From Chloroflexota bacterium (GTDB lineage Bacteria > Chloroflexota > Dehalococcoidia > Bin125), in the NCBI GenBank assembly GCA_009838735.1, contig VXQZ01000037.1, positions 165,370 to 229,369 on the forward strand: DNA of 64,000 bases, read 5' to 3'. Positions within the stretch are counted from its first letter, which is position 1. The number at the start of each line of letters is the position of its first letter. The position numbers and the translations under genes were made by a program. This document shows positions 1-64,000 of the stretch, one piece after another. The notes below the pieces were generated by a model. That model searched no databases. It worked only from the letters and a program-made list of their open reading frames with translations, and had not been told where the DNA came from.

Positions 1-2
1 CG

Positions 3-2333
3 ATCCAGCAGAGCGGTGCAGTCCAGTGCTGGGGCGCCCGCGGCGTTGGCCAGACCGATGTCCCATCCGGGCGATTCACGCAGATCAGCGTTGGCAATGG
101 ACGCTCGTGCGCGTTGCATGACGACGGCAAGGTTTCTTGCTGGGGATTCGGCAAGATTCGCCCACCTGACAGGGTGTCCGGTCGCTATCAACAAGTCAGC
201 GTGGGTAGCGGCCACGCCTGTGTTGTCACAGAAGCGGGGGGTCTCGAGTGCTGGGGTGGCGATTGGGATCGGCAACTGGAAGCGCCACCGGGGCGCTACA
301 CGCGGATCACGGCGAGCGAACGTCAAGACTGCGCACTTGATCCCGAAGGATCGTTGACCTGCTGGGGAGAGGAGTTCTTGCGTTTGCCGGACCCGCCCGA
401 TGGCCGCTTCACCAGCGTGAGCGCCAAATCTGCTCACGTATGCGCCGTGTACTCCGACGGCGGGCTGACCTGTTGGGGCATTGACAATGCTGGTCGGGAC
501 GACGTACCGGCCGGCCGCTATAGACAGGTCAGCAGCGGAACCCATCACAACTGCGCGATCAGTCTGCAGGACGAGTTGACATGTTGGGGGTCGAGCACTT
601 TTGGCCTGACGGACGCCCCATCGGGTCGTTTCTCGCAAGTCAGCACCGGGAGCATTCATTCCTGTGCGGTCGATTTCAGCGAACAGGTGCAATGTTGGGG
701 CTCAAACGCTCAAGGTCAGACAGAGGTACCCGGGGATGCCTACCGACAGGTGAGCGCCGGGGGCTTTCACACCTGCGCGATCGCGCGCAACGGAGAGCTC
801 GACTGTTGGGGCTCGAATCGATACGGACAGTTGCTGACTCCGTACGGGAGATTCACCGAAGTGAGCGCCGGACGGGAACACTCATGCGCTCTGAGCGACC
901 GTGGCGAGGCCGTGTGTTGGGGCAAGAACGACTTTGGTCAGGCCGATCCGCCCGGCGGCCAGTTCACGCAAATCCGCGCCGATCGCCTTCACACCTGCGC
1001 GCTGCGCCCGGATGGTGCGGTCACCTGCTGGGGCTCCGATCCGCTCTACGGCACGCCCCTGGCGCGAGGGCCCGTCACTTCATCTACCGAAGACGCAGAC
1101 TCAGTCGGGCGTGGGCGGGGAGACATCCCCGTAGCGGACGAGGCGGATCAGTCATTGCAGGGTCGTGTTGCAGTCCAACAGGCACGTCGACAAGACACCG
1201 ACGTGAGGACAGGAACCCGATTGATGCAAGTCTCTGTCGGAACCTGGATGATTTGCGTCTTGACCAACGCAGGTCGGCCCATATGCGGAGGAGACCTCGA
1301 CCACCACCTGCGGGGTGTATCGCAACTGACCTTCAGGCAGCTCAGCTCGGGTTACACCCACTCCTGTGGCCTCCTTGAAGACGCTTCCGTGATCTGCTGG
1401 GGCAGCAACGAGCACGGCCAGGCGGATGCTCCAGCCGGCCGTTTCAGTCAGGTCAACTCGGGTGGGTGGCACTCCTGTGCCCTCCGCGACGATGGAACGC
1501 TCGTCTGCTGGGGCCGCAGCGATCACGGCCAGACCGACACTCCATCGGGACAGTTCAGACAACTCGACGCTGGCCCGCGACACAATTGCGCTGTTGCGGT
1601 CGACGGCGGCATTTCGTGTTGGGGTGAAAACAACCACGGCCAAAGCGATCCGCCGAGCGGACGATTCATTCAGGTTGGTACAGGTCGTTGGCACAGCTGT
1701 GCCGTGGACGAGCATCAAGCATTGCACTGTTGGGGGCAGAATGGTCATGGCGAGACCGATTCGCCGCGAGGCAGGTTCACGTCCGTCAGCGCCGGAACCG
1801 ATGCCAGCTGCGCTGTGTCAGCTGATGGTCTGCTTCAGTGTTGGGGAAAGACGTGGTCAGGTAGAAGCAACCCCCCGGAAGGGCGCTACCTAACGGTGAG
1901 CACGGGGTTCAGCGAGAGCTGCGCCATCCGTGAGGACGGGGCGCTGAGCTGTTGGGGGGTTGGATGGAACGGTCAGGCGATAGCCCCGGAAGGACGCTAC
2001 ACGCAGGTCAGCGCCGGAAGGGAGCACAATTGCGCCCTGGGCGAGGACGGGCAATTGTCTTGCTGGGGGTGGGTTGGCCAGGAAGCAGCGAACGCGCCCG
2101 CCGGCCGTTACGTACAGGTCAGCGCGGGAGGATGGCATAGCTGCGCATTGGACACTGTTGGCGAGTTGCGCTGCTGGGGCGAGAACCTGTCAGGTGAGCT
2201 GGATGCTCCGCAGGGCGCCTTCAGAATGGTCGACTCAGGAAGGAATCATGCGTGTGCATTGAGCGAGGAGGAGACACTGAGTTGCTGGGGGCGCAGCGAG
2301 CACCAGGCGACCGATGCGCCGGAGGGCCGTTAA
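3..2333 (+). CDS. Giant RCC1-like repeat protein, 5'-partial, cut by an in-frame stop
   Basis: The reading frame is already open at the left window edge (translation starts IQQSGAVQCWG), so the TTG at 114 in the ORF track is an internal codon and the true start lies outside the window. The protein is a tandem array of ~37-38 aa units of the type GRFTQVSAGxxHSCAL..DGxLxCWG, the pattern of RCC1/BLIP-II-like beta-propellers; about 19 CWG blades are visible here plus one degenerate blade (PICGGD). A non-repeat linker of ~55 aa (after YGTPLARG, about 1060-1225) separates two blocks. The frame ends at TAA 2331-2333, but the same frame continues the array directly afterwards. Secreted surface or adhesive role is inference. 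RCC1-like assignment is confident; function is not known. Confidence 0.8.
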   Translation: MQQSGAVQCWGARGVGQTDVPSGRFTQISVGNGRSCALHDDGKVSCWGFGKIRPPDRVSGRYQQVSVGSGHACVVTEAGGLECWGGDWDRQLEAPPGRYTRITASERQDCALDPEGSLTCWGEEFLRLPDPPDGRFTSVSAKSAHVCAVYSDGGLTCWGIDNAGRDDVPAGRYRQVSSGTHHNCAISLQDELTCWGSSTFGLTDAPSGRFSQVSTGSIHSCAVDFSEQVQCWGSNAQGQTEVPGDAYRQVSAGGFHTCAIARNGELDCWGSNRYGQLLTPYGRFTEVSAGREHSCALSDRGEAVCWGKNDFGQADPPGGQFTQIRADRLHTCALRPDGAVTCWGSDPLYGTPLARGPVTSSTEDADSVGRGRGDIPVADEADQSLQGRVAVQQARRQDTDVRTGTRLMQVSVGTWMICVLTNAGRPICGGDLDHHLRGVSQLTFRQLSSGYTHSCGLLEDASVICWGSNEHGQADAPAGRFSQVNSGGWHSCALRDDGTLVCWGRSDHGQTDTPSGQFRQLDAGPRHNCAVAVDGGISCWGENNHGQSDPPSGRFIQVGTGRWHSCAVDEHQALHCWGQNGHGETDSPRGRFTSVSAGTDASCAVSADGLLQCWGKTWSGRSNPPEGRYLTVSTGFSESCAIREDGALSCWGVGWNGQAIAPEGRYTQVSAGREHNCALGEDGQLSCWGWVGQEAANAPAGRYVQVSAGGWHSCALDTVGELRCWGENLSGELDAPQGAFRMVDSGRNHACALSEEETLSCWGRSEHQATDAPEGR

Positions 2334-3092
2334 ACGCACGTCAATGCGGGAGGTGGGTACAGCTGCGCCGTCGGCATCGATCGATTGGTCTCCTGCTGGG
2401 GCTGGAACGCCGTCGGCCAAACCGAATCGCCTCCCGGACCCTTCGCCAGGGTCGACGGTGGCAGCCGCGATACCTGCGCGTTGACTGAGAGTCGTGAGTT
2501 GATCTGTTGGGGCGCCCGCGGTGCTGGCAGCATCCCCAACGGCTATTTCGAGGACCTGAGTGTCGGCGATTCTCACGCGTGCGCCCTTTCTGACAGGAGT
2601 GAGATCGTTTGTTGGGGCAGTAACAGCTTCGGCCAGACCGATGCGCCGCCCGGACAGTTCGTGCAGATCAGCGCCGGCAAGGATCACAATTGCGCAGTGC
2701 GACAGGATGCAGCACTCGTCTGCTGGGGCGGCGATCAGTTCTACGGCACACCGTTGGCGCGCGACTATCCGGCTCGGATCGTTGCCCGGCTGTTGGAGAG
2801 TGGCACGATTGAGTTCGGCTTCCGACCTGTCGGCGCGGAGCCGATCCTGCCCAGGTCACGATTCTTTCCTCCAGGTGTGAGGGTCAATCGTTGGCTTATG
2901 TCATCTGACATCGACTACGGGGGCGAAGTCGTTGGGCGAATCGCAGCTCGTTTGCTTGAGAACGGACGCGTGGAGTTCGGATTCGTCTCTCTGGAGGGTG
3001 AGCGCATATTGCCGAACCAGCGAATGTTTCCAATCGGCGCCCAGGTTGACACCTGGCTGCCGAGTGGGTCGTTCAGACTTGATCGCCCGTAG
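2334..3092 (+). pseudogene. Downstream part of the RCC1-like gene after the nonsense codon
   Basis: This segment is in the same frame as the preceding CDS and continues the repeat without loss: EGR-stop-THVNAGGGYSCAV. The consensus blade has Tyr or Phe where the TAA sits, so a TAC to TAA change explains the break. Four more CWG blades follow, then two copies of a non-RCC1 module: IVARLLESGTIEFGFRP...VNRWLMSSDI and AARLLENGRVEFGFVS...QVDTWLPSG. The ORF track starts it at a TTG (2385), which has no convincing ribosome site and falls inside a blade. Either the gene is a pseudogene, the stop is read through, or the base is an assembly error. Confidence 0.75.
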
Positions 3093-3117
3093 GTCGCCCG
3101 GCAATCGACTGGCGACC
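3092..3117. terminator. Hairpin between two convergent RCC1-like genes
   Basis: Perfect 7-bp inverted repeat GGTCGCC / GGCGACC with a 12-nt loop, starting at the last base of the left gene and lying ~65 bp from the stop of the convergent gene. Position suits a shared bidirectional terminator. No U-tract follows, so the call rests on the stem and the placement only. Confidence 0.35.
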
Positions 3118-3183
3118 GCAGCACGTCCTGATCCAGAGCGATGGCTATCCCGAAGGCCCCGGACTCCCGTAGGTTGACCCACC

Positions 3184-6100
3184 TCAAGGATGTTGAGCGC
3201 CTGACTTGCCAGAATGGGATTCTGCAGGGACATCCTTCGCAGCCGCGAGCAGCGGGTCAGAGGCCGGCAGCTGGGCCAGACGCAGATCAGGCGGCGGGGT
3301 GAGTTCCCATGAATCTCCCCAGCAGATCGCGTGCCCTCTGAGATCGAGAGCGCAGGCATGCAGGCCGCCCACGGTAACCCTGCGGTACAGGCCTGCCGGC
3401 GCCGAGAGGTCGACGTTGCCGCCGGAGAACAATTCGACGGACGAGCAAACGAGCACGCCCGAGCCGGCTATGCCGCAGGCATGCGTATAGCCGCTGGAGA
3501 ATTCACGGAACACTCCTCGCGGACCGGTCTCCCACGAGCTACCGTTGGCGTCCCAGCAAGTGGTCTCGCCGTCTTGGGTCAGCGCGCACAGGTGCGCTCC
3601 ACCGGCATGAATCTGCGCATACCGACCAGGCAGTTCGACATCTGAACCATATCGAGTCGATCCCCAGCACGAGATCTCACCTTGCTGATCGAGTGCGCAG
3701 CCATACCCTGCCGCGAGGCTGAGAGACTGGAATCGACCCTCGGGGGCCGATAACCGCTCCCATCCGGCATGTCCCCAGCAGACGATCTCATTGGCGAGGG
3801 TCAGTGCGCACGTGTGCCCCTCTCCTTCGTCCCGGGCGCTGTCGGCTTTACCGCCGGCGCTGATTTGCCGGTAGCGCCCTTTGGGAGGATCGGCCTGTTC
3901 ATTGTGGTTTCTGCCCCAGCAGGTTGCTGCGCCCTGTACGTTGAGGGCGCAGTTGTGGTCCAGTCCAGTGGTCATGGAAACGAATTGTCCCTCGGGTGGA
4001 TCGGATTCGCCCCAGGCGTTCCAGCCCCAGCACTCAATCATGCCGCCCTTGCGCAGTCCACACGTGTGCGCGAGTCCGGCGTGTAACTCAGAGAAGACGC
4101 CGTCCGGACCGTCGAGCTGGCTACCCCAATCTGCACCCCAGCAGACAAGGTCCCAATCGCGCGTCACACCGCATGAAAACCAGTCGCCGGAGTCGATGGC
4201 GATGAACTCCTCCTGCGGCGGCTCGTTCGCACCGGGCACGTTGTGTCCCCAGCAGACGGCCTGGCCAGTGTCCCGCAGCGCGCAGGTGTGCGAGCCGCCA
4301 GCGGACAGAGCCACAAACGTACCCTCGGGTGCGTTTGTGCGACCATCATCCTCTTTGCCCCAGCAGACCGCTTCGCCCACCTCGCTGAGCGCGCAAGTAT
4401 GGAGCCATCCAGCGCTGACGACGGAGAACGTTCCGTCCGGCGCGTCCGACTGGTCCAGCCAGTTGCTCCCCCAGCACTGCACGTCGCCAGTCCTGCTTAG
4501 AGCGCAGGCGTGCAGCGCGCCCGCGCTGATTTGAATGAACGTGCCTTCTGGCGGATCTTCCCGATCGATCAACTGCATGCGCCAACAGTCGATCTGACCA
4601 TCAACGGTGAGAGCGCAAGACACGTGCAAGCCGATGCTCACCGCCGATACCCGCGCCTTGGCGAGCTCTGGTTCGAGGTACGAGCCGAGGCCACAGTTCA
4701 GACGTCCGAACTCCGTGACCGCGCAAGTCTCAAATCCACCCGAGTCGATCGCCTGCAGACGTCCTTCCAGCCGCTCCGCGATTCTGTCCCCATGCCGTCC
4801 CCAGCACACAGGACGATCTTCAGCCGTGAGCGCGCAAGCGTGGCTGGTGCCCAGGCTCAGACGTCCGTCGAGCTCCCAGGGGTGGATTCCTCGTGCCTCC
4901 GCGTCCGCCTCAACATCATTCAATTCGTCATCGTCTGAACGCGCCAACTCAACCGGGACGTCCGTCGGGCGTTCATCGCCCCAACAGACGAGTTCGTGCC
5001 TCAAGGTAATGGCGCACCCGTGACGCTCGCCCACTGTGATCGATCGGTAGGGTCCAACATCGGCAATGACCTGACCATCGCTGTTCTGTCCCCAGCAATT
5101 GACCTGGCCCGGTACTTTGAGTGCGCAGGAGAACACATCGCCTGCAGCCGTCGAGCGGAAACCATGGCCGTGCGAATGCCAGTCGCGTTGGGGGTGAACT
5201 CCGCGACCCCAGCAGATCAGTTCGGTCTGCGTGGTGATCCCGCAAGCGTGGTTCCTGGCCACGCTGACCATGCTCCAACGCTTGCCCTCTGGAATGTCTT
5301 GAATCGGGCTGTCTCCCGAACCACCCCAACAGAGGAGCGTGTCGTCGGTGGTGATCCCGCAGGTTCCTTTGTTTCCGGCGCTGACTGTGGAAAACAGTGC
5401 GTCCGGTACATCAAGATGGGAGCCCTGGTTGCTCGAGTCGTCGCCCCAGCACAACAACTTGCCATCGGTGCGCACAGCGCAGGCGTGGTCAGCACCCATG
5501 CTCACCGAGCTGAACCTGCCCCCTGGAGCGGCCAACACGCGCGTCAACCTGCCCCATGCGAGGCCCCAGCAAACGACTTCACCATCGGAAGTCAGCGCGC
5601 AGGCGAGCCGGCCGTGAGCGGATATGGATGTATAGGGTCCTTCCGCTGAGTCCGACCGCTCAGAGGACTCCACGCCCCAACAGATAACCCGGCCGTCGAG
5701 CTGCTCCGCGCACGTCCGATCGCTCGCCGCGTCAACTGCGCGAAAGCGCCCAGGCGGCGCCGCAATCAGCGATTCGTCGCCTCCCCAACATGTCACGTTG
5801 CCGCTGAAGTCGCTGGCGCAGGCATGCTCGTAACCGGCGCTGAGCGTTGCAAACCGACCAGGCGGCGCATCCGTTTGCCCCTTGTCATTCCGGCCCCAGC
5901 AGATCAGCTGATCGATTACGCTCAGGGCGCAACTGAAATCTTCGCCCGCGCTGATTGCCCGAAACCGGCCGTCGGGCGGGTGAATCCGGCCGCCGCTGGC
6001 GCGTCCCCAGCAGATCACTTCGCCAACCTCGCTCAGCGCACACGCGTGTTGCTGGCCGGTCGTAACGGCGAGAAAGCGCCCCTCCGGCGGGTCGAGCGTG

Positions 6101-7227
6101 CCACTATGGTCGTACTCGCTGCCCCAGCACGTGAGCTGCCCGGTGGTCCTCAGTCCGCAGGTGTAGCCGTAGGCAGCGCTGACTGCCGAGTAACTCCCCG
6201 GTGGCGCATCAAGCTCACCGTCGTAGTTTTGGCCCCAACACGTAAGTTGCGAGTCGAGCCCGAGTGCGCAAGCGTGCGTGCCCGAGACAGCCAAGGTCTC
6301 GAATCGGCCTTCTGGCGCCCCGGTCGCGACCCTCCTCGAAGCGCTCCAGTACGAGCCTCCCCAGCAGTCGATCCGGCCGTCTTCATCGAGCGCACAGTTC
6401 ACAGAGCCGCCAGAATAGATTGATTGAAAATCTCCTTCACGCGTGCTGAACAGACCCTCTCGTCTGTTGCCCCAACAGACAACGTCGCCGTCTGTTGTCA
6501 ACGCGCAGCTGTGCGCGGACCCCGTGGCGACCTGCACTGCCGTGCCGCGCTCAAGAGCCGTAACTGCTCTGGGACGCAAGTCTGCCGGTTCGGTCCCAAT
6601 TGCCAGGAGTCCGCTACGGAACCACTGACCGGGACTCGCGCGGAGTTCTGACAGGGAGAAGTAACGGCGCTCCGCGTAGACATCGTCGTTCACGATGCCT
6701 CCGCGCAACCCGTAGGAGCGTCCCCAACCAGGCCGGACGGCGACTTCGACTCGCCCGCTGCTCTCTCCGCGGTGGTTGGCTTCGGCGCGCAGCCGAATCC
6801 ATGCTTCTACTCCCGTGTCAGAAGGTCGACCGCCGTTGACCGTGATGGCACTGCTCGTAATCCAGTTCCCTGCGGATTGTTCGACCTGACCGGCATTCAC
6901 TACCCGAAGCACAGGCAGCAGATCGATGGCATCGTTGTCTCTTCCTTCGAGAGGCCGGAAGCCGACTTCGATTCGCTCGCTTGAGTCACCGGCTGAGTTC
7001 GCCTGCATGCGAACGATGACCCAGCCGATCACCTGATTTCGAGTTGAGGAGCGCACGTCGTCATGGCGCACATCGTCATCGAATGTGGGAACACCGCCGG
7101 GTGGTTCATTGGCGTTGGCCGCAACGGCGGAAACGATAACCAGTCCGACTCCAGCCAGGATGCCGAGCCACCCGCAGACAGCACCAATGGACGGGTACAG
7201 GACTCTACCGGGGGCTCCGGAGCGCAT
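3184..7227 (-). CDS. Giant secreted RCC1-like repeat protein
   Basis: Translated leftward, about 1347 aa from the ATG at 7227 (MRSGAPGRVLYPS). I prefer this start to the upstream ATG at 7305 because a GAGG lies 6 nt before it and the first hydrophobic segment (IGAVCGWLGILAGVGLVIV followed by ANANEP) then falls at a normal signal-peptide distance. After the signal come two non-RCC1 modules (RIEVGFRP...NWITSSAITV and RVEVAVRP...QWFRSGLLAIG), then roughly 30 RCC1-like blades of the CAL..DG...CWG type. It is convergent with, and mirror-like in domain order to, the left RCC1 gene, where the same module is C-terminal. Extracellular location is inferred from the signal peptide; the ligand is unknown. 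Confidence 0.82.
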   Translation of the reverse strand: MRSGAPGRVLYPSIGAVCGWLGILAGVGLVIVSAVAANANEPPGGVPTFDDDVRHDDVRSSTRNQVIGWVIVRMQANSAGDSSERIEVGFRPLEGRDNDAIDLLPVLRVVNAGQVEQSAGNWITSSAITVNGGRPSDTGVEAWIRLRAEANHRGESSGRVEVAVRPGWGRSYGLRGGIVNDDVYAERRYFSLSELRASPGQWFRSGLLAIGTEPADLRPRAVTALERGTAVQVATGSAHSCALTTDGDVVCWGNRREGLFSTREGDFQSIYSGGSVNCALDEDGRIDCWGGSYWSASRRVATGAPEGRFETLAVSGTHACALGLDSQLTCWGQNYDGELDAPPGSYSAVSAAYGYTCGLRTTGQLTCWGSEYDHSGTLDPPEGRFLAVTTGQQHACALSEVGEVICWGRASGGRIHPPDGRFRAISAGEDFSCALSVIDQLICWGRNDKGQTDAPPGRFATLSAGYEHACASDFSGNVTCWGGDESLIAAPPGRFRAVDAASDRTCAEQLDGRVICWGVESSERSDSAEGPYTSISAHGRLACALTSDGEVVCWGLAWGRLTRVLAAPGGRFSSVSMGADHACAVRTDGKLLCWGDDSSNQGSHLDVPDALFSTVSAGNKGTCGITTDDTLLCWGGSGDSPIQDIPEGKRWSMVSVARNHACGITTQTELICWGRGVHPQRDWHSHGHGFRSTAAGDVFSCALKVPGQVNCWGQNSDGQVIADVGPYRSITVGERHGCAITLRHELVCWGDERPTDVPVELARSDDDELNDVEADAEARGIHPWELDGRLSLGTSHACALTAEDRPVCWGRHGDRIAERLEGRLQAIDSGGFETCAVTEFGRLNCGLGSYLEPELAKARVSAVSIGLHVSCALTVDGQIDCWRMQLIDREDPPEGTFIQISAGALHACALSRTGDVQCWGSNWLDQSDAPDGTFSVVSAGWLHTCALSEVGEAVCWGKEDDGRTNAPEGTFVALSAGGSHTCALRDTGQAVCWGHNVPGANEPPQEEFIAIDSGDWFSCGVTRDWDLVCWGADWGSQLDGPDGVFSELHAGLAHTCGLRKGGMIECWGWNAWGESDPPEGQFVSMTTGLDHNCALNVQGAATCWGRNHNEQADPPKGRYRQISAGGKADSARDEGEGHTCALTLANEIVCWGHAGWERLSAPEGRFQSLSLAAGYGCALDQQGEISCWGSTRYGSDVELPGRYAQIHAGGAHLCALTQDGETTCWDANGSSWETGPRGVFREFSSGYTHACGIAGSGVLVCSSVELFSGGNVDLSAPAGLYRRVTVGGLHACALDLRGHAICWGDSWELTPPPDLRLAQLPASDPLLAAAKDVPAESHSGKSGAQHP

Positions 7228-7305
7228 CGAACGCCTCACTCGTTGCCCAAAGCGCCCCGGAAGTGAGCCTATTGGGGGCGTCGCTTTGTGCCCGATCCTA
7301 CCCAT

Positions 7306-7938
7306 TGGGTAGCGCGCAACCCGGGGGTGTGGGTTCGCTCACGGATGCAGCCAATTCCCGTGCGGACCAAGACAGCCCCCGCGGTGCGCCCTGTCCGAGA
7401 CAATGTGGTGTGGCTTCGGCTTGGGTTAGGCGCCCTGTTTCGGACTGCCAGATTCAATGCAGGCGCCCCTGTCCCAGCGCGTTGGGCGTACCCGCAGCAG
7501 CCTCACGCGTCACTTGCAGCAGCGCGTGAATCTCGTTCACCGCTCAGGTACATCCGCCCAGGAGCCAATCGTCCAAGCGGCACTGCAACTCAACGGCTCT
7601 CGATTCTGTCCAGTTGGGTGGACCACCGGCTCCAGGGTGATCTCGCCGGGGCCGAGATCCGTGTAGCTGGAGGGACGGTACGGTCCCGTCACCGACGGTG
7701 CCCGCAGCGACGACCGATCGAGTAGCGATGGTCGTCGTGCTGGAGCTCGCCCACGTTGGCCGGCACGTTGGTCGGCAGCAACGTGCGCAATCATCAATGG
7801 GGGACTGGGTCTCCCGGCCCGAGGAGACGATCCTCCCGCCGTTGCGAGCCTCAGCGGCGTCGTTGCCGCTCCCTCACAGCTCCACGCTCACTCCTATCAG
7901 CGCGAATCGGGATAGTGGCTGATCTGAGCGGTGGGTCG
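7306..7938. other. Intergenic region, no confident gene
   Basis: About 630 bp between the RCC1-like gene and the binding-protein gene. The predicted ORFs here have no recognisable domain and no good ribosome sites. A ~50-nt stretch (7570-7620) resembles a stretch at 23321-23374 in another gene-poor region; see the repeat entries. Confidence 0.5.
7570..7620. repeat. Diverged intergenic repeat, copy A
   Basis: Contains GGCTCTCGATTCTGTCCAG, which aligns with GGTTCTCGATGTTGTCCAG in the 23.3-kb intergenic region, with partial similarity on both sides. It could be the shared end of two decayed copies of an old gene or mobile element. Found by eye only. Confidence 0.3.
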
Positions 7939-9261
7939 CTATTCGCCGCTCTGGGCCGACTCATCTCGGATTGCGCGCTCGAGCGCATCGATCCACGCGG
8001 GGAGCGTCCCGCGGATGGCACTGTCGGCATCGAACATTGCCTGAACGGCCTCTGCAGTGACAACGGTCGGCAAAATGCTGATCTGCGTGGCTTCAGCGAA
8101 CAGACCCGTCTGCACAGGGAACGGTGTGCCGTGACCCCAGAGCAATGTCGTTGTCGTCAGGTATCCCTGCTCCAGCGCGTGTGACCAGAGCACAAACGAG
8201 AGCCGTCCGCTGTACAGCATCGCCAGCGGTGTCGGGAACTCCGCGGACACTGCGGCGAGCACGATGTCCGGTCTCGCCGCGCTGAGCGCTTCGGCCATCA
8301 AGTATGCGGTGTTGGAGTTGAGCGCGATCGCACCACCTACGTCATCGGTCGCATGTGCGGTGATCGTCGCCGACGAGTCGTCGGCGTCGCTGATTCGCAC
8401 TCTGATTACGGAGCCACCGTCATAAGAGATCTCGAGCGAGTCGCAACGCTCCTCAAGCCCCGTGTTGGAGGGCTCGTGAATGATGCACAGGAGATCACCA
8501 CTGACCTCCCGCTGGCGGAACTGCTCAGCGGCCGTCCGGCCGACAGCTGCTTCATCGATCGACACATGGGCGATCGACCCCACATCGGTAGCGCGTTCAG
8601 CGCCCGAGTTGAACGTCACGACCCGGACGCCGGCCTCCGATGCCTCCTGAAGCGCCGGTAGCAGCACGTCAGGCTCGGCGAGCGTCGTGGCAATCGCCGC
8701 GGCGCCGTCCTCGACGCAGCGACGAATGCCGTCGGCTTGATCGACGCCCTTGGTGTACATCTCAGCACGCAGGTTGATGTCGTTCCAGCGCCGGGCGTCA
8801 AGCAAGGCGCTGTACACCTGGAACCAGAAGAAGTCTTCCTGCACGCCATGCGTCAACACGCAGAACAGGGTGTCGCGGTCGAATGGGCGGCTCACCGTCG
8901 GCGTGCCGGAGATCTCAAACGGACCGATCTCAGCAACGCTGGGCGGGGCAGGTTCCTCGGATTCGATTGTCACAACGGAACTGGCGTACCAGCGGTTCAC
9001 GGTGGCGTCACCGGCCAAGAACCGAAACTCCGGCGACAATCGGTCGCCCCAGCCCGGGCTATCAAGGCCCTCCAACTGGGCTTGTGGATCGACCGGGCGC
9101 GTCTGCAGTGCGACCTCTACGCGACCGTCGTCCAGTTTGCGTGCGACGACCCGGACTTCCGCGGTACTGCCGCTGGTTGCCCAAATGAGCCCGGTGGCGC
9201 TCGCACCGATGATCAGACCGACTACGAGACCAACGAGTGTGTGCCGATGATCATTGATCAT
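7939..9261 (-). CDS. Membrane-anchored periplasmic-binding-protein-like protein
   Basis: Start at ATG 9261 (MINDHRHT) because AGGAGG lies 7 nt upstream; the ORF-track start six codons earlier would overlap that ribosome site. Residues ~6-28 form one hydrophobic segment (LVGLVVGLIIGASATGLIW). Next comes one copy of the recurring module seen in the RCC1 genes (RVVARKLDDGRVEVALQTRP...VNRWYASSVVTI). The rest, from about residue 120, has the layout of a sugar-type periplasmic binding fold (Peripla_BP_4-like: LFCVLTHGVQEDFFW, AAIATTLAEPDVL, GVRVVTFNSG, HVSIDEAAVGRTA). No ABC permease or ATPase adjoins it, so a sensor or surface-display role is as likely as transport. An inverted repeat lies 27 bp upstream. 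Confidence 0.72.
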   Translation of the reverse strand: MINDHRHTLVGLVVGLIIGASATGLIWATSGSTAEVRVVARKLDDGRVEVALQTRPVDPQAQLEGLDSPGWGDRLSPEFRFLAGDATVNRWYASSVVTIESEEPAPPSVAEIGPFEISGTPTVSRPFDRDTLFCVLTHGVQEDFFWFQVYSALLDARRWNDINLRAEMYTKGVDQADGIRRCVEDGAAAIATTLAEPDVLLPALQEASEAGVRVVTFNSGAERATDVGSIAHVSIDEAAVGRTAAEQFRQREVSGDLLCIIHEPSNTGLEERCDSLEISYDGGSVIRVRISDADDSSATITAHATDDVGGAIALNSNTAYLMAEALSAARPDIVLAAVSAEFPTPLAMLYSGRLSFVLWSHALEQGYLTTTTLLWGHGTPFPVQTGLFAEATQISILPTVVTAEAVQAMFDADSAIRGTLPAWIDALERAIRDESAQSGE

Positions 9262-9287
9262 CTTCCATCCTCCTGACATATCAGACT

Positions 9288-9315
9288 AATCTATATCGGT
9301 AGGTCTGAATAGATT
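9288..9315. promoter_or_regulatory. Inverted-repeat operator candidate upstream of the binding-protein gene
   Basis: AATCTAT and ATAGATT form a perfect 7-bp inverted repeat separated by 14 nt, 27 bp upstream of the start at 9261. A leftward promoter may overlap it: TTGTCA (complement of 9315-9320) and a TATAGA-like box within the repeat. A related inverted repeat occurs at 10687-10719. The NarL-type regulator encoded nearby is a candidate binder (inference). Confidence 0.45.
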
Positions 9316-9700
9316 GACAAAGTGCGCGGAAAAGGTCAAGGGTGTTCCAACACCTTGTTGTCTCAACACACGAGAGATGAATCCGACACAACGACCCGCA
9401 TCACCCACCGGCCCGCCCGTGGGTCAGCCGCTCACAACATTTGGACGGCAACGCCTCTAGCTGCCCGGACATCCTGCTTTTGGGTGCGGAACGGCGGACT
9501 CAACCTCCAGGCTCTTGTGTTCGACTGCCCCTCACTGCAGAGGGTCAAGACGACGCCAGCGTGGCGATTGGATGAGAGTCACCGGATCCGAGGTGCGGGG
9601 GTTGGTGACCGAACGGTGTCCGACGCGGAGCACCCTGGAAGCTCTCCTGGCCGGTGATTCTCAGCGAGGATCAGCGTTCGAGCGATGGACTCATTCAAGT
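9316..9700. other. Intergenic region, no gene seen
   Basis: About 385 bp between a leftward gene start and the end of the next leftward gene. Short ORFs here lack ribosome sites and recognisable sequence. No tRNA fold was found by eye. Confidence 0.5.
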
Positions 9701-10492
9701 TCACTCTTCAGTTGATGCCATCTGCGTGAGGTGCCCACTGACCGGACCGGCGATCCCTTCCCAGTAGCTGTGGAGGTAACCATGCACCGCGCGGATTGCG
9801 TAGCTGTATTCGATCGTCGTGTAGCCGGTCGCATCGAGGTGGGTGGTGTCCGAGCTGTTGGTATTGGCGACCAGGACCTCCCACTCGGGGTCAGGGTTAT
9901 CCGAGTGAGCAGTCTCGATTCTTCGAATTTCATATCCGGTCAGGCTCAGTGAGACCGATTGCCAGGAGAGATGACCGGCGCTCCAGGACAACTGGACGCC
10001 GTTGTCCGTCGAGGTGGCAGTGAGATCCACTGGCCGTGGCGGGTTGGGGATCGTGACATCGACAACATTTGAGTACCCGGACTCGGTTTGATCGTCGCCC
10101 TCGCCGCGGAGGGCGCTCACTCGGTACTCGTACTTCGCGCCATTGACATTGGCCGTGGCGTCCACGTACGAAGTGTCCGTCTGTCCGGTGTCCTCGGCGA
10201 CGGTCGTCCAAGTCGTCGCATATTCGAGGATCCGTTTGCGCGATACGCGGTATCCGCCGACCGTATCCGCGTCCAGGGTGGGCGCGGTCCAGCTCAGCGT
10301 TACCCCGGCTGGCTGAACGCTGGCCGCGAGCGAGGTGGGCGCCTCGGAGGGTGGAGCGGATGTGCTAGATGCGTCGGTTTGCGTGTCGGACTGGCCGAGC
10401 ACCGAACCCGAACAGAACAGGAGTAACGCGGCGGCGAGGACGGCGAGGGCGACGCTCTGGCAAGCGCGCGCTGGGAAGTGCGTCCGATGCAT
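9701..10492 (-). CDS. Secreted protein with two fibronectin type III domains
   Basis: Start placed at ATG 10492 (MHRTHFPARACQS), preceded by AGGGAG about 10 nt upstream and giving a normal signal peptide (VALAVLAAALLLFCSGSVLGQS); the ORF-track start 14 codons earlier adds a sequence that does not fit a signal peptide. After a short Ser/Thr-rich linker come two FN3 modules: PTSLAASVQPAGVTLSWTAP...YEYRVSALRG (about 45-135) and PVDLTATSTDNGVQLSWSAG...YSYAIRAVHG (about 145-240). The same FN3 style recurs in the two rightward proteins at 15.1 and 16.6 kb. It is divergent from the 1422-aa Ig-like gene, and the shared 260-bp region carries a long inverted repeat. A surface or matrix role is inference. 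Confidence 0.75.
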   Translation of the reverse strand: MHRTHFPARACQSVALAVLAAALLLFCSGSVLGQSDTQTDASSTSAPPSEAPTSLAASVQPAGVTLSWTAPTLDADTVGGYRVSRKRILEYATTWTTVAEDTGQTDTSYVDATANVNGAKYEYRVSALRGEGDDQTESGYSNVVDVTIPNPPRPVDLTATSTDNGVQLSWSAGHLSWQSVSLSLTGYEIRRIETAHSDNPDPEWEVLVANTNSSDTTHLDATGYTTIEYSYAIRAVHGYLHSYWEGIAGPVSGHLTQMASTEE

Positions 10493-10686
10493 CACGACGA
10501 GTCTCCCTAGGCCATGCGTCGGCGCGGCTGACATTGCGATCCGCGAGGTTGCTCTTCGGCACCCTCCACCGCCAGACGAAGAGGGTCAGGCCCGTCGAAT
10601 CGCATTCCCAGCCGCACATTGCGATAAGGATCAGGCCGATCTTCCATCGACCTGGCTCATTGACATCATCATAAGAGATCAGATAC

Positions 10687-10719
10687 ATCTATCTATATGA
10701 CATTGCAGAACAGATAGAT
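10687..10719. promoter_or_regulatory. Inverted-repeat operator candidate in a divergent promoter region
   Basis: ATCTATCT and AGATAGAT form a perfect 8-bp inverted repeat with a 17-nt spacer, between the divergent FN3 gene and the 1422-aa gene. A weak rightward promoter (ATGACA at 10698-10703, TCTATT at 10720-10725, spacer 16) overlaps it, so a bound regulator would sit on the core promoter. The arms resemble those at 9288-9315. Confidence 0.45.
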
Positions 10720-10751
10720 TCTATTCGTGGGTTCTGCGAAAGGAATGTGCG

Positions 10752-13700
10752 ATGACCGTTGAGGCTCTCGGACGCTCGATACGCCACAGTCCCCTTGCCG
10801 CGATATTCCGACGTGCGAAATCGCCCTTGATCATCGCCGGGCTGGCAGCGCTGCTGGCGCTGCTCGTCAGCTCGGCGAATGTCAGTCCCCAGTCGTCGTT
10901 CAGCGTCGTTTCGCTCTCATTCCAGGGCACTCCGAACGGCGATGTCTATGTGACGGGCGACCAGATCAGCATTCAGGTCGAGTTCAGCGCCATGCCGGAC
11001 TGCTGCAACACCACTTACCGGCCGACCCTGAAGGTGCAGATTGGCAGCAACGAGCGGACGTTCAACGGCGGATTCGATGGCGAAGTCGCCTACTTCCGGT
11101 ACACCGTCACAGACAGCGATCTCGACACTGACGGGGTCTCCGTGGCCGCCAACTCCCTGGACGGCAACGTTGTTGTGGATGGCGACACGATCGATCTCGA
11201 CACGCTCACCCACGATGCGCTCGACGGAGGGCAGGCGCACCGCGTCAGCCATCCACAGCCAACGATCGACTCGATCGCGTTTGACACCACACCGAGCGGC
11301 GACGTTTACGAGGCCGGCGACACGATCGAGGTCAAGCTGGGCTTCAGCGCCAACGTCAGCCGCGAATCGAGCGATCCGCTGAAGCTGAACCTGAAGGTGG
11401 GCGACAACGACCGTCCGATGCGCGCCAGCTACAGCGGCAGCGAGGTCACCTTCTCCTACACCACCAAGACCAGCGACTACGACACCGACGGTGTGTCGGT
11501 CGACGCCGACTCCCTGACCGGCAAGCTCAAGGTCGGCTCCGTAACCTTCGATGCGTCCGAGATTGACCATGACGCGCTTGACGGCGGGACCACGCACCTG
11601 GTCAACCGCGCCCCGCCGACGGTTGAGTCGATCGCGTTCGATTCGACGCCGGCGGACACCCTCTATCTGACCGGTGAGACGATCGAAGTCGAGGTCGAGT
11701 TCAGCGAGACCATCGGCGAGGACTCCAGCGATCCGTTGACCCTGGACCTACAGGTCGGCAGCAACACCCGTGCGATGTCCGCCAGCATCGACGACGACAC
11801 CGCCACCTTCAGCTACACCGTCACGAACGCCGACTCCGACGTCGACGGCGTGTCCGTCGCCGCCGACTCGCTGGACGGCACGATCGTCGTCGACTCGATC
11901 AGCCTGGCGGCGTCGTTGATCAGCCACGCCGCGCTCGACGGCGGCGATGGCCATCGCGTTAACCCGGCGGCGCCAACGATCGAGGACATGGAGTTTTCCA
12001 GCACCGGTCCCTACACGATTGGTGACACGATCAGCGTCGAAGTCGAATTCGACGCGACGGTCGACGGAGACTCAAGCGATCCGCTGACGCTGACCCTGCA
12101 AATCGGCGACGACCAGCGCACCGCTACCGGAATCTTCGAAGGCAGGTTGATCTACTTCCAGTACACCGTGGTCGCCGCCGATGTCGACACCGACGGCGCG
12201 TCCGTGGTCGCCAACTCGATGAGCGGCACGCTGGTCTACAACTCGATCTCTTACAGCGGTTCCGACATCGCCGTGTCCGCTCTGGACGGCGGCGCCAGCC
12301 ACAAGGTCAATCGCGCGCCGCCGACGGTCAGTTCGATCACCATCACGAGCACACCGACCGACGGCGTCTACGAGACCGGCGACCGCATCTCCGTGACCGT
12401 CGACTTCGGCGAGAACCTGACGGAACCCTCCGACGACCGCGTGACGCTGCAGTTGCAGGTCGGCACTCGCGTGCGCACATTGACCGGGAGCCTCGACGGC
12501 TCGGAAGCCTACCTGGGCTACCGGGTCGTGGCCGAGGACTACGACATCGACGGCGTGTCGGTGATTGCCGACTCACTGGACGGCACACTGAAGTCGGGTT
12601 CCTACAGCTGGGACGCCTCGACGCTCAGCAACGACGCCGTCGTCGGCGGTTCCGATCACATCGTCAACCCGAACCAGATCACGGTCGAACAGATTCGCTT
12701 CGAGGAGATCCCGGCCGACCACATCTACGACACCGGCGAGATTGTCGGTATTGAGGTCGAGTTCAGTTCTACGCCGGGCGAAGACTCCAGCGATCCGATC
12801 AAGCTGGCCGTGCAGATCGGCGACGAGGTCAAGTCGCTGACCGGAGGGTTCGACGGGGAGTCCGCCTACTTCCGATACACGGTCACCGCCGACGACTTCG
12901 ACCCCGACGGGGTCACCGTCGACGCGAACTCGTTGTCCGGCACGTTGATCGTCAACGGCAACCGGATCGACATGACCACGGTCGAACACGCGGCCCTCGA
13001 GGGCGGCGCGTCCCACCTGGTCAACCGACCAGCAACGCTCGCGCTCGAGTCGATGGCGATCACGTCTAGCCCAGACGGCGACTTCTACGTAGCGGGCGAC
13101 GTGATCGAAGTCACCATGACGTTCAACCAGACCGTTCACGAGGGTGACGACGACATCACGTTGATCCTGGACGTTGGCGGCGGCCAGCGCAGCATGGAAG
13201 CAAGCTTTGACGACAGCGCCACAGCGGTGTTCAGCTACACGGTTCTGAGAACCGACCTTGACGAGGACGGTGTTGAGGTTCGCGCGAGCTCCATGAGCGG
13301 CAACATCGCTTACGCCGGCGGCAACTACACGAGGGACGCCTCCGCGCTGACCTTCCCCACAGTCGAGGGAGGGCAGGTGCATCGCGTCAACGAATTCAAG
13401 CTGCTCTCGGTCGAATTCCGCGACGAAACAGGCACCCAGTCATACGTCACCGGTGACTTGATCAAGGTGTACACAATCTTCAATGGTCAGGTCGGCGTCA
13501 ACCATGCCAGTCCAAATGAACGGCTAACAATCCTAGTGGGGGACACCGAGCACGAAGTGCCAATGAAGGGGAGCGCTCCCAGCGACAGAGATAACGGTGA
13601 GTTCGGCATCTACTTCCAGTATCTCGTGCAGGAAGGCGACGCTGACTCCGACGGTGTTTCGCTGCCGGAGAACCCATTCTCTGGGCAGGTGTACGTGCTC

Positions 13701-15020
13701 ACCCAGTACCTGTACGAGTTCGCCAACGTCGTGAGCGAGAGCGTCAACTCGGGATTCCGCATCAACCCCGATGCCGACATCGAATCGGTTGAGATCACGT
13801 CCAGCCCGGAGAACGACACTGGATACACGGTCGGCGAGTCGATCGTGGTCAGGGTGAGCTTCTTCCAGGAAGTCGAGATTGGCGACATCAGCATCGACCA
13901 GATACCCGTCCTCGACCTCACGCTGCACGGTGATGGCGGCGACGACGACGACGACACTCGCGTCGTTCAAGCAATCGCGAGTGTCGAATCTAACGCACGA
14001 TACGAATGGATCGACTTCGTGTACTCGATCGATGAGGCCGATCTGGCGCTTGACGGCATCTCGATTGCCGCCAACTCGATCGATGCGAACGGCGTGTCAA
14101 TCACCCTCATCGAGGATGAAGTGGCAGCCAACCTCCGGCACGACGCCGTGGCGCAAGACACCAGCCAGCCCATCGACCCAAGGCTGCGGATCGTCTCGGT
14201 CAGCTTCAGCTCTGAGCCTGACGCCGATTCCTTCTACCTCCTCGATGATGAGATCACCGTCACTGTGACCTTCAGCGAGAATGCGCTGCTCGCCAGCAAC
14301 AACCCGCGCAGCGTCCCATCAATCACGGGTCTGGACTACGACGAGGACGACTCGACAAAGGCGCGAACGTTCGTCTACCAGAGCGGCGAACGGACCAACA
14401 CCTGGGTGTTCAAGAGCACGGTCGCGGCAGGAGACAATTCTTACAACGGGATCAGCCTCGACGCAATTGATGCGGACGACGATCTGAACGACCGGATCAA
14501 CTCGTGGTCCGGCGCCGACGTCCTGCTGACCTTCAACGGCCTGGACAAGGACTCGACGCAGCAGGCATACGGCGGTCCGATGGCCACCTCGGTCCTCGTC
14601 ACCTCGACGCCCGATTCCACCGACGGCTACGAGGAGGGCGAGAAGTTCACCTTCGAAGTGAGTTTCGACGATGAGCTGCTGGTCATCGAGACCGACCCGG
14701 AAATCGACATCAAGGTTGGCGACAACGTCCGGACCGCGGAGCTGATCAGCGGTCATGGCTACGTCAACATCGACAAGCTCCAGTTCGAGTACGAGTTCGA
14801 CGGTGACGATGAGGATTCCGACGGGATCGAAATCCTCGACACCTGGTTCATCGTCTCTGGTGATTTTGATCGCGGCTACTTCCTGACCGGCGACCCGTCC
14901 GACTCGAGCACGTACAGCCAGCCAATCTGGAAGTTCGTCAATCCGTCGGCCGGGACGCTTACCAGTCACAAGGTCCAGTCCTCAAGCTCGTCCGGAATCT
15001 CCTGGTTGCCGGGCGACTAG
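10752..15020 (+). CDS. 1422-aa surface protein with eleven Ig-like tandem repeats
   Basis: ATG start with AAGGA 7 nt upstream. Residues ~24-43 are hydrophobic (LIIAGLAALLALLVSSANV), a signal peptide or anchor. The remainder is eleven repeats of ~100-120 aa, each opening with a form of xxSIxFxSTPxGDxYxTGDxIxVxVxF, then a DPLxLxLQVG strand, an FxYTVxxxDxDxDGVSVxAxSLxG stretch and a VN/PPT linker. Repeats 1-7 are regular; 8-11 diverge, and the protein ends in a Ser-rich tail without a sortase motif or C-terminal membrane segment. The acidic DxDxDG motif in each repeat suggests calcium-stabilised extracellular modules (inference). This repeat style is common in very large bacterial surface proteins, but I cannot name a Pfam family with certainty. 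The mosaic of old and young repeats suggests internal duplication. Confidence 0.8.
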   Translation: MTVEALGRSIRHSPLAAIFRRAKSPLIIAGLAALLALLVSSANVSPQSSFSVVSLSFQGTPNGDVYVTGDQISIQVEFSAMPDCCNTTYRPTLKVQIGSNERTFNGGFDGEVAYFRYTVTDSDLDTDGVSVAANSLDGNVVVDGDTIDLDTLTHDALDGGQAHRVSHPQPTIDSIAFDTTPSGDVYEAGDTIEVKLGFSANVSRESSDPLKLNLKVGDNDRPMRASYSGSEVTFSYTTKTSDYDTDGVSVDADSLTGKLKVGSVTFDASEIDHDALDGGTTHLVNRAPPTVESIAFDSTPADTLYLTGETIEVEVEFSETIGEDSSDPLTLDLQVGSNTRAMSASIDDDTATFSYTVTNADSDVDGVSVAADSLDGTIVVDSISLAASLISHAALDGGDGHRVNPAAPTIEDMEFSSTGPYTIGDTISVEVEFDATVDGDSSDPLTLTLQIGDDQRTATGIFEGRLIYFQYTVVAADVDTDGASVVANSMSGTLVYNSISYSGSDIAVSALDGGASHKVNRAPPTVSSITITSTPTDGVYETGDRISVTVDFGENLTEPSDDRVTLQLQVGTRVRTLTGSLDGSEAYLGYRVVAEDYDIDGVSVIADSLDGTLKSGSYSWDASTLSNDAVVGGSDHIVNPNQITVEQIRFEEIPADHIYDTGEIVGIEVEFSSTPGEDSSDPIKLAVQIGDEVKSLTGGFDGESAYFRYTVTADDFDPDGVTVDANSLSGTLIVNGNRIDMTTVEHAALEGGASHLVNRPATLALESMAITSSPDGDFYVAGDVIEVTMTFNQTVHEGDDDITLILDVGGGQRSMEASFDDSATAVFSYTVLRTDLDEDGVEVRASSMSGNIAYAGGNYTRDASALTFPTVEGGQVHRVNEFKLLSVEFRDETGTQSYVTGDLIKVYTIFNGQVGVNHASPNERLTILVGDTEHEVPMKGSAPSDRDNGEFGIYFQYLVQEGDADSDGVSLPENPFSGQVYVLTQYLYEFANVVSESVNSGFRINPDADIESVEITSSPENDTGYTVGESIVVRVSFFQEVEIGDISIDQIPVLDLTLHGDGGDDDDDTRVVQAIASVESNARYEWIDFVYSIDEADLALDGISIAANSIDANGVSITLIEDEVAANLRHDAVAQDTSQPIDPRLRIVSVSFSSEPDADSFYLLDDEITVTVTFSENALLASNNPRSVPSITGLDYDEDDSTKARTFVYQSGERTNTWVFKSTVAAGDNSYNGISLDAIDADDDLNDRINSWSGADVLLTFNGLDKDSTQQAYGGPMATSVLVTSTPDSTDGYEEGEKFTFEVSFDDELLVIETDPEIDIKVGDNVRTAELISGHGYVNIDKLQFEYEFDGDDEDSDGIEILDTWFIVSGDFDRGYFLTGDPSDSSTYSQPIWKFVNPSAGTLTSHKVQSSSSSGISWLPGD

Positions 15021-15044
15021 CTCGGGCTGTGAACCGCCCAAGCG

Positions 15045-15066
15045 GGCCCAGGCCGTGTCCTGGGTC
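15045..15066. terminator. Hairpin after the 1422-aa repeat gene
   Basis: GGCCCAGG and CCTGGGTC pair over 8 bp with one G-U, around a 6-nt loop, 25 bp past the stop. No clear U-tract follows. It may terminate or attenuate transcription before the downstream FN3 gene. Confidence 0.3.
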
Positions 15067-15119
15067 CGCCTGGCCTGAATCCCATACATCGCTGATTCAA
15101 TCTCGATCTGGAAGAACAA

Positions 15120-16463
15120 ATGCAATATCCAGCCCACACGATCCGTAAACACCTCGGCTTGTCCTTGCTCGTTGCAATCGGGGGCCTGCTGACCGCGATG
15201 GCAGTGTCCCTTTTGCCTGCGTCAGGGAACACGCTCCCGAAGCCGAGCGACGTCGAGGTGGAAGTCGTGTCCACTGGTATGAAAGTCACCTGGGAGGAGC
15301 CGGACACCTCGAACGCGACGCTGCCCGGTCAGCTCCTGAGCTACAAGGTCGAGCGCAAGGAAGGGCTGTCGGGCGAGTGGGAGAGCTTCATTGACGACAC
15401 AAAGAGCTCGGCCAGCACGTCGCTGATCGACACGACCGGCGGCACGAGCGGGCGCTTCCACGCGGGCAGGGCGTACTACTACCGCGTCTCCGCCATCTAC
15501 GACGACGGCAATGACGGTTCGACGACCAGCAACCCCTCGCACCACGGCGTGCGCGTCGCTCCCAGCTATCCGATGCCTACCGACCTCGACCGCGACGACA
15601 CGACCAACGGCACTGAGCTGGAATGGGTCCCGCCGGACCTGTCCTCTCCCTCGCTGGACGGCATCCCGGCCCTGAGCGGATACCAGGTGAACGTGAACGG
15701 CAGTTCCGGCTCGACTCACACGCTGGCCAGCACCGCCTCGACGTGGACGCACTCGAGCGGCGACTTCAAAGACGACTACGAGATCATCGCGATCTACGGC
15801 AAGTTCGAGTCACGTGAGGCGCGCTTCGACCAGGGCACTCCGCCCCCGGTGCCGGCGCCCACGAACCTGAGCGGTTCTGCCAAGAACCAGGGACTCGAAA
15901 TCACCTGGGACGCGCCGGACACGTCCGACATCGATCTGGACATCGATATCGTGGGCTACGAGATTCTGCGCCGCCGCGCGAAGCCCGCCTTCGAAACCCA
16001 CGACAGCAACACCAACAGCACCTCGACCACGTACCTCGACAACCTGACGGAATCGAACGGCTTCTTCATCGCCGGTCAGGAGTACAGCTACCAGGTGCGG
16101 GCCATCTACAAGGACGATGACCACTACGAGTACCGCAGCGATCCATCGGACTCAGCAACGGTCTCGGTTCCCAACTACCTGAAGCCGGACAACTTCTCCA
16201 GCGACGTCTCAGGCGGTGACATCGAGCTGGAGTGGGACGCGCCGACGATCAGTTGGAACGCGAACCGTCACGGCTTGACCGGATACCGGCTCACGATCAC
16301 CACGCCCAGCAACACGTCGACGACGGTCAGCCTCGGTACGGGCACCACTTCGTATACGTACGATCCCGGCGCAAACGGCACCTACACGTTCCAGATCGCG
16401 GCGATCTACTTCATCTTCAGCAGCGGATTCGATTCGACGCTTGAGTCCATCGGAAGCGAGTAG
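15120..16463 (+). CDS. Secreted protein with four fibronectin type III domains
   Basis: ATG at 15120 preceded by GGAAGAAC. Residues ~12-34 are a signal sequence (LGLSLLVAIGGLLTAMAVSLLPASG). Four FN3 modules follow: PSDVEVEVVSTGMKVTWEEP...YYYRVSAIYD, PTDLDRDDTTNGTELEWVPP...YEIIAIYG, PTNLSGSAKNQGLEITWDAP...YSYQVRAIYK and PDNFSSDVSGGDIELEWDAP...YTFQIAAIYF. All four end in a similar [YF]xxxIxAIY strand. No catalytic domain is visible. It lies between the Ig-like giant and a two-domain FN3 protein in the same orientation, so the three probably form a surface-protein group. Confidence 0.78.
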   Translation: MQYPAHTIRKHLGLSLLVAIGGLLTAMAVSLLPASGNTLPKPSDVEVEVVSTGMKVTWEEPDTSNATLPGQLLSYKVERKEGLSGEWESFIDDTKSSASTSLIDTTGGTSGRFHAGRAYYYRVSAIYDDGNDGSTTSNPSHHGVRVAPSYPMPTDLDRDDTTNGTELEWVPPDLSSPSLDGIPALSGYQVNVNGSSGSTHTLASTASTWTHSSGDFKDDYEIIAIYGKFESREARFDQGTPPPVPAPTNLSGSAKNQGLEITWDAPDTSDIDLDIDIVGYEILRRRAKPAFETHDSNTNSTSTTYLDNLTESNGFFIAGQEYSYQVRAIYKDDDHYEYRSDPSDSATVSVPNYLKPDNFSSDVSGGDIELEWDAPTISWNANRHGLTGYRLTITTPSNTSTTVSLGTGTTSYTYDPGANGTYTFQIAAIYFIFSSGFDSTLESIGSE

Positions 16464-16495
16464 GTCCCTGCGTTCCGGCAATGAAACGACACCAT

Positions 16496-16523
16496 GTGCA
16501 GGCGGACCCGGGTCTGCCTGCAC
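16496..16523. terminator. 28-nt near-perfect palindrome between two FN3 genes
   Basis: GTGCAGGCGGACCC is followed at once by GGGTCTGCCTGCAC: a 14-bp inverted repeat with one G-U and almost no loop, 30 bp after one FN3 stop and 89 bp before the next start. It is stable as RNA, but has no U-tract, so it may be a terminator, an RNA-processing stem or a protein-binding palindrome. Confidence 0.45.
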
Positions 16524-16611
16524 TGTGGTCGACACGAGAGGGATAGCGAGCTAGTTCGAACGACGGAACGTCGGAGCGCACTGCGCGCAGAGGATCGAGA
16601 CGGAGTTTCCC

Positions 16612-17328
16612 ATGTCGAGCAACACACTGCTCACCGCGTTCACCAGCCGAAGAGTCCCGCTCATCCTCCTTGTGCTCGCCTCGATCGCCGCCCTGATCCT
16701 GGTGGCGGAGCGAGCGCAGGGCAGCTCCCTTCCTGCGCCCACGAACCTCAGCGGCGAGGCCGTGACGACCGGTCTCAAAATCAGCTGGGACGCGCCCGAC
16801 TCCACTGAGACGATCACTGGCTACGAGATCCAGCGACGCCGCGGCAGCGCCGACTACTCGGTGTTGGTCGACAGCACGGCCAGCACCAGCACGGAGTACA
16901 CCGACACCTCGGGCGAAGGCGTGGATTTCAGCTTCGTTGCCGGACGAGCATACGACTACAGGGTCAGAGCCATCTACTGGACCTCGTCCAGCGGTGAGAC
17001 GCGTAGCGATCCGACCGACGCCGTGACAGTCACGGTGCCCGACTACCTCGCCCCGACCAGTCTGACCGGCACTGATGTCGGCAAGGGACCGCTCCTGGAG
17101 TGGACGGCACCGACCATCTCGTGGGAGTCGAATCGCGCCGGGATCAGCGGCTACGTGCTCAGGATTATCCCGCCCACGCACGGCGCCAGGAGCGCCGCCA
17201 TCGACTCGGACGACACCTCGTATCACTACGGCGCGTCGGAGTCCGGCAGCCACGACTTCCAGCTCCGAGCCATATACGGCATCTTCAAGAGCGAGGCGGC
17301 GACTGTGACCGTGGACGTGTCCGATTAG
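16612..17328 (+). CDS. Secreted protein with two fibronectin type III domains
   Basis: ATG at 16612 with GGAG 6 nt upstream. Signal sequence at residues ~14-35 (VPLILLVLASIAALILVAERAQG). Two FN3 modules follow: PTNLSGEAVTTGLKISWDAP...YDYRVRAIYW and PTSLTGTDVGKGPLLEWTAP...HDFQLRAIYG. The first module is very close in wording to module 3 of the preceding protein, and the second to its module 4, so this gene looks like a shortened duplicate. No enzyme motif. The role is probably extracellular and structural (inference). Confidence 0.76.
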   Translation: MSSNTLLTAFTSRRVPLILLVLASIAALILVAERAQGSSLPAPTNLSGEAVTTGLKISWDAPDSTETITGYEIQRRRGSADYSVLVDSTASTSTEYTDTSGEGVDFSFVAGRAYDYRVRAIYWTSSSGETRSDPTDAVTVTVPDYLAPTSLTGTDVGKGPLLEWTAPTISWESNRAGISGYVLRIIPPTHGARSAAIDSDDTSYHYGASESGSHDFQLRAIYGIFKSEAATVTVDVSD

Positions 17329-17465
17329 AGCCCGACCCGATTGCATGGACTCCGCGTGGCTAACGACTTGCCCGTGGCGACGCGCTCATTGGGCGGCTCG
17401 CCGGCGCCTCAGCGGGCTCATCGCCATCGGTTCGTTGAGCTAATCCATCCATTGCGAGTGCTAAT

Positions 17466-18827
17466 GTGAGTCGGCAGACCAACAGGTTCCGGGAGACAGC
17501 CGACGACGCGGATACCTTCTGGCGCTCCCTCGTTCCCGAAGCCGACTGCGACCGCGACCAGGCGGCCCGCGATGCGGACAACAAGTACATGACGCGCCTG
17601 TTCTCCGGCATCGCCCAACACCTGAACGCATCGGTCCGGTTCAGCGCCGACGAACTCTGGACGCTGGCGAACATCTCGGCCTGGGCGCGCTGGTTCGTGA
17701 TTGCGGCGTCGTTCGGGCTGATCGGATTCCGCAACGACTACACGGACATCCAGTTCACCGTGATGATGACCGGGGTCGGCATCGAGATCGTCGTCAACAC
17801 GGTGTTTCACTACGCGGTCTGGAAGCGGAAGCGGCTGCGCTGGCAGTGGCTGCTCGCGATGGCCATTCTGGACGTCGCCCTCGCGACCCTGATGGTTGGC
17901 ATTCGCGGCGGACTCGATTCGTACTACTACGTGGTCTACTTTCCCATCCTCGCGGTGTTCGCCGTAGCCTTCACTTCATTCAGGATCGTGGCGACCTTCA
18001 CTGCACTGACCATCCTGGCGTATGTATTCACCACGCTGTTGACCGGCGACGGTATTCAGACCGAGCTCAGCGAGCATCGAGACCTCTACATCCGACTCGT
18101 CTTCCTGTTGCCGGTGGTCGTCTCGGTCAACGCTGTGGCCAAGTTTGAGCGCAGCGGACGCCGGGGCGCGCTGCAGCGTGAACAGGCGCTGCTCAACGAC
18201 CGGCTCGAGCTCTCGCAGACGATCCACGACACGGCCGCCCAGGCCGCATACATGATCGGCCTCGGCGTCAACGAAGCGATTCGAATCGCGGGAACGAGCA
18301 ACTCGGAACTCAATCAGACGCTGGAGGCCACTTCTTCCTTGACCAAGTCGGTGATGTGGGAGTTGCGACAACCGATCGACGCCGGCGCGCTCTTTGAAGG
18401 CGCCACGCTCAGTCGGGCCCTCCGTGCGCATGTCCTGACCTTCGACGCGATTTCGTCCATGACCACCGAGTTGGAGATCGTGGGCGAGGAGCCGCCTCTG
18501 CCTGTAGACACTCGGACGCGCCTGTTCTCGATCGCCCACAACTCGCTGGCCAATGCGCTGCGCCACTCTTCAGCAAGTCGCCTCACCATCCGGTTGCAAT
18601 TCGACGACGACGCGGTGCGCCTGACGGTCAGCGACGACGGCGTTGGACTGCCGGACGACTACGAATCTCGCGGCCGTGGGTTCAGCAACATGAGGCGCAA
18701 CGCTGAGCGAATTCGCGGGCAACTCCTAGTCGAGTCCTCTGGTAAGGACCAGGGCACGACCATTACTTGTACCATCCCGGCGAATCCGTCCGGGACGCCC
18801 GCTACGTCTGCCGAGTCGTCGACGTAA
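17466..18827 (+). CDS. Sensor histidine kinase, NarL/LiaS type
   Basis: About 453 aa from a GTG start; the ribosome site is weak and an internal ATG at residue 42 is possible. Residues ~74-226 hold five or six membrane segments without a large extracellular loop, so sensing is likely within the membrane. Residues 240-310 are a HisKA_3 dimerisation/phosphoacceptor region with QTIHDTAAQAA (His254). The ATPase region shows the N box HNSLANALRHSS (~359), G1 SDDGVGLPDD (~389) and G2 GRGFSNMRRNAE (~403). The family transfers phosphate to LuxR/NarL-type response regulators, and one is encoded 327 bp downstream in the same direction. The position beside the surface-protein genes suggests control of those genes (inference). 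Confidence 0.85.
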   Translation: MSRQTNRFRETADDADTFWRSLVPEADCDRDQAARDADNKYMTRLFSGIAQHLNASVRFSADELWTLANISAWARWFVIAASFGLIGFRNDYTDIQFTVMMTGVGIEIVVNTVFHYAVWKRKRLRWQWLLAMAILDVALATLMVGIRGGLDSYYYVVYFPILAVFAVAFTSFRIVATFTALTILAYVFTTLLTGDGIQTELSEHRDLYIRLVFLLPVVVSVNAVAKFERSGRRGALQREQALLNDRLELSQTIHDTAAQAAYMIGLGVNEAIRIAGTSNSELNQTLEATSSLTKSVMWELRQPIDAGALFEGATLSRALRAHVLTFDAISSMTTELEIVGEEPPLPVDTRTRLFSIAHNSLANALRHSSASRLTIRLQFDDDAVRLTVSDDGVGLPDDYESRGRGFSNMRRNAERIRGQLLVESSGKDQGTTITCTIPANPSGTPATSAESST

Positions 18828-19154
18828 GGCGGCTCCACGAACGGGGATCCTGGAGGCCCACCGAAACGTCGGATCGGATCCGTGCCGGCTACAAACTCAG
18901 GAGATCACAAGTGCATCACCTGTTTCGACAAGTGCGGTGAACCATCACCATGTATGATCACTTTGGTATTAGGATCAGTCGGCTGAGGTACTCTGGATGG
19001 CGATCCTGTTTGGTATTCGTTAAGAGACCTCGAGCTTGGCGGCACAACTGGGGACGGGATGACGACTTCCCCGGGGGCTCGACACTCCGTCCGAGACGCC
19101 ATGTCAACGCGGTCCGCTGAGCGAGGCCCACTGTCAATCGTGGAGTAGGCAACG
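18828..19154. other. Intergenic leader between kinase and response regulator genes
   Basis: About 330 bp without a credible gene. It contains short inverted repeats (TCACC/GGTGA around 18915-18940). The regulator may therefore have its own promoter rather than being simply co-transcribed with the kinase. No clear sigma-70 promoter was seen. Confidence 0.4.
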
Positions 19155-19895
19155 ATGTCGCTTGCAGCACCTTCGAGCCAACCGTCCTCAGAGTCGAGCG
19201 AACGGGTGGACCAAGCTACGCCGATACGCGTCATGCTGGTCGATGACCATTCCATCGTCCGTCAGGGGTTGAAGGAGATCCTCGACCGGACGGACGAGTA
19301 CGAAGTCGTGGGCGAAGCCGCAGACGGCGTGCAAGCGGTGGAACTCGCCAAGGCGATCGCGCCCGATGTGATTCTGATGGACCTGATCATGCCGAACAAA
19401 GACGGCGTCGAAGCGAGCCGGGAGATCCTCGAGGCCGTGCCAACGACGCACATTCTGGTCCTGACCGCGTCAACCGCAGACGACGCAGTGATCAACGCGC
19501 TGGCAGCGGGGGCCTCGGGTTATCTCCAGAAGGTCTGCGATCGCGAGGATCTGCTCGCTGCGATCAGCGACGCCGCTGAAGATCGTTCGAGTGTCTCTGT
19601 TGGCATGCTCCGCCGGGCGCTTGGCGCCGGCCAAGCCGCTCCAACGAGGGGAACGGGCACAGGGGGCAAGCTAACAGCGCGTGAGCGAAGCATCCTGACC
19701 CATTTCGCGAAAGGCAACTCCTACGCCGAGGTTGCCGAGATCATGGGCAACAGCGCGGTCACAGTGCGGAACACCATCTATCGAATCGAGCGGAAGTTGG
19801 GTGTGACCACCAAGCAGGAAATCGTCGCTTGGGCTGCACTGAACGGGTTGCTGGACGATCACCTTTCGGTTCGGAAGGCTTCCAGTCGCGAGTAG
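19155..19895 (+). CDS. LuxR/NarL-family response regulator
   Basis: 246 aa, ATG start after a GGAGTAGGCAACG leader. The receiver domain spans ~24-140 with acidic residues DD (30-31), phosphoacceptor Asp76 (ILMDLIMPNKDG), the conserved Thr (LVLTAST) and Lys (GYLQKV). A Gly/Thr-rich linker leads to a C-terminal LuxR helix-turn-helix (LTARERSILTHFAKGNS...TVRNTIYRIERKLGV, ~177-222). The recognition region reads AVTVRNTIYRI rather than the commoner TVKNHLSNI. It is the evident partner of the kinase upstream. Likely DNA targets are the ATAGATT-type inverted repeats at 9.3 and 10.7 kb (inference). Confidence 0.88.
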   Translation: MSLAAPSSQPSSESSERVDQATPIRVMLVDDHSIVRQGLKEILDRTDEYEVVGEAADGVQAVELAKAIAPDVILMDLIMPNKDGVEASREILEAVPTTHILVLTASTADDAVINALAAGASGYLQKVCDREDLLAAISDAAEDRSSVSVGMLRRALGAGQAAPTRGTGTGGKLTARERSILTHFAKGNSYAEVAEIMGNSAVTVRNTIYRIERKLGVTTKQEIVAWAALNGLLDDHLSVRKASSRE

Positions 19896-20134
19896 AGAAG
19901 TCCGAGGCAACGCCCAGGGCGTCCTCTCAAGTTCCGGACCCGATCGACACGATCCTGTGCTCCTCACGACCGTGCTGTCAACCTTGCGATGCGACCTGAC
20001 CAACGCATGAGTTGCGGCGGGACGCAGGGTAAGGGCGTGTCGGGCTGTGCGACACCTCCTGCAGATGCGGCTCGGTGCATCACCGGCTCTGCGAGAGAAA
20101 CGGTACACATCGTCGACCGCTATGGCCAGCGCCC

Positions 20135-22210
20135 TCACTTGTCTGGATTGAGTGGAGCGACTGTGGGAGGCGGGCGATCGCGGTCACCGCTAATCCAGAT
20201 GATGGCGCCGCTCTGGATCGGGAAGTCTGTGCCAGGTTCCGGATGCGCGGGATCCGCCGGAGCATATGACAGCCAGCTGTGTTGGCCGTGCAGCCAGAGA
20301 TGGATCGCGCCGGCGCCTCGACTGGCGAGCTGCGGAAAGAGCGCCGAGGCCAGAATCTGGTTGGGCGCGGTCCAGACGGTGAGGTCGCCAACAACGATGC
20401 TGGTCAGACCGTTCAGCCCGGTGACGTTCTCGGCCGCGGCCACCACCCTGACAACATCGTGCAGCTCGGACGTTGACGCGAGAAGCAATCCCTTACCAGA
20501 ATCGCCGAGAACGAGGAACCTCGCGACGGCCACGCCGCGCACGATCTCATGCTCACGCGAACTGAGTTGGAGCATGTCCAACGAGCCCGCAGCATCGAAC
20601 GTCACACCGTCCCCGGGAACGGTCGGATCCGACGAGGCCACCAGCTCGCCGAACTGGTCACGCAGGACGACGGCCGCGATCAGGACTTCGCCAGCTGCCG
20701 CGATCAGTTCCGCCCTCTCACCCTGACCAGGGACGTAGAAGAGCAGTCCCTTCAAGCCCTGTCCGAAGGTGAGCTTGGCGCCGGGATCGCTCTCGCGATA
20801 GAGCTCGAGCGAGAGGAACACGGGGTGACCGACGACGATGATCTCGACAGCCGTGACGGCCGGCACCGGGATGCTGCTAAGCCTCAACTCGACTTGATAG
20901 TGACCGAGCGCTGCCTCCTTGCTCGACGTCGTCAACGAGACGACAACCTGATCTTCTTCACAATCGAGCGCCCAGATCGCGGCTAGCCGCCGCCGTTCCT
21001 CCTCGTCCGGTCCGTCCTCGTCGTCCTCGTCTTCTGGGTCGGGCGGATCGCACTGCTGTGGGCGCTCCGCTTCGATCAGCGACAGCTCCGCATCCTCAGG
21101 GCCGGCGACAACCTCAACTTCGACGTCTCGACGGTTCAATTCAGTGCGGTTGCCGACCGAGTCGAGCCCGGTGATCACGATGTTGACCGTCCCGCCTGCG
21201 GAGGCGAGGTTTCCGCTCGGTTCTCCCGCTCTGAGCCCAGCGGGATCGCCGGCGAAGTTCAGCTCGAGTGTGTTCGAACGAGCGTGGCCGTCCGCGCCGA
21301 TCACGATCGCGTAGACGTCGATGTGACTGGCGGCCTGGCTGACCGGCCGGAGCGTGAACTGGGTGAGCGCGTTGGCTGGATTCGTCGCCGCATCGTCACC
21401 GCCGTAACGCAGCGTGTGTCGATTGGTCTCGCTCGGACGGTCGGACTCGCGCCCCATGTCAGCCTGGGTCGCGACGATGATGATCGAACTCACGTCATAG
21501 TCGTTGGCCATATTGCCGAGCGAATTCTCGACCGACAGCTCGAGATAGGCCGTCTGGCTGCGCTTGAGCGAGGTCGAAATCCGCTTACCGCGCTTCGCGT
21601 GGTCTTCCCGGCCTGGACGCAGGACGGCTGAGCCGATCGGATCCCCCGGATCGCCGATCTTCAGGGTCGCCACGGCGATCGGCAACGGCTCGGCATCGTC
21701 GTCGACGGCAACCGAGGCCGAGAGCGTCGCCCGACCTTCGGCCGTCCCAAGCGGTATCGCGAGCCGCACGACGATCGGTCCAAGATCGCCTTCATCGTTT
21801 CGTGGACCGGCAAACTGGGTGCCAGCGAGGGCATTCCGTTCTAGCACGACCGGACCGCCGACCGCGTGGACGAAGCGCAGCGTGTACGACTTGCCACTGT
21901 CGGCGTCGCGGACCCAGATTTCAATCTCGACATCCGTGCCGGCCCCGACCAGGTCGTCCGAGTCACGGATAACGATGCCGACCTTGGGGGATGCTGCGTC
22001 GAGCTCGGACGGGTTGCCGATCTGCAGCGCTCCACAGAAGAAGATCCCTACGGAGATGACGGCCACTAGCCTTGCCAGTCGCTTGCGCCGTAGCCCCTCC
22101 CGATCCGCGTGCCCGCCCAGCGCATTGAGATGCAACTGGAACAGCGCGGCCGCGAAGGCAATGCTCGCTGCGACAAGAGTGAACCCGCGTGCAGGATGTG
22201 TTCTACGCAT
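20135..22210 (-). CDS. Large acidic envelope protein of unknown function
   Basis: About 691 aa from ATG 22210 (MRRTHPARG); a TTG six codons earlier is the alternative and neither has a strong ribosome site. Two hydrophobic segments lie near the N-terminus (FTLVAASIAFAAALFQL and LARLVAVISVGIFFCGALQI). The rest is beta-rich with Ig-like strands (VGIVIRDSDDLVGAGTDVEIEIWV, GGTVNIVITGLDSVGNRTEL), an acidic low-complexity patch (DPEDEDDEDGPDEEE, ~405-420), and a C-terminal part with ITGLNGLTSIVVGD and ending in a Pro-rich tail. I recognise no enzyme or named family. It probably sits in the membrane facing outward. It is leftward and isolated from the two-component genes by a 240-bp gap. Confidence 0.62.
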   Translation of the reverse strand: MRRTHPARGFTLVAASIAFAAALFQLHLNALGGHADREGLRRKRLARLVAVISVGIFFCGALQIGNPSELDAASPKVGIVIRDSDDLVGAGTDVEIEIWVRDADSGKSYTLRFVHAVGGPVVLERNALAGTQFAGPRNDEGDLGPIVVRLAIPLGTAEGRATLSASVAVDDDAEPLPIAVATLKIGDPGDPIGSAVLRPGREDHAKRGKRISTSLKRSQTAYLELSVENSLGNMANDYDVSSIIIVATQADMGRESDRPSETNRHTLRYGGDDAATNPANALTQFTLRPVSQAASHIDVYAIVIGADGHARSNTLELNFAGDPAGLRAGEPSGNLASAGGTVNIVITGLDSVGNRTELNRRDVEVEVVAGPEDAELSLIEAERPQQCDPPDPEDEDDEDGPDEEERRRLAAIWALDCEEDQVVVSLTTSSKEAALGHYQVELRLSSIPVPAVTAVEIIVVGHPVFLSLELYRESDPGAKLTFGQGLKGLLFYVPGQGERAELIAAAGEVLIAAVVLRDQFGELVASSDPTVPGDGVTFDAAGSLDMLQLSSREHEIVRGVAVARFLVLGDSGKGLLLASTSELHDVVRVVAAAENVTGLNGLTSIVVGDLTVWTAPNQILASALFPQLASRGAGAIHLWLHGQHSWLSYAPADPAHPEPGTDFPIQSGAIIWISGDRDRPPPTVAPLNPDK

Positions 22211-22228
22211 CGTCGCTTTCACGCCCAA

Positions 22229-23543
22229 TCGCCAAGGTCTTCCTGGCGCACCTCCTCCAGGTTGTCCCTCAAGAAGACAGCCTCAGCGCTGCAACTTATC
22301 GGTCACGACTAGTCCTAACGTCAGGATCTTGCGACAACTGATCAAAGAGAAAGTCTCAATAGATCGATTGCTTATGTGGAATCTGATCACACTGACTGAT
22401 GATATCTCAACTGATGTCCAATGCGATCATCCAGCTACCTGACGTTGGTCCGATCGATTGAGTCGGCGTTCACGGTCACTCGCCTCAGCTCCATCTCTTT
22501 CCCGTGAGCGTGAACCGCATGCTGGAGCCTGCCTACGCGATCGCCACAGCCGAATGAACCAGTCCTCGTTCTCCTGCTGGCTACCGTCACCGCAGAGATT
22601 GTTGTCAACAGGCTCAGCGACGATCGGACCGTTGCCGCAACAGCGGTGGTCGCTGGCGACATCCTCGACGATCGTCCGTATGCGACCTCAGGTTGGACAT
22701 ACCCCGTCCGCCGTCTTGTTCTACATCCAGTACTCGTACTCGCAGGATCGCGACGTGTCCACTGCCAATTTCGTCATTGCCTGGCTGCTCAATGCGGGCC
22801 GACGCGGCGAACTCGAAATGTGCTCCCTCACCTCTACCCTGCGCGAGGTAGCCAGGCCAATCTCCCCGACGGCGTGATGATTAACTCAGCGCGGCAAGCA
22901 TTGTGGAGCCTGCCCATCGATCGGAACCAGAATCGGACAATCCTATGCAAGCCCGCTAGCGCCAGATTTCTGTGCGGCTCGATCAGTTGCTTGGTGGGCG
23001 ATCTGATCCAACGCGCACAATCACATCGGATCAAGCGGCGGTCGGACCTGGCATGCCGAGTGACGAAGACAGCAGGTTCCGTTCCGAAGGACTGCTCGAA
23101 GGCATTCCCAAGGCGTGTCCCACCGGTTCCTCGCTCAAATCCAGACGAGGGCTACGCCGGGTGCTCTGTAGTCCGAACAGACACCCCGTAGGCCCCAGCT
23201 CTGTGGTGCATTCCGAGCCAGGACACGATGGTACGCACCCATCGTGCCCGTCGGTTCAACCACCTGTGAGCAAGCGAGCAGATGCCAGTCAGGACGCAAG
23301 CGGGTCGACCGCGGAGCTAGACATCCAACGTAACCCGCAATTCGAAGGTTCTCGATGTTGTCCAGTTTGGTTGGCCGTCGTGTACTGAACTGCGCACTTT
23401 TGAGTGGGAAGTTCCGATCTGAACACGTCTAGTGCTCCGTCGTCCGCTGTCGAACAGATCACGAGACAGTGCCGCTTGCCGTTGCCCGTCTCATGTCTAA
23501 TGGGCAGGATCCCCGTCCGAACGCCTCAAGGTCTCCGTGCTGG
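22229..23543. other. Gene-poor region with possible decayed coding fragments
   Basis: About 1.3 kb with no convincing gene. Two overlapping rightward frames around 22560-22830 look coding in turn: first a hydrophobic LVLLLATVTAEIVVNRLS followed by VAGDILDDRPYATSGW, then in another frame LFYIQYSYSQDRDVS and NFVIAWLLNAGRRGELEM. This pattern would fit a frameshifted remnant, but I cannot name a family. A hairpin with 8-bp arms (CACGATGG/CCATCGTG, 23224-23246) lies further right. An ATAGATCGAT element at ~22358 lies ~150 bp upstream of the leftward gene. Confidence 0.4.
23321..23374. repeat. Diverged intergenic repeat, copy B
   Basis: Partner of the stretch at 7570-7620, sharing the core TCTCGATxxTGTCCAGTT. 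Both copies lie in gene-poor DNA next to the envelope genes. Identity is partial and judged by eye. Confidence 0.3.
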
Positions 23544-25313
23544 TTAGTCCACCGCGACGTTGCCCGACGTGGGTTGGGGCGAGGCGGCGGTGACTCGCCA
23601 GCCGGCGGCGCGGAGGCGTTCTTGCCAGAACGCGGCGTAGCGACCGTCCAACTCCAGCAGATCCGCGTGCGAGCCGCGCTCGACGATCCGTCCCTCGTCG
23701 AGCACGAGGATCTGGTCGGCGGCCTGGACGGTCTGCAGACGGTGGGCGACCACGACCAGGGTCTTGTCGTGGGTCAGGGCTTGCAGGGCCTGCTGTACGG
23801 CGCGTTCGTTGATCGGGTCGAGCGCGGCGGTGGCCTCGTCGAGCAGCACGATCGGCGAATCCTTGAGGATCGCCCGGGCGATGGAGACGCGCTGGCGTTC
23901 GCCGCCGGAGAGCCGCGCGCCGGCCTCGCCGACTCGCGCTTCCCAGCCTTCCGGCAGGCGTTCGGCGATCTCGTCGACCCGGGCCAGCGAGGCCGCCGCC
24001 CGGACTTCCGCGTCGGTCGCGTCGGGCCGGCCGAGGCGAATGTTCTCCTCGATCGTGCCGTCGAACAGGTAGACATCCTGGAAAACGACGGAAATCTGGC
24101 GCATCAGCACCTCGGTCGAGAGGTCGCGGACGTCGACGCCGCCAATCCGCACAGTTCCCAGGCTGGTATCCCAGAATCGCGCAATCAGGCGGAGAATCGT
24201 GGTCTTGCCGGCGCCGGAGGGTCCGACGACTGCGGTCATCGTGCGCTCGGGCGCGGTGAAGCTGATGTCGTCGAGAACCGTGTGGTCCTCGTAGGCGAAG
24301 CGGACCGAGTCGAACTCAATCGCCGCGCCCGCGGGTTCGGTCGACGACTCGGACTCCGGCAGCGGGTCGGTGGCGAACAACGTCTCCATGCGGTCCAGGC
24401 TGTTGCGGCTGATCCGCAGCGCGCCGCCGAGGTCGGCCGCTTCGATCATGGGATCGACGTAGCGGGCGGCGAGGACGAGGATGGCCAGCAGCTCGGCGAC
24501 TTCGATATCGCCGCCCAGCGCGAGGTCGAGTCCGAACAGGATCAAGACGGTGAACGCGATCTGCACCACGAGCACGAATCCGGCGAGTCCGGGCGCGGCG
24601 ATCAGCAACTGGGCGCGACCCGCGTCGCGTTGCTCTTGCAGGGCGTCGTCGAGCTGCTTGAAGCTGCGCGTCGCGTAGCCGAACCCGCGCAGCACGGTCT
24701 GCGCCTGCGAGAACTCGACCACGCGATTGGAGGCGTCGACCTTGGCGTCGTCGTGCCGGTGGTCGGTGCGGGCGACGAGGCCAGTCGACCAGCGATAGAC
24801 CAACCAGGCCAACGGCGCCGTGATCGCCGCGGCGAGGGCGAGTCGCCAGTCGAAGGCGAACATCACGATGATCACGGTGATCGGAGTCACGAACGCGTTG
24901 ACGACCGGGCGCAAGAGGTGGGCGGGGACGCCCATTACATCGATCACGCCCTGGCTGGTCAGGCGGCCCAGGCTGCCGACGCGCGTGACGTCGAACCAGC
25001 CCAGCGGCAACTGGGCGATCTTGTCGCCCAGGCGCTCGAACAGGCTCCTGGCCAGGTTGATGGCGGAGATGAACCCGAGCATCTGGGTGACCCAGCGCAC
25101 GATGCCATAGGCGGCGAGCACTCCGGCCATCGCGCCGAGCCAGACCCAGGCGGTGTCGTAGTCGCCGTCGAATGTGGCTCGCAGCAGCGGCACCAGCAAT
25201 GCGAAGCCGACCCCCATCAGGATCCCTTCGAGCGCGAGGCCGAAGATGTTGGCCCGAAGTGTGCGTCCGTGGGGCAGCGACGCTGGTAGCAGCTGCAGCA
25301 GTTTGAAGATCAT
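23544..25313 (-). CDS. ABC transporter permease/ATPase, IrtB/YbtQ-like half
   Basis: 589 aa. An N-terminal transmembrane domain (~20-310, type IV ABC exporter fold) is followed by a nucleotide-binding domain with Walker A GPSGAGKTTILRL (~365), Q-loop VVFQDVYLFDG, signature LSGGERQRVSIARAIL and Walker B IVLLDEATAALDP, then H-loop VVVAHRLQT. Its start overlaps the stop of the preceding ABC gene by 4 bp (ATGA), so the two are co-translated and probably form a heterodimer. The wording of the NBD (LARVDEIAERLPEGWEARVG) is typical of the YbtQ/IrtB group, which have an exporter fold but import metal-siderophores. Last gene of the leftward operon. Substrate is not shown by sequence; a metal chelate is inferred from relatives and neighbours. 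Confidence 0.85.
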   Translation of the reverse strand: MIFKLLQLLPASLPHGRTLRANIFGLALEGILMGVGFALLVPLLRATFDGDYDTAWVWLGAMAGVLAAYGIVRWVTQMLGFISAINLARSLFERLGDKIAQLPLGWFDVTRVGSLGRLTSQGVIDVMGVPAHLLRPVVNAFVTPITVIIVMFAFDWRLALAAAITAPLAWLVYRWSTGLVARTDHRHDDAKVDASNRVVEFSQAQTVLRGFGYATRSFKQLDDALQEQRDAGRAQLLIAAPGLAGFVLVVQIAFTVLILFGLDLALGGDIEVAELLAILVLAARYVDPMIEAADLGGALRISRNSLDRMETLFATDPLPESESSTEPAGAAIEFDSVRFAYEDHTVLDDISFTAPERTMTAVVGPSGAGKTTILRLIARFWDTSLGTVRIGGVDVRDLSTEVLMRQISVVFQDVYLFDGTIEENIRLGRPDATDAEVRAAASLARVDEIAERLPEGWEARVGEAGARLSGGERQRVSIARAILKDSPIVLLDEATAALDPINERAVQQALQALTHDKTLVVVAHRLQTVQAADQILVLDEGRIVERGSHADLLELDGRYAAFWQERLRAAGWRVTAASPQPTSGNVAVD

Positions 25314-27097
25314 CCGACTGCCTCCGCGACCCGGCTCGCTTCCCAGAGACGGCGGTACGTTGCTTCGAGCGCCAGCAACTGGTCGTGCGTGCCCTGCTCA
25401 ATGATCTGCCCGCGGTCCAACACGCAGATCTGGTCTGCGCCCACGATCGTGTGCAGGCGGTGCGCAATCACGAGCAGCGTGCGGCCGACGATCAGTTCGG
25501 AGATTGCGTCCTGGATCGATGCCTCGGCCTCAGGATCGGCGAAGGCGGTCGCCTCGTCGAGCACAAGGATCGGGGCGTCGGCGAGGATCACGCGGGCGAT
25601 TGAGACCCGCTGCGCCTCGCCGCCGGAGAGCAGCGCATCCTCGCCGGCGATGGAGTCGTAACCGCTCGGCAGCTCGAGGATTCGCTCGTGAATCTGCGCC
25701 GTCTCGGCCGCCGCCACGACTTCATCCAGCGGCGCGTCGGGCCTCGAGAGGGCAATGTTGTCTCGAATCGACATGCGCAACAACTGCACGTCCTGGAAGA
25801 CCAGACCGACATTGCGGTAGAGGTCGTTGCTACTGATTTCGTCGACCGGCACGCCGCCGATCGTGATCCGCCCCTCGGACGTGTCCCAGAAGCGGGGCAG
25901 CAGCCGGGCCAGTGTGCTCTTGCCCGAGCCCGACGGGCCGACCACGGCGGTGACGGTGCCGGGTTCAAGGGTGAGGTCGATGCCGCGGACCGCCTCATTT
26001 TCGCCGTCGTAGGAGAAGCTGACGTTCTCGAACGCGACGCGGGTGCCGACCGGCACGCGGGGATGCTCTGATTCGGGCAGGGACGGCGTGTCGAGCACGT
26101 CGGCAACCCGATCGGCGGCGCGATGGGCGAGCATCAGATCGTTCTGTGCAAAGGACAGCGTCAGGAAGGCGGCGGCCAGGCTCGGTCCAAGGATGATGAA
26201 GGGCAGCAGGTCGATCGCCTCAATCGCTCCGCCGGCGGTCATGCCCAGGCCGATCGCCAGGATGACGACCATGGCGAAGATCGGCGACATCACCGTGTTG
26301 CCGGCGGAGATCCAGGGAATTTGAACCCTGACCCACTCCCAGAAGTAGTCGACGAACCGGTTCGCGTGCTCGACGAACTGACGATACGAGCGCCGCGCCT
26401 GGCCGAATGTCTTGACCACGGCGATGCCCTGGACGAAGGCGACTGAGGAGGCGTTGACGTCCTCGAGCGCCTGGTCGTAGGCGACCATCTTCTCGCTGAA
26501 GCCGCGATACATGAAGGCGTAGAGAAAGACGCCACCGACAATCGGGATCAGCGCAACCAGCGCCATCCGCCAGTCGATGATGAACAGGTAGATCAGCGCG
26601 GTGACCGGCGTAACCATTGCGCCGACGATGTTGGTGTACGAGTGACCGACGATGTGATGCAGGGTTGAGACATCGTCCTCGAGCGCCTTCTTGACCGCGC
26701 CCGCGTTGCGGTCGTTGAACCAGCCCAGCGGCACCGTGCTGAGCTGAGCCGCCATGTTGCGTCGCAGGTAGAACTGGAAGTCGACATCGGCCAGGTGGGT
26801 GATCGCGCCCGAGGCCATTTTGAAGATGAACTGGAGCAGCATCGCGCCCGCGCAGAGCCCGGCGATCAGCCAGGCCTTGCCCTCGTCGGTCGGACCCTCC
26901 GCCAGCAGCACGCGGCCGATCTCAGCGACGGCGATGAATGGCATCACGCCAAACGCGGAGCTGATCGCCTGCAACAGACAAGCAGCGGCGATCGTCGGTG
27001 TCAACGGCGCAACCAGACGTCCAACCTGGGAGCCGGGAGACCTCGCCTGCCGTTCGATCCCTGCGAGTTCCGCGCTCGCTGCTTCTGCGGTGGTCAT
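25310..27097 (-). CDS. ABC transporter permease/ATPase, IrtA/YbtP-like half
   Basis: 595 aa, ATG start with TGAGGAG 7 nt upstream. Transmembrane domain at ~30-320, NBD with Walker A GPSGSGKSTLARLL, VFQDVQLLRMSIRDNIAL, signature LSGGEAQRVSIARVIL, Walker B ILVLDEATAFADPEAE and H-loop VIAHRLHT. The Walker B/D-loop wording ATAFADPE is characteristic of the IrtA/YbtP subgroup. It lacks the N-terminal siderophore-interacting reductase domain present in mycobacterial IrtA; the flavin-dependent oxidoreductases just upstream in the operon might supply redox chemistry instead (inference). The 3' end overlaps the partner gene by 4 bp. Confidence 0.86.
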   Translation of the reverse strand: MTTAEAASAELAGIERQARSPGSQVGRLVAPLTPTIAAACLLQAISSAFGVMPFIAVAEIGRVLLAEGPTDEGKAWLIAGLCAGAMLLQFIFKMASGAITHLADVDFQFYLRRNMAAQLSTVPLGWFNDRNAGAVKKALEDDVSTLHHIVGHSYTNIVGAMVTPVTALIYLFIIDWRMALVALIPIVGGVFLYAFMYRGFSEKMVAYDQALEDVNASSVAFVQGIAVVKTFGQARRSYRQFVEHANRFVDYFWEWVRVQIPWISAGNTVMSPIFAMVVILAIGLGMTAGGAIEAIDLLPFIILGPSLAAAFLTLSFAQNDLMLAHRAADRVADVLDTPSLPESEHPRVPVGTRVAFENVSFSYDGENEAVRGIDLTLEPGTVTAVVGPSGSGKSTLARLLPRFWDTSEGRITIGGVPVDEISSNDLYRNVGLVFQDVQLLRMSIRDNIALSRPDAPLDEVVAAAETAQIHERILELPSGYDSIAGEDALLSGGEAQRVSIARVILADAPILVLDEATAFADPEAEASIQDAISELIVGRTLLVIAHRLHTIVGADQICVLDRGQIIEQGTHDQLLALEATYRRLWEASRVAEAVG

Positions 27098-27107
27098 CGG
27101 CAGCTCC

Positions 27108-28178
27108 TCAGTCGATTGTGGCCGATGCTCGGCTCATCGTGCCGGATGCACGAGGGACTCCCTCGCCGGCCCTGAGCCGGGGCATGACATTGGCGGCGAA
27201 GCGGCGAATCGAGTCGAGCGTCGCCTGCGGTTCGCCTATGGGCTCCATGTACAGCGCGAAATTGCGCGCGCCTGTGGCGTCGATGAACTCGTCGAACCAC
27301 TCGATCACTCGCTGCGGCTGGCCGACCGGGCTCTGCCCGATCACGCTCTCAACAAGCGCGGGAGTCATCTCGGCACGCGCTGATAGATCCAGGTCGGGAT
27401 CCTGCAGACCTGGATGATTGCCGGTGTTGAACGACGCCAGCATCCCGGCCGACATGCGCTCTCGCGCGGATGCTTCGTCATCCTCAACCAGGCAGGGAAT
27501 GGCGTGCAGATGGTCGATGTCGCCGTCCCAGCCATGCTCCTGCGCGAAGCCTCGATATTGCTCGATCGTCTTGACCCGGCTCTCGGTGTCGGCCGCAAAG
27601 TAGAACTGCAGTGGCAGGCGCAGGCGGGCGGCGACCTCGACTGCCTCCGGCGTCGCGGTTGCGACGTGCACCGGCGGATGTGGCTGTGTCCGGGGCCGAG
27701 GGCGCACGGTCACCGACTGGTATGGGAACAACTCGTTCTCGCTGGTGACGCCGCGATTCGACAGGGCGTCGATCACCGCCGTCACGATTGCTTCGATGCC
27801 GACCGACCAGCGCTCGGTTGGAACCGAGAGCACGTCATAGTCGAGCGAGTATCCGCCGCGGCCCAGGCCGAGATCGAGCCGTCCTCCGCTGACCTGATCA
27901 AGAATTGCCGCCTGCTCTGCCAGCGTGATCGGGTGGACCAGTGGGGCCAGGACGACCGCTGTGCCAACTCGTATGCGCTGAGTCAGCCCCAGCAGATAGC
28001 CGGCCAGCGTCAGCGCCTGGGAGCACACCCCAAAGTCAATGAAATGGTGCTCGGTCACCCAGAGTCGGTCGTAGCCAAGCGATTCAGCCAGCCTGGCGGA
28101 ATCGACTGAGAGCTGTAACGCCGCGGCATCGTTGACGTGCTCGAACACGCCGTTGTTGAGAAACAGGCCGATCTGCAT
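27108..28178 (-). CDS. LLM-class flavin-dependent oxidoreductase, copy 1
   Basis: 356 aa, ATG with TAGGAG 7-8 nt upstream. Bacterial-luciferase-like (LLM) TIM-barrel: MQIGLFLNNG opening strand, YDRLWVTEHHF (the conserved EHH region), IRVGTAVVLAPLVHPITLAEQAA, and SGGRLDLGLGRGGYSLDYD, the flavin-site region. Such enzymes use FMNH2 or F420H2 to oxygenate or reduce small organic substrates. It is a close paralog of the next gene upstream, separated by 12 bp, so a tandem duplication is evident. Within this operon it may act on the imported ligand. Whether the cofactor is FMN or F420 cannot be read with confidence. Confidence 0.85.
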   Translation of the reverse strand: MQIGLFLNNGVFEHVNDAAALQLSVDSARLAESLGYDRLWVTEHHFIDFGVCSQALTLAGYLLGLTQRIRVGTAVVLAPLVHPITLAEQAAILDQVSGGRLDLGLGRGGYSLDYDVLSVPTERWSVGIEAIVTAVIDALSNRGVTSENELFPYQSVTVRPRPRTQPHPPVHVATATPEAVEVAARLRLPLQFYFAADTESRVKTIEQYRGFAQEHGWDGDIDHLHAIPCLVEDDEASARERMSAGMLASFNTGNHPGLQDPDLDLSARAEMTPALVESVIGQSPVGQPQRVIEWFDEFIDATGARNFALYMEPIGEPQATLDSIRRFAANVMPRLRAGEGVPRASGTMSRASATID

Positions 28179-28190
28179 GTGCGTGTTCTC

Positions 28191-29249
28191 CTAGAAGCGG
28201 TGGGTGGTGTCTTCAATCGGTCGGTCACGACGTCCTGAGATGCGTAAGTGAGGCGCAACATCAGATGCGAAACGTCGGATCGACCGTAGGGTGCCGTCCG
28301 AATCACCCAGCGGCTCCATATGAAGCGCAATGTTGCGCGCGCCGGTGGCCCTGTGGAACGCTTCAAGCCACTCAATCACCACGTCAGGCGGCCCGATCGG
28401 GCTTTGATCGATCACCTGAGGCGCGAAGTCTGCGAGTTGGAGGGCGCGGGTCTCGAGATCGAGTTCGGGGTCATTCAACCTGGGATGGTTGCCGCTGTTG
28501 AGCCAACTGATCATTCCCGCCGACATGCGCTCACGGGCAGACGCCTCGTCGTCTTCGACCAGGCAGGGAATGACGTGGAGGTGGTCAACATCACCGTCCC
28601 AGCCGTGCTTTTGCGCGAAACCTCGGTACTGCTGGATCGTCTGCACACGGCTCTCGGTGTCGGCGTAGAAGTAGAACTGCAGCGGCAGGCGCAGCCGGGC
28701 GGCGACCTCGACGGCTTCGGCCGTCCCCGTCGCCACGTACACAGGCGGGTGAGGTTGCGTCTGCGGCCGTGGTCGTACACTCACGGACTCGTAGGGGAAC
28801 AGACTGTTTTCGCAGCTCACTGTCGCGTTGGACAGGGCGTCGACCACGGCCGCCACCGACGGTTCGACACCCTCAGTCCATCGCTCGGTGGGAACCGCGA
28901 ACACGTCGTAGTCGAGCGAGTATCCGCCCCGACCCAGTCCGAGATCGAGTCGTCCGCCACTGACCTGGTCCAGAATCGCCACCTGCTCGGCGAGCGTGAT
29001 TGGGTGGACAAGCGGCGCCAGTACGACAGCCGTACCGACACGGATGCGCTCTGTCCACCCCAGGAGGAAGGCGGCCAAGGTCAACGCCGACGAGCAAACG
29101 CTGGCATCCATGAAGTGATGCTCGGCGACCCAGAGATGTTCGTAGCCAAGCGATTCAGCGAGTTGGGCGGAGTCGAGCGAGAGCTGCAATGCTGCGGAGT
29201 CGTCGATGCCGTCGAACAAGCCGTTTGTCAGGAACAGTCCGAATCGCAC
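28191..29249 (-). CDS. LLM-class flavin-dependent oxidoreductase, copy 2
   Basis: 352 aa from a GTG start (MRFGLFLTNGLFDG). Same family landmarks as copy 1: YEHLWVAEHHF, IRVGTAVVLAPLVHPITLAEQ, GGRLDLGLGRGGYSLDYD, VRPRPQTQPHPPVYVATG. The two copies keep long identical segments (for example HPITLAEQ and VIPCLVEDDEASARERMSAGM, shifted by few changes) but differ in the N-terminal loop and the C-terminal tail, so they may form a heteromer or act on related substrates. It starts 15 bp after the ATPase gene stop; the ribosome site AGGG is weak, which fits translational coupling. Confidence 0.85.
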   Translation of the reverse strand: MRFGLFLTNGLFDGIDDSAALQLSLDSAQLAESLGYEHLWVAEHHFMDASVCSSALTLAAFLLGWTERIRVGTAVVLAPLVHPITLAEQVAILDQVSGGRLDLGLGRGGYSLDYDVFAVPTERWTEGVEPSVAAVVDALSNATVSCENSLFPYESVSVRPRPQTQPHPPVYVATGTAEAVEVAARLRLPLQFYFYADTESRVQTIQQYRGFAQKHGWDGDVDHLHVIPCLVEDDEASARERMSAGMISWLNSGNHPRLNDPELDLETRALQLADFAPQVIDQSPIGPPDVVIEWLEAFHRATGARNIALHMEPLGDSDGTLRSIRRFASDVAPHLRISGRRDRPIEDTTHRF

Positions 29250-29264
29250 GGCAATCGACCCTAT

Positions 29265-30881
29265 CTAGGACGCAGCGACGGCAGGAAGGTCATCGTCAGA
29301 GTTCTGACGTGCCGCGAGCGTTCGGCTCAGCGACGATGCTGCGTCGAGCAACTCGCGCGACTCTGACGCCTGAGGGTGATTCACGAAGTCCGCCATCTCC
29401 GCGACCTCAACGAGTTTCCCTTCGCTGAGCACGCCGACCCGGTGGGCGAACTCGTGCGCCAGAGCCAGATCGTGCGTGATGAACACCAGGCTGATTCCGG
29501 TATCTCGCTGTATCTGCTGCAGCAGGTCAACGATCTGACTCTGGACGATGGTGTCCAGCGCGGTGGTGATTTCGTCGCAGACCAAGACCTCCGGTTCAGC
29601 CGCGAGCGCTCGTGCGATCGCCGCGCGCTGTTGTTCGCCACCCGACAGCTCGTGAGGCCGACGCCTCGCGAGGGCCGGTTCGAGTTGGACCTGTTCCAGG
29701 AGTTCCGCGAGACGTCCTGTGGCCGCCGAGCCGCTGAGGCCTCGTGTTTGGCGGATTGAGCGCAGGATGCCGTCGCCCACTGTTCGGCGAGGATTGAAGG
29801 ACTCCTCGGGATTCTGCGGCACGAGCTGAATCGCCGCGCGTTGCTTCCCGTCCCGCCGGCGCAATAGCGGAGGCAGCGAGAATCCGTTGAGCAGCACCTC
29901 TCCACTCTCAGGTGGATGCAGTCCGACCAGCACTCGGGCAATCGTCGATTTCCCGCTGCCAGAGCGGCCGATCAGCGCGAACGTTTCTCCGGGCGCCAGA
30001 TCGAAGGAGACATCCCGGGCGGCGCGAATCGTCCGCGCACCGCGTCCCCGACCGAGAACGAATTGGGCTGACAGACTTATGACTCGCAGCACCGGAGCCG
30101 GTTCATCAGTGTTCGGAGCAAGCGGAGGTTGGTCAACGGCGATGTCGGGTGATGCAGAGACCAGTGCTTTCGAGTAGGAGTCCACTGGCGAGTGGAGCAC
30201 CCGAAGCGCCGCTCCTCGTTCAACGATCTCGCCATGCCGGAGCACGACCACCTCGTCCGCCATCCGAGCCACCGACGCGAGGTCGTGGGAGATCAACAGC
30301 GTCGCTGCGCCGAGGTCGTCGCGGAGGCGTTCGACCAGTGACAGCATCAACCGCTGGGTCGTCGGATCGATCGAGCTGGTCGGTTCATCGAGGACGAGCA
30401 GCCGCGGCTGATTCGCAATCGCGCGCGCCATCGCCACCCGCTGTTGTTGGCCAATCGAAAGCTGGTGAGGAAACCGCCGGCGGAAAGACCGATCACTTGG
30501 GAGGTGGACCTGTTCCAGCAACTGGTTCGTAGGCTCGGATTTCGCCAGGCGCCGTTCTTCGACCAGGTCCTCGACCCGCATCGTGGGCGTCAGGGTCGAG
30601 GCTGGATTCTGGGGCAGATACGCGATCGACTCCCGCCGGAAGCGACGCAGCTCAGTCTCCGAGAGATCGAAGAGCTCCTGACCGCCATAGCGGACTTCCC
30701 CGCCGACCTTGCGCATGCCAGGCCGGACAAAACCAAGCAGGGCCAGACCAAGCGTCGTCTTGCCGGCCCCCGACCCTCCGACCGCTGCGAGGATCCGGCT
30801 TGATTCCAGGCAGACGCTCACCCCGCCAAGTATCTGCGCGTCATGACTGCCGCGAATCTCGAGGCTTCGCACTTCGATCAT
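29265..30881 (-). CDS. Fused double ATPase of a peptide/nickel-type ABC importer
   Basis: About 538 aa from ATG 30881 (MIEVRSLEIRG). This start overlaps the upstream permease stop by 4 bp (ATGA) and removes a 46-residue non-homologous extension in the ORF track. Two complete ABC domains in one chain: Walker A GGSGAGKTTLGLAL, signature LSIGQQQRVAMARAI and Walker B LLVLDEPTSSIDP in the first half; GRSGSGKSTIARVLV, LSGGEQQRAAIARAL and VLVCDEITTALD in the second. This is the DppD-DppF fusion layout, also seen in YejF. It powers the two adjacent permeases. Both sites look competent for ATP hydrolysis, except that the first has SIGQQ in place of the usual SGGxx. Confidence 0.88.
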   Translation of the reverse strand: MIEVRSLEIRGSHDAQILGGVSVCLESSRILAAVGGSGAGKTTLGLALLGFVRPGMRKVGGEVRYGGQELFDLSETELRRFRRESIAYLPQNPASTLTPTMRVEDLVEERRLAKSEPTNQLLEQVHLPSDRSFRRRFPHQLSIGQQQRVAMARAIANQPRLLVLDEPTSSIDPTTQRLMLSLVERLRDDLGAATLLISHDLASVARMADEVVVLRHGEIVERGAALRVLHSPVDSYSKALVSASPDIAVDQPPLAPNTDEPAPVLRVISLSAQFVLGRGRGARTIRAARDVSFDLAPGETFALIGRSGSGKSTIARVLVGLHPPESGEVLLNGFSLPPLLRRRDGKQRAAIQLVPQNPEESFNPRRTVGDGILRSIRQTRGLSGSAATGRLAELLEQVQLEPALARRRPHELSGGEQQRAAIARALAAEPEVLVCDEITTALDTIVQSQIVDLLQQIQRDTGISLVFITHDLALAHEFAHRVGVLSEGKLVEVAEMADFVNHPQASESRELLDAASSLSRTLAARQNSDDDLPAVAAS

Positions 30882-31717
30882 CGGGCGACCTGTCTCGCAA
30901 ACCGGTCGGCGAGCAGATTGACCGGGATAGTCAGGATGAGAACCATCAGCGAAGGCGCGATCGTGGCCCACGGATTGAGCCCGGCGCCGCCAATGTTCTC
31001 GGAAATCATCGAGCCCCAATCGGTCGAAGGCGGGGGCGGACCGAAGCCAAGGAATCCCGCCGCGGCGACCAGATATATCGCGCCGATGAAACGCAAGCCG
31101 GCGTCCGCCAGCAGGGGACGGGCGAGATTCGGTACGACATCGCGGACCATGATCGTTGCCGCCGATTCGCCAATCATGCGCGCCTGCTCAACGTACGCGC
31201 TGTGGATGATCGGGAACGCGGCAGCGCGAGCGTAGCGCGTTGTGAACGGAATCGAGACGATCACCACCGCAAGCGCCAGGACCCAGTGTTGCGCCCCAAA
31301 CCGGTGAAAGAGCACCAGGGCGACGAGGATCGATGGAATGACGGCGAACACGTCCATGACCCGCATGATCACATCATCCCGGCGCAAGGCCGCAGCCGCG
31401 ACTCCGAGCACTCCACCGAACAGCGTGGCCAGCGAGGTCGCCACCAGTGGAATGATGACGATCGGCCGCCCGCCGTGCAGGATGCGCGACAGCACATCGC
31501 GTCCGAGGTGGTCCGATCCGAAGAAACCGACAGCTGCGTCGAAGGGTAAGGACACGACCTCACCCCTGTCGTGTGATGCGATCATCGGACCGAACAAGGC
31601 CATGATCAGGACCGCCAACAACACGATCAACAGCGTGATTGTCACCGACGAAACGCGCGCCGGACGGGCGCGCCTCCAGCCCACGGCGAGGATCTGCTGA
31701 GCAGCGAGGAAGGTCAT
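30878..31717 (-). CDS. DppC-type ABC transporter permease
   Basis: 279 aa with about six membrane segments. The N-terminal OppC/DppC-type segment includes HLGRDVLSRILHGGR, the landmark of this family, and the ATPase-contact EAA loop reads YVEQARMIGESAATIMVRDVVPNL (~175-200). Both ends overlap neighbours by 4 bp (ATGA), so it is translated in step with the DppB-type permease before it and the ATPase after it. It forms half of the inner-membrane channel for the peptide/nickel-type importer. Confidence 0.88.
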   Translation of the reverse strand: MTFLAAQQILAVGWRRARPARVSSVTITLLIVLLAVLIMALFGPMIASHDRGEVVSLPFDAAVGFFGSDHLGRDVLSRILHGGRPIVIIPLVATSLATLFGGVLGVAAAALRRDDVIMRVMDVFAVIPSILVALVLFHRFGAQHWVLALAVVIVSIPFTTRYARAAAFPIIHSAYVEQARMIGESAATIMVRDVVPNLARPLLADAGLRFIGAIYLVAAAGFLGFGPPPPSTDWGSMISENIGGAGLNPWATIAPSLMVLILTIPVNLLADRFARQVAR

Positions 31718-32682
31718 CTCGCTGTCCTCCGCTCCGGCGACGCGAGGAATCCCACGACGTCAGCTACCTGGAATCCGACAATCACTGTTGCCGCCTGGAT
31801 CAGACCAATCGCTTCGATGACTGGAGCGTCGCGCAGCGCAATCCGGTCAACGAGCTGCGAGCCGAGGCCGGGGAAGGCGAAGATCCGCTCAACCACGACC
31901 GCGCCGCCGACAAGGAACGGCACCATGAAGGCAAGCACCTGCACCGATGGCGGAATTGCCGAGGGCAGCAGATGTCGAATGAGCACACGGGACTCGGTTA
32001 ATCCCGCGAGACGCGCGGCCTGTACGTGGGGCATCCGCGCCGCGTCGGCGACCGCCGCGCGGATCAATCGGGCCCCGTAGGCGCCACCGACGATGCTGAG
32101 CGATATCACCGGCAAGACAAGAATCTCTGGCCGCGACAGCGGAGTCCCCTCGCTGGGCACAAGCGATACGGCGGGTAACCAGCCCAGTTCAAGTCCGACG
32201 ACCGAGATCAAGATTCCAGCAATGATGAACTCCGGAACCGACACCGCGCTCAGCGTCGTCACAGAAACCAGGGTCGAGGTCTTCGTGCCGTCACGCATCC
32301 CGCCCAACGCGGCCAGGAACAGCGCGACCACCGTGATCGCGACGAACGCCACCAGCGCGAGCATGGCCGTGTTCAGCGCCGGCCGGGCGATGATCGCCGC
32401 GACCGATTGATTCGTGCGAACCGACTCACCGAGGTCGCCTTGCAGCGTCGACCAGAGCCATCGTCCATAGCGAACCGGAACGGGATCGTTGAGGTTGAGT
32501 TGCTCACGCAGGACGTCCAGGCGTTCCGGCGTCGCGTTGATGCCCAGGATTTGCTGCGCCGGATCGCCGGGCAGCCACTCAACCGCGGCAAACAGGATCA
32601 CGCTGACGGCGAGCAGGGTCGCGACGAGGGCCGTCAATCGCCAGATCGCGTAGCGCGCGGCGTTGTGCAGTCCTGCCGTCAT
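31714..32682 (-). CDS. DppB-type ABC transporter permease
   Basis: 322 aa with an N-terminal membrane segment (YAIWRLTALVATLLAVSVILF), the periplasmic WLPGDPAQQILG landmark of DppB/OppB proteins, a second block of five segments and the EAA loop MPHVQAARLAGLTESRVLIRHLLP. It pairs with the DppC-type protein to form the translocation channel. It starts about 20 bp after the stop of the SBP gene, and its stop overlaps the next start (ATGA). Confidence 0.88.
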   Translation of the reverse strand: MTAGLHNAARYAIWRLTALVATLLAVSVILFAAVEWLPGDPAQQILGINATPERLDVLREQLNLNDPVPVRYGRWLWSTLQGDLGESVRTNQSVAAIIARPALNTAMLALVAFVAITVVALFLAALGGMRDGTKTSTLVSVTTLSAVSVPEFIIAGILISVVGLELGWLPAVSLVPSEGTPLSRPEILVLPVISLSIVGGAYGARLIRAAVADAARMPHVQAARLAGLTESRVLIRHLLPSAIPPSVQVLAFMVPFLVGGAVVVERIFAFPGLGSQLVDRIALRDAPVIEAIGLIQAATVIVGFQVADVVGFLASPERRTAR

Positions 32683-32703
32683 TCGCCGCTTCCGAACCAG
32701 GCT

Positions 32704-34494
32704 CTAGCTACTGAGGGCGATGTCCTGGAACTGGACCAAGCCCTCACCGGCCAGATTGACGTTGGTCACCCTCGGTGAGTGCGCCATAATCAACGGGCTG
32801 TAGCCCCAGACCAACATGCCGCCGTCATTCCACTCAATCTCCTGGGCACGGAGCAGATGCTCGGCGCGCTCGGCGTCATCGACCGTACTCTGCGCTGCGC
32901 TCAGCGCCTCATCGAACTCCGCCGCCGTGAAAGCGGTGAGATTCACTCCCGCGCCACTGCCGACGAAGCGCGGCAAATGCACGGCGGGCGGGTGATTGAT
33001 GAAGTAAACCGTTTGCAGCGGCGTCGAGATACGGGCGGCGAAGTCCTCGAAGAACGCGTCCGCGGGAATCTCATCGATCGTGAGCGCCACGCCAGCCTCC
33101 GCCAGGTGCTGCGCCAGCAGTTCTCCGGATGCGAGCAAGCCGGGCGCGACTTCCGACGCGACGAGGTCGAGCTCGCTGATGCCGGCGGCGGAGAAGAGCT
33201 CGGCAGCGCGAGCGACATCTCGGCTGCGCTGCGGCAGTCCGTCGTGATAGCCGGTCATGCCCAGCCCGACCAGATCGTTGCCGACTTCGCCCTGGCCGAG
33301 CAACACACCGTTGACCATCGCCTGCCGATCAATCGCGAGCCGCATCGCCTCGCGGACGCGCGGATCGTCGAATGGTGGGAGCGCGGTGTTCATGGTGAAG
33401 CACATGACCGCGCTGCCCGCATTGGTGCGCCTGACGACGATGTCGGGGTTGTCTTGCTCAGCGACACCAATCGTCGGCGTGAGCTGATAGGCAAAGTCGA
33501 TCTCGCCCGACTTCAGCGCATTAATCCGAGCGCTCGGATCGCTGATCGGAACTGTGACCACGCGGTCGAGGGAGGCCGGCTCGCCCCACCAGTCATCGTT
33601 GCGGATCAGCTCCACGCCGTCAGCGCCGTCGTTCGCTGCAACGCGAAATGGGCCGGAGCCATTGGGCAGGGTCCAGTCTTCGATGCCCTCGGGTACCACC
33701 GGCGCGTAGAGCGCCATCGATGCTTCGACGAAATCGGCACGCGGTCGCAACATTGGCAACTCGAGCGTCAGGTCGTCGATCGCGGCCACGTTCGGAAAGT
33801 CGACATCGGCCCACTGAGCGGCGTGCCGGGGGCTGTTCTCCCAATCGCCCATGAAGGCGATCGAGAAGGCGACATCCTGCGCGGTGAGCGCCTGACCGTC
33901 GTGGAACTGCACATCGGGGCGCAGCCTGATGGTCCACGAAGTGGCGTCCTCATTTGGCGTCATGCTCTCGGCCACACCCGGCACGATGCCGTCTTCCCCA
34001 TGCATCGCCAGGAAATCGAACGAGGCGGCCAGCGAGTGATAGGCGAGCATCGAGAAGATGTTGCGAGGATCAATAGCCCCGCCGACGCTGCCCAGGGCCG
34101 AGAATCGCAGCGTGCCTCCGGTCGTCTCGGCGACCATCGCTTGTTGCTGTTCTTGCTCTTGTTGCTGTTGTGCGGCGGCAGCCTGTTGTTGCTGTTGCTG
34201 AGCAGCAGGTTGCTCGGCGGCTGCCTGTTCCTGCTCCGGCTGCTCCTGGTCCACCGCTACAGTCTGCTGTTGGGGCCGTTCCTGCTGAGCCGGTTGCTGC
34301 GCCGCAGCCTGTTCTCCTTCCTGCTCCTGCTGCCGTTGGGCCGCAGATGGTTGGGGAGCGGGCTGATCGTCGTCATCGTCGCCGCAGCCGACCAGCGCCA
34401 TCGCTGTCGCTCCGACGCCGGCGGTCGTTGCGGCGCGGAGGAATCCGCGCCTCGTCAATCGGAGGTTCGAGAAGGGGGACATCAAGCGGTTCAA
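32704..34494 (-). CDS. Tat-exported SBP lipoprotein with Gln-rich linker, copy 1
   Basis: About 596 aa from a TTG, or 592 from the ATG at 34482 (MSPFSNLRLTRRGFLRAA). TRRGFLRAA is a twin-arginine motif and ALVGCG a lipobox, so the folded protein is likely exported by Tat and lipid-anchored. A tail of Asp (GDDDDDQ) and a ~95-aa linker of Gln, Glu and Ala runs lead to a SBP_bac_5 domain (GGTLRFSALGS..., WTIRLRPDVQFHDGQALTAQDVAFS, SGEIDFAYQLTP, PRVREAMRLAIDRQAMVNGVLLGQG). This family delivers peptides, nickel or metal chelates to Dpp-type permeases. Tandem paralog of the next gene. Confidence 0.87.
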   Translation of the reverse strand: MNRLMSPFSNLRLTRRGFLRAATTAGVGATAMALVGCGDDDDDQPAPQPSAAQRQQEQEGEQAAAQQPAQQERPQQQTVAVDQEQPEQEQAAAEQPAAQQQQQQAAAAQQQQEQEQQQAMVAETTGGTLRFSALGSVGGAIDPRNIFSMLAYHSLAASFDFLAMHGEDGIVPGVAESMTPNEDATSWTIRLRPDVQFHDGQALTAQDVAFSIAFMGDWENSPRHAAQWADVDFPNVAAIDDLTLELPMLRPRADFVEASMALYAPVVPEGIEDWTLPNGSGPFRVAANDGADGVELIRNDDWWGEPASLDRVVTVPISDPSARINALKSGEIDFAYQLTPTIGVAEQDNPDIVVRRTNAGSAVMCFTMNTALPPFDDPRVREAMRLAIDRQAMVNGVLLGQGEVGNDLVGLGMTGYHDGLPQRSRDVARAAELFSAAGISELDLVASEVAPGLLASGELLAQHLAEAGVALTIDEIPADAFFEDFAARISTPLQTVYFINHPPAVHLPRFVGSGAGVNLTAFTAAEFDEALSAAQSTVDDAERAEHLLRAQEIEWNDGGMLVWGYSPLIMAHSPRVTNVNLAGEGLVQFQDIALSS

Positions 34495-34646
34495 TCTAGG
34501 GAACGCCGGTCTCCAGCCAGGCGTACCGATCCGGTGTTGCGAGTGACCCGAGCGGCCCGGACAATCCGGCGAAGCGCGTCAATCGACGCTGTCAGTCTTG
34601 ATGCGTCGCGTAGTTCGCCGGTCGTTCGCTCAATCTCACCCAGGCT

Positions 34647-36470
34647 CTAGCTGCTCAGCACGATGTCCTGGAACTTGACCAGTCCGTCGCTGACCAGGTT
34701 GACGTTGGTCACGTGGGGCGCGTAGGCCAGGATCATCGGGCTGTATCCCCATATGAGCGAGCCGCCTTCGGCCCACTCGATTTCCTGCGCGCGCAGCAGG
34801 TGTTCGTCGCGAGCGGCTTCGTCAATGGTTGATTGCGCGGCCGTCAGTGCCTCGTCGAACTCGGGCGTAGCGAACGCAGTCGGGTTGAAGGTGGCCGTGC
34901 TGCCCAGGAACGAAGGTAGATGCACCGTCGGCGGGCGGTTGACGAAGTACATGGTTTGCAGCGGCGTCGAGAGGATGCGCGCGAAATCGCTGAAGAACGC
35001 ATCGGGCGGGACTTCTTCGATGGTCAACGTTACGCCGGCTTCGGCCAGTTGGCCGACCAGCAACTCGCTGGCCGCCACCAGACCGGGCGCCACCTCTGAT
35101 GAGACCAAACTGAGCTCGGAGATACCGGCAGCGGCGAAGAGCGCGGTCGCCTGCTCCAGATCGCGGCTGCGTTGGGGCAGGCGGTCGTTGTAGCCGACCA
35201 TGCCCAGTCCCATCAGGTCGTTGCCAATCTCGCCCTGTCCGAGCAACACGCCGTTGACCATCTGCTGGCGATCGATTGCCAGCTTCATCGCCTCGCGCAG
35301 GCGGGGGTCGTCGAAGGGCGGGAACGACGTGTTCATCGAGAAGCCCAGGCCGGTCGAGCCGAGCGTCGAGCGCTCGACGATGATGTCGGGATTGTCCTGC
35401 TCGGCCAATCCGATCGCGGGCGTGAGCTGGTAGGCGAAGTCGATCTCGCCGGATTTGAGCGCATTGATTCGCGCGTTCGAGTCGTTGATCGGGATCGTGA
35501 CGGCGCCGTCGAGAGAGGGGGCCGGCCCCCACCAGTCCTCGTTACGGATCAGTTCGACGCCGTCGGCCTGGTCGTTGGAGGCGACCCGGAAGGGCCCCGA
35601 TCCATTGGGCAGGATGAGGTCGTCAATGCCATTGGGAATCACTGGCGTGTACAGCGCCAGAGCTGCGTCAAGGTAGTCGGCGCGCGGTCGGAACAACGGT
35701 ATCTCGAGCGTGTGGTCGTCGACCGCCGCCATGCTCTCGAAGTCGACATCGGCCCAGCCCGCTGCGAAGTATGGACTGGTCTCCCAGTCGCCCAAGAATC
35801 GGATTGAGAAGGCGATGTCCTCGGCGTGCAGCGGGCGTCCGTCGTGGAAGCGCACGTCGTCGCGCAGGTGGATCGTCCACTTGGTGGCGTCATCGTTCGG
35901 CGTCATGCTCTTGGCCACGCCCAGTTCGAGACCGTCCTCGCCATGGAGGGCGAGGAAGTCGAACGCGGAAGCCATCGAGTGATAGGCGAGCACGGAGTAG
36001 ATGTTGCGCGGATCGATGGCGCTGCCGCTGCCGCCCAACGCGGAGAAGCGCAGCGTGCCGCCGGTCGTCTCGGCGACCATTGATTGCTGCTCTTGTTGCT
36101 GCTGGGCCTGCTGCGCCGGGGCGGCCGCTTGCTGTTGAGCTTGTTGCTCTTGCTGGGCAATCGTCTGTTGCTGCTGTTGCTGCTGCTCGTCTGCCTCGGA
36201 GACCGCCTGCTGCTGCGCTTGAGCCTGTGTCTGTTGCTGCGCGGCGGCCGGTTGCTCTTGTTGGTCCTGCTGTTGATCCGTCGCTGCTGCGGGAGCCGGT
36301 TGGTCATCGTCATCGTCGCCACAGCCGACAAGCGCAAGCGCCGTCGCGCCGACACCGGCGGTCGCAGCGGCACGCAGAAACACGCGCCGCGAAACGCGTA
36401 GGTTGGAAAACTGGGTCAAGGGGGTGGGCCAATCCAGAGGCTTGTGTGAGGACGATAAGGTTTTCCGCAA
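34647..36470 (-). CDS. Tat-exported SBP lipoprotein with Gln-rich linker, copy 2
   Basis: Up to 607 aa from a TTG. By alignment with copy 1 the start could instead be the TTG at 36419 (LTQFSNLRVSRRVFLRAA). Twin-arginine motif SRRVFLRAA, lipobox ALVGCG, an Asp run and a ~85-aa Gln-rich linker precede an SBP_bac_5 domain closely similar to copy 1 (WTIHLRDDVRFHDGRPLHAEDIAFS, GSGPFRVASNDQADGVELIRNEDWWG). The last residues (VTNVNL..DGLVKFQDIVLSS) match copy 1 almost exactly. The Tat route suggests cofactor or metal loading in the cytoplasm, or fast folding (inference). First intact gene of the operon. Confidence 0.86.
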   Translation of the reverse strand: MRKTLSSSHKPLDWPTPLTQFSNLRVSRRVFLRAAATAGVGATALALVGCGDDDDDQPAPAAATDQQQDQQEQPAAAQQQTQAQAQQQAVSEADEQQQQQQQTIAQQEQQAQQQAAAPAQQAQQQQEQQSMVAETTGGTLRFSALGGSGSAIDPRNIYSVLAYHSMASAFDFLALHGEDGLELGVAKSMTPNDDATKWTIHLRDDVRFHDGRPLHAEDIAFSIRFLGDWETSPYFAAGWADVDFESMAAVDDHTLEIPLFRPRADYLDAALALYTPVIPNGIDDLILPNGSGPFRVASNDQADGVELIRNEDWWGPAPSLDGAVTIPINDSNARINALKSGEIDFAYQLTPAIGLAEQDNPDIIVERSTLGSTGLGFSMNTSFPPFDDPRLREAMKLAIDRQQMVNGVLLGQGEIGNDLMGLGMVGYNDRLPQRSRDLEQATALFAAAGISELSLVSSEVAPGLVAASELLVGQLAEAGVTLTIEEVPPDAFFSDFARILSTPLQTMYFVNRPPTVHLPSFLGSTATFNPTAFATPEFDEALTAAQSTIDEAARDEHLLRAQEIEWAEGGSLIWGYSPMILAYAPHVTNVNLVSDGLVKFQDIVLSS

Positions 36471-36489
36471 CTACTGAAAGCAATGAAAG

Positions 36490-36729
36490 CTACAGAGACG
36501 ATTCGGCCTCTGCCTCCGTATCGACCTGCGATGGTTGGTTGGGTAACGCGTCTTCCAGCCGCCAGATCGGCCGGACGATGAACGACAGGATCGCGAAAGC
36601 GGCCAGCGTGAGCCCGGCGAGGATGTACATGAATCCCGTCCCGCGATCCTCGCCGACGCCGATGAACTCGCCGATGCTGTCCGCGAGCGCTCCGCCCTCG
36701 ACCAGAAGCGGCTCGAAGACGTCGTCGGC
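36490..36729 (-). pseudogene. C-terminal remnant of an MFS transporter
   Basis: This gene is not in the ORF track. The leftward frame reads ADDVFEPLLVEGGALADSIG then FIGVGEDRGTGFMYILAG, LTLAAFAILSFIVRPIWRLE and an acidic tail to TAG at 36490. This is the usual last loop, last membrane helix and charged tail of an MFS exporter of the macrolide/siderophore type. An in-frame TGA (36730-36732) precedes it; five more matching codons (HESAAL) lie before the TGA, after which similarity ends, about 25 bp before the recombinase stop. The gene appears cut by insertion of the element that carries the recombinase. It would have been the first gene of the transport operon. Confidence 0.65.
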
Positions 36730-36775
36730 TCAGAGGGCCGCCGACTCGTGGAATCAATCTCGGTTGTGCGGTGAC

Positions 36776-38419
36776 TCACCCGAGGAAACGCAGCGGCTGA
36801 CGCAGGTAACGAATCGGCGAAACAGTTCGCAGTTCGGTACGTCGAGGTCCGAAAAGTGGGCCGGACTGTACGAAATCGAGAACCGGCGTGCGCTCCTTGG
36901 TAACGCCGTCCGATGGCATGGGGATCGTGTATGTCAGTATCGCGTCTCGGTCCTCGACCTCGATCGACTCGACGAAGTTGCGAATCAGCGCCTTGCGCTC
37001 GGGAATGCTGCCCTCAGCGAGGAACTCGCGGAAGTCGGCGACGTATTCGCCAATCTCCGCCGTGGTCGGCAGGTCGGCCCTGCGCTGCTGCAACTGACGC
37101 GCCGCATCTTCCTGCGCTGCTGCGAGTTGGTCCTCGCGCTGGCGCAGCTTGAGGATTCGCGGCGACAGCGCCTGCATCGTGAGCTCGGTCGTCTCCAGCG
37201 CCTCATAGAGTCGGTCGAGCCGACTGCGGACATCAGCCAGTTCGGCCTCGACCGCGTGTAGCTGGCCACCGAGTTCGCCGGCCAATGAGTCGATCTCCTC
37301 GGCGACCAGCACGACCAACTCCGTGATGGTCTGATCGTTGAGAATCCGCCCGCGAATGGTGTCGACGATGGAAGACTCCACCCGCTCCGCGTTCAGGTAG
37401 CGGGCGGTGCAGGACCCCGAACCCTCCCGCAGCAGGGTGCCGCAGACGTAGTAGGAGAACTTGCCGCTCTTCGCCCCCTGACCGGTGTAGGGCTTGCCGC
37501 AGACCCCGCAGCGCAGCAGACCGCTGAGCAGGAACTTGCTGCCGACGCGCGCAGGTTGCCGCTTCTTCGGCGCGCGCTCCTCCAGACCATTCTGGACCGC
37601 GTCGAACATCTCACGTGAGACCAGGGCCTCCCAAGCGCCTTCCGCTCGCACAGGTTCCGGCTCCTTGTCGCCGGTGGTGGTTCGTCCCCATACCGCCGTC
37701 CCCGTATACGCCTCGTTGGTCAGGACGTAGTGGAGTCCGGTGCGTTGCCAGCGCTTGCCCTTGTTGGTGACGCCGCGTTGGTTGAGATCGGCCGCGATTT
37801 CCTTCAAGCCGAGTCCGCGTAGCGACTTCTCGAAGATCTCCTTGACGATCGGACCGGTGTCCAGATCGACTTCCAATGTCGGCCGCTCCTTGGCGCCATC
37901 CTGGACCTTGATTCGTCGGTAGCCGAACGGTGCCTTCGAGCTCAGAAAGAACCCACGCGAGGCGGCTTCCCGCATTCCTCGAGTCACCTCCTGGGCGAGA
38001 TTCTCTGAGTAGAACTCGTCCACGCTCTCGATGATCGCCTCCATCAGCTTGCCGGTCGGCGTGTCGTCGGCGTGCTCGGTGATCGAGGTGACGCGGATCC
38101 CGCGCCGGCGCAGCATTGACTTGAAGGCGACCGCATGCTCGCGCTTCCGCGTGAAGCGCGAGAACTTCCAGACCAGAATTTCTTGGAAGGGCGCGTCAGG
38201 CAGTGCCGCTTCGTCCAACATCTTGCGAAACTGGGGCCGGTCGGCGACACGCCCACTTTCTGCCTCATCGATGTACTCGCGCACGACGAGGTAGCCGTTG
38301 CGCTCGGCGTAGTCGCGCAGGGCGCGGAGCTGCGCTGCCACCGAGAGATCGACATCCTGGCGGTCCGACGAGACGCGGGCGTAGAGCGCAGCGGGCGTGA
38401 TGTTGAGTGAGTCTTGCAT
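36776..38419 (-). CDS. Large serine recombinase (integrase)
   Basis: 547 aa from ATG 38419 (MQDSLNITPAALYARVSS); the ORF track adds 77 upstream codons that do not belong to the family. The catalytic domain opens with YARVSSDRQ (nucleophile Ser17) and contains ILVWKFSRFTRKREHAVAFK. A Recombinase domain follows (GFFLSSKAPFGYRRI...IFEKSLRGLGLKEIAADLNQRG), then a zinc-ribbon with CGVCGKPYTG and CGTLLREGSGSC, and a long coiled-coil (AVEAELADVRSRLDRLYEALE). This is the layout of phiC31/TP901-type integrases, which join attP and attB. It reads toward the broken MFS gene, ending ~25 bp from the remnant. A cluster of palindromes lies ~95 bp upstream of the start. Confidence 0.9.
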   Translation of the reverse strand: MQDSLNITPAALYARVSSDRQDVDLSVAAQLRALRDYAERNGYLVVREYIDEAESGRVADRPQFRKMLDEAALPDAPFQEILVWKFSRFTRKREHAVAFKSMLRRRGIRVTSITEHADDTPTGKLMEAIIESVDEFYSENLAQEVTRGMREAASRGFFLSSKAPFGYRRIKVQDGAKERPTLEVDLDTGPIVKEIFEKSLRGLGLKEIAADLNQRGVTNKGKRWQRTGLHYVLTNEAYTGTAVWGRTTTGDKEPEPVRAEGAWEALVSREMFDAVQNGLEERAPKKRQPARVGSKFLLSGLLRCGVCGKPYTGQGAKSGKFSYYVCGTLLREGSGSCTARYLNAERVESSIVDTIRGRILNDQTITELVVLVAEEIDSLAGELGGQLHAVEAELADVRSRLDRLYEALETTELTMQALSPRILKLRQREDQLAAAQEDAARQLQQRRADLPTTAEIGEYVADFREFLAEGSIPERKALIRNFVESIEVEDRDAILTYTIPMPSDGVTKERTPVLDFVQSGPLFGPRRTELRTVSPIRYLRQPLRFLG

Positions 38420-38512
38420 TTGGGATTCCGTTCTCGAGTAAGTTCCCGTGGCGCCGTCATCTTCATGGGCGAGTTGGTTGGCCCGCAGACGGATTGGAAA
38501 ACGGCATTCCTT

Positions 38513-38562
38513 GTTCGAAACACCATATCCGATTCGAACTGATATAGGTTCACACGTGAACC
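38513..38562. promoter_or_regulatory. Cluster of nested palindromes upstream of the recombinase
   Basis: Within 50 bp there are GTTCGAA/TTCGAAC (13-nt spacer), ATATC/GATAT (11-nt spacer, nested in it) and GGTTCAC-AC-GTGAACC. Such density of dyads suits an operator for the recombinase promoter, or an attachment site of the serine-integrase type, which are about 40-50 bp with imperfect dyad symmetry. The sequence alone does not decide between them. Confidence 0.5.
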
Positions 38563-38764
38563 ACTGAAGCAGCGCTCTCCAGCTTTGCACCGGCGAGCCG
38601 CCCGTGGCTTCCGACATGCCAAATCGACTCGAAGCAGCCTGCAGCAGCACTGCCGGCGCATGGCCACAGGTGCTAGACGCCTACGGCATCTGCGAGGCCC
38701 GCCTGACGGCGTGCAAGATCAGGCTGCTCGGACGGCGACTCGGTCACACCGTTGAAGAGTCCGA

Positions 38765-40150
38765 CTATCTCTTGACCACCACCCGCAGTCGTCTCGCTAT
38801 CGCCTCTCGGTCCTTGATCAACTTAAGAGCGGAGACCGTGCTGCCCGTTACAACCGCCACGAAGTGAAAGATCAACAGCAGTTCGCACTGGTAAGTGAGG
38901 CGGATGAGTTCTGCACCTCTCGGGACGTCGTGGTCCTCAAGCGGAATGTGGTGGACGACGACGTTCCTCGTACGTGCCACCTTTCGACCAAACTCCTCGC
39001 TGGATTCTTCAAGCCCGAGATACTCAGCGAACGGTTCAGTCAACCTTTGGATTCGCTTGCGAAGCTTCCTCTTCGATCCGCCATTCAAGGCCTTGTCGAG
39101 GGTCTCGAGGGCCTCGGTCAGCTGCCGGAACTTCTCGTCGACGGTGGATGTTCTGCTGGAATCAGCCGCCGAGAAGTAAAGACGAAACGGCTGATAGTGC
39201 GCGGAGTACATATCGAACCATCGCGCGAGGCATACATGCAGATCGTCGTTCAGATCGCTCCGCTGAAACATCATCAGCGCACCTAGGAGATTGCGCTCCG
39301 CTTCTCCCTGATCTCGTTCCTCATAGATGATCTCTATCTCGCTTTCGCGCTCTCCGCCCCCCGGAGCTGGTTCGGTCACACCGCGTGAGTACCCGGTCAG
39401 GCCACTCACTGCAACGCTCTGATCCGTCGCAAGCCGGAGGAAGTCTCTGAACCACATGACCCGCCTGGTCGCCTCGTCGGCGGTCCAGAGATCGGCGGCC
39501 GACAGTTCCACGTATGCAAGCTGCGAGACTTGAGCCTCTTTCGTCTCTTTCCATGCTGACGGAATCGAAAAGCCGAACCCTATCTTGCCGCTCTCACGGT
39601 GCTGGAGTTCTGGAAGCGCTATGGCCTGGGGTGCTCGGAATGAGATTGTCGCGTGGCCTCCTCGTGCATCACCGTCAACACGAATGCCGGACATCGCCAG
39701 CCATTCATCGAGTCCTTCGACTGTGAAAGTGACGCGAGAAAAGCCAATGATCTCCTCTGGCTCGGACAGGAGCCCGGCAAACAGCCATGTCGCGCGATAT
39801 GTGCCGCCAACAAATGAGGCGCCTCTCGTCCTCGATTGCAATTTATTCTCTGTACGAAGGCAGCCATCGAGAGTCACGTAGCCGTGGTCCTTTGTGACTC
39901 CGAGGATTCGACGGGTGCTATGCGCATCGCTAGCGATGAAGGCAGAGGCGAGCGAGCGTGGCTCGTCGCCCATCAAACCGAAGGTCTCTAGCACGACAGC
40001 ACCTGACGGCGCTACCCTGAGAACTCCAGGCACTCGATGGTCCGCCTGCGCGTCTTCGGGGAGCCAGAAGAAGCCGTAGTCTTCCATCTCTTCTACGCGC
40101 ATCGGGTGCTGCCATTTCATCTGCTCGAATGGGTTAGCCGGATAACTCAA
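38765..40150 (-). CDS. apeA: ApeA-like HEPN anti-phage protein
   Basis: 461 aa from a TTG; the ATG at 40120 (MKWQHPMRVEEM) is an alternative. The N-terminal ~200 residues match the style of the ApeA N-terminal domain (GFFWLPEDAQ...VPGVLRVAPSGAVVLETFG, HGYVTLDGCLRTE, TWLFAGL). A C-terminal HEPN domain carries the RNase-type motif R-x4-H as RTRNVVVHH (Arg395, His400). ApeA-family proteins are single-gene abortive defence nucleases thought to cleave RNA. The motif is intact. It sits between the recombinase and decayed R-M sequence, in the same orientation as both. Confidence 0.72.
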   Translation of the reverse strand: MSYPANPFEQMKWQHPMRVEEMEDYGFFWLPEDAQADHRVPGVLRVAPSGAVVLETFGLMGDEPRSLASAFIASDAHSTRRILGVTKDHGYVTLDGCLRTENKLQSRTRGASFVGGTYRATWLFAGLLSEPEEIIGFSRVTFTVEGLDEWLAMSGIRVDGDARGGHATISFRAPQAIALPELQHRESGKIGFGFSIPSAWKETKEAQVSQLAYVELSAADLWTADEATRRVMWFRDFLRLATDQSVAVSGLTGYSRGVTEPAPGGGERESEIEIIYEERDQGEAERNLLGALMMFQRSDLNDDLHVCLARWFDMYSAHYQPFRLYFSAADSSRTSTVDEKFRQLTEALETLDKALNGGSKRKLRKRIQRLTEPFAEYLGLEESSEEFGRKVARTRNVVVHHIPLEDHDVPRGAELIRLTYQCELLLIFHFVAVVTGSTVSALKLIKDREAIARRLRVVVKR

Positions 40151-40195
40151 GGATACTTGCCACCCACCGTTCTAGATCGAGCAACCAGCGGATGT

Positions 40196-40520
40196 TTACA
40201 CCGTCAACGCACTGTCCATCTCATTCGACTCTCGGTCTCCGAGCCAATATTTGCGCGCCACGTTCCCGCCTCGCCGGATTCTCGACGCCTTGATCCAGAT
40301 GCCCCGGCAATTGATGCGATCGTTGAGATAGATGTCCACCGCGTCACCGTGACGCTCGACCTTGAGTTGGGTGGACTTTACGGCCAGGCAGGCTCCGAAA
40401 TGGACTCGGCCGGTGTTCAGGTACAAGTCGGCGTGTGGCATTGTTGGCCGGCAGTTTGCCTGGGGACGGGGATGTGTGCGTTGTCGGAGAGGGGGCCGAA
40501 GACTTCGGGCTCTGCGTCAG
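40196..40520 (-). pseudogene. Decayed 3' fragment of a type IIG restriction-modification gene
   Basis: The leftward translation HADLYLNTGRVHFGACLAVK, then VERHGDAVDIYLNDRINCRG and KYWLGDRESNEMD aligns with the C-terminus of the intact enzyme at 42507-45617 (ADFHLTAGWGHFGANKAV, IERRGDLVDVYLNDNAYW, KWLSYRESKVLD). Upstream, in a different frame, DAEPEVFGPLSDNAHIPVP matches its DTESDVADLLADNTHIAVP. So a frameshift near 40441 and a premature TAA at 40196 mark it as a pseudogene. No other part of that gene is present nearby. It ends 46 bp before the ApeA-like start. Confidence 0.7.
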
Positions 40521-40886
40521 GGAGGCGAGGTGTTGAGATCGCATAGATCGTCGCACAAGGTAGGGCGCAGCCCGAACGCAGACCGCAGGCCCAGAGTATG
40601 TGTCTGCCAGATTCGTCAATGAAGCCGATGCCTCGATGGTCTCAAATCATGCATTGAGGAGACGGCCGATCATCCGCAAGTGTCGGCCTCGTCCTTGAAG
40701 GTCCTCCGCGCCGGCAACGTGCCGATCACGAAGGAAGAAGCTGTGCGCCGGTCTCTTGCCGCTCGAGAACTCGCCTCGCTTTCGGATTCAACTGCAAGTT
40801 AGATGCGGGACGGCCCAAGTCGAACAGATCGTCAACCGTATAGGTGTCAATCGCCTCTAACGAGCGGTCAGACAGAACCGCCTTAC
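40521..40886. other. Region of gene fragments
   Basis: About 370 bp. A rightward frame at ~40623-40802 reads CLDGLKSCIEETADHPQVSA then LKVLRAGNVPITKEEAVRRS and ends at TAG. It looks like the C-terminus of a real protein, but has no start or recognised family. No HigB-type toxin sequence was found here, although two HigA-like sequences follow. Confidence 0.4.
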
Positions 40887-41119
40887 GACACGCCGCACCT
40901 CGGTGAGTCGATTATCTTGCTGTGTCTCGAATCGCTCGACCTCTAGATTGCCGACGCCGCCGCGCAAATTGAAGTCGACGAGGCATACTTGGCGGTGCTG
41001 TGCGAGGTTCACAGGACCGTCAATGTGGACCTGGCCATTCGTCTGGAACAGGCATTCGAGGAACCGCCGAAGTGTGGATGCGGATGCAAGCCTCCTAAGA
41101 CCTGGCCCAGACGCGATTG
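40887..41119 (+). pseudogene. Decayed HigA-like antitoxin
   Basis: Frame reads HLGESIILLCLESLDL, TAG, then IADAAAQIEVDEAYLAVLCE and VNVDLAIRLEQAF; after a frameshift it continues GTAEVWMRMQAS, TAA, DLAQTR. This matches the HigA/VapI antitoxin pattern (HPGE...CLESLGLTxADAA...AIRLEKAFGGTAExWLRMQxxYDLAQ). There are two nonsense codons and one frameshift, and the TAA replaces the conserved Tyr codon. It is followed directly by a second, less damaged HigA-like gene, so a tandem duplication seems likely. Confidence 0.68.
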
Positions 41120-41166
41120 AAGTCGGGCCACATTCGGGTGAAGCCGTTCGAGTCAGCGGCCTGAAT

Positions 41167-41685
41167 GTGTTGCGCGACAACCCACAACATCCCGGTGAGA
41201 CCATTCGAGACGACTGCGTCGAGGCGCTCGGCCTGACAATGGCAGAAGCGGCGGCGCATTTGCAGATCGAGGAGTCGACCCTGGCGGCTGTCTGCGCCTG
41301 CGAGGCGCCGATTACTGCCGACCTGGCCATCCGCTTCGAGCAAGCCCTCGGCAGCACCGCCGACACCTGGCTCCGCCTGCAGAACGCCTACAACCTTGCC
41401 AAGGGCCGCAAGAGGACCTGTCAGATCAAGAGGATCGAGTCTGCACTTTGGCTGCATCAGCGGGAATCGTCGGCTGCGTCAATGCGAGCCCGCGCCAGAC
41501 CAGAGGTTGCCGTGTCTTGCAGTCAACCACGCCTTGCAGATTGGGTGGATTATTGGGGTTGGCCCTTGCCGTGTCCAACTGAGCCTGGGTCAACCCGCAT
41601 GCTGGATGTTCTCCGTCTCCGGAGAAGTCAACGCCCGACACGTCAGTTCCGGTCAGATTCGCATCAGAGAATACAGATCCCTTGA
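41167..41685 (+). CDS. HigA-like XRE antitoxin with abnormal C-terminal extension
   Basis: From GTG 41167: HPGETIRDDCVEALGLTMAE then AAAHLQIEESTLAAV, LAIRFEQALGSTADTWLRLQ and NAYNLAKGRKR. This is the full HigA helix-turn-helix core, ending near 41430. Normal HigA proteins stop about here, but this frame runs on for ~85 codons antisense to the 3' end of the pentapeptide gene. The extension (RPEVAVSCSQPRLADWVDYW) has no family resemblance, so the original stop has probably been lost or the gene is fused to foreign sequence. No HigB toxin adjoins it. It may be a solitary regulator or another stage of decay. Confidence 0.55.
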   Translation: MLRDNPQHPGETIRDDCVEALGLTMAEAAAHLQIEESTLAAVCACEAPITADLAIRFEQALGSTADTWLRLQNAYNLAKGRKRTCQIKRIESALWLHQRESSAASMRARARPEVAVSCSQPRLADWVDYWGWPLPCPTEPGSTRMLDVLRLRRSQRPTRQFRSDSHQRIQIP

Positions 41686-42514
41686 CCCGTGACGACGTGA
41701 GACTTGCATCGTGCAAATCTGCTTCCGAAAAGTCGGTATCCATCAACGTGGCGCCGACGATCGTCGCTCTGGCAAGGTTCGCATTCGAAAAGTTGGCCTT
41801 AAAGGAATAGATTCCCGACAAATCAGCATCGATAAGGAGTACCGTCTGGAAATTGCTAAAGCTGAACCTAGCCCTTCTGAGAACTACATCGTCCAGTTCC
41901 ACTAGACCATACTCATGCCGAAACACCGCCTTGTTTTGCAAGGCCTTCGCAGGTATTCGACTATCGGGTTCATTGCGTCGACCTATCGAGTCGACCGCAG
42001 CCTGGATATCATCACGCAGCCACGCTGACGAGCCTGCTCCCAAATGGTGTGTCGGGTACCGTATGAAAGTGGTCAACAGCCTGATCACGTCAGGGCGATA
42101 TCTCTCTGAATCGTCTTCGACGAGCCTATCAAGTGCGTGTATGCCGCCTAGTCTGGTAGAAACAGTTGAACTGCCGAGCATCTGAGCGGCCTGTTGGAAG
42201 CGCTCGTCGAGAAGTCTCCGTTGCGACACCTCTGTCTGGCGAAGCGCGGTATCTACCTGCTGTCGGGCTGCGTGGGCTTGTTGATTGGCCGAATGGGCCC
42301 GCCAACTCGCCACGCCGATGGCGATCACTCCGCCAATCAGAATCCCTGCAGTGGCGACACGCTCCATTCGGTCTGGCCATGAAGAGGCGAACTCCATCCC
42401 ATCGCGATGGATCGGTGCTGCGATATCTGAAGGCCACCAACCCACCGTATAACTGATCGCAGAGACCAGTCCGACTCCAGTGACGGCGAGGAGAACCGGC
42501 ACTCCCTTACTCAC
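41426..42514 (-). CDS. Membrane pentapeptide-repeat protein coupled to the R-M gene
   Basis: 362 aa from GTG 42514, with a full AGGAGG 6-7 nt upstream lying inside the last codons of the R-M gene, so the two are translationally coupled (8-bp overlap). Two N-terminal membrane helices (VPVLLAVTGVGLVSAISYTV and VATAGILIGGVIAIGVASWR), a short coiled coil (QQAHAARQQVDTALRQTEVSQ), then a helical block (FQQAAQMLGSSTVSTRLGGIHALDRL...YRPDVIRLLTTFIR). Pentapeptide repeats fill ~225-310 (FSNANLARATIVGATLMDTDFSEADL). The FQQAxxxL...RLGGIxALxRL block is typical of membrane pentapeptide proteins of unknown role. Coupling to an R-M gene suggests a defence function (inference). Confidence 0.75.
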   Translation of the reverse strand: MSKGVPVLLAVTGVGLVSAISYTVGWWPSDIAAPIHRDGMEFASSWPDRMERVATAGILIGGVIAIGVASWRAHSANQQAHAARQQVDTALRQTEVSQRRLLDERFQQAAQMLGSSTVSTRLGGIHALDRLVEDDSERYRPDVIRLLTTFIRYPTHHLGAGSSAWLRDDIQAAVDSIGRRNEPDSRIPAKALQNKAVFRHEYGLVELDDVVLRRARFSFSNFQTVLLIDADLSGIYSFKANFSNANLARATIVGATLMDTDFSEADLHDASLTSSRVKGSVFSDANLTGTDVSGVDFSGDGEHPACGLTQAQLDTARANPNNPPNLQGVVDCKTRQPLVWRGLALTQPTIPADAAKVQTRSS

Positions 42515-45500
42515 GTGAAGCCTCCTGTACCCCTAGAAGAACCGCCACCCGCCGCGCAACCTCCGAAAACCAGCCGACCTCCGACACCTCCAGTCCCCGA
42601 TCCAGCACCTTCGACTCCCGGTAGCTCAGCCACTTCTTGAGGACCTGGTAGCCGCCGAGGCGGTAGCTCCAGACTTCGATGGGTATGTCCCGCCAATACG
42701 CGTTGTCGTTGAGGTAGACGTCGACCAAGTCTCCTCGTCGCTCGATCTTCCCCTGGCCGGGCATGACGGCTTTATTGGCTCCAAAGTGGCCCCAGCCGGC
42801 GGTGAGGTGGAAGTCGGCGGGTTGCATGGGGAGGCCGTCGACCGTGGTGGGGACGGCGATGTGGGTGTTGTCGGCGAGGAGGTCGGCGACGTCAGACTCG
42901 GTGTCGAGCAGGCGTGCGAGGCGGTGGCCTCGGGCGGCGGATTGGGCGAGCTCGGCAGGGTCGTCGGGCAGGGGGATGCGGGGCCAGCCCATGCGCAGTC
43001 CGCCGGCATTAGCCTCGCGGTAGGCGGGGTCGTGCAGCGTGGCGAGGACATGGTGGAAGAGATCCTCGGGCGTAGCGTCCATGGACTCGATAGAGGCCCG
43101 CGCCCGCTCACTCAGATTGGCGGTCCGTTTGACGCCGTCCACCTCCTCGCCGAACTGGTCGTCTCGGAGGTAGAGGGGGATGCACGTGGCGCCTCGGTCG
43201 AACAGATCGAGGCATCCGATAGGAGAGATCACTTGTGCCGGCGACCATTCGCGACGGGGCTTCTGTTGAGACACAATCGCCATGTTGCCGGCGAACACGT
43301 GCGGCTGATACTCCGGGCGCGGGCGATCTAACAGGCTTGACGTAGAGGACCAGTAGAGCCAGCGGACATCGAACGGACGGTAGGCGAAGCGGACGAAATC
43401 GGAATCGGTTGTCTCGACATGGTTACCGACTTGCTCCTTGAGCTGCTCCAAGTCGAGGCCAACGACAAGTGAATCGCGGCTCGTTTTCACGCCTGGGTAG
43501 TAGGCGGGAAAGAGACTTACCAAGGTCGGCCAATCGAACCAGTTCTCGCTCACCGCAATCGGAGCGAATGGCAACCCCAGCCCCTTCATCGGTCTCAGGT
43601 GGCGGTACTGCTCGGACGGATCGGGGTTAGCGTCTTCGTCTAGTTCACGGAGCTTGCCTGTCCCCCACAGTTCCCGCCAATCAACCCGCTCCGGAGACTT
43701 ATGCTTCTCTTTCCGCACCAACGTCGCAATCGCCGTACCGACCTGGATGCCGACCGGATCGTCCTTGGTTGAGAACACGCTCGGATCGGAGTCCCCTTCG
43801 GGCGTGAGCTTACCGGTGCGGTACTTGTCTCCGTTGAGGTTGTCGATGCGGATGATGTCGAAGGCGTCGAGGTAGCGCTGTCTCATGCCGGGGAAGGAGA
43901 GGCCGTCGAGCCAGGAGTAGTTGCTGATGAAGCAGACGATGCCCTTGCCGGTCTTCTCGGCGATCCGGCGCTCGGCCATGCGGAAGAAGCGCACGTAGAG
44001 GTCGTTGAGTCCCTGGCCCTGCGGCTTGGGCACGTCGGGTCCGGAGACTGGTTGTTTAACGGTGCGGTAGGCGTCCGACAGCGCCCGCTCCTCCGGCACG
44101 TCGGGCACGCCGGGGAAGCCGTTGTATGGCGGGTTGCCGAGCACGACCAGGATCGGACGCTGCTGCTTGACCTGGTTGGCGCTGCGGCGCTCCTGTTCCA
44201 GCTCGGGGAAGGGCAGCGGCTTGGTCGTGTGCGGTTCCCAGCCGGTCAGGGCGTTGGTCAGGAAGACGCCGGCGCGCTGGTTGGGCGAGAGTCCCGCGCC
44301 CAGGCGCTCCAGCGCGAGTCCGATTTCGAGGTGCGAGACGACCAACGGGGCGGGCATGATCTCGAAGCCGAAGACGCGGGTCGCAGCGGCCTGGCGGACC
44401 GACTCGGCCCAGGTCGCGCCGCCTGATGCTTGCTCGGTCTCGGCGATCCGCCGCAGCGTCTCGACCAGGAAGGCGCCCGTGCCGCAGCAAGGATCGAGCA
44501 CATAGACGCGTTCGTCGGCCAGTCCCTTGGCAATGCCGAGGTCGTCGCGCAGCGCCCGGTCGACGCGCGCCACCATGTAGCGCACGATCTCGCGCGGCGT
44601 GTACCAGACGCCTAGCGATTTGCGCAGTTCGGGGTCGAACGCCTCAAGGAACGGCTCGTAGAAATACTGCACCGCCTCGCCCTCGCTGAAGCTCTTGAGG
44701 AACGCCTCGCGGTCGACCCGTTCCAGCGCCGCCTCGACCCAGTCGAGCACCTCGTCCAGTCCCAGCCGCTCCAGCCGGCCTGGATCCGTGATTTGATGGA
44801 AGAGCATGCGCAGCACCGGCGCACGCAGTTCGTAGACCGTGTCTTTCCAGCCGAAGCGTCCCGGCTTCCCGGCCCGCGCCCAGAGCACCCAGGCGGCGAA
44901 GACGCCGTAGAACAGCGTCTGCACCAGCGTCGAACGGAAGAACCGGCCGCCGTCCTCGCTCTCGAAGGACATGCCCAGGGCCTGCTCGATCGCCTCGCGG
45001 ATCGTGGCCAGCGAATCCTCTTCCTCGGCCGCCTGCTCGACCCGCTGCAGCGCGTCGCGGGCGTATGAGGCGAGCAGCCGGGCGAGGTCGCGGGGCTCGG
45101 AGATGGTCGAGCGGTGCGACATCACGCGCAGCAGGTACTCGCCCAGCGAGACCCCGTGCCGGTTGGCGGCGCGCGTGGTGTGTTGGAGCAGTTCGTCGAA
45201 ACCGGCGACGGAGTCTGCGAGCGAATAGCGCTCCAGGGTCGCCATTGCGCCGCCGTTGTCCTGTCCAACCAGCGCGAACTCGCGCAGGTTGGTCACGAGG
45301 ACGAGCTTGCGGGCCTGCCAATACTGTTCGACCTGCTCGGAGGCGATCAACGCATCGAGGTCGGCGTCGGCGCCCTTGACCTCGACTACGCCGCGATCCG
45401 GGTCGGTGCTCTCGCCGGAGAAGAACCCGAGGTCGGGCTGGCCGGGATTGGTCTCGCTGTAGTGAACGACGGCGCGGACCTTCGGCGTCAGTTCGTCGCC

Positions 45501-45617
45501 GACGGCGTCGAAGAGGTTGTCAAGCGCGGTGTAGTGCGAGAGCTCCGGTGTCCCGACGCGGCTGACGGCCGAGATCGCGTCGAGGTACTGCTTGACAGCT
45601 TGGCGGATGTCACTCAC
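42507..45617 (-). CDS. Type IIG/ISP-like restriction-modification enzyme
   Basis: 1036 aa from a GTG. The N-terminus (~50-85) has a PD-(D/E)xK-like nuclease motif (QPDLGFFSG...VVEVKG). The central N6-adenine methyltransferase domain has motif I VLDPCCGTGAFLVETLRRI (~375) and motif IV VLGNPPYNGFPG (~495). The C-terminal third has the extended specificity region with LPMQPADFHLTAGWGHFGANKA and ends in YLNDNAYWRDIPIEVWSYRLGGYQVLKKWLSYRE. Cleavage, methylation and target recognition thus lie on one polypeptide, so no separate specificity subunit is needed. No helicase motifs are evident, unlike true type ISP enzymes. It ends in an 8-bp overlap with the pentapeptide gene. Confidence 0.83.
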   Translation of the reverse strand: MSDIRQAVKQYLDAISAVSRVGTPELSHYTALDNLFDAVGDELTPKVRAVVHYSETNPGQPDLGFFSGESTDPDRGVVEVKGADADLDALIASEQVEQYWQARKLVLVTNLREFALVGQDNGGAMATLERYSLADSVAGFDELLQHTTRAANRHGVSLGEYLLRVMSHRSTISEPRDLARLLASYARDALQRVEQAAEEEDSLATIREAIEQALGMSFESEDGGRFFRSTLVQTLFYGVFAAWVLWARAGKPGRFGWKDTVYELRAPVLRMLFHQITDPGRLERLGLDEVLDWVEAALERVDREAFLKSFSEGEAVQYFYEPFLEAFDPELRKSLGVWYTPREIVRYMVARVDRALRDDLGIAKGLADERVYVLDPCCGTGAFLVETLRRIAETEQASGGATWAESVRQAAATRVFGFEIMPAPLVVSHLEIGLALERLGAGLSPNQRAGVFLTNALTGWEPHTTKPLPFPELEQERRSANQVKQQRPILVVLGNPPYNGFPGVPDVPEERALSDAYRTVKQPVSGPDVPKPQGQGLNDLYVRFFRMAERRIAEKTGKGIVCFISNYSWLDGLSFPGMRQRYLDAFDIIRIDNLNGDKYRTGKLTPEGDSDPSVFSTKDDPVGIQVGTAIATLVRKEKHKSPERVDWRELWGTGKLRELDEDANPDPSEQYRHLRPMKGLGLPFAPIAVSENWFDWPTLVSLFPAYYPGVKTSRDSLVVGLDLEQLKEQVGNHVETTDSDFVRFAYRPFDVRWLYWSSTSSLLDRPRPEYQPHVFAGNMAIVSQQKPRREWSPAQVISPIGCLDLFDRGATCIPLYLRDDQFGEEVDGVKRTANLSERARASIESMDATPEDLFHHVLATLHDPAYREANAGGLRMGWPRIPLPDDPAELAQSAARGHRLARLLDTESDVADLLADNTHIAVPTTVDGLPMQPADFHLTAGWGHFGANKAVMPGQGKIERRGDLVDVYLNDNAYWRDIPIEVWSYRLGGYQVLKKWLSYRESKVLDRGLEVSEVGWFSEVARRVAVLLGVQEASRE

Positions 45618-46025
45618 TGATTGCCCAATTTCCTTACCGATGTTCTCCGCATTCTCGCTCAGATCAGCAAGAGCGGTCGAACGGCCGTTGATTCCCTGAC
45701 AAGAAGATCCGAGGTTGTCGCAATCGTGGCAAGTGTCTAGACAAGGAACATCTAGTCACCCGCGAGGGTATTCGAGCACCACCTGAGGCAAGTGTCCGAT
45801 TTGCAGCGCCTGCGGTCGGCACTGAGCTGGTTCTCGGATTTGTGTCGACTCACAAGGCCAGGCAGTCGACTTCCGCACAGCGCACGTGCGACGCGCGGTG
45901 GTTGTGGTGGACTGGGCTGCCGCACCGCCAGACGGCAGAGGAATAGATCGCCGCAAACTGCGATCAGCCATATTCCGTGGTCCATCCGGAGGATCTCGCG
46001 AAAACCCCGAATATCGCATCCGTGC
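45618..46025. other. Divergent intergenic region between R-M and toxin genes
   Basis: About 410 bp, no credible gene. It holds a 10-bp palindrome TGTCTAGACA (45734-45743). Promoters for the leftward R-M gene and rightward toxin gene must lie here, but only the toxin -10 box at its right edge is clear. Confidence 0.45.
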
Positions 46026-46031
46026 TATGAT
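46026..46031 (+). promoter_or_regulatory. Candidate -10 box for a leaderless toxin transcript
   Basis: TATGAT lies only 6 nt before the GTG start of the toxin gene, so transcription from it would begin at or next to the start codon and give a leaderless mRNA. There is no ribosome-binding site before the GTG, in agreement. The -35 region is weak. Confidence 0.35.
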
Positions 46032-46037
46032 CTGGGC

Positions 46038-46400
46038 GTGCCGACCGTACGCTACTTCGAGGATGCAGACGGTTCGATTCCGGTCTTCGACTACATCGAC
46101 TCCTTGGATCAGGCGGGACGCGGCGCAGAGGCGGCGGGCATGCTCTCGGACATCGACCTGTTGGCGGCGATCGGCATGCCGGGCGCGCAGCAGAGGGGCT
46201 GGTCGTTCAGCCGACTCATCGATCCCGAACTCAGGATCTGGGAATTGCGGCCCGGCAACCATCGGATCGCATACGCCGCCATTGCGGGCGACCTCGTGCT
46301 TCTGCACGCCTGGCGGAAGCAGACGCAGAAACTCGATGCTAGGGCGTTGCGGCGCGCCCAACGCAACTACTGGCGCGCCGTGGACCGGATCGGCCAGTGA
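46038..46400 (+). CDS. Gp49/HigB-like toxin of the RelE/ParE superfamily
   Basis: 120 aa from GTG 46038 (VPTVRYFEDADGSIPVFDYI); the ORF-track start is far upstream and lacks homology. The body has the phage-derived Gp49-like pattern: an early PVFDYIDSL helix, LLAAIGMPGAQQRGWSF, then the core strands LIDPELRIWELRPGNHRIAY, VLLHAWRKQTQKLD and a final helix. Members are ribosome-dependent or free mRNA interferases or ParE-like poisons, paired with an XRE antitoxin encoded downstream. Here the downstream gene begins 28 bp later and is an unusual XRE fusion. The conserved Arg/Lys residues of the strand core (RIWELR, HAWRKQ) are present, so the toxin is probably active. Confidence 0.78.
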   Translation: MPTVRYFEDADGSIPVFDYIDSLDQAGRGAEAAGMLSDIDLLAAIGMPGAQQRGWSFSRLIDPELRIWELRPGNHRIAYAAIAGDLVLLHAWRKQTQKLDARALRRAQRNYWRAVDRIGQ

Positions 46401-46428
46401 CTCCCCTCCGCGCGAAAGGATGACGACC

Positions 46429-47487
46429 ATGGCAACTCCGGCCGGACCCACCCACGAAGAGATGCGCGATCGCTTGCTCCAGAAAGGCAGCTCAGAGCTA
46501 CGAGAGGAATACGCCCGCCTCGGACCGCGACGAGACGCCATCGTCGCGTTGTTCCGCGCACGCCAACTGCGCAAGTTGACACAGTACGAACTCGCTCAGC
46601 GGGCGGGCGTCAGCCAGGGAGTGATCAGCCGACTTGAGAGCGGCGGACACAGTCCCAAACTAGAGACGCTTGAACGAATCGCCAGAGCGATGGACTTCCG
46701 CCTAGAGCTCAAGTTAGTGGACGACCGCGAGCGCGGCGCCGCCGCGAGCGGCACGGTCGCCGGGCGTCGACGCGAACGACCGGCGGCTGAGATGGTGGAT
46801 ACTCAGCCGACCGACGGACAGTCGAGTCGTGAGACGCGGTTGGCGGAGACCACTGCAGCCGGGTACGAACTCTTGAGGCAAACAGCAGATGCCTATCGAG
46901 ACCAGGGCTATGAGGTCTCAATTGAAGAGGAGCTCGATTTTCTGCCCGGGTTCCGAGCCGACCTGTTGGCGCGCAAGGGCGATCAGGTACGGGTGATCGA
47001 AATCAAACCTCGCTCCATTGTGGTCAACTCAGGCGCGCTGGACCAACTGGCGCGAGCGATTAAGGAGCAACCGGGCTGGAGTCTCGACGTGGTGCTGGGG
47101 GCCGAAACGGAGCAGCAGGAGCCGCCGCGCGCGGTGGACCCGTTCATTCGCGAGCATGTGCAGCGCCGGCTCGATGAAGCCGAGCAGGTGCTTGACGAAG
47201 GGCACCCCGAGTCGGCCTTTCTGCTGGCCTGTTTGGCGTTCGAAGCGAGGATCGGACGGCCATTTGACGACCGCGGCCGATTGCGTGAGCGATTCGCGGA
47301 ATTCGCCCGGATGTCGGAACCGGCGGCGATTCGGGGCATGTTCTCGGCGGAGGAGCGGGAAAGACTGATCCGTCTCTGGGAACTGCGAAATGCGATCGTC
47401 CACGGCTACCACGCGCCTGAGTTCAACGAGGCTTCGGTCAGGGAACTGATCGATGTTGTTCGAGAACTTGGTACTGCTGCCGCCTGA
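46429..47487 (+). CDS. XRE-HTH / nuclease-like / HEPN-like fusion, antitoxin position
   Basis: 352 aa from ATG 46429, with GAAAGGA 8 nt upstream (the ATG at 46420 would overlap that site). Residues ~35-95 are an XRE helix-turn-helix (LTQYELAQRAGVSQGVISRL), as expected of the antitoxin for the toxin just upstream. After a charged linker, ~145-225 resembles a PD-(D/E)xK fold: YEVSIEEELDFLPGFRADLL then VRVIEIKPRS (Asp178, Glu191, Lys193). The C-terminus (~240-345) is helical with a HEPN-type R-x4-H motif, WELRNAIVHGYH (Arg320, His325). Ordinary antitoxins of this class are ~100 aa. The two extra putative nuclease domains suggest that the unit is more than a toxin-antitoxin pair; their activity is inferred from motifs only. 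Confidence 0.68.
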   Translation: MATPAGPTHEEMRDRLLQKGSSELREEYARLGPRRDAIVALFRARQLRKLTQYELAQRAGVSQGVISRLESGGHSPKLETLERIARAMDFRLELKLVDDRERGAAASGTVAGRRRERPAAEMVDTQPTDGQSSRETRLAETTAAGYELLRQTADAYRDQGYEVSIEEELDFLPGFRADLLARKGDQVRVIEIKPRSIVVNSGALDQLARAIKEQPGWSLDVVLGAETEQQEPPRAVDPFIREHVQRRLDEAEQVLDEGHPESAFLLACLAFEARIGRPFDDRGRLRERFAEFARMSEPAAIRGMFSAEERERLIRLWELRNAIVHGYHAPEFNEASVRELIDVVRELGTAAA

Positions 47488-47849
47488 CTGGGGTTGAGCT
47501 GCGATCGAATGCGACCTCGCAACGCTGCGGATTTTCCAGACCGTGCGGGTAGTGGCGAGCCGCAGCGTTTGCGAACCCCGGCACTAGCAGCTGAGGTTCA
47601 GGATCGGCGCGCCTTGCATCAGGTTCTGATGACAGTCGCTCTCTGCGGTGCTCCAACCAAGCACGCGACTTGGCCTGGAACAGCAAGCAGCTCACAGATA
47701 CGCCTGCGCTCTTGCTTCCTGCTCACCAAGATGCTGGCTAACACCACTCGAGGGAGTAGCCGCTCGCGTAGGGGGAAACTATGCCGATCCCGCGAGTAAG
47801 CTCAGCCAGATATCCGATGACAAACCACCACCGACGGCTTGGTCAGCGA
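47488..47849. other. Intergenic region, nothing recognised
   Basis: About 360 bp between the rightward fusion gene and the end of the leftward helicase gene. No coding-like frame, RNA gene or strong terminator seen by eye. Confidence 0.45.
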
Positions 47850-49763
47850 CTACTCCACTAACTCCATCTCCTTCAGAAAGCGCGACGGAGCCCTTTTCCA
47901 TCCGAACACCTCCCGCGAGTAGGTCAGCGTGAGACTGCTTTCGGCACGTGTTATCGCCACAAAACAGTTGCGCCGCTCTTCCTGGATTTCCTGGCTTGCC
48001 GGCCCCTTCTTTACGGCCCAATAGCTAGGTAGCTGATCTTCAACCAGACCAACCAGGTACACGTGCTGAAACTCCGCCCCCTTGGCCCCGTGAATGGTGT
48101 AACAGGGAACAGCCTCTTTTGGGGGCCTAGGCGTCTTCGCGCGAAGATCCAGCCCTTGCAATAGCACGTTCAGCGTGACTTGATCCCTACCAACCTCACC
48201 GGCAACCTCTGCCACCAGCTCGTGCCAGGTGTCAAGTTCCTCACTGAACTCATCTTCATCGTTGTCTGGCGGTCCCACATCTGGCAACGCGTCAAACCAC
48301 TTCAGAGCCATCTGAATGAAGCTCCAAAAGTCCAATTGCTCGGAGATCATCGGGATGCCGTTTGTCAAGAGCTCCCTCGTAGCCGGGTCCAATCCGGGGT
48401 TGTTAGACGCAACGCGTCGCCAAGCACGAAGGTAGTCAGCATCAGCAGCTGCAGCGTCGGCCACGATGTCCCGAACTTGCAGATTAGCGCCCGCCAACTC
48501 AAAGAACGACTTGCAAATCCGACGAAGTTGCTCCCTGTCCTGTCTAGAGTTCGCCAATCTGAGGATAGAGTGCAACCAAATCAGCTGTTGGCTTGTAAAC
48601 TCATCCTTTCGCATGGCTATGTAAGCAGGAATCTCTTCGGTCGCCAGAGCCTCAAGGATTGGTTCTAGTAGTCTCCGAGTGCGAGCAAGCACTACGCAGT
48701 TGCGGCGTTCCTGAACAGATCGGCCTGCCAGATCCGCTGCGACCCACGCCGCCTCGTCCTCAAAGCTGTGGAAGTCCTCCACTCTAATGACGTTGTCTGC
48801 CTCCTCCACTTTGTGAGCGACCAGCATCGACTTTTCGAAGATCCGAGTTACGTTGCCGCGTATGAGCTTGTTGGCAACGTCCACGACCTGAGCAGGGCAG
48901 CGGTAGTTCTCTGGCAGCTGAAGTACGGTGACGCCGAAGTCGTCTCTCAGAGAGAGCAGTCGCTTTGGGTCCGCGCCATTCCATTGATAGATCATCTGAT
49001 CATCGTCGGCGACCACGAACAGGTTTCTCGTCGTGGGGTCAACGACGTTCACAAGCACGCGATACTGTGCCAGATTGGTGTCCTGAAACTCGTCGACACA
49101 AACATACGGGTAGATGCGATTAATCAGGCGGCGGATAGCTGCATTGCCTTCCATTAGGGCAATAGCCTCGGCGATCAGCGAGCCAAAGTCCAACTGGTTG
49201 TTTTCCACCATTAGTCGCCGGAAGGAAGAATAGACAGCCGCCAATGCCTCCGCATCTCCTAGATTGCGATGGCGAAGATCCTGTAGAGCACGATCCGGAG
49301 CCACACAATCGTCCAATAGGCGGTTGATCATCGGCAACAGTTGTTCTCCTCGGAGGGCGAAATCGGGAAACTGCTTGCCCGCATCCTGGATGGCCTCATC
49401 AAGTACGGACTCTCTATCCACGGTTTGGGACAAGATGGTGAAGTTGGGCTCTAGCCCTATGTGGTGTCCGTGCTGTCGCAGAATGTCCACACAGAAAGAA
49501 TGAAAGGTCGTTAGCCGTATCCGGTCTCCCGCGTTGGGTACAAGCTGCTCGATTCGCTCTCGCATCTCTGCCGCCGCCTTGTTGGTAAACGTGAGCCCGA
49601 GAAGTCGGAAAAACCTGTTTGGGTTCTCCTCCACTATCCTGGCAATGCGGTATGTGAGCACCCTCGTTTTGCCGGAACCTGGACCAGCCAGCACCAGAAG
49701 AGGACCGTCGCCCCAGTTCGCTGCTTCGAACTGGCTGGCATTCAATGAGGACAGGTCAACCAT
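47850..49763 (-). CDS. gajB: Gabija helicase-like protein GajB (UvrD-type)
   Basis: 637 aa. Superfamily 1 helicase motifs in order: Q motif LNASQFEAANW, Walker A VLAGPGSGKTRVL (~25), Ia LGLTFTNKAAAEMRERI, II YVCVDEFQDTN, III NLFVVADDDQMIYQWNGA, IV region VLQLPENYRCP, V TIHGAKGAEFQHVYLVG and VI CFVAITRAE near the C-terminus. Its start overlaps the GajA stop by 8 bp and has GGAGG upstream within gajA, so the two are coupled. Classical GajB is ~500 aa; this one is longer, near UvrD length. Paired with a class 2 OLD nuclease it forms a Gabija-type anti-phage system, in which GajA cuts DNA and GajB assists. Confidence 0.82.
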   Translation of the reverse strand: MVDLSSLNASQFEAANWGDGPLLVLAGPGSGKTRVLTYRIARIVEENPNRFFRLLGLTFTNKAAAEMRERIEQLVPNAGDRIRLTTFHSFCVDILRQHGHHIGLEPNFTILSQTVDRESVLDEAIQDAGKQFPDFALRGEQLLPMINRLLDDCVAPDRALQDLRHRNLGDAEALAAVYSSFRRLMVENNQLDFGSLIAEAIALMEGNAAIRRLINRIYPYVCVDEFQDTNLAQYRVLVNVVDPTTRNLFVVADDDQMIYQWNGADPKRLLSLRDDFGVTVLQLPENYRCPAQVVDVANKLIRGNVTRIFEKSMLVAHKVEEADNVIRVEDFHSFEDEAAWVAADLAGRSVQERRNCVVLARTRRLLEPILEALATEEIPAYIAMRKDEFTSQQLIWLHSILRLANSRQDREQLRRICKSFFELAGANLQVRDIVADAAAADADYLRAWRRVASNNPGLDPATRELLTNGIPMISEQLDFWSFIQMALKWFDALPDVGPPDNDEDEFSEELDTWHELVAEVAGEVGRDQVTLNVLLQGLDLRAKTPRPPKEAVPCYTIHGAKGAEFQHVYLVGLVEDQLPSYWAVKKGPASQEIQEERRNCFVAITRAESSLTLTYSREVFGWKRAPSRFLKEMELVE

Positions 49764-51504
49764 TTCTGGCCTCCTCCGCCAAGTGTATCGCGCAGTTTAG
49801 GATGTCAGCCAGTTGCGAGGGAACGCCCGTGACGCCATTTCGCCTGATCTCGTTGGCCACCTCAACGGCAGCGGGAATCTTTGCTTTGTTGGCTTGGGAT
49901 CTGGACACCTGCTCCCAGTACTCGAGAGATCCTTGTGACGCAGTTACATTGCTGGCCTTGTTCTGCGAGATGTAACTCTTGTACACATAGCCATACCCTT
50001 CCACACTCAAGAACACTTCCAAGGTGCCATGCTGTAGTTGGCTGATGTGTTGTGTAGCTTGCCTGCCTGCGAGTTGTTTCTCGGCGGCCTTGACGTAGTC
50101 ATCGCCTGCTTTGTCATTGTCTGCAACGAGATGCCATTCTATGCCCATCGAATCGGCAAACGTGGTCAGCGCCTCAACCCCGACGCCGATCTGTCTGTAC
50201 TCGATGAAACTCACGCCTTCGTATGCGAGATTGCGATTCATTGCCTCGGCGCATCCCTCTAGAATCAACCGATCCGCTTCACCCTCTACTAACAGCCAAC
50301 AGCGAGCAAACAATACGCTTCCTCGGTTTGAACGAATGTGGTAGTTCACCTTCCTCATCTCGTCCTCGTCGAGAATACCTGTTGTCAGATGGTGAACGGT
50401 GATTTCGCCATTCTTGCGCCGCAAACGTCGCAAGGATGTAATCGAACAGGCCCCAACGAGATCGCCTGAATGAGAGGTGAGTAGCTTCTGGCCGCTGAGG
50501 CCCTGCAGGAGAGTAGCCACTGAGTGGATTGCTGCAGGGTGCAAGTGGGCCTCAGGCTCCTCGAGGGCCAGTATCGGCGTCGTGTCGTCCCGGTAGGTGT
50601 CTGTCATCCTGCTCTGCAGGAAGGCGTCGAACAGACAAACGACCGCCAAGCTCTGAGTCCCTTCCCCATGTCTGCCGATAGGCAGGCGAGCGCCGGTGAC
50701 TGATGAGAGCATCACCTGCGTCCGTGACAGAATGTCGAACACTCTTGAGGGGATTGCCTCAATGCCCACCGGGTCATCAGTCGCCAAAGGCACAATCGTC
50801 TTCGTGTTGCTCAGTCGCTCCTCGATGGCACCGAATGATTCGTTTGCATCGAGAACCCTCTGGTTCAGATGAGCGAGCTCCTCTTCCAATTCTTGTCTGA
50901 CGTCGGGTTCCATCTTCGAGAATCGAACGAAGGGCCTCCAGAACTGCCCCCGTGGCGTAAACTCCTGCGCGGAGTCGCGGAGCGCAGACAGGTAGAAGAC
51001 TGGCACCAGTTGTCGCAGGGCGTCTAGCAAGGCAGGATTCCGTGCGCCAACCAATTCGTCGCCGGCAGGATTCAGGAAGGTCCAAGCCGTGACGAAGTCG
51101 CCCAGGAGATCGTCGAACTGGCTTCGGACTCTAAAAGTCACTGCCTGTTTGTCGTCCGCCGATACCTGTACCGCTTCTCCCAGTGCTTGGACGACTTCGT
51201 CTGGCCATTCGCCTTCCGACCGTTCGAGGAATCGGAGAGTGATCTCAATCCCATCGCTGTCAGAGGGTTGACTGTCCTTGGTTGGAAGGCGATAGTCATA
51301 TTCTGAGAATGCGCCTCCTCGCCTCCCGAGCCTTCGGCTCAAACAGACCTCAAGGGCCGCAAGAATCGTGGACTTTCCGGTGTTGTTTTCGCCGATCAAG
51401 ACCGTGGTTTCGTCCAGCTTCAACTCGAGCCGACGGATGCCTCTGAAGTTCTTTATCTCGATCTGGTCCAAGAACACTGCGTGAGTCCTCCCTTGGTCAC
51501 TCAT
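49756..51504 (-). CDS. gajA: Gabija nuclease GajA (class 2 OLD: ATPase plus TOPRIM)
   Basis: 582 aa from ATG 51504 (MSDQGRTHAVFLDQIEIKNF), close to the usual GajA length; the ORF track adds 85 codons that run into a transposase remnant in another frame. The ABC-type ATPase has Walker A LIGENNTGKSTILAA (~37), signature-like IGRHGEGTQSLAVV and Walker B PILALEEPEAHLHP with LLTSHSGD. The TOPRIM domain has CWLLVEGEADRLIL (Glu) and WHLVADNDKAGDDYV (DxD), the metal-binding set for nicking. In studied systems the nuclease is released when nucleotide pools fall during phage replication. All catalytic motifs look intact. Confidence 0.85.
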   Translation of the reverse strand: MSDQGRTHAVFLDQIEIKNFRGIRRLELKLDETTVLIGENNTGKSTILAALEVCLSRRLGRRGGAFSEYDYRLPTKDSQPSDSDGIEITLRFLERSEGEWPDEVVQALGEAVQVSADDKQAVTFRVRSQFDDLLGDFVTAWTFLNPAGDELVGARNPALLDALRQLVPVFYLSALRDSAQEFTPRGQFWRPFVRFSKMEPDVRQELEEELAHLNQRVLDANESFGAIEERLSNTKTIVPLATDDPVGIEAIPSRVFDILSRTQVMLSSVTGARLPIGRHGEGTQSLAVVCLFDAFLQSRMTDTYRDDTTPILALEEPEAHLHPAAIHSVATLLQGLSGQKLLTSHSGDLVGACSITSLRRLRRKNGEITVHHLTTGILDEDEMRKVNYHIRSNRGSVLFARCWLLVEGEADRLILEGCAEAMNRNLAYEGVSFIEYRQIGVGVEALTTFADSMGIEWHLVADNDKAGDDYVKAAEKQLAGRQATQHISQLQHGTLEVFLSVEGYGYVYKSYISQNKASNVTASQGSLEYWEQVSRSQANKAKIPAAVEVANEIRRNGVTGVPSQLADILNCAIHLAEEARNG

Positions 51505-51568
51505 CGACCACTGTAGGTGGCGATCTGAATGCGGCAAAGGCACGGAGCACGACCTACCTGGGACCAGC

Positions 51569-51706
51569 TCACATGGAAGGCACCATGACTTCCACGACCG
51601 CAAGGTGGATCCCGTTGAAGTGAGAAATGTCGCGCCAGTCGTATCGGGCGGCGATCCATCGGAAGCCCTTGAGACGCTTGACGAAGCACTCAACCTCGAT
51701 GCGACA
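51569..51706 (-). mobile_element. IS5-family transposase C-terminal remnant
   Basis: Leftward frame reads RIEVECFVKRLKGFRWIAAR then YDWRDISHFNGIHLAVVEVM and TGA at 51569. The pattern ExxFxRLKxFRxIAxRYDxxxxxFxxxxxLA is the conserved end of IS5-group DDE transposases, holding the catalytic Glu. An in-frame TGA cuts it at the 5' side, and no more of the element remains. It lies ~65 bp upstream of the gajA start. Confidence 0.65.
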
Positions 51707-52238
51707 CAGTCACGACGGACATCGTAGGTCCGAAGTGGGTGCCGATTGGATGTGCGCAAATCGAGCGAGAGGTTGCCGAGCGATCACGGAGGCTCCGAAG
51801 TCGGTCGCCTTCGTCGGCACCACTCACGAGCAGAGCTGAGCGAGGCGAGACCGGGCAGAGCCTGCGCAGCGATGCGCGTTTGACAGGTCCCGGGGCAGCC
51901 TGACCAGAGCAGAGCGTCCGCGTTGTAGGAACTCACTCGCCGCCCGCATTGGCTTGCAGGTTGTTGAGCAAGCCGCAGTTCGAGCGACAGTTGCCTTGTC
52001 GCCCCTCTTCTTGGGCGTTCCGCGTCCGAAATCGGTTTCAGAACCCCTCGGATGCAGACTCACCCGGGTCCTCTCGGTCCCGCACTCTGTGCATCAGGGG
52101 AACTCCAGGTGTGGAACGCACCCGGAGCATCCTCGCTTCCGCTGACGCTGAGCCGTTCTTCGAAACCAGCGTCTGACTTCGATGTTGGGCAGACCGGCAT
52201 ACCGGTACGCCAGGACGAGCAACGGCACACGGGGTCGG
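51707..52238. other. Non-coding region upstream of the Gabija pair
   Basis: About 530 bp with no convincing gene; ORFs have no ribosome sites or family features. It may include further IS debris. The gajA promoter should lie between here and 51505, but none stands out. Confidence 0.4.
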
Positions 52239-52565
52239 TCATCCTTTCTCCAGCAGATCAGAGACCTCGCGGATACGCACAGGAAAAGTGAGCGTGATCG
52301 TGCTCCAGTCACGGCGATTGTCGAGGCCGTCGTAGCGGTGGACGAGGACGGCTCGCACACCGATGACCGCGTTGTGCTCGGTGATGCGTGCGGCAAGCGA
52401 TTGGTCGCGAACCGACAATTGGGCCGTTGCTTCGCAGAGGATCGTCAGCTGATGCTCGACGGGCGAGCGGAGAAGGATGTCGTACTCGGCGAAGCTCTTG
52501 CCGTCCGCGAACTGGGTGACCAAGAGCGCGGCGTCAAGAATGTCGCGCAGGTACTTGTTGGCCCT
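52239..52565 (-). CDS. hepT: HepT-like HEPN toxin, possibly with lost start codon
   Basis: The frame reads RANKYLRDILDAALLVTQFA, LRSPVEHQLTILCEATAQLS and RAVLVHRYDG, ending at 52239. The last is the HepT R-x4-H-x-Y motif, where Arg and His are catalytic and Tyr is the site AMPylated by MntA. Normal HepT proteins begin at or just before the KYLRDIL helix, but in this frame no ATG, GTG or TTG occurs there; the ORF-track TTG at 52523 would remove the first helix. The sequence GCCCAGGGCCAAC stands where the usual overlapping ATGAGG start/stop is expected. The gene may therefore be inactivated, or start at a rare codon. It overlaps mntA by 32 bp. Confidence 0.68.
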   Translation of the reverse strand, partial: RANKYLRDILDAALLVTQFADGKSFAEYDILLRSPVEHQLTILCEATAQLSVRDQSLAARITEHNAVIGVRAVLVHRYDGLDNRRDWSTITLTFPVRIREVSDLLEKG

Positions 52566-52896
52566 GGGCCGTGTACAGGGACGTCCTGATCTCTGCGACT
52601 GCCTTTGCGAAGTATGGGTTGCGAAATGGCTGATCGATCACGAGATCAACTGGGCGATCGAAGACTCTGACGAGGGCTGCCTGTAGCTCGAGGTGCTTGC
52701 TAAACCACGGATCCGGGTCGGCATCGGGCCGATAGGCGACTATGAAATCAAGGTCACTGCTCTCCGGATGGAACTCGCCGCTGGCGGCTGAGCCGAACAA
52801 GTCGAGCCGCTCCACCTGATACAAGCGGCACAGTTCGGCGACCTCGCCACTGTGGTCGGCGATCAGAGAGTTCACGGCAATTCCCTCGGCGCTCAC
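52534..52896 (-). CDS. mntA: MntA-like nucleotidyltransferase antitoxin
   Basis: About 120 aa from GTG 52896, which has GGAGG 5 nt upstream; the ORF-track GTG at 52908 has no such site. Minimal nucleotidyltransferase with the GSx(n)DxD active-site motif: LFGSAASGEFHPESSDLDFI, followed by RPVDLVIDQPFRNPYF, the third acidic position. MntA transfers AMP onto the Tyr of HepT and so silences it. The C-terminus (LYTAQGQQVPARHS) is ~9 residues longer than the typical end at LYxA, in line with a small mutation that removed the original stop and the HepT start together. Confidence 0.78.
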   Translation of the reverse strand: MSAEGIAVNSLIADHSGEVAELCRLYQVERLDLFGSAASGEFHPESSDLDFIVAYRPDADPDPWFSKHLELQAALVRVFDRPVDLVIDQPFRNPYFAKAVAEIRTSLYTAQGQQVPARHS

Positions 52897-52908
52897 TCGT
52901 TCCTCCAC

Positions 52909-53365
52909 GGGTTCAGCCTACCCAATCTCTGGGTGTCCGATATCTCTACTTTGGCCTACTGACAAGGGGCCTGGCTAATCCATTGCTCGGACGACACGCT
53001 GTCCTCACACTCACGGGCAAGACCCGGCTGGCCGATACAAGACTCCGACGACTGCCAACTGTTCTCAACGAGCTAGCCGCTCTTCTTCCTCTGCAGCTGG
53101 CTACATCCGCGCGCGGACCGTCAGCGGGCCGGCTCGCCGTTAGCCCAAACCGCCCAATCCGCTGTCCAGCCCTGAGCCAACCTTCGCTCATAGCCGACAT
53201 GCAGGAGTGGCCTGGCTATGTTTTCCTGTGTGGTGAACGATGTATTGGATACCATCGGCCAACGGTTCTGATCGCGCGAGAAACACCAGGCCCAGTGACT
53301 GCCAGCGCATCACCTTTCGGCCTGTTGTCCAGGAGCAAGAGCCCCCCAAATCGAATACCGTACAC
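52909..53365. other. Intergenic region between divergent mntA and Crp-like genes
   Basis: About 455 bp. No coding-like frame or RNA gene recognised. Promoters for both flanking genes are expected here but none is distinct. Confidence 0.4.
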
Positions 53366-54154
53366 ATGAGCAACACACAGTCGGGGCGGTTGATGTCCGT
53401 TCGCGTCTCGGGATTCGCCAAGGGCCTGGTCCGCTGCCTCGATTTCGAGTCGGTCTCGGTCGAGGAGCTAGATCGCGTGCTCGTGGACGTCGCCGAGACG
53501 CTGGAGATGGACTACATCGACCCATCGGCTGACTCCCCATTCATCCGCTCCGGTGCGCCTTTCGCGGACCTCGTCTTCGTCCAGCACGGCACGGCCGTGC
53601 CCTGGCAATCCCCGCACTCCGAACTCGCGGCACCGTTCCTGATCGGCGTGCACGAGTTCCTGATGGATGCGGAGCGCTGGGTGGCCAGCTACTCCGCAAT
53701 CACCGAAGCGGTCGTGGTGAGGATTCCGAAGGTTGTGATGGGGCGGGTCGTGGACGAGCTGCCGTCCGTGCGCGAGCGGATGCACGAACTGGTGATGCGC
53801 CGGCTGGCTCGCTACTACTGGATCTCCCTTGCGACCAGCGGCGCGCCCGGCTCTCGGGTAGCGGCGGCGCTGGTCTCCCGGCTGGCGCTGGATGACCGGG
53901 ACTACGGCGCCGATCGCCGGATCGCGGTGCGCCAGACGGACATCGCGCGGCTGACGACGATGTCGCGCTCGGGGGTGTCGGTCGGCCTGGCCGAGCTGGC
54001 CAGGGAGCAGGTGGTCGAGTGGGGCGACCGGCCGGGGGCGCGGTTCCGAGGCGAGGTGCTGGTCCCGGACGTGGATCTGCTCAAGGACTACGCCTTCCTC
54101 GACATGCGTACGCGCGAGATCCGCCCGCTTCTGACCGGTGAAGGCGGCGAGTGA
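53366..54154 (+). CDS. Crp/Fnr-like transcriptional regulator
   Basis: About 262 aa from ATG 53366 (MSNTQSGRLMSVRVSGFAKG); the ORF track adds 42 codons without homology, and an ATG at 53393 is also possible. The N-terminal ~140 residues look like a degenerate cyclic-nucleotide-binding beta-barrel (FADLVFVQHGTAVPWQSP, ITEAVVVRIPK), lacking the RxS phosphate-binding loop. A long helix (LPSVRERMHELVMRRLARYYW) leads to a winged helix (IAVRQTDIARLTTMSRSGVSVGLAEL, ~195-245). It sits at the junction between defence and conjugation genes and may control transfer or the small gene cluster downstream (inference). No ligand is indicated. Confidence 0.62.
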   Translation: MSNTQSGRLMSVRVSGFAKGLVRCLDFESVSVEELDRVLVDVAETLEMDYIDPSADSPFIRSGAPFADLVFVQHGTAVPWQSPHSELAAPFLIGVHEFLMDAERWVASYSAITEAVVVRIPKVVMGRVVDELPSVRERMHELVMRRLARYYWISLATSGAPGSRVAAALVSRLALDDRDYGADRRIAVRQTDIARLTTMSRSGVSVGLAELAREQVVEWGDRPGARFRGEVLVPDVDLLKDYAFLDMRTREIRPLLTGEGGE

Positions 54155-54562
54155 GGCGGTCGCCCAGCGCCGGATCCCGCTCCGCGCCTGAGTGGTCCAA
54201 CCGCGGGCTCAGAGCCGCCTGCGCGCGGCTTCCCTGGTAGCAATCAATACCCCGCGGCAGATCTGTCGCACCTTCACACGCAGCCGCATTGGTCCCGAAT
54301 CATCGCGATCGATTGCACACTCCGTCGCGGCCTTGGCGGGCCGCTGACCGGATACGCCGGCGGCCTGCATCGCAATGCGCACATCGCCGTATTAGGTTTT
54401 CCACAGCATCAGTGTTGTACTTCAACAGGCATTGACAACGCTTGTAGAACAGCGATACCTTCGACCTAACACAGAACACTTGTACCGCAGAAGAGATGTG
54501 CGCCATGACCCTGTCCGCCTCCGATCTGATTGAGATTCCGGTTGATATGAGAGACGGACGTA
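54155..54562. other. Promoter-containing region upstream of the coupled small genes
   Basis: About 400 bp. A rightward promoter candidate has TTGACA at 54432-54437 and TACCTT at 54456-54461 (spacer 18), about 100 bp before the first small gene. Short inverted repeats around it (TGTTGTACTTCAACA, and two CTTGTA direct repeats) could be operators for the HTH proteins encoded next. Confidence 0.45.
54432..54461 (+). promoter_or_regulatory. Candidate sigma-70 promoter for the small-gene cluster
   Basis: A consensus -35 TTGACA is followed after 18 nt by TACCTT. The downstream leader is ~100 nt. The AT-rich context differs from its surroundings and short repeats flank it, in line with a regulated promoter. 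Confidence 0.4.
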
Positions 54563-54748
54563 ATGCGTATGCGGGAGATGACGGAGGACGAGCAGCAAAC
54601 CCTGCGCGCTGGGCTGCGGATCGTTGCGCGGATGATCGCGCGGCGCCACCTGGCCCGGCAGGCGGCAGAGGGCGCCGAGGCAATGGAACCTGATGACGAC
54701 GCGGAGAGCGCCACCTCTGGCGGCGTTCAAAGCGGAGTCGAACGATGA
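54563..54748 (+). CDS. Small helical protein, first of three coupled genes
   Basis: 61 aa (MRMREMTEDEQQTLRAGLRI then VARMIARRHLARQAAEGAEA). It is predicted helical and basic in the middle with an acidic tail, no known domain. ATG codons at 54569 and 54578 are alternative starts. The stop overlaps the next start by 4 bp (ATGA), which supports a real gene. Likely a small accessory or regulatory protein of the mobile element; function unknown. Confidence 0.5.
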   Translation: MRMREMTEDEQQTLRAGLRIVARMIARRHLARQAAEGAEAMEPDDDAESATSGGVQSGVER

Positions 54749-55041
54749 ACAGACGCGGAACGAGGAGACGACTGCAATTCGCGCCGGGCGAAGCCCAGCT
54801 GCCCGCCGATTTCGGCGAGCGGCTGACGGCGATCAAGCGGCGCGCCGGCCTGACCTGGGAGGAGATGGCCGAAGCGCTGGGCGTGGACGACCGCCAGCTC
54901 TTGCGCTGGCGGCGCGGGTCCTGCCCCTCGGGCGGCTCGATGTTCTCGCTGATCCGGCTGGCGTCACAGCTGCCCGGCGGCCTCAAGGAACTGCTAGGCG
55001 ACGACCCCAGCGCGGCCCCGCGGAAGGAGCGCTTCCGATGA
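54745..55041 (+). CDS. Small HTH protein, second of three coupled genes
   Basis: 98 aa, GGAG upstream. The core LPADFGERLTAIKRRAGLTW then EEMAEALGVDDRQLLRWRRG is an XRE-like helix-turn-helix. It is clearly related to the next protein (LTWRRLARELGVGVRSLYRWRAG), so the pair arose by duplication. Overlaps of 4 bp on both sides indicate one translational unit. Probably a DNA-binding regulator of element transfer or maintenance (inference). Confidence 0.65.
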   Translation: MNRRGTRRRLQFAPGEAQLPADFGERLTAIKRRAGLTWEEMAEALGVDDRQLLRWRRGSCPSGGSMFSLIRLASQLPGGLKELLGDDPSAAPRKERFR

Positions 55042-55403
55042 TCCAGGCGCGAGCTTATGACTACCGGCCCACGGGTGCCCGGTTTCCCGACGACTTCCCG
55101 CAGCGCCTCGAGCGCCTGCGGGCGGCGTCGGGTCTGACCTGGCGGCGGCTGGCGCGGGAACTGGGCGTGGGCGTGCGCTCGCTCTACCGCTGGCGGGCCG
55201 GAACGCGGCCGGACGCCGCTCACATGCTGGCGATCGTGGAGTTCGCCACGGAGCGGGAGCTATTGCAGTGTCTGTTGACCGGAACGGATGAGGGTGAGGC
55301 GGACGAGCGCCAGGCGCGGCTGTTCGGGGAGGATGTGTGGGCGGGGTTGTGCGGCGGCGGCGCGGCGAGCGACGGAGCCCAAGACACCAGGCGAGCGGCC
55401 TAG
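55038..55403 (+). CDS. Small HTH protein, third of three coupled genes
   Basis: 121 aa from ATG 55038; the ORF track extends it upstream into shadow sequence. HTH core at ~20-60 (FPQRLERLRAASGLTWRRLA, LGVGVRSLYRWRAG), then a helical tail ending Gly/Ala-rich. Paralog of the preceding gene. It converges with the replication-relaxation gene only 22 bp away, without a clear terminator. Confidence 0.62.
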   Translation: MIQARAYDYRPTGARFPDDFPQRLERLRAASGLTWRRLARELGVGVRSLYRWRAGTRPDAAHMLAIVEFATERELLQCLLTGTDEGEADERQARLFGEDVWAGLCGGGAASDGAQDTRRAA

Positions 55404-55425
55404 CCGGACCGCCTCGAGCTGACGC

Positions 55426-57063
55426 TCAGTCCAGGCCGCGCGGCGCCCTGTGCTCGATCGAGCGCCAGGCGCGGCCCAGGGGACCGTGCTGTTCGAGCCT
55501 CAAGCGGTCGGAGACCAGCAGCGGCAGGGGCACCTCAGCCCGGGCGACGGCGTCTGCGGCGATGCGGAGGAAGTGATCGGCGGCCAGCTCGTCCTCGAAC
55601 ACCACCAGCACCCTGGGCAGGAGGCCATGGTCCTCGATCGGCCGAGCGGTGGCGTAGTAGCGCAGGTAGGGCGCGAGCCGGGCCGCCATCGTCGCCGGAC
55701 GCACGGCGCGCCGCTCCCATTCGAGGAAGAACCCCTGCTCGCCTGAGGGCGTCTCCACGAGCGCGTAGGCGTCAGGTTGGATCGAGCGCATGCGCTCAAA
55801 TGACCGGAAGTAGCGCGAGGCGCGGTGGGGCGGGTCGAGCTGGACCAGCCGGGCGCCCTGCTCGCGCGCCTGGCGGGCCAGCAGCGTGTTGAACCAGTGC
55901 ACCGACTCGGTGTGCTCGAGGTTGCGCAAGAGCTGGCGCGAGCAGATCCCTGCGACGTTGCGCCAGTCGAACGCCTCTCCCGCCCAGCGCGGTTCGGGGC
56001 TCCAGCGCTTGCGCGCGATGCCGACCGAGGTGCGGTCGCGGCGGGCCAGGTAGGCGAGGCCGCGGTCGGAGAGCGCGAGCCGCGGCACGCCCGCTCGGGT
56101 GAGTCTCGTAATCAGACCCAGTTCGTCCAGCCGCGCGAGCAACTGCGTCAGCCGGCGCCGGCCGACGCCGAGCAGCGCCGCCAAGTGGCCGGGCCTGAGC
56201 CAAGGCCAGTCGCCGACGAGGTCGAGCGCGCGTTTCTCGGCCGTGGTGAGCGCGGCGGGCAGCATCCACGAGGCGCGGGCGAACCCGGGATCCAGCGGTT
56301 CGGGCATCGAGACGCGGACCAGGGGCCGCTCCGACCGTTCGCCCGAGGCCGGCAGCGCGTAACCGAGCGCCTCGCGCAGGGTCAGTCGCGCCGCGCCGGT
56401 GGGACCGCGCCAGACGGCGGCCTCGGCGCCGGCCAGGGCGACATCGCGTTCGAGCGCGAGGAACGCAATCGCCGGCGGTCCCGCGACCAGCCGCCGCGCG
56501 TGGCGCAGGCGGGTCTCGTCGGGACAGAGTATGAGCACCGCGCCGTGGCCGGGGGTCTCCTTGAGCCGGCGGATGCGCTTGGCGAACCCGGTCCGGTCCG
56601 CCGTCCGGCCCTGGCGCACCACGGCCGCGCGGAGGTCACCTGGCAACTCCAGCAGGGCGTCCATCGGCGCGGCCCTGAGCCAGGGCAGATCCAAGGGGAA
56701 GGCAAACTGGGCGGCCTGCTCGGCCAGGCGGTAGATCACGGCGGCTAAGTCCAGTCGTTCGAGCAGCAGCCGGCGCCACTGCTCGGAGACGGGCCGAGTG
56801 CGCAACAGCTGGGTGACAGGCACGCCTTCCTCCGAGGCCAGCCGGCGCACACCCCTGGCGGTCAGGCAGAACCGGCGGGTCGGGGTGACCAGTTCCGAGG
56901 CCTGGCCGACCGACTCCACCAAGCCGGCCTCAGTGAAGCGGTCGATTCGCTGGTAGACGGCGGCGCGCGAACGGCCCGAGAGCGCGGCCAGCTCCAGCCG
57001 GTCGAGGAACGGCATCCGGGCCAGCGTCACGAGCAGCTCGACGTCTCCGGGGTAGAGCCTCAT
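55426..57063 (-). CDS. Replication-relaxation family protein
   Basis: 545 aa. An N-terminal winged helix (LLVTLARMPFLDRLELAALS...AAVYQRIDRFTEAGLVE, ~10-55) and a second one in the middle (PWLRPGHLAALLGVGRRRLTQLLARLDELGLI, ~285-335). The C-terminal half has the family pattern IQPDAYALVETPSGEQGFFL then EWERRAVRPATMAARLAPYL, seen in replication-relaxation proteins of actinobacterial and Gram-positive plasmids and conjugative elements. Its exact activity is not settled; it is linked to plasmid replication or relaxosome function. The start overlaps the stop of the VirD4-like gene by 4 bp. Confidence 0.72.
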   Translation of the reverse strand: MRLYPGDVELLVTLARMPFLDRLELAALSGRSRAAVYQRIDRFTEAGLVESVGQASELVTPTRRFCLTARGVRRLASEEGVPVTQLLRTRPVSEQWRRLLLERLDLAAVIYRLAEQAAQFAFPLDLPWLRAAPMDALLELPGDLRAAVVRQGRTADRTGFAKRIRRLKETPGHGAVLILCPDETRLRHARRLVAGPPAIAFLALERDVALAGAEAAVWRGPTGAARLTLREALGYALPASGERSERPLVRVSMPEPLDPGFARASWMLPAALTTAEKRALDLVGDWPWLRPGHLAALLGVGRRRLTQLLARLDELGLITRLTRAGVPRLALSDRGLAYLARRDRTSVGIARKRWSPEPRWAGEAFDWRNVAGICSRQLLRNLEHTESVHWFNTLLARQAREQGARLVQLDPPHRASRYFRSFERMRSIQPDAYALVETPSGEQGFFLEWERRAVRPATMAARLAPYLRYYATARPIEDHGLLPRVLVVFEDELAADHFLRIAADAVARAEVPLPLLVSDRLRLEQHGPLGRAWRSIEHRAPRGLD

Positions 57064-59654
57064 TGTTCGGCTCCGTCCCGCTCGGCCGGCGTGGCCTCAC
57101 CGGGTTTCTTCCGGTCGCGCGTCTTCGGCTCGGGCCGCGCGGCCTTGGGCTTCTGCTGCTTCTTCTGCTGCTGTTGTGGCGTCTTGTCCGCTTCGCGCCA
57201 GGCTTCCATCTGCTCGCGGAACTCGGCCACCGCCCGCTGGCGCTCCGTCTGCTGCCGCTCCAACTCATGCGCCGAGGTGACGTAGGTCGAAGCGGCCTCG
57301 CGGATCCGTGCCGCCCGCAGCGGGTCGCCCGGATCGGGCTTGCGCACCGTCATCGAAAAGACCGGCATCCGCTGGGTGCCGACCGTGGCCCGCACGTAGC
57401 AGTGATGCACGGGCTGGGAGACCACATCTTCTTCAGAGACCCGCTCGCGGCCCAGCTCCCAGAGCAGGTCGCGGGCGTCCTCGCCCGAGACCTGGAAGAC
57501 GCAGAGACAGCCGACGTTGGCCATCAGCGTGTGACGCATCGTCGGCGAGAGGTCCTGGAGCTTGGCCAGACTCTGAGTGGCGAGCACGAATGAGGCGCCG
57601 TACTTGCCCAGTTCGGCCAGCATCGACTCGAACTCGACACCGGGAATGGCCTGCATCTCGTCGACCACGACCAGCGCGCCGCGGCGCTGGTGCTGCGGCA
57701 GCCGTTCCTGCTCGCGGATGACCGAGTCGACCAGGTTGAGCAGCGACGCCCCGACCAGGGCGGCCACATCGCGGCCGACCGAACCCTGGGCGGTCGAGAC
57801 CAGGAGGATGCCGCCTTCGAGGATCGTCTTGCGCAGGTCGATCGTCGACTGCGGCTGGCCCAGGATCGCGCGGGCGCGGCGGGAGGAGGCGTAGTAGCTG
57901 AGCCGGGTCTGGACCGGGGCCAGGGCCTCGGCCCGGTACTCGCGGCGCCAGCCGCCGAAGTCCCGTGCCCACCATTCCAAGAGGAAGGGGTCGGAGACCC
58001 GGGTCAGCACTTCGGCCCGGAACCCGTCGTCGGTGAGCAGCCTGAGCCCGTCCAGGATCGTGTGCTGGCGATCGGGCTCGGTCAGGGGATGGCTGTTGGC
58101 CTCGTGCAGCGTCTTGACGGTGTGTTCGAGGATCGATTGCATCCGCGGCCCCCACTGCTCCCACAGCCCGCGGGCGACCCGTACGACCGAGTCGGCGGTC
58201 CGGTCGCGGTCCGCGAACACGCGCGCGTCGAGCAGGTTGATCCCCGGCGCGCCCGTGGGGTCGGCGAGGTCGATCAGCCGGACCTGGTTGACCAGCTCCT
58301 CCGGCGTCTCCTCGAGGATCGCCTGGACCAGGTCGGCGTGCGGGTCGATCACGACGACGGCGTCCGAGTCGAGCCCCTCGGCCTTGCGCTTGAGCTTGTG
58401 CCCGACGATGTGGCGCATCAGGGTCGACTTGCCCATCCTGGTGCGGGCCACATAGAGGTGGTGGCGACCCAGCAGGTCGTCGGGGAAGTGGACCGGTTCG
58501 CGGTCGGCCTCGCTGGTCGTCCCGACCGCGGCCCCGCCGGCCAGTTCGCCGACCGCCGGCGGCAGCGCGCGGGCGCCGGCGCGGGCCACGAGCGGCGACT
58601 CGTCGGCGGCCGAGGGCGGATGCCAGAGCGCCGCCGCCTCGCGCACCCCGAGGATGCTGCGACGGCGGAACATTCTTGGAGGACGCGGATGCAGGCGCGG
58701 CAGCCCCGGTTCCAGGGGCCCGATCTTGCCTGCTTCGAACTGCGCCCCGGAAGGATGGTCGTAGTGGCGGTAGGCCCCAGCCAGCCGCTCCAGCAGCTCC
58801 TCCGCCCGCTCTTCCTGCGAGCCCTCCGGCAGCACCGCGACCAGCTCCAACTCGGCCTCGAACGCGCCGCGCGAGATCTTCTCCTTGACCAGTTGCGGAT
58901 CGAAGTAGCGATTGCGCGACTTCTTCCACCTGCGCCAGCCCCAGCCACCTCCAATCAAGACGACGGCCGCCCCCGCGCAGAGCGCGGCCAGGTGCCAGAT
59001 CTCGCCCGCCTGCAGCCAGCGGTAGCCCTGGAAGAACCCGAACGCGGCCAGGCCGAGCACGGTCAGGGCCAGCGGGTCGGGACCTGTTCCCGACGGCGGC
59101 GGCGCATTGGGTTTGGGCTGGCGCTGGAGATGAGCGGGCTGCGCCTTCTCCTGGTAGTGGCGCGACCACTGGGGGCCCAAGGAGCGCAGCAGCAGACGCG
59201 AGACCAGCCGCTCGCCCTCCTTGAGGCCGGTGAGCGCGCCCAGGGGGGCGAGCAGCGGGTCCGAGCCCGGGTCGACCAGGTCCTGGTCGCGGAACACGCG
59301 TAGGGGCGCGTACTCGGGGCCCGAGGCGCGCAGCACCAGCGACCAGGCCTGCTCATCCTCGTCCAGGCGCATGTAATCGCGCTCAGAGGGCACGTCGCGC
59401 ACGCGGGCCTGGGGGTAGTGGACGCCGACTTGGCCGCGCACGATCTGGTCGCCCGCGCAGCGGACATAGAGGCCGATTGAGCGTTCGTCGGCCGCCAGTT
59501 CCAGCGCGAACGGCTCGGGCGCCGCGATCGAGCCGAGCAGGTTCTCGACGCCCAAGAGCGTCCTTTGTCCGGTGCGCGGCGGCGTGACCGCCAGCAGCGC
59601 CGGGCCCGACGGTTTGGCCGAGCGCCTGAACCATCTGAGTGGGTTCAACTTCAT
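57060..59654 (-). CDS. VirD4/TraG-like conjugative coupling ATPase
   Basis: 864 aa, ATG with AAAGGA 7 nt upstream. Two membrane helices at ~200-240 (LALTVLGLAAFGFFQGYRWL, LAALCAGAAVVLIGGGW) follow a cytoplasmic N-terminal domain. The motor domain has Walker A ARTRMGKSTLMRHIVGHKL (~415), Walker B AVVVIDPHADLVQAI, a second acidic motif GALVVVDEMQAIPGVEFE and sensor FVLATQSLAKLQDLS. This matches TraG/VirD4-type and DUF87-type proteins that pump DNA into a secretion channel. The C-terminus is Gln/Lys-rich (TPQQQQKKQQKPK), maybe for contact with relaxase. The position next to the replication-relaxation gene supports a coupling role. Confidence 0.78.
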   Translation of the reverse strand: MKLNPLRWFRRSAKPSGPALLAVTPPRTGQRTLLGVENLLGSIAAPEPFALELAADERSIGLYVRCAGDQIVRGQVGVHYPQARVRDVPSERDYMRLDEDEQAWSLVLRASGPEYAPLRVFRDQDLVDPGSDPLLAPLGALTGLKEGERLVSRLLLRSLGPQWSRHYQEKAQPAHLQRQPKPNAPPPSGTGPDPLALTVLGLAAFGFFQGYRWLQAGEIWHLAALCAGAAVVLIGGGWGWRRWKKSRNRYFDPQLVKEKISRGAFEAELELVAVLPEGSQEERAEELLERLAGAYRHYDHPSGAQFEAGKIGPLEPGLPRLHPRPPRMFRRRSILGVREAAALWHPPSAADESPLVARAGARALPPAVGELAGGAAVGTTSEADREPVHFPDDLLGRHHLYVARTRMGKSTLMRHIVGHKLKRKAEGLDSDAVVVIDPHADLVQAILEETPEELVNQVRLIDLADPTGAPGINLLDARVFADRDRTADSVVRVARGLWEQWGPRMQSILEHTVKTLHEANSHPLTEPDRQHTILDGLRLLTDDGFRAEVLTRVSDPFLLEWWARDFGGWRREYRAEALAPVQTRLSYYASSRRARAILGQPQSTIDLRKTILEGGILLVSTAQGSVGRDVAALVGASLLNLVDSVIREQERLPQHQRRGALVVVDEMQAIPGVEFESMLAELGKYGASFVLATQSLAKLQDLSPTMRHTLMANVGCLCVFQVSGEDARDLLWELGRERVSEEDVVSQPVHHCYVRATVGTQRMPVFSMTVRKPDPGDPLRAARIREAASTYVTSAHELERQQTERQRAVAEFREQMEAWREADKTPQQQQKKQQKPKAARPEPKTRDRKKPGEATPAERDGAEQ

Positions 59655-59704
59655 CTGAGTGTCCTTTCGTTATGTCGGTCAGTGGGAGCGGGCCATCGGG
59701 CGGC

Positions 59705-61939
59705 TCAGTGCCGGCCCGGGCGCCACTCGATCAACTCGGTCTCCTCGGGCGTCGCCTCGATCCGGATGGGAAAGCGCTCGCCCTTGGCCAGCAGCAGCCC
59801 GTCCCCGCGGGGGCAAGAGACCAACCAGCGCTGCAGGTCCTCGGGCAGGTCGAAGGCATCGGCCACGGTCGAGATGGCGGCCGCGTCCTGCTGCAGCAGG
59901 AGCTTGAACGCGGCGTTCTGCAGCAGCGCTCTCCCTGAGTGCCCCGTGATAGTGCGCGAGTGGTCCTCGGACAGGAGATCCTGCACGTCCTGGGTGATGA
60001 ACTGCAGGCCCAGGCGGTGCTTGCGCGCCCGCTTGGCCATCGAGACCATGAACGCCGCGCCCTCGGGATGCTGCATGATCGACCAGACCTCGTCGACCAC
60101 CAAGAGGCGCGGTCGCGGGTCGCGGGCGGCCGCCGCCCAGACCGTCTCGGTACAGACCATCGCCGCCGCCGGCCGCAGCTCCGGTTCGAGCAGCCTGAGG
60201 TCGAAGACGGTGACCAGCGCCTCGTTGTGCAGCAGGTCGTCGCCCTCGTCGGAGAGCAGGTGGCGGAGACTGCCCGAGGCGAAGGGGCGCAGCAGCTTGG
60301 CCAGGCCCTCCGGGTCGTCTTCCTCGAGGAAGCGGTAGAAGTCTCGGAAGCCGGTGCGCTTCGAGGGCCGCGCGTAGTAGCTCGCCAGGGCGTGGTCCAG
60401 CGCGGCCCGCCGTTCGGCGCTCAGACGCTCGCCGATCATCACCTCAATCAGTCGGCGCAAAGAGCCGATCCGCTGGAGCAGCTCCTCGGGGTCCGAGCGA
60501 TCGAGCACGAACGGGTTCATGCCCTGTCCGGCCACGCCGGGCGAGACCACGCGCCCGCCGGCCGAGCGGGCCATGTCGGCGTACTCGCCCTCCGGGTCAA
60601 TCACATAGGCGACCACGCCCCGGCAGAGACCGCGCAGCACGCCCAGCTTGGTCGCGAACGACTTGCCGGAGCCCGAGCGGGCCAGCACGGCCGTGTTGGC
60701 GTTGAGATGGGTGCCGTCCCAGGGGTCGTAGACGATGGGCGCGCAGGCGCGCATGTCGATCCCGTAGAGCGCGCCCGAGCGGGTGTCGAGGTCGGGCGGC
60801 GAGAACGGGAAGCAACGGGCGACCGAGGACGTGTCCAATGTGCGCCAGGCGGCGACTGCGTTCAAGGACAGTGGCTGGGTCGAGAGCAGGCCCTCGCGCT
60901 GGCGGAAGGGCAAGGGGTCGAGCCGGCCCAGCGCGGCGGCGAAGTGGGCCGAGGCGCGCTGAGTCAGTTCGTCCAGGGTGTCGGGGTCGTCCGCGTGCAG
61001 GGTCAGCGAGAGCGAGGCGTGGAACAGCCGCTCGCGGCCGCGCTGCACGTCGTCCCTGAGCCGGCTCACGTCCTCCAGCGCGATCTCGGCCTCGGGCGAC
61101 ATCGTCTTGCCGCGCCTGAGCGAGAGCGAGCGGGCCGACTCGAAGCGCACCTTCTGCCACTCCAGCTGGCGGGCGGCCTGCTCCGAGGGGATCGGGCCCA
61201 GGTGCAGCGCGATGTCCATTGGCGCGCCGGTCGCCATCAGCTGCTGCAGGAAGCCGGGCGCGAGCGAACGCGGCCATTTCGCCAGGTGCAACGAGCGGGC
61301 CAACCGCCCTCCAAGTTGGATGTGACGCTGGTTGAGCTGGACCTCGACCGGTTCATCGCGGCCGCTTCGCGCGGGCGAGCCGCCCAGGGCCGCAGCGATC
61401 ACGAGGCGCTGGAGCGGTTCACCTTCTAGCGGATGGATCGAGAGGCCGGAGCGGGCCAGGAGGCCGCGCAACTCCTGGGCGTGCTCCTCCTCGCAGATCG
61501 CGTAGAAGCGGCGGTCCAAGATGCCTTCGCGCGACTCCAGTTCGGTCAAGAGCCGGCGCTGGGAGCGGGCCGCTTCGCGGGTCTGGTCGGGCAGGTCGCC
61601 GGGCTGGGCCTGTTCCAGTTCGCCCCGCATCCGTTCCAGGTCGGGCGGATGCTGGCGGACCAGCAGCTGCACGGGGAAGTCGCAGGCGTTGAGCAATCCC
61701 GCGAAGGCGCCCAGCTTGGGCCCGTCCAGTTCCAGCCCCATCAGCTCGGTCAGGGCGAGCTTGACCCCGTCCAGGCGCACCGGGCCGTCGGGCTCGACGT
61801 GCGAGAGCATGAAGCAGAGCGGCAGCTCGGGGAACTGCCTCTGTGGTTGTGGGTCCTCGGCTGGCTGCTCCGGCTCCTCGGCCTCGTCCGCATTGGGTGG
61901 TGCCTCCTGCACCGTCGGAATGGAAAACAGTCGTCTCAT
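59705..61939 (-). CDS. VirB4-like type IV secretion ATPase
   Basis: 744 aa from ATG 61939 (MRRLFSIPTVQEAPP); the ORF track runs upstream through the pilin gene in the wrong frame. The N-terminal VirB4/TraC-like domain (~40-380) includes FPELPLCFMLSHVEPDGPV and RESLxL-type SLSLRRGKTMSPEAEIALED. The ATPase has Walker A VLARSGSGKSFATKLGVLRG (~425), VVAYVIDPEGEYADMA, Walker B PRLLVVDEVWSIMQHPEGAA and QFITQDVQDLLSE. VirB4 energises pilus assembly and substrate transfer. An acidic/Pro-rich N-terminal segment (EEPEQPAEDPQPQ) is unusual. It is 17 bp after the pilin gene and 50 bp before the coupling protein gene. Confidence 0.83.
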   Translation of the reverse strand: MRRLFSIPTVQEAPPNADEAEEPEQPAEDPQPQRQFPELPLCFMLSHVEPDGPVRLDGVKLALTELMGLELDGPKLGAFAGLLNACDFPVQLLVRQHPPDLERMRGELEQAQPGDLPDQTREAARSQRRLLTELESREGILDRRFYAICEEEHAQELRGLLARSGLSIHPLEGEPLQRLVIAAALGGSPARSGRDEPVEVQLNQRHIQLGGRLARSLHLAKWPRSLAPGFLQQLMATGAPMDIALHLGPIPSEQAARQLEWQKVRFESARSLSLRRGKTMSPEAEIALEDVSRLRDDVQRGRERLFHASLSLTLHADDPDTLDELTQRASAHFAAALGRLDPLPFRQREGLLSTQPLSLNAVAAWRTLDTSSVARCFPFSPPDLDTRSGALYGIDMRACAPIVYDPWDGTHLNANTAVLARSGSGKSFATKLGVLRGLCRGVVAYVIDPEGEYADMARSAGGRVVSPGVAGQGMNPFVLDRSDPEELLQRIGSLRRLIEVMIGERLSAERRAALDHALASYYARPSKRTGFRDFYRFLEEDDPEGLAKLLRPFASGSLRHLLSDEGDDLLHNEALVTVFDLRLLEPELRPAAAMVCTETVWAAAARDPRPRLLVVDEVWSIMQHPEGAAFMVSMAKRARKHRLGLQFITQDVQDLLSEDHSRTITGHSGRALLQNAAFKLLLQQDAAAISTVADAFDLPEDLQRWLVSCPRGDGLLLAKGERFPIRIEATPEETELIEWRPGRH

Positions 61940-61956
61940 GTTCGAGTTTCTTTCGT

Positions 61957-62283
61957 TCAGGAAAGCGGGATCGGGATCACGCCGGCCGAGATCAGCGCCG
62001 CCAGGCCCTTGGCCGAGAGCGCCACGCCGAGGCCCGCGATCGTGAGGAAGACGGCCGAGCGCCCACGGGCGCCGCGGCCCTCGGCGCCGTCGGCCATCAG
62101 CAGGAAGCCGGCCCAGACCATCCCGAACAGCGCTAGGCCGGAGGCGGCGTAGGCGACCGCGGTGAGCGCCGCGTCGAAGGCGTCGAGCATCGCCTGCTCG
62201 GATGCGTCCGCTTCGGGCGCGGCGGCGGTCGAGAGCAGCGCCGCCGCGCCCAGGGAGATGATCGAGATCAGTCGCCGCACCAT
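61957..62283 (-). CDS. VirB2/TrbC-like pilin or small membrane protein
   Basis: 108 aa from ATG 62283, whose first base is the last base of the upstream gene's stop (TAATG), so the start four codons earlier in the ORF track is less likely. Signal peptide VRRLISIISLGAAALLSTAA with ADA cleavage, then two hydrophobic helices (ALTAVAYAASGLALFGMVWAG, AVFLTIAGLGVALSAKGLAAL) around a short basic loop (GRGARGR). This is the size and topology of VirB2/TrbC pilins. The sequence is too short for a firm family call, but placement just before the VirB4-like gene supports it. Confidence 0.6.
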   Translation of the reverse strand: MVRRLISIISLGAAALLSTAAAPEADASEQAMLDAFDAALTAVAYAASGLALFGMVWAGFLLMADGAEGRGARGRSAVFLTIAGLGVALSAKGLAALISAGVIPIPLS

Positions 62284-64000
62284 TAGGGCCCCCAACCCAG
62301 GATCTGGAACAGCTCGTCCAGCTCCGCCTGCGAGAGCCGCGTCTGGATCGAAACGGGACGCTCTGGCTCCCGCTCCACGACCAGCGCGCGGTAGGCGTCG
62401 TCGGAGGCGATCGCGGATGCCAAGAGCAGCGACTCCGCACGCGTCTGACGCATCGCCGGGCGCTGGACCAGCTCGGCCCGCACGTGCTCGTCGTGAATGA
62501 TCTCGAGCATCACCTGCTTCTGCACCTGGGCCGCCGGGATCGAGAGCGTGGTGGAGATCGTCCAGGGGATCGGCTTGCCGTCCGCGTCGGCGACGATGAT
62601 CGTCTCGGAGACGGTCTGGCTCGTCCCCGGACGGGTCAGGGTGACGGTCTCCGTGCGCCGCTCAACCCGGCGCGGGCGGTGCGTCAGCTGGACCAGCGGC
62701 GGCAGCGCGATGCGCAAGTCGGCGCTCAGTTCCGTCGTGATCTCGACGGCCAGGATGCCGCTCTCAGCCGGCTGCGCCAGCGTTAAGCGGGTCTCGCCGT
62801 CGGGGACGAACACGGCCGTGGCCTCGTGTCCGCCGGCCGAGACCGTGAGCGTCCCGGACACGAGCGTGACCTGCGCCTCGAGCAGCGCCGTCTGGCTCAG
62901 TGCGCGGTGACCGGCTGCGGTCTGCAGCTCGACCTGCTCTTCGAGCGTCGCGACGCAGTCGGAGCGCACGCCGCCCTCGATCCGATCCGGACGCCAGACG
63001 AGCGAGACCAGTTGCAGGTCGCAGAGCTCACCCTCGACCGCTGGTAGTGGATAGGGCAGCTGATCGCCGGCGAGCGAGATCGCCCCGGCCTGGCCGTGCT
63101 CATCCCGCCAGGCGAAGGTGAACGAGGGCACCGGACCGTCCAAGGGCAGCAGGTAGCTCAACCGGCCACCCGTGCCCAGCGTGTTCTCGCGATGGAACTT
63201 GGGCTCGCGGCCGTCCGCGCCGCCGAAGGCGCGCACCTCGACCTCGAGGTTGGCCGCCGCCTTGAGCACGACCGTGGCCGCAGACGCAGTCACGGTCAGG
63301 CGCTCGATGAACAGCCGTCTGCCGGGGATCAGCGGCGACGGGTCGAACTCGATCTCGTCCGAGGTCCAGGTCTCCTCCTCGCCGTCGTCGGCCGAGGCCA
63401 GAGGCGGGCTGCAGACGACCACCGAGGCGACCACCGCCGCGGCGGCAGCCCCGCCCATGAGCCGCGGCCACCAAGCCGCTCGGTGTTCCCGTTGCTCCCG
63501 GGCGATGGTCTGCCTTGCCTCGTCGTACTCGTGCTTCGGTTGCTGCTTAGTGTCGCGCTTGCGGAACCAGTTGCGGGGCTTGAACGGCATCCGCTCGCCC
63601 CGCGTACGCGGCCGCGACGAGCGCTTGAGGTTGGCTAGCTTGCGCGCCCCGCGCCGGATCGGACCGGGTCGAGCTGCTGCCTTCTGGGTGGTGGTTTTCG
63701 CCGACACCTCTGCCACCGACAGGGCAACGCCGCCCACCGGTTCGTCGTCCGGCTGAGCCGGTTGACCCTTCACGGGAGGGGCTGGTGGTTGGGCCCGCAC
63801 CAGCTGAACCGGCGGACCCTGGAAGCGCCGCGGCCCGAAGCCGAAGCGCATCAGGTCTGCCGCCACCGCCGGCAGGCTGCGCCCACCGACCCGGCCCACG
63901 ATCAGCGCCACGCCGACCAGCGCGAAGACCAGACCGAGCCCCACTCGCACCGCCTCGGGACCGAACGGAGCGACCTGGTAGACGCCGTAGGCCAGCGCCG
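62283..64000 (-). CDS. Large membrane protein of the conjugation module, 5'-partial
   Basis: The frame stays open to the right window edge (ALAYGVYQVAPFGPEAVRVG before the ORF-track GTG), so the start lies outside. The visible part begins with a membrane helix (LGLVFALVGVALIVG), then a Pro/basic cytoplasmic stretch, a second helix (LMGGAAAAAVVASVVVCSPP, ending in an ASADDG signal-like site) and a ~370-residue beta-rich domain (IERLTVTASAATVVLKAAAN, TISTTLSIPAAQVQKQVMLE). I do not recognise the family. Translational coupling to the pilin gene (TAATG) and VirB4 suggests a structural part of the secretion channel. Confidence 0.6.
   Translation of the reverse strand, partial: ALAYGVYQVAPFGPEAVRVGLGLVFALVGVALIVGRVGGRSLPAVAADLMRFGFGPRRFQGPPVQLVRAQPPAPPVKGQPAQPDDEPVGGVALSVAEVSAKTTTQKAAARPGPIRRGARKLANLKRSSRPRTRGERMPFKPRNWFRKRDTKQQPKHEYDEARQTIAREQREHRAAWWPRLMGGAAAAAVVASVVVCSPPLASADDGEEETWTSDEIEFDPSPLIPGRRLFIERLTVTASAATVVLKAAANLEVEVRAFGGADGREPKFHRENTLGTGGRLSYLLPLDGPVPSFTFAWRDEHGQAGAISLAGDQLPYPLPAVEGELCDLQLVSLVWRPDRIEGGVRSDCVATLEEQVELQTAAGHRALSQTALLEAQVTLVSGTLTVSAGGHEATAVFVPDGETRLTLAQPAESGILAVEITTELSADLRIALPPLVQLTHRPRRVERRTETVTLTRPGTSQTVSETIIVADADGKPIPWTISTTLSIPAAQVQKQVMLEIIHDEHVRAELVQRPAMRQTRAESLLLASAIASDDAYRALVVEREPERPVSIQTRLSQAELDELFQILGWGP

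Follow-up and report, generated by a model that had tools for sequence, protein, structure and literature searches.

A HepT/MntA toxin-antitoxin pair in probable decay: loss of the toxin start codon through point substitutions in the gene overlap

We found a HepT/MntA pair, a class I toxin-antitoxin locus, on the minus strand of the window (the whole 64,000-nucleotide stretch of DNA analysed here). Its toxin gene has probably lost its translation start recently; HepT would then hardly be produced, if at all, leaving an intact MntA with no active partner. The upstream gene, mntA (52534-52875), encodes a predicted MNT-type adenylyltransferase antitoxin of 113 residues, its 10-residue C-terminal extension included; its start was assigned by alignment to relatives and is most likely the GTG at 52875. 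Directly downstream lies hepT (52239-52574), annotated here as a remnant or silent gene for a predicted HEPN ribonuclease toxin, with 111 codons counted from the homologous start codon. The open frame that contains it spans 52637-52239 and ends with the TGA at 52241-52239. As read from its sequence, the locus is filed as a degraded member of the HepT/MntA class and not as a working pair, because MntA is translatable but HepT has no standard start before codon 17. A HepT that is toxic, and whose toxicity is neutralised when the Tyr of RX4HXY is adenylylated, also belongs to the definition of the class.

The class assignment draws on domains, motifs and fold. MntA matched the Pfam family NTP_transf_2 (PF01909) with 43.3 bits and was placed by PADLOC in the candidate PDC-S09 (E 1e-27), and the HepT frame matched the HepT-like family PF01934 with 30.8 bits (cut-off 23.5), so that a PF01909 protein is encoded directly upstream of a PF01934 protein, the HEPN/MNT gene order. 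MntA is intact and keeps GSX11DXD and VDLV, and the RX4HXY motif is read as RAVLVHRY in the HepT frame; the original prediction had named this motif as retained and had allowed for the antitoxin enzyme being kept. An AlphaFold2 model of the HepT frame reached a pLDDT of 89, with helix 1 at residues 2-22. When this model was compared with the PDB by Foldseek, the best matches were SO_3166/HepT chains (TM 0.65-0.75, E only 0.02-0.2), whereas phmmer of the PDB with the HepT sequence gave no match, so the likeness was found by fold alone.

SO_3166/SO_3165 of Shewanella oneidensis is a HepT/MntA (HEPN/MNT) toxin-antitoxin system (PMC7641770, PMC4621449). The window pair has in common with it the position of MntA upstream of HepT, the PF01909/PF01934 combination, RX4HXY, overlapping stop and start sites, and a predicted HepT fold that matches 5yep, 6m6u and 7bxo. 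It differs from SO_3166/SO_3165 in having neither a HepT start codon nor the original MntA stop codon. The spacing of the MntA motif is also different, GSX11DXD against the published GSX10DXD, although most relatives studied here share the window's arrangement (spacing 11 in 97 of 118 counted rows). RX4HXY was retained in 114 of these 118 rows, which represent 117 distinct loci.

We then considered the missing start itself. From the upstream in-frame stop to codon 17, the HepT frame contains no ATG, GTG or TTG; the first standard start is a TTG at 52521-52523, inside the first helix. This bears out the expectation that no standard start precedes the conserved helix 1, and given the extent of that helix in the model, a HepT begun at the TTG would be without most of it. 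Two weak candidates were noted: an ATC 20 codons upstream, inside mntA, and a CTG at 52548-52550, the first downstream codon able to start HepT weakly, whose use would cost 8 residues. Chance can be set aside, since among the 117 distinct loci any standard start near the homologous position was absent only in the window and in L124 (the same place as L027, G014:C32); set apart in this count were L082 with a displaced ATG, L159 with an upstream TTG and L100, a frameshifted copy.

To establish what the junction looked like before, it was read first in 16 relatives (genus, family and class) and then in the 117 distinct HepT loci, drawn from whole genomes and genome_contigs and covering Dehalococcoidia, other Chloroflexota, Planctomycetota, Proteobacteria, Actinomycetota, methanogens and others. 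When the window HepT was used as a single-protein query, neither genome_contigs nor viral_contigs yielded a relative. The MntA stop stood exactly +8 from the homologous HepT start in 100 of the 113 loci with a readable MntA, giving an 11-nt overlap, mostly ATGNNNNNTRR, and HepT was in MntA's +1 frame in 112 of the 113 readable pairs. This overlap and frame are near-universal in the subfamily across many phyla. The ATGA junction that had been assumed as ancestral is thus not the one found in relatives. In two loci, L058 and L038, the N-terminal halves of MntA were near-identical to those of L065 and its close relatives, while the C-terminal halves and the HepTs belonged to another subfamily; the HepT end of the pair seems to have been swapped by recombination.

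Comparison with intact pairs of the genus located the changes. In L064, L033, L063 and L065, HepT is 61-65% identical to the window HepT, the closest values in the genus, and MntA about 64-70%; the frame is the same, the junction is gapless, and ATG and TAG are kept within the 11-nt overlap. Against the five closest relatives the junction aligned without a gap, with CTCTATGCCGCCTAGG in the relatives and CTGTACACGGCCCAGG in the window. The HepT start at 52572-52574 is ACA instead of ATG, which takes two substitutions, and the MntA stop at 52564-52566 is CAG instead of TAG, which takes one. Both signals have therefore gone relative to all close relatives, as originally proposed. In MntA, the T-to-C change of the start codon is synonymous (TAT to TAC, Tyr); in HepT, that of the stop codon falls in a Pro codon and is likewise synonymous, provided that the ancestor carried CCT like the closest relatives. 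MntA now ends at a TGA 30 nt further on (52534-52536), within the hepT frame, and its C-terminus reads ...LYTAQGQQVPARHS. The predicted overrun is real, but it amounts to 10 residues beyond the homologous stop (QGQQVPARHS) and not to about nine.

As judged from this alignment, the two losses are distinct point changes within a few bases of each other. No link between them is required, since in other pairs the MntA stop is displaced to +14 or +29 beside an intact HepT ATG; this indicates that extension of MntA is tolerated and is little guide to the state of HepT. The proposal that one small indel removed an ATGA, and both signals with it, does agree with the absence of both, but the gapless alignment, the unchanged frame (that of 112/113 pairs) and the different ancestral junction rule it out. 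A sequencing or assembly error hiding an ordinary start and stop could be entertained, the genome being a draft in 56 contigs. Three erroneous substitutions would have to fall within 11 bases, however, with no indel among them, in a place where nearby differences resemble ordinary divergence (60-65% protein identity to relatives), and the same ATG-to-ACA loss is found in an independent genome (L124). We regard such an error as very unlikely. Slightly more improbable still is an MntA-HepT fusion, for which ribosomes would shift by +1 within the open region that both genes share. HepT does occupy the +1 frame of MntA, and the missing MntA stop makes the shared open stretch 30 nt longer, yet the +1 frame is the normal arrangement of the family, no recognisable slippery site with a stimulator was seen by eye, and no fused homologue was noticed.

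Whether the toxin frame still bears the marks of selection was addressed with a codon model fitted to 14 sequences. On the branch leading to the window, omega for HepT was 0.065 (background 0.092), values above about 0.2 were disfavoured and an omega of 1 was rejected (p = 4e-4); synonymous sites are saturated on this branch, so that omega is a rough average or upper bound and no proof of timing. HepT thus appears to have been constrained for most of the window branch, and either its loss was recent or its expression persists; the low omega would place the start loss late on that branch. At the same time, the window HepT is altered at two of the 11 positions that about 95% or more of relatives conserve (R43H and L102R), whereas none of those eleven residues was altered in 101 of the counted rows/loci. 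It also carries V91D and a two-codon deletion before D34. These changed residues and lost codons look like signs of HepT loosening and count against full function. All catalytic residues of HepT are retained, which also fits residual translation from the CTG at 52550.

The original prediction had suggested that the toxin could now be silent. A silent or nearly silent HepT is the simplest reading of a frame with no standard start. Alternatively, HepT might be attenuated, with a useful low level made from the CTG at 52550, or from the TTG at 52523 by ribosomes that reinitiate once they have reached the new MntA stop at 52534. In favour of this, the frame is open and shows constraint, the CTG lies 8 codons into the protein, and the TTG follows the MntA stop by 10 bases, a place at which ribosomes finishing MntA could start again. 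On the other hand, CTG is a poor start codon with no clear ribosome-binding site, a TTG start would strip the modelled helix 1 of about 16 of its 21 residues, and conserved positions have changed. On balance we consider attenuation unlikely, and favour a recent loss of the HepT translation start. The ancestral HepT ATG stood within the mntA end (ATGNNNNNTAG), a position from which translation of HepT was probably coupled to that of MntA. It became ACA by two substitutions, one of them silent in MntA, and a separate substitution from TAG to CAG added 10 residues to MntA. HepT expression would then have been lost or nearly lost, MntA would have stayed expressed and active, and the loss of the toxin may have been neutral or mildly useful.

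Other broken HepTs were present among the relatives. Six of 117 HepTs were broken (window, L124, L069, L151, L153 and L100), and of 113 MntAs none was frameshifted or interrupted by an internal stop (Fisher p = 0.03 for broken HepT versus broken MntA; test post hoc). Broken HepTs made up 3/13 loci in the genus and 3/104 elsewhere (p = 0.02; also post hoc). For both tests, the loci are related and were found through HepT, some assemblies are drafts, and errors of assembly may account for some of the nonsense codons; the recurrence of broken HepT beside intact MntA is a hint only. L124, of the same genus, resembles the window in the change of HepT ATG to ACA, in having no standard start in the open frame and in keeping RX4HXY. 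Unlike the window, it keeps the MntA stop TAG, and it sits in a different subfamily on the tree, so its start loss was probably independent. The third locus of the genus, L069, has a nonsense codon at position 32 of HepT.

The pair lies in a region of defence-type genes. It adjoins a complete-looking Gabija pair at 47850-51759 on the minus strand, in which GajB (47850-49763; UvrD-like, 858 bits) overlaps GajA (49756-51759; OLD/DUF2813, PADLOC 702 bits; the ORF as listed probably begins too early, with the true start at about residue 90). Further defence-type genes of the same region are a type IIG/ISP-like restriction-methyltransferase gene (42507-45617, minus strand) and a gene for a protein with HTH_3 and AHJR-like nuclease domains (45886-47487, plus strand). 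On the other side, the minus-strand interval 55426-62440 encodes Replic_Relax, TrwB-like and TraG-like P-loop proteins that resemble conjugation and replication-relaxation proteins; this conjugative or integrative element extends in the direction of the contig end. Frames tested in the unassigned DNA at about 51620-52180 and at 52946-53215 had no Pfam match. Within the stretches compared, DNA similarity to genus relatives was limited to mntA-hepT, as expected for mobile cargo. A search of the window's own genome found no other HepT above the family cut-off and no other close MntA; with no such HepT above the cut-off, the idea that MntA is kept to neutralise another HepT of this genome was discarded. 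It is also conceivable, if quite unlikely, that the HepT start has been lost adaptively and more than once in the genus: a mobile element with other defence genes would keep MntA as an anti-addiction or regulatory enzyme, with toxin expression shut down or reduced to what a weak start allows.

Taken together, the locus represents a small, local decay of the toxin within a known system and not a new system. Orphan antitoxins left by degraded toxin-antitoxin pairs are known, for example from a Klebsiella survey (PMC7192599). As in those cases, the antitoxin is kept, here beside a toxin that would no longer work; unlike them, the window retains a toxin frame, largely intact, adjacent to the antitoxin. 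The locus is a clear snapshot of toxin-antitoxin pair decay, in which the overlapping junction lets the toxin start vanish through changes with a silent or mild effect on the antitoxin, which outlasts it. The retention of toxin motifs is by itself no evidence of a working system. For gene callers, the 11-nt HepT/MntA overlap and the frame kept across many phyla are useful, and there is a hint that broken HepTs next to intact MntAs recur.
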